From the IMG/VR virus record IMGVR_UViG_3300037225_001374, positions 1-34,594 of that record: a stretch of DNA of 34,594 nt; one strand, 5' to 3'. A model generated the notes under the pieces. It was not told where the DNA came from. It saw only the letters and a program-made list of their open reading frames with translations, and searched no databases. Numbering within the stretch: position 1 is the first letter of the stretch; each line of letters begins with the position of its first letter. A program made the position numbers and the translations under genes. Shown here in pieces: positions 1-34,594 of this stretch. Source of the DNA: a virus.

Positions 1-2
1 TA

Positions 3-242
3 CATTTTCTAAGTGACGAGGACATAGCAAGAGGTGGTGAGAAATTATTGCCTCAAAATTGTGTGCAGATAACCGATGAACAAGCGGCAGCGATTCAGGC
101 GGCTATCCCGCAACCCGCACCGCCGCCGCCCCCAGACCTGCTCGGCGACATTGCATCCTGGATAGCGACACAGGCTAATCCGCCACAGTCGGTGGTAGAC
201 GTGGTGGCGATGAAGATGGCCGTGAATAAGGTAAAGACATGA
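3..242 (+). CDS. Hypothetical protein, 5' partial
   Basis: The reading frame is open from the first complete codon of the window to the TAA at 240-242, so the gene probably begins left of the window. The only start-like codon inside is a TTG at 48, preceded by GGTGGTGAG, which would give 64 residues. The codons before it read sensibly (SDEDIARGGEKLL), which favours a longer protein. The visible part has a proline run (QPAPPPPPDLLGD) followed by a short helical tail. I do not recognise a family. It overlaps the next gene by four bases (ATGA), so the two are translationally coupled. Confidence 0.5.
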   Translation, partial: HFLSDEDIARGGEKLLPQNCVQITDEQAAAIQAAIPQPAPPPPPDLLGDIASWIATQANPPQSVVDVVAMKMAVNKVKT

Positions 243-772
243 GCAGATTATCCCCAGAGAGAAAGCAAGAAGTTATCGATTCATTTCATAAAGGAAATGG
301 ATTGAAGAGGACTGCCAGGCTTTGCAATGTCAATAGAGATACCGTTAAGTTGATCTATCGCAATTTGAAAGAAGCGACGGGCAAAGATATAATATGTCCA
401 TGTGGTAGACCAGTCACTCATCAAGGATGGTGTGCTCATAGATATGAATCAGCCGGACGGACAAAGAAGGTAAGAATCCGTAAACCATATATCAGTGTAC
501 AGAGGGAAAAACTAAAGGGTCTTGGAGATGGATTCAAGAGAGACAATCGTGAGAGCTGGATCAAATATATGTTGGCGAACCCTTATTATTTTGAAGAGAC
601 CTTTGGCATTGTATGGTCTTATGAAAATGTTCATACAATAGCTGACGAACAATTCTCCAAAATGAAGTGTCAATGCTGCGGGCAAGTATTTGAGATCATA
701 CGATGCATGCCCATAAATGAATACGATCTTTTTGCCGAAGGATTTGAAGATTCCAGAGAGGCTATTCACTAA
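239..772 (+). CDS. HTH and zinc-binding protein, possible small DNA-binding regulator
   Basis: A 177-residue protein. Residues 6-43 resemble the helix-turn-helix of transposase or terminase small-subunit N-termini (ERKQEVIDSF, then GLKRTARLCNVNRDTVKLIY). Residues 53-67 form a Cys/His cluster (C53, C55, H61, C65, H67), and a second cysteine group (CQCCG) lies at 144-148, so it probably binds zinc. There is no DDE catalytic core, and the flanks show no inverted repeats, so it is not an insertion sequence. The start overlaps the upstream stop, and the next small gene starts in its stop codon. Function is unknown; a DNA-binding packaging or regulatory protein is the simplest guess. Confidence 0.7.
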   Translation: MSRLSPERKQEVIDSFHKGNGLKRTARLCNVNRDTVKLIYRNLKEATGKDIICPCGRPVTHQGWCAHRYESAGRTKKVRIRKPYISVQREKLKGLGDGFKRDNRESWIKYMLANPYYFEETFGIVWSYENVHTIADEQFSKMKCQCCGQVFEIIRCMPINEYDLFAEGFEDSREAIH

Positions 773-930
773 TGGCTGACGAAGACAAGATCAAGGAAAA
801 GAAGAAAAGAGTCTTTAATTTTTTGAAGTCGGAAGGGCTCTTACAAGATAAAAGGGCTGGGACTCTTCTTATACACTACAACGACGGAGGGGTGACGAAG
901 ATCGCAGATCATAGGGATATCCTAAAATAA
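772..930 (+). CDS. Small hypothetical protein, 52 aa
   Basis: The ATG shares its first base with the stop of the upstream gene (TAATG), and the frame runs 52 codons to a TAA at 928-930. The product is charged: a lysine-rich N-terminus (MADEDKIKEKKKRVF) followed by a short beta-like part (TLLIHYNDGGVTKIADH). The tight coupling and ordinary codon usage support it as a real gene despite its size. It is the last gene before a 249-base non-coding leader. No family is recognised. Confidence 0.55.
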   Translation: MADEDKIKEKKKRVFNFLKSEGLLQDKRAGTLLIHYNDGGVTKIADHRDILK

Positions 931-934
931 TAAA

Positions 935-963
935 TTTACAGACGAGGGAAATTCGTTTATATA
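935..963 (+). promoter_or_regulatory. Candidate sigma70-like promoter
   Basis: TTTACA at 935-940 and TATATA at 958-963 are separated by exactly 17 bases. This gives a plausible -35/-10 pair immediately after the stop of the upstream gene. It would start transcription near 970 and lead into the head operon. A TTGACA at 986-991 was also seen but lacks a good -10 box at the right distance. Phage late promoters often differ from the sigma70 consensus, so this remains a prediction. Confidence 0.35.
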
Positions 964-969
964 GATAGG

Positions 970-1167
970 AGAAGTATTTTTTGATTTGACACTTTTGATT
1001 GATTAGACAAATTCATTCAACAGAAAGGATGCTCCAGATGAGATGATTATCTTTTAAAACCGGATAGTTCATACCCTTTTGATCTCACAAGGATCTATGA
1101 AACCCGCAGAACTCGATCTATAACACCTGTCACCAGCAGGTAATGATCGGCTGCGGGTTTTTATTTT
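970..1167 (+). other. Non-coding leader region, candidate leader RNA
   Basis: No convincing gene lies between 931 and 1179. The stretch begins with a candidate promoter and ends in a strong hairpin with a T-tract directly before the ribosome binding site at 1168-1172. A transcript from the promoter to the hairpin would be about 200 nt. It could be an attenuated leader for the head operon or a separate small RNA. The middle part (about 1000-1095) shows no obvious motif to me. Confidence 0.25.
1103..1167 (+). terminator. Rho-independent terminator or attenuator hairpin
   Basis: Three nested stems can be drawn: CCCGCAG (1103-1109) with CTGCGGG (1151-1157), an inner CGATC with GATCG, and an apical ACCTG with CAGGT. 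The outer stem is followed at once by TTTTTATTTT (1158-1167). The ribosome binding site GGAGG of the next gene follows with no gap. The hairpin therefore lies inside any transcript that starts upstream and could control read-through into the head genes. Confidence 0.7.
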
Positions 1168-1179
1168 GGAGGAAAGACA

Positions 1180-2319
1180 ATGTTATCATCGGAAGTAAAC
1201 ATAGTCAATGGAAGAGTGGTCTCGACGAGAGATGCTGGCATCTCATTTTCGATAGTTGAAGGTATTATTAAACATCATGCTCAATATGAGTGGAAAAGAA
1301 ATATTACCACTTCTGAAGCTAAAAAGATATATGAAAATGTTTCACCCTTCACTGAAGAAAATGTCGTCGCATATCTTAAACGCCATTATTATGAAAAAGA
1401 CACCGCCGACAAATCCATTTCCTGCCCGGAATGCCAAACGCTTCTTTCAACATTGAAGCATGGGGAGATCAACAATCACATCGACGATCATATCCGCAAT
1501 CTTTATAACAAGGCAGCACTCGGAGATAAGGTTACCCAGAAGATCATCAATCTGGAGAGGGCTCGCAAGAATTCGATTTATGATTCGACGGCTACAGAGG
1601 GCAAGTTTTATGTCAAGAAAATAGAGGGAACCAGTCTGTACGGTGTTTTTGAGGAAGGTCGTCCCAATCCCTTAATTCGCTTAGAGAACAAAGAAGAAGC
1701 TGAACGAAAAGCCAAAAGGATGAGAGAAGTGAGAAGAGATTCCAGAGATGCTCCCCGCTGCCAGACAAAAGATATCGGCTTTGGAGGGAAGGGTTATCAA
1801 TGCAGTATCTGCGGAGCGACAGATAGTGTCGCCGGGCATATCAAGCATGTCAAAGATGATGTTCTATATAGTGAGGGCAAGACGAAAATAAGCAAACATG
1901 AAGATGGGAAATATACAGTCGTTAAGGAAGGCAAGTATGTCGGAGAGTATTCTTCTTACGAAGAAGCATTGAAGCATGTCAAGGATGCAGGAGTAATTGG
2001 GATAGGTTCTCAAGTGAGAGTGAATGCAGGACATCACAAAAATGAATTGGCAAAGATTATTTCCATGGGAGAAGACGGGAACAATTATAGAGTAGAATTT
2101 CCCAATGGGGTTAAAGCCATAGTTTTTCCGATGGATATTACATTGGCCAATGATGCCAAAGATGATGAAGAAGATGTTTTCACAGAGGATCCCCTGACAG
2201 GAGGATCAAGTGAAGAAGCAATTTCTCATAATATAGCTGAAATGGTTAAAGCTGGTCATCCTCAGAAACAGGCAATAGCCGCAGCAATGAAAAAAGCGGG
2301 GAAGAGCAATCAGAGTTAG
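1180..2319 (+). CDS. Phage protein with two C2H2-like zinc sites and a conserved C-terminal helix motif
   Basis: A 379-residue protein started by ATG after GGAGGAAAGACA. Two Cys/His sites are visible: C82, C85, H100, H104 and C208, C211, H220, H223. A stretch near residues 275-325 (GSQVRVNAGHHKN, then YRVEFPNG) looks like a small KOW or SH3-type beta barrel. The C-terminus carries a motif often seen at the ends of phage proteins (EAISHNIAEMVKAGHPQKQA, then IAAAMKKAGK). It is the first gene of the head operon and lies upstream of the protease/scaffold gene. The role is unknown; a minor head or DNA-binding protein is possible. Its stop is immediately followed by the stop of the minus-strand HNH gene. 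Confidence 0.7.
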   Translation: MLSSEVNIVNGRVVSTRDAGISFSIVEGIIKHHAQYEWKRNITTSEAKKIYENVSPFTEENVVAYLKRHYYEKDTADKSISCPECQTLLSTLKHGEINNHIDDHIRNLYNKAALGDKVTQKIINLERARKNSIYDSTATEGKFYVKKIEGTSLYGVFEEGRPNPLIRLENKEEAERKAKRMREVRRDSRDAPRCQTKDIGFGGKGYQCSICGATDSVAGHIKHVKDDVLYSEGKTKISKHEDGKYTVVKEGKYVGEYSSYEEALKHVKDAGVIGIGSQVRVNAGHHKNELAKIISMGEDGNNYRVEFPNGVKAIVFPMDITLANDAKDDEEDVFTEDPLTGGSSEEAISHNIAEMVKAGHPQKQAIAAAMKKAGKSNQS

Positions 2320-2994
2320 TTAAGGAGACTTATGAAAAGATTTCCATCTGAATTTTCCAGTTTTTGTTTTCCAATGGATTTCATCATGACAATTAGGACA
2401 AAGAATCTGAAGATTTGTCCTAATATTATTTTCATGATTCATATCTTTGTGATGTCTTTCAAGGATGTCAGGAATTTTATTATATCCACATTTTTCGCAT
2501 TTTTTAAACTCTTTTCTATTAATGGTTTCAGAAGGTCTCGTTTTGTATTGATGATTTCTGTAACGATAATTAGCTCCACATTCGCGAGAGCAATGCTTTC
2601 TCTTTTTGTAGGGAGAATGAAGGAATGTTTTGCCACATTGCAGGCAGGCACTTTCTACTTGTTTCTTTTTTGTCCAGATCGATTTGCATTTATGAGAACA
2701 AGTTTTTCGAGGATTTGCAGAAGGAACAGTTTTAAATTCTTTGTCGCAAACAGGACATTTAATAAAGAATGCGGTTTTGATAATTCCTTTGGCCCAACCA
2801 AAAGTAGATTTTGCACATTTTGCAGAGCAATGTTGAGAGCTTTTTCTAAATACTTTTCCACAAGTAGGGCATTTCTTTTCAAACACTTTTCTTTTCTTGA
2901 ATCCAGCACATTTTTTGGAGCAGCAAGTTCTTTCTGGATGTTTGTTGGCCAGAAAATTTTTCGAACAAATAGGGCATGTTTTGATTTTATCCAT
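2320..2994 (-). CDS. HNH endonuclease with serial treble-clef zinc motifs (homing type)
   Basis: A 224-residue minus-strand protein. Four consecutive units follow the pattern CPxCxKxF...CSxKC (CPIC/CSKKC, CPTC/CSAKC, CPVC/CSHKC, CLQC/CSREC) and probably bind zinc and DNA. The C-terminus is an HNH nuclease: CEKCGY, then ILERHHKDMNHENN, then NLQILCPNCHDEIH, with the expected paired histidines, asparagine and structural cysteines. AAAGGGG lies just before the ATG. Free-standing HNH genes of this kind in phage structural operons are usually homing endonucleases. It is opposite in strand to all neighbours and fits exactly between the stop at 2319 and the start at 3038, as expected of a mobile intruder. 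Expression would need its own promoter, probably within 2995-3037. Confidence 0.9.
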   Translation of the reverse strand: MDKIKTCPICSKNFLANKHPERTCCSKKCAGFKKRKVFEKKCPTCGKVFRKSSQHCSAKCAKSTFGWAKGIIKTAFFIKCPVCDKEFKTVPSANPRKTCSHKCKSIWTKKKQVESACLQCGKTFLHSPYKKRKHCSRECGANYRYRNHQYKTRPSETINRKEFKKCEKCGYNKIPDILERHHKDMNHENNIRTNLQILCPNCHDEIHWKTKTGKFRWKSFHKSP

Positions 2995-3037
2995 GCCCCT
3001 TTATATCATATAGCTTAGAAGATATCAAGGATTAACG

Positions 3038-4549
3038 ATGCCCGATAAATTTCGGTTTTATATTGAAGAGCAGCTCTCTGAGAATATTGGTAGGACTCCA
3101 GAGGGGTTTCTAATTTGCAAGGATGTCCCGATCACGAGGATCGGAGAGTTCCTTTATAAGGAATCTGAAGTCCCTGTTCAAGCAGGGGCAGATGGTCTTG
3201 TTCGTATACAAAGAGACGAGCCCGATGTTTTTGCAGAAGATACAATCAAATCGTTTGAAGGGAAGCCGGTTACAATCGATCATCCCGATCAGGCGGTTAC
3301 TCCTGACAATTGGTCTGATCTTGCAGTAGGGCATGCGAGCAATGTCCGTCGGGGAGATGGAGTCCAGGCCGATTTGCTTTTGGCTGATCTTACGATCACG
3401 ACAGCAAAGGCAATAGAGCTTATTGAGGCAGGGTTGAGGGAAATTAGTTGTGGATATGATGCCAACTATGAACAGATCAGTGAGGGTTATGGTCGGCAGA
3501 AGGACATAGTGGGAAATCATGTGGCTCTCGTTATGAAAGGGAGAGCAGGGGCAAGGTGTGCAATCGCAGATAAGGAATGTACCAACTGCGGAACTTGTAA
3601 TTGTCAAAACAAAAATGTGGGTAAGGAGGTAGATATGAAGAAATCTGTAGTGGACAAGCTCAAGAGCATCAAGCGTTTTCTCGATAGTATCAAGGATGCT
3701 GATCTTGAGGAGACTGAGGAAGAGAAGAAGAAAAAGGCAAAAGATGCCGAAGAGCTTCCGAAGAAACTTCAGGATATCAAGGACAAGCATGCATCATGGT
3801 ACAAAGATGTCGAATCCGGGAAACTGGATGTCTCTAAACTTCCTATTGAGCTGAAAGAAATTAAAGATGAAGTCGAAGGCTCAAGCAAGAAAGATGAAAA
3901 AGAGACAGAGAGGGCCAAAGAAGCCAAGGATGCCGATGAGGAACAGAAGAAGAAGGATGAGGAAGCCGCAAAGATCAAGGCGTCAGACAAGAAGTTCAGA
4001 GATCAGGAAGGAAAGATCACTGGGCTTGTCGGGAAGGTTAAGGAGCTTGTCGGCCTCATGGAAGAGCTGGCTGAGAATGACGATGAGGCGGAGGAAGCTC
4101 TGGACAAGAAAATGAGAGATGCCGAAGAGGCGGAGAAGGAGAAAGAGGAAGAGAAGGCTTTTTCCGAGAAGAAAAAGGCAGAGGATGCCTGGCCCGATTT
4201 GGTTCATCGCGTTGAAGTTCTCAATCCCGGCATGCGGATTCAAGTTCCTACAAAGGATCATGCGAAGATCATCCGGCAGATCAAGCTCAACGCTCTCAAA
4301 GGCGCCTACACAAGAGATGAAGACAAACCGACAATCGAAATCTTTGTCAAGGGCGGCCTCGTCGATAAACTCACAAATGACGGATTGGATGCAGCTTTCA
4401 TCGGTGCTTCCGAGTTGATAGCGAGGGGCAGAAATGGCGGGATTCAGAGATCGTCAATGGCCACCCAGGATTTTGCAGCGGCAAATACGGTCAGAGCAAT
4501 CAACGAGAAGAATAAGGCTTTTTACGCGGCGAAGACTAAAGTCGCGTAG
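3038..4549 (+). CDS. DUF2213-type prohead protease fused to a scaffold domain
   Basis: A 503-residue protein. Residues 1-180 match the DUF2213 family of phage capsid maturation proteases: VTIDHPDQ with H82, GHASNVRRGDG, then LREISCGYD with candidate nucleophile S137, then GNHVALVMKGRAGARCAIAD. A cysteine cluster (C181, C184, C187, C189) follows. Residues 200-390 are highly charged Lys/Glu-rich coiled coil, as expected for scaffold. The C-terminal 100 residues are more globular. Protease and scaffold would act inside the prohead before DNA packaging and are then degraded. The gene lies directly upstream of the cement and capsid genes, the usual position. A strong internal ribosome binding site suggests a second product (see 3635-4549). 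Confidence 0.85.
   Translation: MPDKFRFYIEEQLSENIGRTPEGFLICKDVPITRIGEFLYKESEVPVQAGADGLVRIQRDEPDVFAEDTIKSFEGKPVTIDHPDQAVTPDNWSDLAVGHASNVRRGDGVQADLLLADLTITTAKAIELIEAGLREISCGYDANYEQISEGYGRQKDIVGNHVALVMKGRAGARCAIADKECTNCGTCNCQNKNVGKEVDMKKSVVDKLKSIKRFLDSIKDADLEETEEEKKKKAKDAEELPKKLQDIKDKHASWYKDVESGKLDVSKLPIELKEIKDEVEGSSKKDEKETERAKEAKDADEEQKKKDEEAAKIKASDKKFRDQEGKITGLVGKVKELVGLMEELAENDDEAEEALDKKMRDAEEAEKEKEEEKAFSEKKKAEDAWPDLVHRVEVLNPGMRIQVPTKDHAKIIRQIKLNALKGAYTRDEDKPTIEIFVKGGLVDKLTNDGLDAAFIGASELIARGRNGGIQRSSMATQDFAAANTVRAINEKNKAFYAAKTKVA
3622..3637 (+). promoter_or_regulatory. Internal Shine-Dalgarno and start codon for nested scaffold
   Basis: TAAGGAGGT at 3622-3630 is followed five bases after AGGAGG by an in-frame ATG at 3635. 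This is stronger than the site at the gene's own start. It lies exactly at the junction between the protease domain with its cysteine cluster and the charged scaffold region. Confidence 0.6.
3635..4549 (+). CDS. Nested in-frame scaffold protein (internal start)
   Basis: Initiation at the internal ATG would yield a 304-residue protein sharing the C-terminus of the DUF2213 protein but lacking the protease. The product begins MKKSVVDKLKSIKRF and is dominated by Lys/Glu/Asp-rich helices up to about its residue 190, followed by a globular tail. The arrangement matches the lambda C/Nu3 design, where one gene makes a protease-scaffold fusion and an excess of free scaffold from an internal start. The sequence evidence is the near-consensus Shine-Dalgarno and its position at the domain boundary. 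Use of the site in vivo is inferred. Confidence 0.55.
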   Translation: MKKSVVDKLKSIKRFLDSIKDADLEETEEEKKKKAKDAEELPKKLQDIKDKHASWYKDVESGKLDVSKLPIELKEIKDEVEGSSKKDEKETERAKEAKDADEEQKKKDEEAAKIKASDKKFRDQEGKITGLVGKVKELVGLMEELAENDDEAEEALDKKMRDAEEAEKEKEEEKAFSEKKKAEDAWPDLVHRVEVLNPGMRIQVPTKDHAKIIRQIKLNALKGAYTRDEDKPTIEIFVKGGLVDKLTNDGLDAAFIGASELIARGRNGGIQRSSMATQDFAAANTVRAINEKNKAFYAAKTKVA

Positions 4550-4595
4550 TTAGATCAACAAAAAATTAAACTTCTATTGAAGGAGGAATGAGATT

Positions 4596-5267
4596 ATGGA
4601 ACTTTTCAAAAAGTACAAAATGTTTTTCATGGTTGCGTTTATTCTTCTGATGACCGCAATCCTTTATCTGGTCACAGGGGATATCAGCCCTGTCCTTGCT
4701 TCTCCGGTTGTTATCGGATTGGCTTATAGCAACACTTTCCTTTACAGAATGCCCTCAGGAATCGCCGGCGATCTCACCCGTAAGGAATGGGCGGTTGTCG
4801 AGTCGGGGATCTATGATTCAAATTATCCGTGTTTACTTTATGGGATTCTCATCAAGTATGTCTCTGGTAAAGTCCGGCCGATAGCTGCCGCAGATGTTAT
4901 TGCATCTGTTCAGCAGGGATTTTTGGTTAGGACTTACCCTCTGCAAGATCCGATGGGCACGACACAGGCTGCTGAAGCTCCCGGTGGCAGTATTGCTCCT
5001 AATTTGACACTTGCCGCAAGCATTCTCAAGAGTGGATATATGACTGTCCAGCTTGGCAATACAGGCGGTACCGTATATCAGGGACTTACCGCTTATGCAA
5101 ACATCGCAAAGGGCGATCAGGTTTATTGCAGGAAGACCGTAAATGGAGCAGGTCTTGCCGGAGATTTGGAAGCAGGATCGGTTACAGGCAATGAAGCAAT
5201 CACCAACTGCTTCTTCCTCGGCCCGGCAGATTCAAACGGAAATACTGAGATCGCTTTTAACGTTTAA
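4596..5267 (+). CDS. Capsid cement/decoration-like protein with N-terminal hydrophobic segment
   Basis: A 223-residue protein with AAGGAGG upstream of its ATG. From about residue 50 it matches phage structural cement proteins: MPSGIAGDLTRKEWAVVESG, then YGILIKYVSGKVRPIAAAD, then GFLVRTYPLQDPMG. These proteins clamp capsid subunits from outside. It sits between the scaffold and major capsid genes as expected. The oddity is the N-terminus: basic residues, then a hydrophobic stretch (about 9-26) and VLAS at 33-36, which together look like a signal peptide or membrane anchor. The strong ribosome binding site fits only the long form, so the segment is probably translated. Confidence 0.75.
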   Translation: MELFKKYKMFFMVAFILLMTAILYLVTGDISPVLASPVVIGLAYSNTFLYRMPSGIAGDLTRKEWAVVESGIYDSNYPCLLYGILIKYVSGKVRPIAAADVIASVQQGFLVRTYPLQDPMGTTQAAEAPGGSIAPNLTLAASILKSGYMTVQLGNTGGTVYQGLTAYANIAKGDQVYCRKTVNGAGLAGDLEAGSVTGNEAITNCFFLGPADSNGNTEIAFNV

Positions 5268-5308
5268 TTAATTAACCCATCAAATAAGTATTGAAGGAGG
5301 ATACGAGT

Positions 5309-6280
5309 ATGACTTACGATAAGATGACAATTGACTCAACCGGCGCCTTTCTTGTCGGAGAGCTTGAGAGATTGGATCAGAAACTTCATGAACCCCTTGT
5401 TGCCGTGACATGGGGGCGTGATATTGATTTGAGAGAAGATGTTTCGATAGCGGATGAAGCATCGAGTTACACAAACAGTACCTTCGCGGCAGTGGGCGGT
5501 ATTTCACCGAAGGGCAAGAACTTCATTGGCAAGAATGCCAATGCGATCCCGGGCATCGGGCTCGATATCGGGAAAACGGTCAGTCCCTTGTATTTGTGGG
5601 GAACTGAGATTTCCTATTCGATCCCCGAATTGCTTTCCGCCCAGCAGCTCAGCCGTCCTGTCGACGAACAGAAGTTTGCCGGTATGCAGTTGAAGTGGCA
5701 GATGGATATTGACGAGATGGTGTACATCGGCGATACCGATTTTGTCAAATATGGTTTGATTAACTCCACAGCAGTAAGTGGTGGTTTTGTCGCGGCAGGT
5801 GCTGCTCTGTCTACGACATGGGTAAAAAAGACCCCTGCAGAGATTCTCTACGATGTCAATGCCCTGTTGAACTCCTGCTGGCAGGCAGCGGGCTTTGCAG
5901 TATGCCCGAGCAAGCTGCTTCTGCCTCCGGCTCAGTTCTCTTATATTACTTCGCAGGTTGTGTCTACTGCCGGTAATATTTCGATTCTGAAATTCCTTGC
6001 AGAGAACTGCATTTCCAACTCGGTCAACGGCAGGCCTCTCGACATTCAGCCCCTCAAGTGGGCAACTGGTCGTGGCGTCGCCGCAGGATCTCCCCTGACT
6101 GCAACTGATCGTATGGTCTGCTATACACAGGACAAGATCAGGGTTAGATTCCCGTTGGTGCCTCTGCAGAGAACTCCTCTGGAATATCGGTCGATCTATC
6201 ACTTGACGACTTATTTCGGCCGCCTTGGAGTCCTCGAAGTGGTGTATCCAGAAACTTTGTATTTTGGCGACGGCATTTAA
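5309..6280 (+). CDS. Major capsid protein (DUF2184-like)
   Basis: A 323-residue protein, likely HK97-fold. The chosen ATG at 5309 follows GAAGGAGG (5293-5300) at normal spacing; a TTG at 5291 lies before the ribosome binding site and is unlikely. Features fit the DUF2184 capsid family: an N-terminal arm with FLVGELERLDQKLHEPL, a TWGRDIDLREDV segment, EISYSIPELLSAQQL, a DEMVYIGD turn and a C-terminal beta sheet ending VLEVVYPETLYFGDGI. It probably forms the icosahedral shell. Its position after the scaffold and cement genes supports this, as do several nearby strong ribosome binding sites. Confidence 0.85.
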   Translation: MTYDKMTIDSTGAFLVGELERLDQKLHEPLVAVTWGRDIDLREDVSIADEASSYTNSTFAAVGGISPKGKNFIGKNANAIPGIGLDIGKTVSPLYLWGTEISYSIPELLSAQQLSRPVDEQKFAGMQLKWQMDIDEMVYIGDTDFVKYGLINSTAVSGGFVAAGAALSTTWVKKTPAEILYDVNALLNSCWQAAGFAVCPSKLLLPPAQFSYITSQVVSTAGNISILKFLAENCISNSVNGRPLDIQPLKWATGRGVAAGSPLTATDRMVCYTQDKIRVRFPLVPLQRTPLEYRSIYHLTTYFGRLGVLEVVYPETLYFGDGI

Positions 6281-6329
6281 CAAGTAAGCAGTACGCTGCT
6301 GAATAGCATAATTAAAAGGAGAAATAATT

Positions 6330-7046
6330 ATGTCCCCGCGAGTTACATTAAAAAGATCATTTGATTTTGAGTTCGGATCAGGGAAGCCCCCGACACCTGC
6401 CGGGAATCATTCCTTTACCGAAGAACAGATGAAACATATAGCAGTACCGGGACTCATAGCTGCCGGAGATTTGGTTATTGAAGACCCTTCGGCAGCTCCC
6501 AAACCATTAGTTTATCCAGGCCCAGTCCCGGGATCTCAAGGCAACTTGATGAATTATGAATCGAGGAGGATTCTTTTCAAGGAAGGCGGCGGGACGGAAG
6601 TAATTGTTGATAAGACAGAGAATCTTCTTGCCAAGAAAGAACTTGCATCGGCTCCCATTCCCCCTGCAGTTGCGGGAACGGAAGGTCCTACAAAACCGGA
6701 TTTCAAGAGAGATTTTGAGGAGCCGATCAATGAAGATATCACTGATAAAAAAGAAGAAAAGATTGTTGTTGATCCTGCCTCTCAAAATGGCCAAACTTCT
6801 CTCAAAAAGGAAGTTGGCGAAAAGGTCGAAGATGGATCTGCGCCCGCGGCCACCTCTGTTGAGGAATCTGGCCTTCAAAATGTTGAAGGGGATGCAACTG
6901 AAGGTAAGGGAGATGAGACAGATAAAACTGGCGATCTCTCTGAATCAATAGAGACAGAAGAAGAGAAAACCAAGAAGGCAGCTGAAGCCGGTAAAGAAAA
7001 TGTGGAAAGTAAAGAGCAAGCTCCTGTGAGAAGGAAGAGAGAATGA
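6330..7046 (+). CDS. Acidic, largely disordered head-region protein
   Basis: A 238-residue protein after AAAAGGAG. The first 60 residues (SFDFEFGSGKPPTPAGNHSF, then IAVPGLIAAGDLVI) look folded. From about residue 110 it is rich in Glu, Lys, Asp, Thr and Ser with no hydrophobic core, ending in a basic tail (VRRKRE). Similar proteins occur between the capsid and connector genes of this phage type, but I know no assigned function. It overlaps the next gene by ATGA. It could be an accessory head protein or an assembly factor. Confidence 0.6.
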   Translation: MSPRVTLKRSFDFEFGSGKPPTPAGNHSFTEEQMKHIAVPGLIAAGDLVIEDPSAAPKPLVYPGPVPGSQGNLMNYESRRILFKEGGGTEVIVDKTENLLAKKELASAPIPPAVAGTEGPTKPDFKRDFEEPINEDITDKKEEKIVVDPASQNGQTSLKKEVGEKVEDGSAPAATSVEESGLQNVEGDATEGKGDETDKTGDLSESIETEEEKTKKAAEAGKENVESKEQAPVRRKRE

Positions 7047-7432
7047 TAATTACCGCCGATCAGTTCAGGACAGATTTTCCGGAGTTTGCCAGTACGACAA
7101 AATTCCCTGACGGGTGGATTGACTTCTGGGCAAAGTTTGCGGACAATTTACTTCCCGCAAATCGCTGGGGCAATCTGTTGGAAATGGGATCAGAATTGCT
7201 CATTGCCCATAATGTCACTCTTCAGAGGATGGATATGGATTCAGCAAATGCTGGGCAGGCTCCCGGGACTGGCGATGGTCTTGCCAGCAATCAGGGTGCC
7301 GGATCGGTCTCATTAGGCATCGACACTCAAGCGACAATCGAGGATACGGGCGGCAATTATAATGCGACGATGTATGGAGTCCGATTTTTAAGGATGGCTC
7401 GTATCGTCGGTATAGGAGGCCTTCAGCTTTAA
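7043..7432 (+). CDS. DUF4054 head-tail connector protein
   Basis: A 129-residue protein resembling DUF4054: an N-terminal TADQFRTDFPEFAS motif, then FPDGWIDFWAKFADNLLP, NRWGNLLEMGSELLIAHNV, and a C-terminal Gly-rich part. Small helical proteins of this kind form the adaptor ring on the portal. It overlaps the genes on both sides (ATGA at 7043-7046 and TAATG at 7430-7434), so it belongs to a coupled connector block. No irregularities were seen. Confidence 0.8.
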   Translation: MIITADQFRTDFPEFASTTKFPDGWIDFWAKFADNLLPANRWGNLLEMGSELLIAHNVTLQRMDMDSANAGQAPGTGDGLASNQGAGSVSLGIDTQATIEDTGGNYNATMYGVRFLRMARIVGIGGLQL

Positions 7433-8010
7433 TGCTTTCCTTCAATGCAAGAATGCAGGTGGTCGTGGACAATGCAAATAAGGTTATCCAGGATCTTTTG
7501 GATCTTTCAAAAAAGCAGGTTCTTGTTGGAGTCCCAGAAGAGAAGGATCCACGGACAGTAAAAGAGCCTTCGAAAATTGGGAATGCAGCTCTCGCTTATA
7601 TCCATGAGAATGGATCTCCAGTCAGGGGAATCCCTCCGAGACCTTTCATTGATCCGGGGATTAAGAATGCTCAGGAAAATATAAATGCCGAGTTGTTAGA
7701 AGTGGCAATGGCACAGCTTGATGGCGATCAAGAAAAATCAGACTTGCATTTGAATCGTGCGGGATTAATTGCCGCAAGCTCTATAAAAAGAGTTCTTAAT
7801 GAGGGAGAAGGATTTGCTCCGTTGAAAAGATCGACAAAATTAGCTCGATTAAGGAGACGGAAGGCAATGAGAAACAAACCCGATGAAGAGAGGGAAGCGG
7901 TCATGGAGAGTATGCACCCATTAGTTGATACGGGTCAACTCAGAAATAGCATTAGTTTTTCCATCGGAAGTAAGGATTCAATTTCATATGTAGTGGCGGA
8001 TAAAAAATGA
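7432..8010 (+). CDS. Virion morphogenesis / tail-completion-like protein
   Basis: A 192-residue protein. It has the pattern of HK97 gp10-like and Mu virion-morphogenesis proteins: QVLVGVPEEKD, NAALAYIHENGSPVRGIPPR, PFIDPG, then a helical middle and a C-terminal LVDTGQLRNSISFSIGS. The IPPRPF and DTGQLRNSI motifs are the most diagnostic. Such proteins act at the head-tail joint or tail completion. The start overlaps the DUF4054 stop, and the stop overlaps the next start. Confidence 0.75.
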   Translation: MLSFNARMQVVVDNANKVIQDLLDLSKKQVLVGVPEEKDPRTVKEPSKIGNAALAYIHENGSPVRGIPPRPFIDPGIKNAQENINAELLEVAMAQLDGDQEKSDLHLNRAGLIAASSIKRVLNEGEGFAPLKRSTKLARLRRRKAMRNKPDEEREAVMESMHPLVDTGQLRNSISFSIGSKDSISYVVADKK

Positions 8011-8378
8011 TTAATCTTGCAAGAGTAGTAATGTCGCCGGGCCTCAATAATCAGGAACTAACTGTTTTTAGAAGCAATGGCAGTTATGTTGCCGGAAGAT
8101 GGGTCGAGGAAACTCAGTTTTCTGTGACATTGGAAATCAGATGCATTGCATATCCGTCAACAGCAAAAGAGCTGGAGATGGTCCCGGAAGGAGATAGAGT
8201 TACAGGGGCAATGACCTTTCTCACAACCGATCCTCTTTATATTACACAAGGCCCTCCTGATTCTCGGATTTCGGATAAGATCCAGTGGAGAGAAGAGTTG
8301 TATAAAATCATCTCTGTTCTCCCATGGGCTGATTACGGATATTATATGTCTATTGGAGAAAGAGTCGCTGGTGATTAA
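8007..8378 (+). CDS. Putative head-closure / neck protein
   Basis: A 123-residue protein, mostly beta-strand by eye, with YVAGRWVEETQFSVTLEIRC in the middle and a C-terminal DKIQWREELYKIISVLPWAD, a pattern common in head-closure or stopper proteins (a small barrel describing a required reading for tail joining). I recognise the order of the neighbourhood better than the sequence itself. It lies between the gp10-like protein and the tail terminator, where a stopper is expected. It overlaps the upstream gene by four bases and abuts the next ATG. Confidence 0.55.
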   Translation: MINLARVVMSPGLNNQELTVFRSNGSYVAGRWVEETQFSVTLEIRCIAYPSTAKELEMVPEGDRVTGAMTFLTTDPLYITQGPPDSRISDKIQWREELYKIISVLPWADYGYYMSIGERVAGD

Positions 8379-8930
8379 ATGGAACTCAAAGATTTAGAAA
8401 ATTTGTTCCAATCTGTGATCGCAGGAATCACCGGACTTGATCCTGTTTCCGGGGTTCGCATATCATGGCCTACAGATGGAGCGCCGGCATGGGGAAATCA
8501 AGACAATGTTATTTTTATCAGGGTGACAGAAGACGATGAACCGATTAATAAGCAGAAGGATGAATCAATCGACAATACTCCAGACGGAACAGCTCTTGTC
8601 CAGACGATTACTTTCAACAGGGTTGATAAATTGGCATTAGTAATATATGGCCCTGACAGCTGGAAAAATGCCCAGAAAATTAGGACACAAATGTTTTACC
8701 AATCAGTACATGATCTGCTCGCATTGCAAGGTATTTATTTGGTCACAGATATTGCAGCTCCTGTTCGATTCCCAGAGGTATGGAGCAAGAAGTGGTGGGA
8801 GCGGGTAGATTTGTCCATAAGGTTTAATGAACAGATAATTGACACTTTAATCACTCCTTATATTACGAGTGGTGAAGTTATCGTCGAAACAGACGATGGA
8901 GTAGTCCGCGCCGATATTACGGCGACATAG
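8379..8930 (+). CDS. Tail terminator (phage neck terminator gp12-like)
   Basis: A 183-residue protein. Its motifs fit neck/tail terminator proteins: WPTDGAPAWGNQDNVIFIRV, then DKLALVIYGPDSWKNAQKIR, then a C-terminal WWERVDLSIRFNEQI. The family caps the tail tube and sheath at the head end. It is encoded immediately upstream of the sheath, the standard position. The ATG follows the upstream TAA with no gap, so translation is coupled. Confidence 0.7.
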   Translation: MELKDLENLFQSVIAGITGLDPVSGVRISWPTDGAPAWGNQDNVIFIRVTEDDEPINKQKDESIDNTPDGTALVQTITFNRVDKLALVIYGPDSWKNAQKIRTQMFYQSVHDLLALQGIYLVTDIAAPVRFPEVWSKKWWERVDLSIRFNEQIIDTLITPYITSGEVIVETDDGVVRADITAT

Positions 8931-8939
8931 GAGGATATT

Positions 8940-10370
8940 ATGACAGTAAATCCAGCAACCCTTTCTTTAAATTCGATAGTAAATGTTGTTGTCAATGTAA
9001 CTCCTCAGGCCGCCCCCAGAAGTACTTTCAATCAGCTTCTAATTCTGGGCAACTCTGGGAGAATACCTCAGTCGATGAGAATCATGCAGGTCGATCAGAA
9101 TTTTGCGACTGAGATGATCGCACAAGGATTTCTTACAAGTGATCCTGAGTATATTGCTGCATCTCTATATTTTGGATCGGTTCCCGCACCGACATCCGGA
9201 TATATAGGAATGATGGATCCGACAGCGATTCAATCTGTGATACCTCATCTTGGAGCTATTGGAAACAATTATGCTCTGGGAGATATTATCACAGTTGTCC
9301 AAACTGGAGGATCGGGAGCGCAGTTCACAGTCACAGGTATTACTTCAAGTCCGGCAGGGGCAGTCACCGGATTGACAAAAATCAATGGATCACAGGGAAC
9401 CGGATATACTGCAGGGTCAAATCTTTCGACGACGACCACCGGATCCGGGTCAGGCCTCAAAGTAGACATTACGGCGCTTGGAGAATCTTGTCTCGACGCC
9501 CTTCAAGTTTTACGACAGATCAATATTCAATGGTATGTCGCGGTGGCGTTAACTGCCGTTGATGCCGATCACGAAGCCATTGCTCTTTGGGTTCAGTCCT
9601 GCCAACCTCCTTCAGTCTATGCGTATTCAACTTCTGAGGCAGCGGTCCTTTCGGGCTCCCTGATTGGATCTCCTCCGACAGAGAGTATAGGAGCTTATTT
9701 AAAGGCTTTGAGTTATGGAAGAGTCGTCGGGCAGTATTCGACTCTTCAGGCCGGACAAAATCCTTATGCCGCATATGCGATCTGTGCAATTCTCGGATAT
9801 GCCATGGGGCAGAATACAGGCCTCATCAACTCTGCCTATAGTTTAAAATTTAAGGGCGAAGTTGGAATCGCAACAGAGCCGTTGACCCTCACGCAGATTG
9901 CCAACATTGAAGGCGCCAATGTCAACCTGTATCTCAGCTATGGAAATTTCTACAATTGGTTTGAGCAAGGTGTCATGGCAAACGGGACTTTCTTCGATCA
10001 GGTCATCAACCGGGATATGCTCGTTAATGATATCCAACTCAATCTGGCAACACTTCTTAATGGGACTCCGAAAATCCCGCAGACAGATCCCGGGCAGACT
10101 CAACTCATTCATGCAGTCAATCAGGCTGCTCAGAAAGCAGTTGATAGAGGATATCTTGCTCCCGGGGTGTTTAATCCATTGAATGGATTGCCCTTGCTGA
10201 GTCTAAATCCGGGAGAGGCGATGCCTCTCGGATATACGGCCATGTCAGCTCCGTATTCTACCCAGTTGTCTGCAGACAGAATCGCAAGAAAGGCAATGCC
10301 AATCTATCTTGTGATCCATGAGGCAGGAGCAGTCCATAGTGTTACGGTGCAGGTAAATGTCCAAATCTAA
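8940..10370 (+). CDS. Tail sheath protein (DUF3383) with an inserted Gly-rich module
   Basis: A 476-residue protein after GGAGG. It resembles DUF3383 sheaths: an N-terminal IVNVVVNVTPQAAPRSTFNQ with LLILG, a QVDQNFATEMIAQGF part, WYVAVALTAVDADHEAIA, and a C-terminal APYSTQLSADRIARKAMPIY region followed by VHSVTVQVNVQI, as in contractile sheaths where the tail strand joins neighbours. Its polymer surrounds the tube and contracts on infection. Residues 101-179 (9240-9476) are a Gly/Thr-rich insertion of the type YALGDIITVVQTGGSGAQFT, unlike the rest of the protein. It precedes the two tube genes. Confidence 0.85.
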   Translation: MTVNPATLSLNSIVNVVVNVTPQAAPRSTFNQLLILGNSGRIPQSMRIMQVDQNFATEMIAQGFLTSDPEYIAASLYFGSVPAPTSGYIGMMDPTAIQSVIPHLGAIGNNYALGDIITVVQTGGSGAQFTVTGITSSPAGAVTGLTKINGSQGTGYTAGSNLSTTTTGSGSGLKVDITALGESCLDALQVLRQINIQWYVAVALTAVDADHEAIALWVQSCQPPSVYAYSTSEAAVLSGSLIGSPPTESIGAYLKALSYGRVVGQYSTLQAGQNPYAAYAICAILGYAMGQNTGLINSAYSLKFKGEVGIATEPLTLTQIANIEGANVNLYLSYGNFYNWFEQGVMANGTFFDQVINRDMLVNDIQLNLATLLNGTPKIPQTDPGQTQLIHAVNQAAQKAVDRGYLAPGVFNPLNGLPLLSLNPGEAMPLGYTAMSAPYSTQLSADRIARKAMPIYLVIHEAGAVHSVTVQVNVQI

Positions 10371-10397
10371 TGGATAAAAAGACGGAGGAAATTGAAT

Positions 10398-10841
10398 ATG
10401 TATGTTTACTCTTTTAAAGATTTATCAGGGGCGTTTATCCATCCTTTGGTGCCTATCCCTCTTGTTTTTTCCGGATCCATCGGTGTCAAGAGCATCACGG
10501 TTAAGATGGCAGGAGAAAAAACACATCAGGATATTGCCGCGGATGGGGCTATCCAATCGTCATATATCCCGGGAGATAATGGATCGGTTTCCATTGTCTG
10601 TCAGCAGAATTCACAGACCCATCAGCAGCTTCTTATCTGGTATAATCTTGTTAAGGCTGCTGCCGATTTAGGGAATGTAAGTGCTTTTGCTCTCGGAGCA
10701 ATGACATTGAGAAGTATTTCCGCCCAGACTGGTCATGTAATAACAGGAATCAGTATCCCGAAGCTCGGAGATAAGCCTTATGGAGCGCAGGGTGCCGATG
10801 TGACATGGGATCTGCCCGCAGCAAGTATTCAGAGCATTTAG
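10398..10841 (+). CDS. Tail tube protein, copy 1 (DUF3277-like)
   Basis: A 147-residue protein. ATG 10398 is chosen because GGAGG at 10384-10388 is nine bases upstream; a TTG at 10392 would be too close. It begins YVYSFKDLSGAFIHPL and ends with GISIPKLGDKPYGAQGADV followed by WDLPA, the pattern of DUF3277 phage tube proteins. It would form the inner tube under the sheath. The next gene is a clear paralogue. Both end in the same way (ADVTWDLPAASIQSI here, GDVEWPLPAANIRNI there). Confidence 0.8.
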   Translation: MYVYSFKDLSGAFIHPLVPIPLVFSGSIGVKSITVKMAGEKTHQDIAADGAIQSSYIPGDNGSVSIVCQQNSQTHQQLLIWYNLVKAAADLGNVSAFALGAMTLRSISAQTGHVITGISIPKLGDKPYGAQGADVTWDLPAASIQSI

Positions 10842-10878
10842 TAGCAGTTAGTTTAGATATTCTAAAGGAGAATATAAC

Positions 10879-11400
10879 TTGACGACTCTCAACGATGCAG
10901 TAATGGTGTCCGGTGCAGTTGGTGGGATTGTCTATGGATATTTCGCCGGGCCTCGAGTATATAGTTTCAAGGATCTGTCGGGAGCATTCACCCATCCTCT
11001 GCTTCTTCTTCCTCTGACCTTTACATCCTATTCAGGAATCGGTTTGAAAAAAATCACTGTCATGATGAAAACTGAAAGGACTAAACATATAGTAGGAGCA
11101 GACGGAGTAGTTATCCCTATTTATGTTCCCGGGAATGATGGATCGATTGTTATTACTTGTCAACAAAATTCCGCTGCCCATAAGACATTGCTTAATTGGT
11201 ATAAGATGGTAAAGACAGCTATCGATGGTGGAGATGTCTCTAATTTTGCGACAGGGACAATGACGGTTAGGACTATGTCAACAGGAATAGGGCATATAAT
11301 TGATGGTATTAGTATACCCAAACTCGGAGAAAAGGTGTATGCAATACAGGGAGGAGATGTTGAATGGCCTCTCCCCGCTGCGAACATAAGAAATATTTAA
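10879..11400 (+). CDS. Tail tube paralogue, copy 2 (DUF3277-like)
   Basis: A 173-residue protein started by TTG after AAAGGAG, with about 26 extra N-terminal residues (MTTLNDAVMVSGAVGG and so on) compared with copy 1. The shared core begins VYSFKDLSGAFTHPL and includes IVITCQQNSAAHKTLLNWY and GISIPKLGEKVYAIQGGDV. This shows a tandem duplication followed by divergence. One copy may be the main tube and the other an initiator, distal ring or decoration; the sequence does not say which. Its Gly-rich leader resembles neither a signal peptide nor any domain I know. Confidence 0.75.
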   Translation: MTTLNDAVMVSGAVGGIVYGYFAGPRVYSFKDLSGAFTHPLLLLPLTFTSYSGIGLKKITVMMKTERTKHIVGADGVVIPIYVPGNDGSIVITCQQNSAAHKTLLNWYKMVKTAIDGGDVSNFATGTMTVRTMSTGIGHIIDGISIPKLGEKVYAIQGGDVEWPLPAANIRNI

Positions 11401-11413
11401 AAGGAGAAAGCAG

Positions 11414-11857
11414 ATGATTCAAATGTTTAAAGATATTGAAATCAAAGGTCACAAATATCAAATTGGGCGTATGACTGCCCGCGATGGATCTTGGATCGCA
11501 ATGCAGATTCTAACGAAGATTCTTCCTCAAGTTATTGGCAGTCAAATAGAGAACATTGAAGGATTGGAGAATCTTCCAACTGGAAGGTCTGAGATGTCGG
11601 AATCTGAATTCCGTAATTTGCAGGATCATTGTTTGGCTGTCTGTCGTCGGTATGAAACGGTCGGCACACAGGAGGCTCCGTTGCCTATTATAGCCAGGCC
11701 CGGTGTCTTTGCGATTGCAGAACTTGAATATGATCTAATAACTATTTTTACACTAACAGCACAAGCATTGATTTATAATATTGCCCCTTTTTTCGAAGAG
11801 GGCGGGTTGACATCGATTCTGGAGAACTTCCCGGGCCTGAACCCGCAAAAGCAATAA
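11414..11857 (+). CDS. Tail assembly chaperone, short form (G-like)
   Basis: A 147-residue protein after AAAGGAG. The length, mainly helical make-up and position between tube and tape measure genes fit a tail assembly chaperone. These bind the tape measure and are absent from the virion. The first part (DIEIKGHKYQIGRMTARDGS, then WIAMQILTKILPQ) resembles chaperones of the XkdN or Mu gp41 type. A canonical slippery heptamer near its end would move a share of ribosomes into the -1 frame to make a longer product, as in lambda G/GT. Confidence 0.7.
   Translation: MIQMFKDIEIKGHKYQIGRMTARDGSWIAMQILTKILPQVIGSQIENIEGLENLPTGRSEMSESEFRNLQDHCLAVCRRYETVGTQEAPLPIIARPGVFAIAELEYDLITIFTLTAQALIYNIAPFFEEGGLTSILENFPGLNPQKQ
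11788..11846 (+). promoter_or_regulatory. Programmed -1 ribosomal frameshift signal
   Basis: The heptamer TTTTTTC at 11788-11794 is read T TTT TTC in the chaperone frame, the X XXY YYZ arrangement. Seven bases downstream a 7-bp stem can form between GCGGGTT (11802-11808) and AACCCGC (11840-11846). The -1 frame is closed by a TAA at 11776-11778 just upstream and open afterwards to 12042, so the signal sits within the usable window. Site, spacing, stem and gene context all fit a chaperone frameshift. Confidence 0.75.
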
Positions 11858-12042
11858 ATATAGATTTTTTTGTATTTAGGCCCGTGATCGCTGGATTGTG
11901 GACACAAAAAGAAACTTTTGACGGGACATATTCATTTGAAGACCTTCTTGATATTCACGAACTTCTCGATATTCAGATCGTGAATGATCGACGTCAGAGA
12001 GAGTGGGACGAAGCTCAAAACAGAAGTAGAGGGAATGATTAA
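11794..12042 (+). CDS. Tail assembly chaperone, -1 frame extension (T-like part of G-T fusion)
   Basis: After slippage the frame adds 82 residues to the first 127 of the short form, for 209 in total. The extension includes INIDFFVFRPVIAGLWTQKE and YSFEDLLDIHELLDIQIVND, a normal-looking helical domain, and its stop overlaps the tape measure ATG (TAATG). No ATG and no ribosome binding site lie at its beginning; the only internal candidate is a GTG at 11884 with a weak upstream sequence. Separate translation is therefore unlikely, which supports frameshifting. The T-like part is expected to recruit tube subunits to the chaperone-coated tape measure. Confidence 0.7.
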   Translation, partial: RRGRVDIDSGELPGPEPAKAINIDFFVFRPVIAGLWTQKETFDGTYSFEDLLDIHELLDIQIVNDRRQREWDEAQNRSRGND

Positions 12043-13751
12043 TGGATGTTAATGTTGTAAAAGAATATCTTGTGTCTATCGGATTTTCTATTGACAAAGG
12101 TCAATATGATAAATTTAACGGCACAATAAATTCCATAACCGAAGTAGTTACTAAGCATACTGAGGGCATGACTAAACAGTTTGCTAAGGCAGGAGCTGCG
12201 ATCATCAGCGCTTATGCTTCTGTAGGGACAGCTGCCCTGACGCTTATGGATAAGATGGCTACCGCCGATCTTGGATATCAACTTTATGCGGTAAGAATGT
12301 TGACATCTGTTGATGCGGCGAAGAAATTGAAGATAGCGACTGATGCCCTTGGTCATTCCTTAGATGAGATTGCATGGAATCAAGAATTAAGAGAACATTT
12401 TAAAGAGCTGGTAGAAATACAAAAAACAATGCAAACCGGTCTCGGCACAAATTATGAATCCAATATGAAGGGAATCAGAGACATAATGTTTGAGGTAACC
12501 AAATTCAAAGTGGAGATGGGTTACCTTGGACAAGGGATTGCATCTTCTATTTTTAAGGCCTTTGGAGGAGAGGGAACTTTTCTTGACAAATTAAAGGAAT
12601 GGAATACATGGATAATTGAACATCTTCCGCAGATAAGAAATAAGATTAATGAGTATCTAATCCCCATCCTCAAAGACTTCTGGGCGATACTAAAAAATAT
12701 TGGAATAGTGGGGAAAGAGCTTTTTAATGTCTTTGCTGATTTCATCGGAGTATTATCTGGTGACGACAAGATAATGAAAGCCAAAACTTCGATGGATAAG
12801 TTTGGTCAAACAATGCTTGCCCTGAGCGGGTTTATAAAGAGATGCTCCGACTACCTTACGACTTTTGTTTCAATTCTTATACAAGTCGCAGGTTATCTTG
12901 TTGGATCGAGGATGGGCGCAGCCATAGGAGGATTCATTGGGGGAGTAATAGGAGGCCCAGCCGGCGCTGTTGTCGGTGCCGGAATAGGATCGCAGATATT
13001 TGGATTGTTAGGACTTGGAGTTGGAACCATAGAAGCAACAAAGTTTGAAAATAGGATTAAGGCGTCTGAGAAAGAAAGAATGTTGGAAGAGAGTAATGTA
13101 GGTTATTCTAAACGTTCTGCTGAAGGGGTTAAGTCTCGCATGACTTCAGATGAATGGGGCAGAAGGGAGAAAGAGAAATCCTTTGCTTCTATTGGAGAGA
13201 CTTTCGAAGAAAAGGCTGCTTTTTGGGAAAAGCATTTCGGTCTCCCTCCCGGTCTCGTTAGAGCCGTAGGAATGAGGGAATCGAGCGGAAAATTGAATAT
13301 AGGACTTCACGATCCGAGCAAAAGTTCGGCATACGGCCCAGGAGGGATTACATATGCCACAGGGCAATTTCTTGGGATAGACAGAAAGAACCCTGATGAA
13401 AATGTGATGGGAATGGCCAAATATCTTCGGTATTTGTTGGATCTTAAAGGTGGAGATTTACAAAGGGCAATCGCAGGGTATAAAGAAGGCCCTGGAGGAG
13501 AAATTACTGCTTCCACCAACCGTTATGTCAGAGATGTGAGCAGATATATGGGAGGGGCAACTCAAGTGGCCAAGCAAGGAGACACTTATATCATTGTATA
13601 TGCTCGTACCAATGATGGGGATGAGATTGGCAGAGGAATAAAGAGACAATTATCATCAATAAACAAGAATAAAGTAGGGCAGAATACGATCGAGCCCAAA
13701 GGCTCGTTTTCTGATAATTTAAAAGGGCCTATTTTAGCACCGGGGACATAG
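12042..13751 (+). CDS. Tape measure protein with soluble lytic transglycosylase domain
   Basis: A 569-residue protein. The N-terminal half is helical, typical of tape measures. Residues about 283-335 form a Gly/Ala-rich hydrophobic hairpin (IGGFIGGVIGGPAGAVVGAG) likely to insert in the host membrane. Residues about 390-510 are a transglycosylase fold: HFGLPPGLVRAVGMRESSG with catalytic E413, then ATGQFLGI and RAIAGYKEGPGG. It sets tail length and cuts peptidoglycan during DNA entry. At roughly 1.5 angstrom per residue, the length predicts a tail of about 85 nm, short for a myovirus. It is translationally coupled to the chaperone extension. Confidence 0.85.
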   Translation: MDVNVVKEYLVSIGFSIDKGQYDKFNGTINSITEVVTKHTEGMTKQFAKAGAAIISAYASVGTAALTLMDKMATADLGYQLYAVRMLTSVDAAKKLKIATDALGHSLDEIAWNQELREHFKELVEIQKTMQTGLGTNYESNMKGIRDIMFEVTKFKVEMGYLGQGIASSIFKAFGGEGTFLDKLKEWNTWIIEHLPQIRNKINEYLIPILKDFWAILKNIGIVGKELFNVFADFIGVLSGDDKIMKAKTSMDKFGQTMLALSGFIKRCSDYLTTFVSILIQVAGYLVGSRMGAAIGGFIGGVIGGPAGAVVGAGIGSQIFGLLGLGVGTIEATKFENRIKASEKERMLEESNVGYSKRSAEGVKSRMTSDEWGRREKEKSFASIGETFEEKAAFWEKHFGLPPGLVRAVGMRESSGKLNIGLHDPSKSSAYGPGGITYATGQFLGIDRKNPDENVMGMAKYLRYLLDLKGGDLQRAIAGYKEGPGGEITASTNRYVRDVSRYMGGATQVAKQGDTYIIVYARTNDGDEIGRGIKRQLSSINKNKVGQNTIEPKGSFSDNLKGPILAPGT

Positions 13752-13755
13752 AATT

Positions 13756-14463
13756 ATGGCACAAGGAAAATACATACCGGGAAACTGGTGGAAACCACAA
13801 TTGTTTTTTATGACAGCACAGGTCAATGGTAGTCCCGTGTACTTTTTCTTTGACGCTGTTGTAAGGGCCGAGCACTCACAAGAAATGATTATTACTCGAC
13901 ATCCCGTGCAGGATGCAACCAACATAGCAGATCATGCGTACAGGTCTCCTGCAAGACTTGTTTTAGAAATAGCCATGTCTGATGCTGTCGCTCAATATAT
14001 GCCTCTATCAAGTTCACAAATGAGTGCACCTTATACAAGCGATATATCAAAATCAAAATCAGCGTATCGAACATTTTTAGATTTAGAAAAGCAAAGAGCG
14101 GCATTGCAAGTAACAACAAGGCTTAATACTTATAATAATATGATTATCCAATCGTTGAGACCGGTGGAAGAACAGGAAACTCTTTATGCATTGAATTGCA
14201 CCATGATTCTTGAAGAGATTTTGGTGGCTCAGATAGGAACCACTACCAATATGTTGATCCCGCTAAACCCCACACAAAAGGGACTTCAACCTACAGAGGC
14301 TGTATCTTCTGCAATAGGAGCAAAGGCAATTCCATTAGCTGTCCCTCCAAGTCAGTATACACAATATGACAATTTGTGGGGAAATCAATTTGTCGATGAG
14401 AATTCTGTAGGCCCGTCGTCTACCAATCTTTATGGTGGAAGCGGTTATAATATGAGTAATTGA
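13756..14463 (+). CDS. Dit-like distal tail / baseplate protein
   Basis: A 235-residue protein starting four bases after the tape measure stop. Its N-terminal half fits the Dit-like phage tail domain: VYFFFDAVVRAEHSQEMIIT, RHPVQDATNIADHAY, then RLVLEIAMSDAV. The middle (AYRTFLDLEKQRAALQVTTR) continues the same domain. The C-terminal 45 residues are Ser/Asn/Gly-rich and probably flexible. The protein would sit at the tube-baseplate junction around the hub. Its place directly after the tape measure supports this. Confidence 0.7.
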   Translation: MAQGKYIPGNWWKPQLFFMTAQVNGSPVYFFFDAVVRAEHSQEMIITRHPVQDATNIADHAYRSPARLVLEIAMSDAVAQYMPLSSSQMSAPYTSDISKSKSAYRTFLDLEKQRAALQVTTRLNTYNNMIIQSLRPVEEQETLYALNCTMILEEILVAQIGTTTNMLIPLNPTQKGLQPTEAVSSAIGAKAIPLAVPPSQYTQYDNLWGNQFVDENSVGPSSTNLYGGSGYNMSN

Positions 14464-14464
14464 T

Positions 14465-14812
14465 ATGAGTATTCAAATAATACCATTAACAAGTGATTCA
14501 ATACAGCAGTTTCAGGTTAATATCAGTGTAAACAATGTGATATTAAATCTGGCCTTGACTGTGGAGTGGAATAGAGTGGGCGGTTACTGGGTAATGTCAG
14601 TTACCAATGTTATTACCGGGATATTGCTTCTTGATTCCATACCCCTTATTTGTGGAAACTATCCTGCTGCTAACATTCTTGGTCCATACCTATATTTAAA
14701 TATAGGGGCAGCTTATATAATCAATGCAAGTGGAGTTCCGTTGGATATCCCGGGAGAGAATGATCTGGGAACAGATTTTGTACTTTTTTGGACGGATAAT
14801 CAAGCAGTATGA
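14465..14812 (+). CDS. Baseplate plug protein (Pam3 gp18-like)
   Basis: A 115-residue beta-rich protein. The pattern QFQVNISVNNVILNLALTVE, then WVMSVTNVITGILLLDSIPL, and a C-terminal DLGTDFVLFWTDN fits the small plug domain family seen in cyanophage Pam3 and related baseplates. Such proteins seal the hub channel. The ATG is one base after the preceding TGA, and the stop overlaps the hub gene (ATGA). Confidence 0.7.
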   Translation: MSIQIIPLTSDSIQQFQVNISVNNVILNLALTVEWNRVGGYWVMSVTNVITGILLLDSIPLICGNYPAANILGPYLYLNIGAAYIINASGVPLDIPGENDLGTDFVLFWTDNQAV

Positions 14813-15834
14813 CTACTTATGATACAGTCAATGGACTTTTTGGAAGACGCTGGTCACTTGCTATAAACGCAAATGCAGCACAGAGAGTAGGACCTGTTGC
14901 TTCAGGATCCGGAGGAACAATCCCTCTTTTGGTAGCTGAGTGTTCTTCCTTTCAAGATCCTGAATCAATTCAGGTTTCATTTGATGTTATAAAGAAGTTG
15001 AATGCATTCTGGTGGTGCGATGTAACTCTTTATAATCTAAATGCGGCAACATTCAACACAGTATTTCAGAGTGGTACGGAAGTGATATTAAGTGCTGGAT
15101 ATCAGGGCAAAGCTCCATATGGGGAGATATTTAGAGGAAGAGTATTTCAGACTATGTGGGACAGAAGAGAAGTTGTAGATTTCTGCATGACTTTAAGATG
15201 TGTAGTCGGGAAATTTGAATCGGCTGATAACATAGTGATAGGCAATTTGACAGCTGAAATGACTTCTCAGAAGAACATTGTTGGAACGATGATGAATGCA
15301 AGTTTTTGTGCGAATCCTATTGGACAGGGCAGCATTCCTTCTACTTTGGCTGAGGATACTAATCCCAGAGGAAAAGTAATAATGCAACAGCCTCAAGATA
15401 TTGTTGAGGAAATCGCAGAGAGTCGTGGAGAACAGTGGTTTTTTAATCACTTGGGCTTTAATTTTGGAAACTCTCGATCATCTGTTCCGCCAAATCAAGC
15501 CATAGTTATTAGTTCTAAAACTGGATTGATAGGGGTTCCTCAGCAAATAGAAGAGAGTGGTATAACATTCAAGACACTTCTTGATCCCCGACTTGATATA
15601 AAAATAGAACCTATGACACAGGTTTATATTGACAATAAACTTATCAGACAGGCGAAAAGGCAGTTGGGAATAAATCCTTCCATGCTTGATAATAGCGGGT
15701 ATTATAATGTTTCGAGCGTTCGTCATTACGGAGATACCCGCGGGAATGATTGGCATACGGAAGTGATCGCGTGGTCGCCAGTATATGGAAGAGCTGGACT
15801 TGAAGCAGGGTTGGCTCAGGAGATAAACCAATGA
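14809..15834 (+). CDS. Baseplate hub protein
   Basis: A 341-residue protein. Its layout is that of the short gp27/gpD-like hubs found between plug and spike: an N-terminal ligand-like barrel (RRWSLAINANAAQ), a second barrel (CDVTLYNLNAATFNTVFQSG), a middle with PQDIVEEIAESRGEQWFFN, and a C-terminal barrel with DTRGNDWHTEVIAWSP. The hub joins tube and spike as a trimer. The gene overlaps the plug and spike genes by four bases each. Assignment rests on pattern and order, not on a catalytic motif. Confidence 0.7.
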   Translation: MTTYDTVNGLFGRRWSLAINANAAQRVGPVASGSGGTIPLLVAECSSFQDPESIQVSFDVIKKLNAFWWCDVTLYNLNAATFNTVFQSGTEVILSAGYQGKAPYGEIFRGRVFQTMWDRREVVDFCMTLRCVVGKFESADNIVIGNLTAEMTSQKNIVGTMMNASFCANPIGQGSIPSTLAEDTNPRGKVIMQQPQDIVEEIAESRGEQWFFNHLGFNFGNSRSSVPPNQAIVISSKTGLIGVPQQIEESGITFKTLLDPRLDIKIEPMTQVYIDNKLIRQAKRQLGINPSMLDNSGYYNVSSVRHYGDTRGNDWHTEVIAWSPVYGRAGLEAGLAQEINQ

Positions 15835-16622
15835 CAGAACCAACATCTCCTTCGGTAACAAGTTTAGCCACAAGATTAGAAATTGATTGTGAGCAGTGGG
15901 GACTTGCTATTGACAAAGAGGTGCGAGGTCTACGAGTAGCCCTTCCCGGGATAATTGTTTCATTCAATCCAGTGGCGCAGACGGCTATTGTACAGTGCGC
16001 AATAAGGGAGACGCTTACTATTAATGGCATACCAACTCATGTAAATATACCGCAGTTGCTTGATGTCCCGGTTATCTTTCCCAGAGGGGGAGGATTTGTA
16101 TTGACCTTTCCTGTCTCTGAAGGAGATGAATGTCTTGTAATTTTTTCCGATCTTTGTATAGATATGTGGTGGCAAAATGGAGGAATACAAAATAGAAGAG
16201 AGGCAAGAAGACATAATTTTTCAGATGCCTTTGCAATCTTAGGCCCTTTTAGTCAGCCGAATGTTTTAAGTAGCACAGTACGATGGATGATTGGAGGGAA
16301 TTATACTGCGGGCAATATCGTCGAGTTTCAAGGCAAGAATTATTTATGTTTGAATGATGTAGATAATTCTACCGATAGTCCGGAAGAGGACACTGATAAT
16401 TTTAGTCTTGTTGAAGAGCCCTTTTCAAATACCAGTCTCCAGCTCCGAAAAATAGATGGATCAGTTATGCTGGAAATAACAGATAGTGAAATAAATCTGA
16501 CAGGCAATGTAAATACAACAGGGAATAGCAGTTCAGATTCTGGCTGGTCGGGATCTTTCCAGACTTTAACGGGAAAGATAGTTACAGTTCAAAATGGGAT
16601 TATTGTGGATGTAGGAAATTAG
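15831..16622 (+). CDS. Baseplate spike with Gp138 N-terminal domain and an inserted carbohydrate-binding-like module
   Basis: A 263-residue protein. Residues 30-140 match the Gp138 N-terminal domain: ALPGIIVSFNPVAQTAIVQC, DVPVIFPRGGGFVLTFPVSE, then GDECLVIFSDLCIDMWWQNG. Residues 151-195 (16281-16416) look like a small CBM5/12-type module: RWMIGGNYTAGNIVEFQGKN followed by YLCLNDVDNSTDSP. The end carries a beta-helical spike stub (SVMLEITDSEINLTGNVNTT) and a common C-terminal motif (GKIVTVQNGIIVDVG). The spike punctures the outer cell envelope. The module suggests contact with a surface glycan. Confidence 0.75.
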   Translation: MTEPTSPSVTSLATRLEIDCEQWGLAIDKEVRGLRVALPGIIVSFNPVAQTAIVQCAIRETLTINGIPTHVNIPQLLDVPVIFPRGGGFVLTFPVSEGDECLVIFSDLCIDMWWQNGGIQNRREARRHNFSDAFAILGPFSQPNVLSSTVRWMIGGNYTAGNIVEFQGKNYLCLNDVDNSTDSPEEDTDNFSLVEEPFSNTSLQLRKIDGSVMLEITDSEINLTGNVNTTGNSSSDSGWSGSFQTLTGKIVTVQNGIIVDVGN

Positions 16623-16631
16623 GAGAATATT

Positions 16632-16991
16632 ATGACTATGCCATCCGAAGCGGGATCTGTTAATTCACCGGAAATCAAAGCATGGCTCAAACAGATTGAA
16701 GAGATAACAAATTGTGATGAGCTGCAAAAGCTTTATGACCAGCTGAAAAAGTATGTTGAGGATCAACTTGCGGCGGTGAATGATGAAGTGGGAGTGATAG
16801 AATCCCTTCTTGTGAATCCCACGAATTTGGATAGTGCTATAAATTGGATAAAAACATTTATTAATTTAATGTCTGGAGGATACACGACAATGATTGCTCA
16901 GTTGGTTGCGTATGCTCAGACATTGGAAACAATTATCCAGAAGATAACAGAAAAAAGTTCTTCTCTGGGATGCAACAATTTTAAACTTTAA
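16632..16991 (+). CDS. Hypothetical baseplate-region helical protein
   Basis: A 119-residue protein after AGGAG. It is nearly all helical with heptad-like spacing (KAWLKQIEEITNCDELQKLY, then DQLKKYVEDQLAAVNDEV) and a second helix near the C-terminus. No family is recognised. It lies between the spike and gp25 genes, so a baseplate assembly or wedge function is likely. Two cysteines (CDELQ and GCNNF) are unremarkable. Confidence 0.65.
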   Translation: MTMPSEAGSVNSPEIKAWLKQIEEITNCDELQKLYDQLKKYVEDQLAAVNDEVGVIESLLVNPTNLDSAINWIKTFINLMSGGYTTMIAQLVAYAQTLETIIQKITEKSSSLGCNNFKL

Positions 16992-17006
16992 ATATAGGTC
17001 AGAGAT

Positions 17007-17429
17007 ATGCCAACAGTAGTTTACAGAAGATTGTCATCCGAGTATGAACCGGTGTACGGGCAAGGGCAAAACGATTTTGTGGCGGATATTTATGCAGTTG
17101 CTCAGGCTATCCAGACAAGACTTAATTTATGGTTGGGGGAATGGTGGGCAGACTTGAATGATGGTCTTCCCATGCTTCAAGGAATTCTTGGAGTCATGGG
17201 AGCAGGGCAGGGCAATTATGCAGAACTCTTAATTCAAGAAAGAATTTTGGGAACTCCATATGTTGGTAGTCTTTCTAATGTTTCATCAACATATAATCCG
17301 GCAACGAGGGCGCTTACTTTTTCTTGTCAAACCAATGTTGTATTTGGAGGGATTATACAAATAGTAGGAACATACAATCCTACTCAAAGCAATAGTCAAG
17401 CATGGACAGCAATACCTGTAGGGGGATAA
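17007..17429 (+). CDS. Baseplate wedge protein (gp25-like)
   Basis: A 140-residue protein. The pattern DFVADIYAVAQAIQTRLNLW, then GEWWADLNDGLPMLQGILGV, then LLIQERILGTPYVGSLSNVS matches gp25/lysozyme-like wedge proteins. These lack lysozyme activity and dock sheath to baseplate. It precedes the baseplate J gene by three bases, the expected order. Confidence 0.8.
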   Translation: MPTVVYRRLSSEYEPVYGQGQNDFVADIYAVAQAIQTRLNLWLGEWWADLNDGLPMLQGILGVMGAGQGNYAELLIQERILGTPYVGSLSNVSSTYNPATRALTFSCQTNVVFGGIIQIVGTYNPTQSNSQAWTAIPVGG

Positions 17430-17432
17430 ATT

Positions 17433-18626
17433 ATGTATGCACCGCCTTCAATTTCAGCAAGTGGGCTTACCATCCCGAGTTATAATGATATACTGAACAA
17501 CCTTATCTCTAATTTTCAGACCATTTATGGACAAAATGTCTATCTTGCTAATGATTCATCTGACTATCAGTTTCTATCCGTGCTTGCTCTGAAAATAAGT
17601 GATGCAGTACAAGGATTGCAATTAGAGTATAATAGTAGAAGTCCTTGGACGGCAATAGGATCGCCCCTTGATTCCATAATTAAGTTGAATGGATTAACGA
17701 GAAAATCCGCATCATACTCTACCTGTGTTGTCATTTTGACAGGGACTCCCGGGACAACAATTACAAATGGAATTGTCGGAGATATCAACGGCAATAAGTG
17801 GGATCTGGGATCGACTCCGATTCCGATAGGATCAGACGGGACAGCGACAGCGACAGCTATTTGCGAAACTATTGGAGCGATAACCGCATTGGCCGGGAAT
17901 ATTATCAATATCATGACTCCTCAATCGGGATGGACTTCTGTTACAAATATTGCGGCAGCGAGTGTAGGGCAACCTGTAGAAACAGATTCCCAGTTAAGGG
18001 CACGGCAAGCTCTAAGCACAATGATATCTTCGGAAACAATGCTTGCCGGGACGATCGCCGCCATTGCAGCCACCCCTGGAGTAACGAGATATAATGTTGT
18101 AGAAAATTATACCAATGCATACGATGGATATGGCAATCCTCCTCATTCCATTTCAGCTGTTGTTGAAGGAGGCACTCAACTTGCGGTGGCCACAGCGATC
18201 TACAATAATAGAGGGATTGGTTGTTATACAAATGGAACGACATCAGTTCCAATAACTGATCCTGATACTGGGCAGTCAATAAATATAAATTATTTTCTGC
18301 CAACATATGTCCCGATTTATGTCAGTATTGGTATTCATAAGCTTGTAGGATATACGACAGCGACAGCGACAGCAATAAAAGCGGCTATTGCCGCTTATCT
18401 TAATTCATTACAGATTGGTGAAAATCTCACTATCTCTGGATTGTACGGAGCAGCCCTTTCAGTCATGCCGAATTTGTCAATACCTATATTTTCAATTTAT
18501 TATGTCAAGGCGGGGATTGTTCCAAGTCCTCTGGGAACAACAGATATATCAATTTCTTTTAATTCTGTGACTCAAGGAATCGCGGGAACGAGCCCTTCAT
18601 ATATTACATTGCAGGATAATCTTTAA
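17433..18626 (+). CDS. Baseplate J-like protein (gpJ/gp47 family)
   Basis: A 397-residue protein. The family pattern is clear: IPSYNDILNNLISNFQTIYG, SDYQFLSVLALKISDAV, AIGSPLDSIIKLNGLTRKSA, then ETDSQLRARQALS and a C-terminal IKAAIAAYLNSLQIGENLTI. Baseplate J forms the wedge ring that couples tail-fibre binding to sheath contraction. The repeated GACAGC steps at 17840-17857 and 18356-18371 code the residues TATAT in both places and are noted only as a curiosity. It is followed by the DUF2612-type gene, as usual. Confidence 0.9.
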   Translation: MYAPPSISASGLTIPSYNDILNNLISNFQTIYGQNVYLANDSSDYQFLSVLALKISDAVQGLQLEYNSRSPWTAIGSPLDSIIKLNGLTRKSASYSTCVVILTGTPGTTITNGIVGDINGNKWDLGSTPIPIGSDGTATATAICETIGAITALAGNIINIMTPQSGWTSVTNIAAASVGQPVETDSQLRARQALSTMISSETMLAGTIAAIAATPGVTRYNVVENYTNAYDGYGNPPHSISAVVEGGTQLAVATAIYNNRGIGCYTNGTTSVPITDPDTGQSININYFLPTYVPIYVSIGIHKLVGYTTATATAIKAAIAAYLNSLQIGENLTISGLYGAALSVMPNLSIPIFSIYYVKAGIVPSPLGTTDISISFNSVTQGIAGTSPSYITLQDNL

Positions 18627-18638
18627 AAGTGAGTTAAA

Positions 18639-20876
18639 ATGTCCTATAAACCTCTTAGTTATTATTTGTCCCTAATAACACATCAATATCAGATGTCGCC
18701 TAATTTTATTGCATGGTTGACAGCTGTTTTGCAAATGGTTGATGATGTAGATACATTGATTGAAAATATGTATCTGTATTTTGATATTGACAATGCTGTT
18801 GGTGCACAGCTTGATATCCTCGGGGTTCATTTAGGACAATCTCGTTATCTTAACTTCAATCCAACAGATGGATCCAATCCCTATCTCGCAGATGAATTAT
18901 ATAGAGCGATTCTCAAGTTTAAGATCGGTGTCAATTCATGGGACGGGCAATCCAAAACAATATATAAACTTTGGGCACAACTCTTCCCGAATGTTGCAAT
19001 CAAGATTGTTGATAATCAGGATATGAGCGCAACGATAACATTTAACGGCTCATTGCCACAGATTGTTATTGATATGATAAATAAAGATCAGTTGATTCCC
19101 AGACCTGAAGGAGTTAACTATAATTTCCCGGGTCTTGCAGGCCAAGTTGTGTTGCCTTTCTTCTCTTATGATATGAACGATACATATTTTACAGGGTATG
19201 ATTATGGATATTGGGATGTTTCATCGGCTGGGACATTTGGAGTCAATCCAAATCTGATTGATGCAGAAACAGATGTTACAGGAACAATTATTACTCTTTC
19301 TTTTGATAAAGTAATGGCGGATCCTACCGGTAAACAAAGTGAATTTACGATTAATGCCGGGACAAGTCCATCCTCTCATCCAACAATAAGTTCTGTAAGA
19401 TTGAATACTTATGACAATACAAAAATTGATCTTCTTTTGGCCTCGTCTCCAATCCCGATATATTATGGAGAGACTGTGACTCTTAGCTATATTGGAGATA
19501 TAAAATCAAATGATGGCTTCTTTTTAAGTGCTTTTACTAATATTCCTGTAGTACTAACAATGCCGCAACCCGTCTCCCCGGTATTGATTTCAGCATCAAC
19601 AAGTACCGATGGTACAAAAGTGTATCTTAATTTCAATAAGAATATGTTAGATCCTACCGGGACTCAAGCTCATTTTAGTGTTCTGAGCGGGACAAGCCCG
19701 GTGACTTATGACATTGTTTCTTCTTGTAGTCTTACAGGATCTCCGGCAAGTCAAATAACTTTGAATCTTCAAACTCCCATAGTTTCAGGAAATAATGTAA
19801 CAATTAGTTATGATGGAGTTGGAGGGGTTTTATCTTCCGACGGAGGAGTTCTTGGAATAATAACAGCTTTTGCAGTAACAAATAATTCTTTGAATCCAGC
19901 CTTGCTGAATGCGGTAACGAATTCTTTAGGCACTAAAATTACTTTATCATTTAACAAAGCAATGCAGAATCCATCAGGTCAGCAAGCAGCCTTTGCTGTG
20001 AATACTGGAAGCAGTCCTTTAGGAACAGTATCTTCCTGTTCCCTTGATTCTAATACTACACAGATTGATTTGACCCTGAACAATGCAGTTCTTCAAGGGC
20101 AGTCTGTTGGATTGAATTATAATCCAGGATCAATTAAGTCAGTTGATGGAGGGAGTCTTATTTCCCTTAGTGGGTTCAGTGTTGTAAACAACGCAGGGGC
20201 ATGGAGCCCAGCAAATTTGCCTAATTTATATGGATGGTTTATGGCAGATCAAATATCTGGCAATGATGGAGACTTGATTTCAACATGGCAAGATCAAAGT
20301 GGAAATGGAAAGGATGTGACTGCAGCAGGTTCTGCAAGGCCGACTCTCAAGAAAAATATTTTAAACTCTATGGCTATAGTAAGATTTAATGGATCTTCTA
20401 CTTTCATGGCTGAATATGACACTCTCTTTAATTCAGCTGTGGCGACTATTTTTATGGTTGTAGTAAATAGAGCTTATAATAATCAAAGGTATTTGTTTGA
20501 TGGCAATAATAATCTGACAGCAAATAGTCTTGCTATATTTGAAGCGGATGCGGCGGGAACAATAGAGATAGCTTCAAATGGAATAAATAATCTTAGCAGC
20601 GGAGCAAAGGCTGTTATAGGAACCCCTACTGAGATAGAAGCGGTTTTTAATACAGGACAAACTAATTATGTCAGATGTGCGGGGGTAGAAACAAATTCTA
20701 ATATGACGCCCGGAAATATTCCGTATGGTATAACTATTGGCTCATATAGAGCTGGATCGTATTTTTCTCAAATTGATGTTGCAGAAGTAATAGTATATAA
20801 GGATGCAAAGAGTGCTTCCGATAGATTAGCGGTTAGAAATTATTTGAAATCTAAGTGGGGTTTGTCAACAGTATAA
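18639..20876 (+). CDS. DUF2612 baseplate protein fused to three Ig-like repeats and a lectin-like domain
   Basis: A 745-residue protein. Residues 1-195 match DUF2612/gpI-like wedge proteins (AQLDILGVHLGQSR, then ADELYRAILKFKIGVNSWDG). Three Ig-like units of about 100 residues follow (205-305, 314-414, 420-516), each with an LSFDKVMADPTGKQSEF-type strand and a VTLSYIGDIKSNDG-type end, like SwmB adhesin domains. Residues 523-745 look like a LamG/concanavalin-type domain (YGWFMADQISGNDGD, then STWQDQSGNGKDVTAAG). The baseplate wedge is thus extended into a likely receptor-binding arm. The usual DUF2612 protein is about 200 residues, so the rest is an addition. Confidence 0.8.
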   Translation: MSYKPLSYYLSLITHQYQMSPNFIAWLTAVLQMVDDVDTLIENMYLYFDIDNAVGAQLDILGVHLGQSRYLNFNPTDGSNPYLADELYRAILKFKIGVNSWDGQSKTIYKLWAQLFPNVAIKIVDNQDMSATITFNGSLPQIVIDMINKDQLIPRPEGVNYNFPGLAGQVVLPFFSYDMNDTYFTGYDYGYWDVSSAGTFGVNPNLIDAETDVTGTIITLSFDKVMADPTGKQSEFTINAGTSPSSHPTISSVRLNTYDNTKIDLLLASSPIPIYYGETVTLSYIGDIKSNDGFFLSAFTNIPVVLTMPQPVSPVLISASTSTDGTKVYLNFNKNMLDPTGTQAHFSVLSGTSPVTYDIVSSCSLTGSPASQITLNLQTPIVSGNNVTISYDGVGGVLSSDGGVLGIITAFAVTNNSLNPALLNAVTNSLGTKITLSFNKAMQNPSGQQAAFAVNTGSSPLGTVSSCSLDSNTTQIDLTLNNAVLQGQSVGLNYNPGSIKSVDGGSLISLSGFSVVNNAGAWSPANLPNLYGWFMADQISGNDGDLISTWQDQSGNGKDVTAAGSARPTLKKNILNSMAIVRFNGSSTFMAEYDTLFNSAVATIFMVVVNRAYNNQRYLFDGNNNLTANSLAIFEADAAGTIEIASNGINNLSSGAKAVIGTPTEIEAVFNTGQTNYVRCAGVETNSNMTPGNIPYGITIGSYRAGSYFSQIDVAEVIVYKDAKSASDRLAVRNYLKSKWGLSTV

Positions 20877-20886
20877 GGAGGAAATT

Positions 20887-21702
20887 ATGCCGGCAACAAA
20901 TAATTTTTTACAATTCAATCCAGCTAAGAATAATATGTTATCTGATGCGGATTTTAATGCAGCAACACTTCGCCAACAAGGAATTCAGTCAGGAATTAGA
21001 ACAGCTGCTGCATCCAATTTGCATAACAAAATGTACTATCAAGTAACAACAATGGCGTCAGCGCTGGGAAGTATGCTTGCCAATAAGGGGTATACAGTTA
21101 GTGATGCAGATATATCCGCTTTAACGTCTCAACTTTCCGTCATCATGACTGCTGCGGACATGACTTCGTATAGTACGATTGCGTATATGCAGGCGTATGT
21201 TGCATCTCTTTTGATTCCTCCCGGGTCGATTATAATGTGGACGTTGGATTCCCCTCCAACGGGATTTCTGGAGTGTGATGGATCATCTTTATTAAGGGCG
21301 TCTTATGGGAATTTATATAGTAATATTGGGATTAGATTTGGTAATGTTGATGGAGTTCATTTCAATTTACCGGATCTAAGGGGGTATTTTATTCGCGGAT
21401 GGGATCATGGAGCTGGAAGAGACCCGGATAAAGCGGCAAGAGCAAACCGTGGTGATGGAACAGTTGGAGATTATATAGGAACACAACAGGGCGCCCAAAT
21501 GGAGAGTCATCTTCATCCAGCGACAGCCTCTTGTACAATTGATATGACTGATAATGGAGGGGTGCCAAAGAATAGAATTTTGGGCGGAGTTGTTAATAAT
21601 CAAACTCCTATTACTGTTCCGGTATCAATATCTATATTAGCGGCAGGAGGAAGTGAAGATAGGCCAATAAATATAAATTTGATGTTTATTATAAAGTATT
21701 AA
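20887..21702 (+). CDS. Tail fibre protein with collar domain
   Basis: A 271-residue protein after AAGGAGG. Residues 111-185 are a phage tail collar domain: PPGSIIMWTLDSPPTGFLEC, then LYSNIGIRFGNVDG and FNLPDLRGYFIRGWDHGAG. The end (HLHPATASCTIDM, then GGSEDRPININLMFIIKY) is the usual C-terminal needle-like tip. The first 110 residues are helical and may bind the baseplate. It is likely to be a receptor-binding or short fibre protein, followed by its chaperone. Confidence 0.85.
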   Translation: MPATNNFLQFNPAKNNMLSDADFNAATLRQQGIQSGIRTAAASNLHNKMYYQVTTMASALGSMLANKGYTVSDADISALTSQLSVIMTAADMTSYSTIAYMQAYVASLLIPPGSIIMWTLDSPPTGFLECDGSSLLRASYGNLYSNIGIRFGNVDGVHFNLPDLRGYFIRGWDHGAGRDPDKAARANRGDGTVGDYIGTQQGAQMESHLHPATASCTIDMTDNGGVPKNRILGGVVNNQTPITVPVSISILAAGGSEDRPININLMFIIKY

Positions 21703-21717
21703 CAAGGAGACCAGACA

Positions 21718-22173
21718 ATGAAGATCTATAATTATGATAAGGAGAGTGGAGAGTTTTTATCAGAGGGCAAAGCCAGAATTGATCCAATGACCTCGGAGCA
21801 GACAGAAGTCTTGACATGGCTCCTTCCTGCCAATGCAACATTTATTGAGCCATCCGTAATTGGAGAAGGATTTATCAACCTTTTCGATAACGAGAAGCAG
21901 GAATGGAGAGCTGTTGCCGATAATCGGGGGAACATCTATCGCAAGTCCGACGTTTTTGAGGCCTTTCATAACAAGTTTGGAGAGGATATCCCAGAAGGAT
22001 ATACAAGGTTAGTCCCTCCAGAATTCCCTATCTGGAATGAAGCAGAAGGAAAATGGGATGTCGACCTTGTGAGAAAAGAGGCTGTCGAAAAAGAAGAAAT
22101 GATCGGGCAAGAGATGTATCGTCTCGTTAGAGATATGGCTGAAGCTAATTTGAAAGCACAAGGAAAATTATGA
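21718..22173 (+). CDS. Tail fibre assembly chaperone-like protein
   Basis: A 151-residue protein. The start KIYNYDKESGEFLSEGKARI, then PMTSEQTEVLTWLLPANATF and NLFDNEKQEWRAVADNRGN, resembles the small fibre chaperones and caps that follow collar-fibre genes. The C-terminus is helical. It is likely needed for folding or attaching the fibre and is the last structural-module gene before the enzyme island. Its stop lies three bases before the next ATG. Confidence 0.65.
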   Translation: MKIYNYDKESGEFLSEGKARIDPMTSEQTEVLTWLLPANATFIEPSVIGEGFINLFDNEKQEWRAVADNRGNIYRKSDVFEAFHNKFGEDIPEGYTRLVPPEFPIWNEAEGKWDVDLVRKEAVEKEEMIGQEMYRLVRDMAEANLKAQGKL

Positions 22174-22176
22174 GTC

Positions 22177-24231
22177 ATGGCAAAGAGACTCATCGTTGTC
22201 GGGATTGCGCCTTGCCTGCAGGACGATCTTGCCCGGATTCAGAATCATGAGCTTTACGACTTCATGGCCATTGGAGTTGATGCTGTTGATAAGGTCTCCA
22301 AAGTAAATTATGTTGCGACTTATCACGATGAAGACATCCCGGCGATCAGAATCAAATTGGCGGGGAATAACAATTACAAAATTATTTGTTATAAACAACC
22401 AGAAGTAGGAGGAGTAGATTTTGTTGAACCGACTCTCTTTGGAAGCGATCATCACCAGACAACAGGATCCAGTTCGTTGCTTGGAGTATGTTATGCAATC
22501 GGGGCTGGATACCAGAAGATCGTACTTGCAGGATGTCCTTTAGAGGGGAAAACATCTGCAGGCAATGAAGCAGGACAGTTTCAAAGAGGGTGGCAAATTC
22601 ATAAAGATAAACTTGGAGACAAAGTCCGATCGATGAGTGGTTGGACAAGAAATTTTCTTGGAGAACCTACAAAGGAGTGGCTCATGATAGACAATAGGTT
22701 TAGAATTCCCCTTCAGAAAGTTGTTTTGGAAAGGATTGGAGAAGATCATCTTTCTCAGTTGGTTGAAACAACTTCCCTCTCCAGAACAAAAATTCTACTC
22801 TCAGCACCTATTCAGAAGGATGCTCAGATCCAAAACTGGGGAGCGCCTTGTTTGGGGATCATACGGATTGCAGAGTATGTCCGAAAGCACTTCGGGAATG
22901 ATGTTGAAATCCTTTTCTACGATCCTCAGATTGACAATTTCGATCCCATTGAAAAATGGAAGGATGAAAAGATTGAAGTCCTCGGGCTGAGTCTTCTTCA
23001 TTACACCTTATTCGATAGCCTTGTCTTCATCAATAATTTTAAGAAGGCACATCCGGAATCTTTGATAGTCGTTGGAGGCAATGAAGCCGGCGCGAACTAT
23101 CAGGATATCTTTGACAAAGCTCCTGTTGATATTTCGGTGACTGCTGAAGGCGAAGAGACATTTGCAAAGATCATCGAGTGGAAAATGGGAGTCAGACCCC
23201 TCGAAGAGATTGAAGGGATAATATATCGCAAGCATGCAAAGCCGATCACGGAAGATTCACTATGGTCTTATTGGAGAGGTGTTGATTTTTCCCTATACAG
23301 ATATCAAAATTATTGGGACACGATCGCCGGGCTTTACAAGGATCCCGACTACGAGAAAATAAATTATGTCAGATTGATGACCGTCTCTCATTGTCAAAGG
23401 ACCTGTACATTCTGCTCTCTCGCATCTGTCAGAAATATTGCCTGCGGGAAGAGAGTAGAACCTGCAGCACTCACTGGAGAACAGATCATGTCTTTGGTTG
23501 AAAAGGTACATAAGCAGCTCCCCAAAGTGAGAACAATTTACTTCTGTACCGATGATATTTTCTATCCCTATCGACAGCACTTCCTTGATTTCATCAATCT
23601 CTATAAAGAGAGTGGCTTCAATTATCGGATCTTGATCCAGACATCGACATTCAGTTTGCAGAAAGAGGACTTTCCATTGCTCAAGAGCATCGGCTGCCAG
23701 CATATCACTCTGGGCTTTGAAAATTGTAGTGAGGCTGTAAGGAAGTCTCTGAGGAAACCACAAAAGCAATCCAAAATGGAAGAGATCATTGCTCTGGGCA
23801 AGAAGCATGGGATCGCAATCTATGTTCTCATTATCCTCATGACTCCCGAGGCCAAGATGAATGATCTCGTAGAGAATTATGAGACATTGAGCAAATGGGT
23901 TTTGGAAGATGGAGTCCAAATCAGTGTCGAGCCTGTTATGTATCCTTATCGAGGGACAGAAGTCTTCGATCAAGATGCCGCTTTCCATTACGAGTGGGAG
24001 AAAAGAGATGGTGTAGAATATCGAGACGCAAAATGGATCTGGCCCAATGATCCCCGTGTCAGGGCGTTATGTGAAGAGCTGATCGAAAAGAGGGAAACTT
24101 TTGTTGCAAATTATTTCAAAGACCTGCCTCATCAACATCACTTTAAGGGAGCCACCGGAGTTGCCCTCATCTCTTTATTGGGAGAGTTGTTGAGAAAGAA
24201 AGTTGTCGGATATAAATATAAAGGATTGTAG
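22177..24231 (+). CDS. Two-part protein: Rossmann-like domain plus B12-binding-like/radical SAM domain
   Basis: A 684-residue protein. Residues 1-175 form a Rossmann-like domain (LIVVGIAPCLQDDL, then TTGSSSLLGVCYAIGAGYQK and IVLAGCPLEG) resembling DUF115-like and sugar-related domains in phages. Residues 203-340 look like the B12-binding half of class B radical SAM enzymes (TKILLSAPIQKDA, then LIVVGGNEAGANY), but no DxHxxG motif is visible, so cobalamin binding is uncertain. Residues 400-640 are a radical SAM barrel with C406, C410, C413 (SHCQRTCTFC) for the 4Fe-4S cluster. Substrate unknown; methylation or rearrangement of a sugar fits the neighbours. First gene of the island. Confidence 0.8.
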   Translation: MAKRLIVVGIAPCLQDDLARIQNHELYDFMAIGVDAVDKVSKVNYVATYHDEDIPAIRIKLAGNNNYKIICYKQPEVGGVDFVEPTLFGSDHHQTTGSSSLLGVCYAIGAGYQKIVLAGCPLEGKTSAGNEAGQFQRGWQIHKDKLGDKVRSMSGWTRNFLGEPTKEWLMIDNRFRIPLQKVVLERIGEDHLSQLVETTSLSRTKILLSAPIQKDAQIQNWGAPCLGIIRIAEYVRKHFGNDVEILFYDPQIDNFDPIEKWKDEKIEVLGLSLLHYTLFDSLVFINNFKKAHPESLIVVGGNEAGANYQDIFDKAPVDISVTAEGEETFAKIIEWKMGVRPLEEIEGIIYRKHAKPITEDSLWSYWRGVDFSLYRYQNYWDTIAGLYKDPDYEKINYVRLMTVSHCQRTCTFCSLASVRNIACGKRVEPAALTGEQIMSLVEKVHKQLPKVRTIYFCTDDIFYPYRQHFLDFINLYKESGFNYRILIQTSTFSLQKEDFPLLKSIGCQHITLGFENCSEAVRKSLRKPQKQSKMEEIIALGKKHGIAIYVLIILMTPEAKMNDLVENYETLSKWVLEDGVQISVEPVMYPYRGTEVFDQDAAFHYEWEKRDGVEYRDAKWIWPNDPRVRALCEELIEKRETFVANYFKDLPHQHHFKGATGVALISLLGELLRKKVVGYKYKGL

Positions 24232-24246
24232 TGGGAGAAAGTAAAA

Positions 24247-24969
24247 ATGGGACTTAACGCACTTTTATTATCAGCTGGCCCGGGAGAGAGATTGAGGCCC
24301 TTGACTCTCTTTTTGCCTAAATGTTTATTGCCTGCAACATCTGAAGGGACGATGTTAAAATATTGGATCAAGCTCTTGACAGAGGCGGGTGTTGATAAAA
24401 TATTTGTAAATGTCTACTGGCTTAAAGACAAAATAATGAAATACATCGATGAGATGGAGAATTGCTATTTTGACAAAGTGGTTATCTATGAGGAGTTTCG
24501 TCTTGAACCGACGGGAGAAGTTATTGATACTCTTGCCGGGGAACTTGGAAACAATTTTCTGATTATCAATTCTGATACATATATTAATGAAAATCAAGTC
24601 CGGTATTTTTTGGCAAATGCAAATGTGTCTGAAGGATATCCGATTTGTCTTGGTGTTTCCAAACATGAAGATGTTTCGGGGAAGAGCCTCGTCGAGGTCG
24701 AGGAAGGGATTGTCAAATCGTTCATAGAAAAGCCCGGGCCGCAGATCGGATTTTCATATGCTGGGATCCTTCTTATGGATATAATGGCAACTCAGAAGAG
24801 GGTATGCAGTCTCTTTTGTGAGAAAGAATTAACAAGACATATCATTCCAATTTTCAATGGCCAGATGACTGCAATCGATGTAGGAGAGGTTATCGATATC
24901 GGAAGCAGTGTTGAAGAATATTTATATGCAAGTCAAGAGATTTTAAGGAGGCAATTGAATCATGGCTAA
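24247..24969 (+). CDS. hddC: Sugar-1-phosphate nucleotidyltransferase (HddC/ManC-like)
   Basis: A 240-residue protein. The nucleotidyltransferase signature LLLSAGPGERLRPLT with PKCLLP starts at residue 6, and a metal-binding NSD lies at 108-110. Further family features are an E-x-x-GEVIDTLAGEL segment (PTGEVIDTLAGEL) and VVIYEEFRLEP. The reaction is NTP plus sugar 1-phosphate to NDP-sugar plus pyrophosphate. Length and neighbours (HddA- and GmhA-like genes) suggest D-glycero-alpha-D-manno-heptose-1-phosphate guanylyltransferase, but mannose or glucose 1-phosphate transferases share these motifs. The gene symbol is therefore tentative. It overlaps the next gene by eight bases. Confidence 0.75.
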   Translation: MGLNALLLSAGPGERLRPLTLFLPKCLLPATSEGTMLKYWIKLLTEAGVDKIFVNVYWLKDKIMKYIDEMENCYFDKVVIYEEFRLEPTGEVIDTLAGELGNNFLIINSDTYINENQVRYFLANANVSEGYPICLGVSKHEDVSGKSLVEVEEGIVKSFIEKPGPQIGFSYAGILLMDIMATQKRVCSLFCEKELTRHIIPIFNGQMTAIDVGEVIDIGSSVEEYLYASQEILRRQLNHG

Positions 24970-27900
24970 ACCAAGGATAATGTTTCTCTGGCCGGGAGTA
25001 TATTTGGGATGGGAATCCTTAGGACAAGGATTCGAAAAGTCAAGTATGAATCATGGATTAGCGAGCATCTCCGCTGTTCTCAAACAGGCAGGTTATGACT
25101 GCTTCATGTTTGATCTAAGAGCTTTGAAAAATTGGCAGGACTATGAAGAGACGATGAAGAGAATGGTTTTCGATATCTGTTTCATCGGATTTCTCTCTGT
25201 CGATAATTTCATTGCCGATCAGGCAATCAGGATTATTAAGACAATCTTCCCGGGAAAACCGGTGGTGGCAGGAGGAGTCCATATCACTTTCAATCAGCTC
25301 AAAAGTTTTTCGGTTGCCGACACCGTCGTTTGGGGAGAGGGGGATGAAGTCTGTCTCGATCTCGTTCATAAATTTGAGAGAGGGGAATCTTTTCCTGCAC
25401 ATATTATTGCCCCCGTGATTAAGAATCTTGATACACTGCCTTTTGTAGATAGAGGGCTTTTTCATGGCGGGAGGTATGAGCCTGACAATCCCTTCCTCCC
25501 TCTATTGGAGAAGCCCTTCTTCACCATCAATTTTTCGAGAGGCTGTAATTTCTCATGCAAGTTTTGTCTTGAATCGAAGAATCTTCTCTGGAAAGGGCAG
25601 AGAGTCAGGAGCCCAGAACATTGTGTGGAAGAGCTTGTCCAGATGAGAAAGGGTGGAGCAATAGGCCCGGCGAGCCTTATGATTCATGATGACAATTTTC
25701 CTCCGAAGCGATCCTGGATAGAAGGATTCATCGAGGCATGGACAAGATATCTCCCGAGGATCCCATGGTGGTGTCAGATGCGAGCCGATTTTATTTGTAA
25801 GAATGAGGATCTGATTTCTGAGCTTTCAGATTGTGGTATGACATGGTGCAGTCTGGGGATAGAGGGATCCCAGAGGATGCTTGACTTCTATAATAAGAAA
25901 CTGACCGTCGAGCAAGTCATCAAGGCCGGGGAGATCCTTCATAAAAATAATATCAACATCTTCGGAAATTATATTATGGGATCCCCGACAGAGACACATC
26001 AGGACATCGATGATCTGGGGAGAGTCCTCGATCAGATCAGGCCAGTTCATCATTCATCGAGCACCTATACAGCTTATCCGGGATCGATCCTTTTTGACTA
26101 TTGCAGAGATAACAATTTGTTTGTAGGAGATGGCAAATCGGATGCTGATTATTATTCCCTTGTCCGGTATCCTTATGAAAGGAAGATCGTAGGCATCGAT
26201 TATGATTATGTCAGGAGTAAGCAATCTGAATTCGCGAGCCGATATGCCGGCGTTCTCAGGAAGTACGTTGCAAAGCCGATGTCAAGAAAATTGCCTCCTC
26301 CCAAACCGATTGCGCTGGCTGCAGCGCCAATCCTTCTTCCTTTTGCAAAGGTGACGATTGTATTGTTGAGTCATAATCGACCGACATTTCTTTCAGAGGC
26401 GATCAATTCAATCATGGCTCAGAATATGGGAGACTGGGAGCTTATCATAATTGATGATTGCTCTACCGATCCCGGTGTACTCCCCGTTTTAGAACAGGCA
26501 TCCAAAGATAAAAGGATCAAGGTCTTCCGGGCAAACTATGATGTTGATAATATCAGTCTCTTGTGGAATCGAGCTTTGGATATTGCGACAGGTGAATATA
26601 TTGCCCTTCTCGATGACGATAATAAAAAGAAACCCACTTTCTGTTCTGAAATGTCGGGATTTCTCGATGCACATCCCGAGTTTGATGCAGTTGCTTGTTT
26701 CAATGAATTGTATCAATGGGAAGGCTCGCGAAGATTGGATCGTGAACACATTTTTGCAGAACCGGCGGAAGCTACAAAAGAGAATATCCTCGAAGGGAAT
26801 AAGATCGACTCCGGGTGCATGATGTTTCGTCGAAGTGTCATTGAGAAGATAGGATGGTTCGACGAGAGATTGACAACTGAAGACGATTGGGATTATGTTA
26901 TTCGGATCATGCACGAGACAAAAGGATTTGGGATAATCCCGAAACCTCTGGCCGAATATCGGTGGCATGGAGACAATAGAATATATCGATCTCAGGAACT
27001 TGGCATCGCAACAACTCATGCTTTTATAACACAAGAAAAGAGGCACAAGTATGGGAAGCCTCTTTCTCTTCTTTTGTTTCATCCCGATCAGGGAGGGATC
27101 ACCCTTTCCCAGAATAATGTTTTGAGAGGAGTCACAAATGCTCTCAAGAGCATCCCATGGATAACTTTTGAATCCTGCCCGGCTGGAGCTATTACTCCTA
27201 ATAATGGATTTGATGTAGTGATAGCTTTCATGCCTTTTGCCCTATCGAATGAGCAAATGATAATCGCCAGGAGCAAGGGATATAAACTGATTACCTATCA
27301 GATCGAAGATCCTCCAGCTCTGGGGATCAATCTTGAAAGGGTAAGGCAGGTGGATTATGTTTTTACAAATGATATTTCGACAGTCTCTGATTATGAGAAG
27401 ATTGTCGGGAATGGATTTGTCGGATATTGTCCCTCGATCTCTTTTGATGATATTGGCCTTCCTACTCGGCCTGATGCTCCTAAAAGATATGAAGTGATTT
27501 TTTACGGGTATGCCTATGATAGCCGTGTCAAATTTGTCAAAGAGTTGATCTCAAAAACTCGGCCCGGTCTCGTAACCGTTGTGGGAGGAGGATGGGCAGA
27601 CAAAGGGATTTCAGCTCCTCAGATTTCCGAGTTGTCCGAAATGGATTCACTGCAGGTGATGGAGGAAGCAAAGATTGTTGTTTTATATAATCGTCTGCAT
27701 ACTGATTGTGGAGGCAAGGATTCTTCTTCAAGGCATGAAAGTGTTGTGAGGGGATATTTTGAATGTGCATCCGGATCTTTGATAATGCTCGATAGTGGGA
27801 GAGGACATCACAATTTAGACGGAGTTGTTGCATTCTATTCTAATGTTGACGATCTTGTAAAGAAGATCAAGTTTTATCTTTCCAATGATGAGGAAAGGCA

Positions 27901-28015
27901 GGCCATAGGGAGGCGAGCCAGACAGAGAGCCTTCAAAGATTTCACATATAAGAAGCGTATCACCGATTTGGTAAATGCGGTTAGGAGCATGCGCTATTCT
28001 TATGAAGTAAAATAA
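24962..28015 (+). CDS. Radical SAM - GT2 - second glycosyltransferase fusion protein
   Basis: A 1017-residue protein in one frame. Residues 1-160 are a B12-binding-like domain (MNHGLASISAVLKQAGYDC, then VVAGGVHITF) with no visible DxHxxG. Residues 185-400 are a radical SAM barrel with C195, C199, C202 (SRGCNFSCKFC) and an LGIEGSQRMLDFYNKKLT segment. Residues 463-690 are a GT2 domain (VTIVLLSHNRPTFLSEAINS; acidic D551-D553; ED at 640-641). Residues 700-1010 resemble CgeB/GT1-type enzymes (VIFYGYAYDSRVKFVKEL, then RHESVVRGYFECASGSLIML). A radical-modified sugar or peptide may be handed to the transferase domains. The linker (KLPPPKPIALAAAP) supports a genuine fusion. Confidence 0.85.
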   Translation: MAKPRIMFLWPGVYLGWESLGQGFEKSSMNHGLASISAVLKQAGYDCFMFDLRALKNWQDYEETMKRMVFDICFIGFLSVDNFIADQAIRIIKTIFPGKPVVAGGVHITFNQLKSFSVADTVVWGEGDEVCLDLVHKFERGESFPAHIIAPVIKNLDTLPFVDRGLFHGGRYEPDNPFLPLLEKPFFTINFSRGCNFSCKFCLESKNLLWKGQRVRSPEHCVEELVQMRKGGAIGPASLMIHDDNFPPKRSWIEGFIEAWTRYLPRIPWWCQMRADFICKNEDLISELSDCGMTWCSLGIEGSQRMLDFYNKKLTVEQVIKAGEILHKNNINIFGNYIMGSPTETHQDIDDLGRVLDQIRPVHHSSSTYTAYPGSILFDYCRDNNLFVGDGKSDADYYSLVRYPYERKIVGIDYDYVRSKQSEFASRYAGVLRKYVAKPMSRKLPPPKPIALAAAPILLPFAKVTIVLLSHNRPTFLSEAINSIMAQNMGDWELIIIDDCSTDPGVLPVLEQASKDKRIKVFRANYDVDNISLLWNRALDIATGEYIALLDDDNKKKPTFCSEMSGFLDAHPEFDAVACFNELYQWEGSRRLDREHIFAEPAEATKENILEGNKIDSGCMMFRRSVIEKIGWFDERLTTEDDWDYVIRIMHETKGFGIIPKPLAEYRWHGDNRIYRSQELGIATTHAFITQEKRHKYGKPLSLLLFHPDQGGITLSQNNVLRGVTNALKSIPWITFESCPAGAITPNNGFDVVIAFMPFALSNEQMIIARSKGYKLITYQIEDPPALGINLERVRQVDYVFTNDISTVSDYEKIVGNGFVGYCPSISFDDIGLPTRPDAPKRYEVIFYGYAYDSRVKFVKELISKTRPGLVTVVGGGWADKGISAPQISELSEMDSLQVMEEAKIVVLYNRLHTDCGGKDSSSRHESVVRGYFECASGSLIMLDSGRGHHNLDGVVAFYSNVDDLVKKIKFYLSNDEERQAIGRRARQRAFKDFTYKKRITDLVNAVRSMRYSYEVK

Positions 28016-28029
28016 AGGAGGAGTGGGTT

Positions 28030-28770
28030 ATGGATTTTTTATTTGATAAGGACATTTTTTTATTGACCAACAATCCTGTGGCATTGGGATCGAGGGATCA
28101 CACCGGCGGATTTGCTCATGTAGAGTCAGGAGGGAGTGGTATTGATAACTTCACCGATCTTACAGAATTTGCTGAGGATCTGAAAGCATATTTCCCGGGA
28201 AAGAAAACCTTGCTCGACTTTGGAACTGCGACCGGAACAGTTCCATTAACCGGGAGAAAGGCCGGGCTGCTTTCCGTTGGCATTGAAGGAAGCAGCGGAT
28301 TCCCCGCAAAGAATCAAGGGGCATGGAAAGAGATGCCGGATATAGTAAGGACTTGTGATGCAGGGAAACCTTGGAGGATTGTTGACAAGGCAGGCAGGAA
28401 TGTCATCTTTGATTTCATCATCAGTTGGGGAACAGTAGAGCACATTCCTGTTCAAGATTTCCAGACATGCATGGAGAATATTCTTGCACACATAGATGAG
28501 AATTCTATCATCATGCTGAATATAGACCTTGGCTATAATGAAACAGACGGCTTCCACATGCTCTGGGAAACCTTCGACTGGAAGGGACAACGGGCGCCGG
28601 CGATGATCTTCTTGGAAGAGGCTCTTTCGAAGTACTTCATAATCGACAAAGAGCTTGAGAAGATTAACTGGAGATACAGTCGTCCAACGAAGGCTGAGGT
28701 TGATGCGGTCAGAGATCAGGGATGGACTGCAAAAGAGGGGCGCAGTTATTGGTGGTTGAGAAAGCGATAA
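28030..28770 (+). CDS. SAM-dependent methyltransferase
   Basis: A 246-residue protein after AAAGGAGGAG. It has a class I methyltransferase motif I-like loop at 61-71 (LLDFGTATGTV), an acidic residue E86 at the end of strand 2 (SVGIEGSSG), and a motif IV region DFIISWGTVEHIP. The C-terminal half is helical and ends RSYWWLRKR. It is probably a cytosolic O- or C-methyltransferase. Its place inside the island suggests a sugar or glycan acceptor, but the acceptor cannot be read from sequence. Confidence 0.8.
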   Translation: MDFLFDKDIFLLTNNPVALGSRDHTGGFAHVESGGSGIDNFTDLTEFAEDLKAYFPGKKTLLDFGTATGTVPLTGRKAGLLSVGIEGSSGFPAKNQGAWKEMPDIVRTCDAGKPWRIVDKAGRNVIFDFIISWGTVEHIPVQDFQTCMENILAHIDENSIIMLNIDLGYNETDGFHMLWETFDWKGQRAPAMIFLEEALSKYFIIDKELEKINWRYSRPTKAEVDAVRDQGWTAKEGRSYWWLRKR

Positions 28771-28792
28771 GGAAGCCGAAAGGAGAGAAATT

Positions 28793-29419
28793 ATGTCAGA
28801 TAGTGAATACACATTTTATAATGATTTACCTAAGGTAATAAAGGATGTTAGTTCATTCCCTACGCCTTATAGTATAGAAATAGCGTCAGGTAATTTCCAC
28901 GTTCAGCAACCCACAGATAAGTGGATTCATACTGACTGTTGTTTGCATAATAGTCAATTGGAAGAAAACCATTTGGAGATGCTCTGTTATTCCTGGCATA
29001 TTCCCTTGGGAGCTGGAACGTGCAAGGAATTAATAGCAAGGGGTTTTTGGGAGCATCTTTCTTACCATGAAGTGGGTATTACTTTAAAGGAGTGGGCTAG
29101 AGTTCTCATTCCTGGAGGAGTTGCGATATTTAATTACCCACCCGTCGACCATGCCATTCATATGCTTACTCAGAAACATGCTGATCTGCAGTGGTTTTTA
29201 CGAGCTATATATGGATGGCAGTTTCAAGAACGAGATATTCATAGAAGTGGATGGACAGAGGAATGGTTCAGGAAGTATATGTCTGATCGGGCTGATTTTG
29301 TCATTGAAGAAGTCTTCTGGGGAGACTCCCGGGCTGAGGACGGGATCCCCAGACGGGCCGACTACGATCCATGGGTGACTGTCGGTGCGCATCAATGGGT
29401 GATCTTGAGGAGATTGTAA
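28793..29419 (+). CDS. Divergent SAM-methyltransferase-like protein
   Basis: A 208-residue protein after AAAGGAGAG. It resembles the short COG4627-type predicted methyltransferases: SIEIASGNFHVQQPTDKWIH replaces the normal glycine-rich motif I, and FWEHLSYHEVGITLKEWARV followed by LIPGGVAIFNYP is the typical later segment (EHL...RVLxPGG). Motif I keeps only one glycine, so SAM binding is uncertain. It may be a paralogue with altered activity. Codons in the first third look more AT-rich than in neighbours. The stop overlaps the start of the kinase gene by one base. Confidence 0.65.
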   Translation: MSDSEYTFYNDLPKVIKDVSSFPTPYSIEIASGNFHVQQPTDKWIHTDCCLHNSQLEENHLEMLCYSWHIPLGAGTCKELIARGFWEHLSYHEVGITLKEWARVLIPGGVAIFNYPPVDHAIHMLTQKHADLQWFLRAIYGWQFQERDIHRSGWTEEWFRKYMSDRADFVIEEVFWGDSRAEDGIPRRADYDPWVTVGAHQWVILRRL

Positions 29420-30405
29420 TGATAATCGCTCGCACTCCATTCAGAATTAGTTTTTGCGGAGGAGGGACAGATTTCCCTGATTACTATCTTGCCAATCAAG
29501 GCAGGGTGATATCAACTTCAATCGACAAATATATTTACATCACCGTTAATCATAAATTCGATGGGAAGATCCATCTACGCTATGCAGATATTGAGTGTGT
29601 AGAGAATATCGATGATCTCAAACATAATATTGCCCGGGAAGCTCTCAAGGAAGCGGATATCAACGGAGGAGTTGAGATCGTAATCATCTCTGATATTCCG
29701 ACGCAGGGGTCCGGACTGGGATCGAGTAGCAGTCTGGCCGTCGGTTTGATTAATGCACTTCATGCTTATAAGAAATATGGATTGTCCCGTGAGGAATTGG
29801 CAAGGAGAGCTTGTGAACTTGAAATAGAAAAACTAAAGTCTCCTATTGGTAAGCAGGATCAGTATGCTGCTGCAATGGGTGACTTAAATCAAATCACTTT
29901 TAAAAAGGATGGATCAATAGAAATCGCCAAAGTGGCAGGGATGCATCCTAATCGCAAAAGATTGCAGTGGCTCAAAAATTCAACAATGCTATTTTATTTG
30001 AATGGCAGATCGAGCAATGCAATTTTGTCTGAACATAAGAAGAGTATTGAAAATAAGATTACGGTTCTCGATCAGCAAAAAGCATTGACCGTTGCTTTTC
30101 TTGAATGGATTTATGGAAGACATGACAATGCTTTTCTGGGAAGATTGATTACAGAGAGTTGGGGGTGGAAGAAGGCAATGACTCCCGAGGCCAGCTCCGG
30201 ATGGATCGATCATCTCATAGACTCTGTTTTAAGCTCCGGCGCTCTGGGCGCAAAACTTTGTGGAGCGGGAGGCGGTGGATTCTTGATGGTGATCTGCGAT
30301 CAGGATTATAAACAAAAGATTAGAAAAGTTCTCTCTGGATTTTTGGAACTTAAATTTGATTTTGACGAGAAGGGAACGAGGATAATTTATGACGATCAAG
30401 TATAA
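29419..30405 (+). CDS. hddA: GHMP kinase, D-glycero-D-manno-heptose-7-phosphate kinase-like
   Basis: A 328-residue protein. ATG 29419 is chosen because GAGGAGA lies just upstream and the protein then begins with the family's IIARTPFRISFCGGGTDFPD. Motif 2 is GSGLGSSSSLAVGLINALHA (98-117), SPIGKQDQYAAAMGDLN carries the likely catalytic Asp, and motif 3 is KLCGAGGGGFLMV near the C-terminus. The closest family known to me is HddA, which makes D-glycero-alpha-D-manno-heptose 1,7-bisphosphate from the 7-phosphate with ATP. It lies next to the GmhA-like isomerase gene, as in bacterial hddA-gmhA-hddC clusters. Fucokinase or galactokinase-like specificity cannot be excluded. Confidence 0.85.
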   Translation: MIIARTPFRISFCGGGTDFPDYYLANQGRVISTSIDKYIYITVNHKFDGKIHLRYADIECVENIDDLKHNIAREALKEADINGGVEIVIISDIPTQGSGLGSSSSLAVGLINALHAYKKYGLSREELARRACELEIEKLKSPIGKQDQYAAAMGDLNQITFKKDGSIEIAKVAGMHPNRKRLQWLKNSTMLFYLNGRSSNAILSEHKKSIENKITVLDQQKALTVAFLEWIYGRHDNAFLGRLITESWGWKKAMTPEASSGWIDHLIDSVLSSGALGAKLCGAGGGGFLMVICDQDYKQKIRKVLSGFLELKFDFDEKGTRIIYDDQV

Positions 30406-30856
30406 AGAAGTAGTCGATGCTCTACAATCGGCGAGACATATATATCTCATCGGAGACGGGGGATCTGCCGCCCTTGCAGATCATTTTGCCTGTGATCTGC
30501 TAAAGAATTGCTTGTTGCCGGCAATCTCCCTATGTTCTAATGCTGCAATCTTAACCGCAATCGCGAATGACTATTCATCTGATGAAATTTTCTCAAGACA
30601 ACTCAATGTCCTTTGGCAGGAAGGGGATCTCCTCATGATCTTTTCTACATCTGGGAATTCCCGCAATCTCATCAAGGCTGCTCCGATAGCTGAGAAGTCA
30701 ATAATCACGGTTGTCGGAGGTGGAATATTATCTATAGGTGAATGGCCCGGGAAGATATGTTGTTTCATCAAGGGAGAGGATCAAATGTCCATTGAGGACG
30801 ACATGCTTGTCTTTTGTCATGAAGTTGCAAGGAGGTTGATGTGCAAGAAAAAATAA
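30389..30856 (+). CDS. gmhA: SIS-domain isomerase, GmhA-like (sedoheptulose-7-phosphate isomerase)
   Basis: A 155-residue protein overlapping the kinase gene by 17 bases. It has GmhA motifs: IYLIGDGGSAALADHFACDL near residue 20, AIANDYSSDEIFSRQL, and the phosphate-binding FSTSGNSRNL. The enzyme converts sedoheptulose 7-phosphate to heptose 7-phosphate. It is about 40 residues shorter than the usual GmhA (about 190), lacking N-terminal helices. Aligned by eye, the zinc ligands read H32, D36, E136, H144 rather than the usual His, Glu, Gln, His, so two are conservatively altered. The function is likely but not certain. Confidence 0.7.
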   Translation: MTIKYKEVVDALQSARHIYLIGDGGSAALADHFACDLLKNCLLPAISLCSNAAILTAIANDYSSDEIFSRQLNVLWQEGDLLMIFSTSGNSRNLIKAAPIAEKSIITVVGGGILSIGEWPGKICCFIKGEDQMSIEDDMLVFCHEVARRLMCKKK

Positions 30857-31587
30857 CTCTCATCACCCCCACTGGCGACAGACCTCTTGCATTTGATCTT
30901 TCTGTCAAGTGGATCACTCAGCAAACACAACGAATCGATCAATGGGTGATTGTCGATGACGGAAAAAATCCAATGCCAAACGGGAATCTGCGAGGTTTCG
31001 ATTATGTCCGGAGAGATCCACTGCCTGATGATCCTCTTCATACTCTGGGCAGGAATATTCAAGCTGCCCTCCCATTTGTGACAGGGACAAAGATTCTCAT
31101 GATTGAGGACGATGAATATTATGCCCCGACATATATTGAAGAAATGTCCCGGAGGCTCGATCAATATCAGATCGTCGGCATCGGCCGTGCACGATATTAC
31201 AATCTTCAATATCAGAAATGGTACAGGGATGAAAATTTCTGGCATGCCTCTCTTGCCCAGACAGGATTCAGGGTTGAGTTTTTTGATAGAATTAAACATC
31301 TCTTTGATGACGAAATCTACATTGATGTCCGGATATGGGAAACAGAGAATCTCTCTCGATTCTCTTTTGTAGGGAAGGAAAGAATTACGGATAGAGGAAA
31401 TGGAATTGTTTTTGATGATGGCGATGATAATCCCCTTTACTGCGGAATCAAGGGTCTTCCAGGCCGCAAGGGCATGGGAATTGGACATACCGATTTTGCA
31501 GGTTTGCATCCTGATTCCGGAAATCAAATGTTGAAAAAGTGGATCCCTGAGGACTACAAAGAATATCTCAAGTTGATCGGAGGATGA
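30841..31587 (+). CDS. GT-A-fold glycosyltransferase-like protein
   Basis: A 248-residue protein started by GTG, with AAGGAGG five bases before it and a 16-base overlap with the isomerase gene. The N-terminus is a GT2-type nucleotide fold (ITLITPTGDRPLAFDLSVKW, then WVIVDDGKNP), and ILMIEDDEYY supplies the DxD-like metal site. The C-terminus (GLPGRKGMGIGHTDFAGL, then PDYKEYLKL-like end) is less typical. It is likely to transfer the island's sugar product to an acceptor. It is the last enzyme of the island. Confidence 0.75.
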   Translation: MQEKITLITPTGDRPLAFDLSVKWITQQTQRIDQWVIVDDGKNPMPNGNLRGFDYVRRDPLPDDPLHTLGRNIQAALPFVTGTKILMIEDDEYYAPTYIEEMSRRLDQYQIVGIGRARYYNLQYQKWYRDENFWHASLAQTGFRVEFFDRIKHLFDDEIYIDVRIWETENLSRFSFVGKERITDRGNGIVFDDGDDNPLYCGIKGLPGRKGMGIGHTDFAGLHPDSGNQMLKKWIPEDYKEYLKLIGG

Positions 31588-31588
31588 C

Positions 31589-32062
31589 ATGGATACGGGA
31601 GCTGGAATTGCATGGGGAAGCGGTATAGTAGGAGGAGTCTCTGGGGTTGTTGCTATTTTTTATAAGGTCGCTGATATGTGGTATTTAAAAAGAAATAATG
31701 GGAATGGCAAGACAAAGTATAATCATGCCTTATGTGAACAGAGTCATGACATAATTGATGGTCGTCTTGAAACCATTGAAGAGTGCAAAGAAAATATGAA
31801 GAAAGACGCAGAACAAGAAAGAAAAAATCTCGCTGAAAAAGTAGAACAAGAAAGAAAAAATCTCGCTGAAAAAGTAGAACAAGAAAGAAAAGAACTTGAT
31901 ATTAAATCAGATCACATGAGAGAAATAATTTTTAAAGAAGTAAGAGAAAATAGGACTTCTATTGAAGGGAAGTTGGACTCTACACGATCTGAACTGGTTG
32001 GTCTTTTGACAGAGATTGGAAGAAAGATAGACAGTCATATTCAATTTCATGCCGAAAAATAA
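31589..32062 (+). CDS. Membrane-anchored coiled-coil protein
   Basis: A 157-residue protein starting one base after the upstream TGA. Residues 5-32 are a Gly-rich hydrophobic segment (GAGIAWGSGIVGGVSGVVAI, then FYKVADMWYL) that may span the membrane. Residues 65-155 form a long charged coiled coil with an 11-residue unit (EQERKNLAEKV) repeated exactly. The layout is like XhlA- or holin-associated phage proteins, but nothing specific is conserved, so lysis involvement is only a guess. It is the last + strand gene, and a terminator follows. Confidence 0.65.
   Translation: MDTGAGIAWGSGIVGGVSGVVAIFYKVADMWYLKRNNGNGKTKYNHALCEQSHDIIDGRLETIEECKENMKKDAEQERKNLAEKVEQERKNLAEKVEQERKELDIKSDHMREIIFKEVRENRTSIEGKLDSTRSELVGLLTEIGRKIDSHIQFHAEK
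31811..31891 (+). repeat. 33-bp tandem repeat inside coding sequence
   Basis: Two identical 33-base units (31811-31843 and 31844-31876) are followed by 15 bases of a third. Each full unit encodes EQERKNLAEKV, a hendecad (11-residue) coiled-coil step. Perfect identity at the DNA level points to recent slippage or unequal exchange, and the length can change without breaking the frame. Confidence 0.9.
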
Positions 32063-32086
32063 ACCCGCACTGAGTCTGGCAGTGCG
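32052..32086 (-). terminator. Terminator of the leftward operon
   Basis: On the minus strand a hairpin CGCACTG/CAGTGCG (32066-32086) with a 7-base loop is followed by GGTTTATTTTTC, a U-rich tract. It lies after the stop of the leftward gene at 32150 and would end that operon. The stem is short, so efficiency may be moderate. Confidence 0.5.
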
Positions 32087-32090
32087 CTTG

Positions 32091-32139
32091 AGAGGACTGA
32101 AGGTTTGTCTCCTTTACTTCAGTCCTCTCTTTTTATTTT
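32091..32139 (+). terminator. Rho-independent terminator of the rightward late operon
   Basis: A perfect 12-bp stem AGAGGACTGAAG (32091-32102) with CTTCAGTCCTCT (32117-32128) and a 14-base loop is followed by CTTTTTATTTT. It closes the + strand operon just after the coiled-coil gene. The T-tract form (TTTTTATTTT) is the same as in the hairpin at 1103-1167. Confidence 0.9.
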
Positions 32140-32149
32140 GAGCGCCCGT

Positions 32150-32494
32150 TTATAAGTATTGTTTTCCAGAATGTTTTATCCCGACAAATGTCCAGTAATC
32201 TATTCTAATAAATTTAACACCTGTCACATCTGATCCTCCGAGAAGATTTGGAGAGACAGTTATTTCACAGATGTATTCCGGAGGTTCTTCTGCAACATCT
32301 ATTTCTTCAAATTTATGACTTGTTGCGGTAAACATATATCCTCTTGCCCATGGTTGAGCCTCAATATGCAGAGGGATTAATCCGGCAATCGCGAAGACCT
32401 GCTCAAGCTCTTTGAGCCTTTCTTCATCTGAGAACATATGTTCATGGATTAGTATTTTCCCGACCCTATCACTTGCAAGCATTCTGTACGCCAT
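32150..32494 (-). CDS. Hypothetical protein, 114 aa
   Basis: The ATG at 32494 is chosen: AGGAGAAGGGG lies a few bases upstream and the start falls one base after the stop of the preceding gene. A longer in-frame start would overlap that gene. The protein (MAYRMLASDRVGKILIHEHM and on) is mixed alpha/beta with an aromatic C-terminal part (IRIDYWTFVGIKHSGKQYL). It has no recognised family. It is the last gene of the leftward operon. Confidence 0.6.
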   Translation of the reverse strand: MAYRMLASDRVGKILIHEHMFSDEERLKELEQVFAIAGLIPLHIEAQPWARGYMFTATSHKFEEIDVAEEPPEYICEITVSPNLLGGSDVTGVKFIRIDYWTFVGIKHSGKQYL

Positions 32495-32495
32495 T

Positions 32496-32972
32496 TTATT
32501 TCCCCTTCTCCTCTCCGGATAACGCTTTTGATAAATTTGAGAAAGCTTTTCCGACGGAAGCAAAGGTCCCTGGAGGAATTATGATTTGTGATTTCTCTTC
32601 AGAAACCTCCCCGACAGTTTTCTTTGTTTTCTTTTCGGATATAACTGTTTTCTTTGCTTGAGCTGCCGCATGCCATTGAATAAAATTTATAATGGGGTTG
32701 CCCTTCTTCCTCTGTTTATTTATCTTTTCAAGAAGAGCTGCCCGCGGCTCGTTCCATGCCTGCTCATATTTAAGCATCATGATCCTGCCTTTCTTTAATC
32801 CCCAGAGTCCTATTGCGAGCACTCCGAGAATTATCAATATTGAAAATGCAAGAAGGCCAAGTGAAGAAACCAATGTTGTTCCCATCCATCCGAGAATGCT
32901 TTCCAATCCCAATGGCTCTTTGATGATTAGTTGTGGAAGGCCTGCCAGTTCTTTAGCTGTTGTTGGTATCAT
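32496..32972 (-). CDS. Single-pass membrane protein, 158 aa
   Basis: The ATG at 32972 follows GGAGG at proper spacing; an earlier in-frame start at 33005 has no such site and would overlap the upstream gene. One strong membrane segment lies at about residues 28-58 (TTLVSSLGLLAFSILIILGV, then LAIGLWGLKKGR), followed by a basic, polar tail (KKTVISEKKTKKTVGEVSEE). The topology could fit a holin-type or membrane-attached accessory protein, but no family is recognised. Confidence 0.65.
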   Translation of the reverse strand: MIPTTAKELAGLPQLIIKEPLGLESILGWMGTTLVSSLGLLAFSILIILGVLAIGLWGLKKGRIMMLKYEQAWNEPRAALLEKINKQRKKGNPIINFIQWHAAAQAKKTVISEKKTKKTVGEVSEEKSQIIIPPGTFASVGKAFSNLSKALSGEEKGK

Positions 32973-33001
32973 TGTTTTATTACCTCCTGATTTTATTGTT
33001 A

Positions 33002-33568
33002 TCACCGACGAATTAAATAGTCTATTATTATTTTGAATACCCTCTTGCTCTCGTGATATCGGTATTGATTTAGAGGGGATTCTTTTATTCTTGATTGCCG
33101 GGAATTGTTGCTTGGAGTCAAGCTCATCACCGCATCATCGAAGACAATATGGTATTCCGGATCGAGGATTGATCTGAAGTTTTTCAGCTCTTCAAGACCC
33201 TCGTATATTTTTTCGAGAGGATCCTGTTTGACAATATCGAGGGACTCTTCTTTTTCGTCTTTCTGGGAATTCAAATCGTTTAAGAGATAAAATCTTGTGT
33301 AGTTGTAGAAGTGATTTGGAACAGAAATGGGTTTATCAGGTTTATAATATAATAAACCATGTTCAAAACAATCCCAGCTCAGAGATAATATTTCTGGTTT
33401 GCTTCTATATGCTCCCCAGTCTGATAGGATAGAGGAAATCCACTTTAGCATGAAGGGTTGGATTTGGACAAATATTTTGTTGCGGATATTGACCTTTCTT
33501 CTCCCGTCAGGACATTTTCTATATTCTCCTATCAGCTTTCGGCATAGATCACTCTGTTCTTTCTTCAT
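33002..33568 (-). CDS. Putative sigma-factor-like or DNA-binding phage protein
   Basis: A 188-residue basic protein. The region VNIRNKIFVQIQPFMLKWIS, then SLSWDCFEHGLLYYKPDKPI and HFYNYTRFYLLNDL has the spacing and aromatic pattern of sigma-70 region 2 (a repeated I-x-x-[FY] helix followed by W/F and YxxYTRFYL). The C-terminal part (SNNSRQSRIKESPLNQYRYH, then ESKRVFKIIIDYLIRR) could be a small HTH. I consider this suggestive only; other phage helical proteins could look similar. It may be the switch for late transcription. Confidence 0.4.
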   Translation of the reverse strand: MKKEQSDLCRKLIGEYRKCPDGRRKVNIRNKIFVQIQPFMLKWISSILSDWGAYRSKPEILSLSWDCFEHGLLYYKPDKPISVPNHFYNYTRFYLLNDLNSQKDEKEESLDIVKQDPLEKIYEGLEELKNFRSILDPEYHIVFDDAVMSLTPSNNSRQSRIKESPLNQYRYHESKRVFKIIIDYLIRR

Positions 33569-33602
33569 TTAGCAACTCCATTTCTTCTCCTTTAAAATGG
33601 GG

Positions 33603-34184
33603 TTATGCGTGCAACTTCCCGGCTCCCGGGAATGCCGAAACAACAGCGATCTTGCCTTCCTCTTTCCACATAAATGAAATGGCTGCTTGTGCGATGCCCG
33701 GGAGGGTTTCCAGAGCCTTTTCCAATTCAGGAGTAAGGTCTATCTCTGCGTATTCGATCTCTTCATTGAAATCTTCAAAAGCTTTTTTTGCTTCTTTTTG
33801 ATACTCTGCATTCTTTTCAGTGGGGATCCCTTTTGAAGCTCCTTCGGGAGGACTCTGTTCATGCTTGGTAAAGACCGCCAAAATTTCACTTTTCTTTACT
33901 CCTATATCATCTTGATATGATGCAAGCAGCTTTGTGATATCTGCTTTGAATGCCGAGTAATTTTCATAATCGACGAATGGCTCTTTGTTAAGATCAATGG
34001 CATGTTTTTCAAAGATGTCTTTCTGGAGTTTCTCCCATTTCTTTACGAGAGAAACAAGGAATTTTCTGTTCCGGTCAAGCCAGTAATTTGTTTTCTTCCA
34101 TGGAAGCCCTCCCTGCTGCATCAGTGAATTGAGAGCTTGGACTGCGCTGAGGATCTCATTTAGTTCCAGTGTTTTCTTTTCCAT
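33603..34184 (-). CDS. Hypothetical protein, possibly DUF1617-like
   Basis: A 193-residue protein preceded by AGAAGGAGAAATAAA. The N-terminal half (LELNEILSAVQALNSLMQQG, then LPWKKTNYWLDRNRKFLVSL) resembles DUF1617-type phage proteins (inner helix-helix with a 'KxxYWLxRN' segment). The middle is acidic and helical, and the C-terminus (AVVSAFPGAGKLHA) contains a GxGK-like string that I do not take for a P-loop because it sits at the extreme end. Function unknown. Confidence 0.6.
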   Translation of the reverse strand: MEKKTLELNEILSAVQALNSLMQQGGLPWKKTNYWLDRNRKFLVSLVKKWEKLQKDIFEKHAIDLNKEPFVDYENYSAFKADITKLLASYQDDIGVKKSEILAVFTKHEQSPPEGASKGIPTEKNAEYQKEAKKAFEDFNEEIEYAEIDLTPELEKALETLPGIAQAAISFMWKEEGKIAVVSAFPGAGKLHA

Positions 34185-34228
34185 TTTATTTCTCCTTCTT
34201 TTTCTATTTTAATATTGCTGTACTAAGT

Positions 34229-34594
34229 CTATTTCTCCCCCGCCTGCTTGATGGCCTGCCACATATCGGCGGCATAACCTTCTAAATCTAACCCCTGATT
34301 ATTCCACTTTTTGTACACTTCATCAATCGGCTTAAATCGTGCCCCTTCCCACGCCAGCTTCTTCTGGAGGTCGGCAATCTCTCGCTTTAGTTCCACCATG
34401 CTTTTGTCTTTATGGGACAGATACATATTCGTTGCAAGTTCAAGGCGGTGTGTTAATTTTTCAACTTCCTTCTCCCTCTCCTGCAAGGCGGAGGTGAGTT
34501 GCTTACATAACGAAACTATAGTTTCTGGATTCCAATCCTCTGCATCGTCATTCTTGTTTTTTGGTATAGTTATTCCTGAGTCACGTGCCGCCCG
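34229..34594 (-). CDS. 5'-partial coiled-coil protein at the right edge
   Basis: The frame is open from the right edge of the window to the stop at 34229, giving at least 122 codons. The only near start inside (TTG at 34486) is probably internal, since the upstream codons read sensibly (DSGITIPKNKNDDAEDWNP). The protein has a central coiled coil (ALQEREKEVEKLTHRLELAT, then KREIADLQKKLAWE). No family is recognised. It is the first gene of the leftward operon visible here. Confidence 0.55.
   Translation of the reverse strand, partial: RAARDSGITIPKNKNDDAEDWNPETIVSLCKQLTSALQEREKEVEKLTHRLELATNMYLSHKDKSMVELKREIADLQKKLAWEGARFKPIDEVYKKWNNQGLDLEGYAADMWQAIKQAGEK

Follow-up and report, generated by a model that had tools for sequence, protein, structure and literature searches.

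Sugar enzymes behind the tail fibre genes of a phage: a candidate exchangeable glycan cassette in a late tail operon

What do sugar-handling enzymes do among the structural genes of a phage, and onto which molecule might their product be placed? We consider these questions for a stretch of viral DNA of 34,594 nucleotides (IMG/VR record IMGVR_UViG_3300037225_001374, positions 1 to 34,594; hereafter the window), in which an island of such enzymes had been predicted at positions 22177-31587. The coordinates and the enzyme content given in the original prediction are correct, the enzyme identities that it named are borne out by Pfam and NCBIfam searches, and the island indeed lies in the late structural region, within the late tail operon and directly 3' of a tail fibre chaperone recognized by its match to phrog_105 (Table 1). 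The number of genes was given as nine, whereas the ORF list shows eight co-directional ones, here called genes A to H. None of the eight reading frames is interrupted, and they follow one another closely, some of them overlapping, with inter-gene gaps of -17 to +22 bases. E-values alone exclude chance for the domains of the island except in the second methyltransferase and the last gene. A strong terminator is found only 3' of the gene after the island, with a stem at 32090-32129 followed by TTTTTATTTT. The product of that gene, which is the last of the operon, is without an informative family match in Pfam or PHROG, and a lysis role is possible for it. The phage is probably a virulent myovirus, and no match to the PF00589 integrase was found in it. 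In addition, genes for FolE, a QueD-like PTPS, QueE and QueC are present in this phage and make up a 7-deazaguanine pathway.

Table 1. Features of the island and its flanks in the window
Feature	Position	Strand	Basis
Tail fibre (collar-domain) protein	20887..21702	+	Homologues directly before first marker in relatives
Tail-fibre assembly chaperone	21718..22173	+	phrog_105, E 1e-20
Gene A: N-terminal CstII/Maf-like domain + B12-binding radical SAM	22177..24231	+	Pfam B12-binding, Radical_SAM
Gene B: sugar-1-phosphate nucleotidyltransferase	24247..24969	+	NTP_transferase, E 4e-13
Gene C: B12-binding radical SAM + GT2 + GT-B-like (Glyco_trans_1_2) fusion, 1017 aa	24962..28015	+	Pfam
Gene D: SAM-dependent methyltransferase (Methyltransf_23)	28030..28770	+	Pfam, E 2e-7
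Gene E: methyltransferase-like protein	28793..29419	+	Methyltransf_11, E 0.004, below cut-off
Gene F: HddA-like GHMP sugar kinase	29419..30405	+	NCBIfam HddA, E 1e-35
Gene G: short GmhA-like SIS isomerase, 155 aa	30389..30856	+	SIS_2, E 9e-14
Gene H: predicted terminal GT-A glycosyltransferase (last marker)	30841..31587	+	Predicted fold, SpsA-like
Last gene of operon: small protein with a hydrophobic N-terminal segment and a coiled coil	31589..32062	+	ORF, hydropathy
Intrinsic terminator closing operon	32090..32139	+	13-bp stem and T tract, fold -31 kcal/mol

The island begins with an unusual protein. A B12-binding domain together with a CxxxCxxC radical SAM domain occurs twice in the island, in genes A and C (motif at residues 406 and 195, respectively), and these radical SAM proteins reach no NCBIfam equivalog cut-off. 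The Pfam matches in the island include Glycos_transf_2 and Glyco_trans_1_2. Scans of viral contigs with the whole proteins of genes A and C gave no match; the two are unusual fusions, and homologues emerged after they had been split into domains. Among these domains, residues 1-175 of gene A, the first marker, belong to a family found in at least 124 viral contigs, and the domain occurs as a stand-alone protein in other phages. It has no Pfam match, and its predicted fold is nearest to CstII and the Maf flagellin glycosyltransferase (TM ~0.6, E 5e-5, 11-16% identity), a remote likeness in predicted fold from which we claim no membership of CstII (GT42) or Maf. In fact, with about 170 residues the domain is far smaller than either, and it has a motif of its own, SMSGWT...LGEPTKEW. 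The other end of the island is formed by gene H, the last marker, whose family is present in at least 131 viral contigs. Its model (pLDDT 92) has SpsA (GT2) as the best fold match (E 8e-9, TM ~0.6); the Pfam match is weak (E 2e-4) and the GT-A fold confident. An acidic motif for metal binding, EDD (E89-D90-D91), is kept without change in 49 sequences, and the modelled fold is GT-A of the GT2 type. Neither marker family matches a PHROG at the threshold used. Both are nearly absent from sequenced phage isolates, so that a system marked by them would so far have gone largely unnoticed.

The two markers recur in related phages. Where relatives have homologous tail genes, the first marker comes after the fibre and the last marker usually closes the cassette. 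The first marker lies directly 3' of fibre homologues in L025, L117, L118, L133, L167, L194, L195 and L201-L205, the collar-domain fibre gene being the fixed left neighbour of such cassettes; the order fibre-chaperone-first marker is seen also in L204 and L205, and the minus-strand right flank is the same in L118 and L133 and partly in L194. The cargo between the markers is exchanged in every relative seen and is sugar-related in content, with glycosyltransferases; in L194 and L117 it contains WbqC and an acyltransferase. That one slot holds different sugar genes in different relatives suggests that phages swap sugar chemistry much like tail fibres. In the original prediction, an island conserved across related phages with the same order was named as support. 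What is conserved is a glycan cassette in this slot, while conservation of the whole set or of the gene order is unsupported, because the cargo is exchanged. The complete gene set was found in no other phage, and comparing the island DNA with 50,697 phage records at the level of near identity gave no match. On the two points by which the pathway idea was to stand or fall, the outcome is mixed: the domains align no better to other families, and the full set was found in no relative. Genome scans for a host gave no relative in the first round and only distant prophages in two phyla in the second; prophages of named genomes that have a related baseplate gene (Bacillota and Acidobacteriota; L070-L085) have no match to the island proteins. 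Homologues of gene E are present in L086, L093 and L137.

Which sugar might be made is best discussed from genes F, G and B. For the gene F kinase, HddA is the best NCBIfam model, yet at 123 of the 600 bits of the equivalog cut-off; the nearest solved structures are heptose kinases (PDB 3k85 and 4n3o), and the kinase motifs GSGLGSS and KQDQ are present. The first ATG of this frame is at 29371 (ORF 29371-30405), but 29419 is the more likely start: GAGGAG lies just ahead of its ATG, and the L002 and L004 homologues start at the same residue. Gene G, at 79 of the 209 bits of its NCBIfam equivalog cut-off, has GmhA as its nearest relative (E 5e-20 against GmhA structures); its alignment shows the N-terminal helix missing and the His and the C-terminal ED...H kept, with Asp in place of Glu as in other phage homologues. 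Gene B has the GxGxRLRPLT...PK motif, and its weak PDB match, at E 9e-4 only, is 6jq8, a protein of the 6-deoxy-D-mannoheptose pathway. These are the kinds of kinase, isomerase and nucleotidyltransferase that also serve the bacterial GDP-heptose pathway of capsule and S-layer (GmhA, HddA, GmhB, HddC), from which this phage differs in that no GmhB was found and that the scores are below the equivalog cut-offs. The earlier suggestion of a self-contained pathway is unsupported, because no GmhB-like HAD phosphatase (PF13242, TIGR01656) was found in the window or in a contig of 83 kb that overlaps it and adds 65 kb more of this phage; a stretch of genome missing from both could still hold GmhB. In L163, a distant phage with unrelated tail genes, both PF13242 and TIGR01656 match, and the last marker is accompanied by a kinase, a nucleotidyltransferase, an isomerase, a GmhB-like HAD phosphatase-transaldolase and an epimerase. 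This fuller set beside the last marker strengthens the heptose reading, and a heptose is the likely product of the island. Caulobacter phage Cr30 and the freshwater contigs L002-L004 also have an HddA-like kinase near a GmhA-like isomerase, with an epimerase, and the kinases are 35-37% identical to gene F; unlike here, these genes adjoin nucleotide-metabolism genes instead of following a tail fibre, and neither a radical SAM gene nor the last marker accompanies them. MT835644 (L005), once considered as a phage relative with the full heptose set, was rejected, as it looks like a high-GC bacterial capsule-type fragment.

That the content differs completely between relatives would also be expected if the cargo were mostly neutral, made of sugar genes captured in a recombination hotspot behind the fibre, with the whole pathway idle here. 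The short isomerase without its N-terminal helix, the missing GmhB and gene E, which covers only the second half of the Methyltransf_11 profile (positions 44-95), point in this direction. However, no frame is broken in the tightly packed and overlapping genes, the catalytic motifs are kept, and the markers are kept in many phages; we consider an idle cargo unlikely.

We favour instead, with a probability of about 0.5, the reading that the island is an exchangeable cassette for a glycan, expressed late together with the tail genes, whose acceptor is most likely a virion protein. The gene identities, the operon position and the conserved frame with exchanged cargo are observed directly, and we infer the substrates, the reaction order and the acceptor as follows. 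The GmhA-like isomerase would give the 7-phosphate of a heptose or a related sugar, to which the HddA-like kinase would add the anomeric phosphate; a host phosphatase would remove the 7-phosphate, and gene B would activate the sugar-1-phosphate; the B12-radical SAM and classical methyltransferases would then modify the sugar, and the island glycosyltransferases would transfer it, most likely to a protein of the virion, for example the neighbouring tail fibre. The two markers probably carry out the attachment step common to all such cassettes, and the cargo between them would set which sugar is made. A wider proposal, which we offer tentatively and regard as somewhat doubtful, is that the CstII/Maf-like and GT-A marker families define an unnamed and widespread phage system glycosylating virion tail proteins, with the cargo, here for a B12-radical SAM-modified heptose, traded in the manner of tail-fibre tips so as to alter adsorption or conceal the virion. 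If the cassette reading holds, exchangeable sugar chemistry of their own, tied to the genes for host recognition, would be present in many uncultivated phages, and the marker pair would be a simple handle for finding such cassettes and new sugar-active B12-radical SAM enzymes, as well as for testing virion glycosylation.

The linkage to the fibre fits receptor co-adaptation as well. The enzymes may remodel the host surface glycan late, so that released progeny avoid sticking to debris and competitors among the phages are shut out. Its place beside the fibre would then reflect a need for the receptor-binding protein and the receptor-modifying enzymes to change in step. Methyl, acyl and heptose sugars are characteristic of capsules and O-antigens, the WbqC and acyltransferase cargo of L194 and L117 points to the same acceptor, and similar fibre-adjacent glycosyltransferase/radical SAM cassettes of pelagimyophages were read by their authors as O-chain modification (PMC7029224). 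However, the cassettes examined hold no polytopic membrane protein and no flippase, polymerase or lipid-carrier enzyme of the Gtr/Wzx/Wzy kind, and co-expression with tail genes is late for excluding other phages. LPS-core-type glycosyltransferases are also without membrane spans, and therefore an acceptor on the host surface is compatible with soluble enzymes; we take this reading to be quite possible, if short of probable. As to Gtr-type O-antigen conversion (GtrA-GtrB-Gtr), the likeness is a weak match of the gene C GT2 domain to a GtrB-like PHROG (E 5e-7), while neither a GtrA flippase nor a polytopic Gtr glucosyltransferase was found among the eight island genes by family search and hydropathy.

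Some T4-like phages have DNA with glucosyl- or arabinosyl-hydroxymethylcytosine. That the sugar goes onto phage DNA in a similar fashion here could be argued from the 7-deazaguanine pathway, which other phages use in DNA modification, but it is highly improbable: the cassette belongs to the late structural operon and lies well away from the deazaguanine genes, a search for TGT/DpdA-type genes (PF01702) found none, the fold matches are surface and protein glycosyltransferases, and the markers follow tail fibres. In mycobacteriophages, phage-encoded glycosyltransferases are proposed to decorate structural proteins of the virion. We know of no heptose-type or radical SAM chemistry in that system, which is mentioned in PMC11256854; by comparison, a virion glycan is only hypothesized here.

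Glycan regions next to the tail fibre genes are already known in pelagimyophages, and some of them include radical SAM genes. Pelagimyophages and cyanomyophages, which are T4-like, have hypervariable regions beside the tail fibres, of 44.6 kb on average, with glycosyltransferases and sugar enzymes, and some genomes differ by radical SAM cassettes (PMC7029224). These regions and our island share the place beside tail-fibre genes and a glycosyltransferase content exchangeable among relatives. The differences are that no marker pair is described for them, whereas the island is a compact operon of 9.4 kb with fixed markers in a non-T4-like myovirus and combines B12-radical SAM fusions with a kinase/isomerase pair of the heptose type. 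Several radical SAM genes also occur in a swappable module of Campylobacter phages CP220 and CPt10, for which the authors describe no sugar genes (PMC2853527); in contrast, the radical SAM modules of the island have B12-binding domains and form fusions with domains of glycosyltransferase type.

ORF calling finds eight genes (A to H) filling the island rather than the nine of the original prediction, and the enzyme domains named there are borne out by Pfam, NCBIfam and PDB searches. The tail-fibre chaperone (phrog_105) lies directly 5' of the island, the intergenic gaps within it range from -17 to +22 bases, and the next gene, which is followed by a strong terminator, begins one base after it. 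There is no large gap in the island to hold a separate promoter, and an uninformative promoter pattern scan gave 46 sites versus 28 in shuffles. In GC and GC3 the genes of the island stay inside the range of the structural genes, so that the island is not marked as very recent.

Coordinates of the features discussed (positions in the window unless another locus is named)
Feature	Positions	Strand	Remark
Island	22177-31587		genes A to H
Gene A	22177-24231		first domain, residues 1-175
Gene C	24962-28015
Gene E	28793-29419
Gene F	29419 (probable start)		HddA-like kinase
Gene H	30841-31587		last gene
Gene after the island	31589-32062
Terminator	32090-32139
Flanking genes	33002-33568; 33603-34184	minus
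Tandem pair	10392-10841; 10879-11400
Cys-rich ORF	2320-2994	minus	224 aa
Mutase-like gene, L117	4417-6030		PF01642, E 1e-162
Phosphatase-transaldolase fusion, L163	14878-16137

Gene A is a fusion of a first domain, without significant Pfam match, and a B12-radical SAM protein; the family of this first domain is found as stand-alone proteins of ~170 residues in many other phages. In gene C, a B12-radical SAM module is combined with two further domains, one GT2 and one GT-B-like. Gene E and its homologues in L086 and L137 match only the second half of the class I methyltransferase profile, and in the L093 homologue the same half is preceded by a further methyltransferase domain. Gene G encodes a short SIS protein without the N-terminal helix. 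It retains the His and C-terminal ED...H found in its relatives, with Asp in place of the catalytic Glu of the GmhA structures, as also in L002, L004 and Caulobacter phage Cr30.

We then take the first domain and gene H as markers, for which an alignment-based scan of viral contigs gives at least 124 and at least 131 relatives, respectively. Their positions were compared in phages with baseplate, tail and fibre genes homologous to those of the window; these relatives were partly picked for having the markers, and the sample shows the frame, not how frequent it is. In L025, L117, L118, L133, L167, L194, L195, L201, L202 and L203 the first domain comes either immediately after the fibre or with a few small genes in between, and in L204 and L205 it follows fibre and chaperone, which is the order of the window. 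The last gene, often fused to a further GT2 domain, is at or near the cassette end in L025, L117, L118, L167 and L194, unlike in L133, where it is near the start. In the baseplate-protein tree, the window appears to group with L025, L118, L167 and the truncated L022, while L133 falls elsewhere. The two unassigned minus-strand genes behind the window's cassette also flank that of L118 and L133, and one of the two that of L194; the cassette therefore sits between two conserved flanks.

The cargo between the markers comprises a methyltransferase and a weakly MptE-like protein in L025, a single protein of no assigned family in L118, several methyltransferases in L167, a methyltransferase and other glycosyltransferase-like proteins in L133, and WbqC, GNAT, methyltransferases and GT2 in L194. 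L117 has a hexapeptide transferase, a methylmalonyl-CoA mutase-like protein, an aminotransferase fragment, GT11 and GT2. The mutase-like gene, adjoining the hexapeptide transferase and the aminotransferase fragment, is a very unusual phage cargo, and its product matches the catalytic part only, not the B12-binding domain. Among the relatives compared, the idea of a conserved island holds for the frame and is not supported for the cargo, which is exchanged.

No radical SAM, kinase or isomerase match is present in the tail-related L025, L117, L118, L133 and L167. L163, a 65.8 kb contig with a weak terminase match and outside the tail-related group, has the last marker followed by an epimerase/dehydratase, a GFO/IDH oxidoreductase, an HddA-like kinase (37% identity), a nucleotidyltransferase, a SIS protein (29%) and one gene in which a GmhB-type HAD phosphatase is joined to a transaldolase, a possible source of sedoheptulose-7-phosphate. 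In phage Cr30 and L002-L004 the kinase and isomerase genes are neighbours or almost so, with an epimerase also present (L003 matched via tblastn), and B12-radical SAM genes lie beside the last marker in L112, L116, L137, L147-L150 and L154. As to recurrence of the same gene set in other phages, each half does recur beside the last marker, but in the sample seen they are combined in the window only. That the pathway is self-contained, as had been supposed, is also not supported: no GmhB-like phosphatase is detectable in the two records of this phage, and a host phosphatase would therefore be needed. L005 (GenBank MT835644), deposited as a phage and containing GmhB, GmhA, HddA and chain-length genes, was set aside, as it looks like a fragment of a high-GC bacterial capsule gene cluster.

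Structure prediction for the first domain (15 sequences, pLDDT 89) gives CstII sialyltransferases and the Maf flagellin glycosyltransferase as best matches, with TM about 0.6, and for gene H (49 sequences, pLDDT 92) a GT-A fold, its nearest matches being SpsA and further GT2 enzymes. Because of these fold matches, both are probably glycosyltransferases, the first domain less certainly than gene H.

The substrates and acceptors of the island enzymes are inferred. Decoration of a virion protein, with a probability of roughly 0.5, is favoured by expression with the tail genes, the repeated linkage to the fibre and the Maf-like fold, and by the absence of genes for membrane transport or a polymerase from the cassettes examined and of a PF00589 integrase match from either record of this phage. 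Proteins A, C and G have one hydrophobic segment each, none being polytopic, and across six other cassettes just 2 of the 43 proteins have such a segment. The main rival, which we hold somewhat less probable, is remodelling of the host surface tied to receptor choice, the interpretation that the authors of the pelagimyophage study gave to similar regions (PMC7029224). That the cargo is a non-functional collection seems improbable, and DNA glycosylation more so still.

Variable glycan regions next to fibre genes, with radical SAM cassettes, are already known (PMC7029224), gmhA has been listed as one of the well-characterised marine phage AMGs (PMC9238414), and Campylobacter phages have an exchangeable module rich in radical SAM (PMC2853527). 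In open-access literature we found no description of the two marker families, of the fixed place they occupy in this group of myoviruses, or of B12-radical SAM modules joined to domains of glycosyltransferase type. Neither gene A nor gene H has a PHROG match at E up to 0.01, and against 50,697 phage records the markers give at most one weak match, to Paracoccus phage Pkon1.

The window is itself an IMG/VR virus record (34,594 bases). Over positions 1-18198 it shares 99.97% identity with IMGVR_UViG_3300036886_000363 (83,436 bases), which extends ~65 kb upstream; combined, they describe one myovirus of about 100 kb that has terminase, Mu F-like protein, DUF3383-related sheath and baseplate genes, and DNA polymerase-, DnaX- and RecA-type proteins. 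Its prophage relatives in named genomes come from Bacillota and Acidobacteriota (baseplate J-like protein, 44-62% identity). The overlapping contig of this phage (G001; L014-L017) carries FolE, QueD-like PTPS, QueE and QueC of the 7-deazaguanine pathway, with no TGT/DpdA-type gene by PF01702 search. Directly 3' of the sheath gene is a tandem pair with 56% identity to each other, probably duplicated tail-tube proteins. In addition, a Cys-rich ORF lies in opposite orientation among the head genes; its C-terminus looks HNH-like by eye, and it may encode a free-standing endonuclease.
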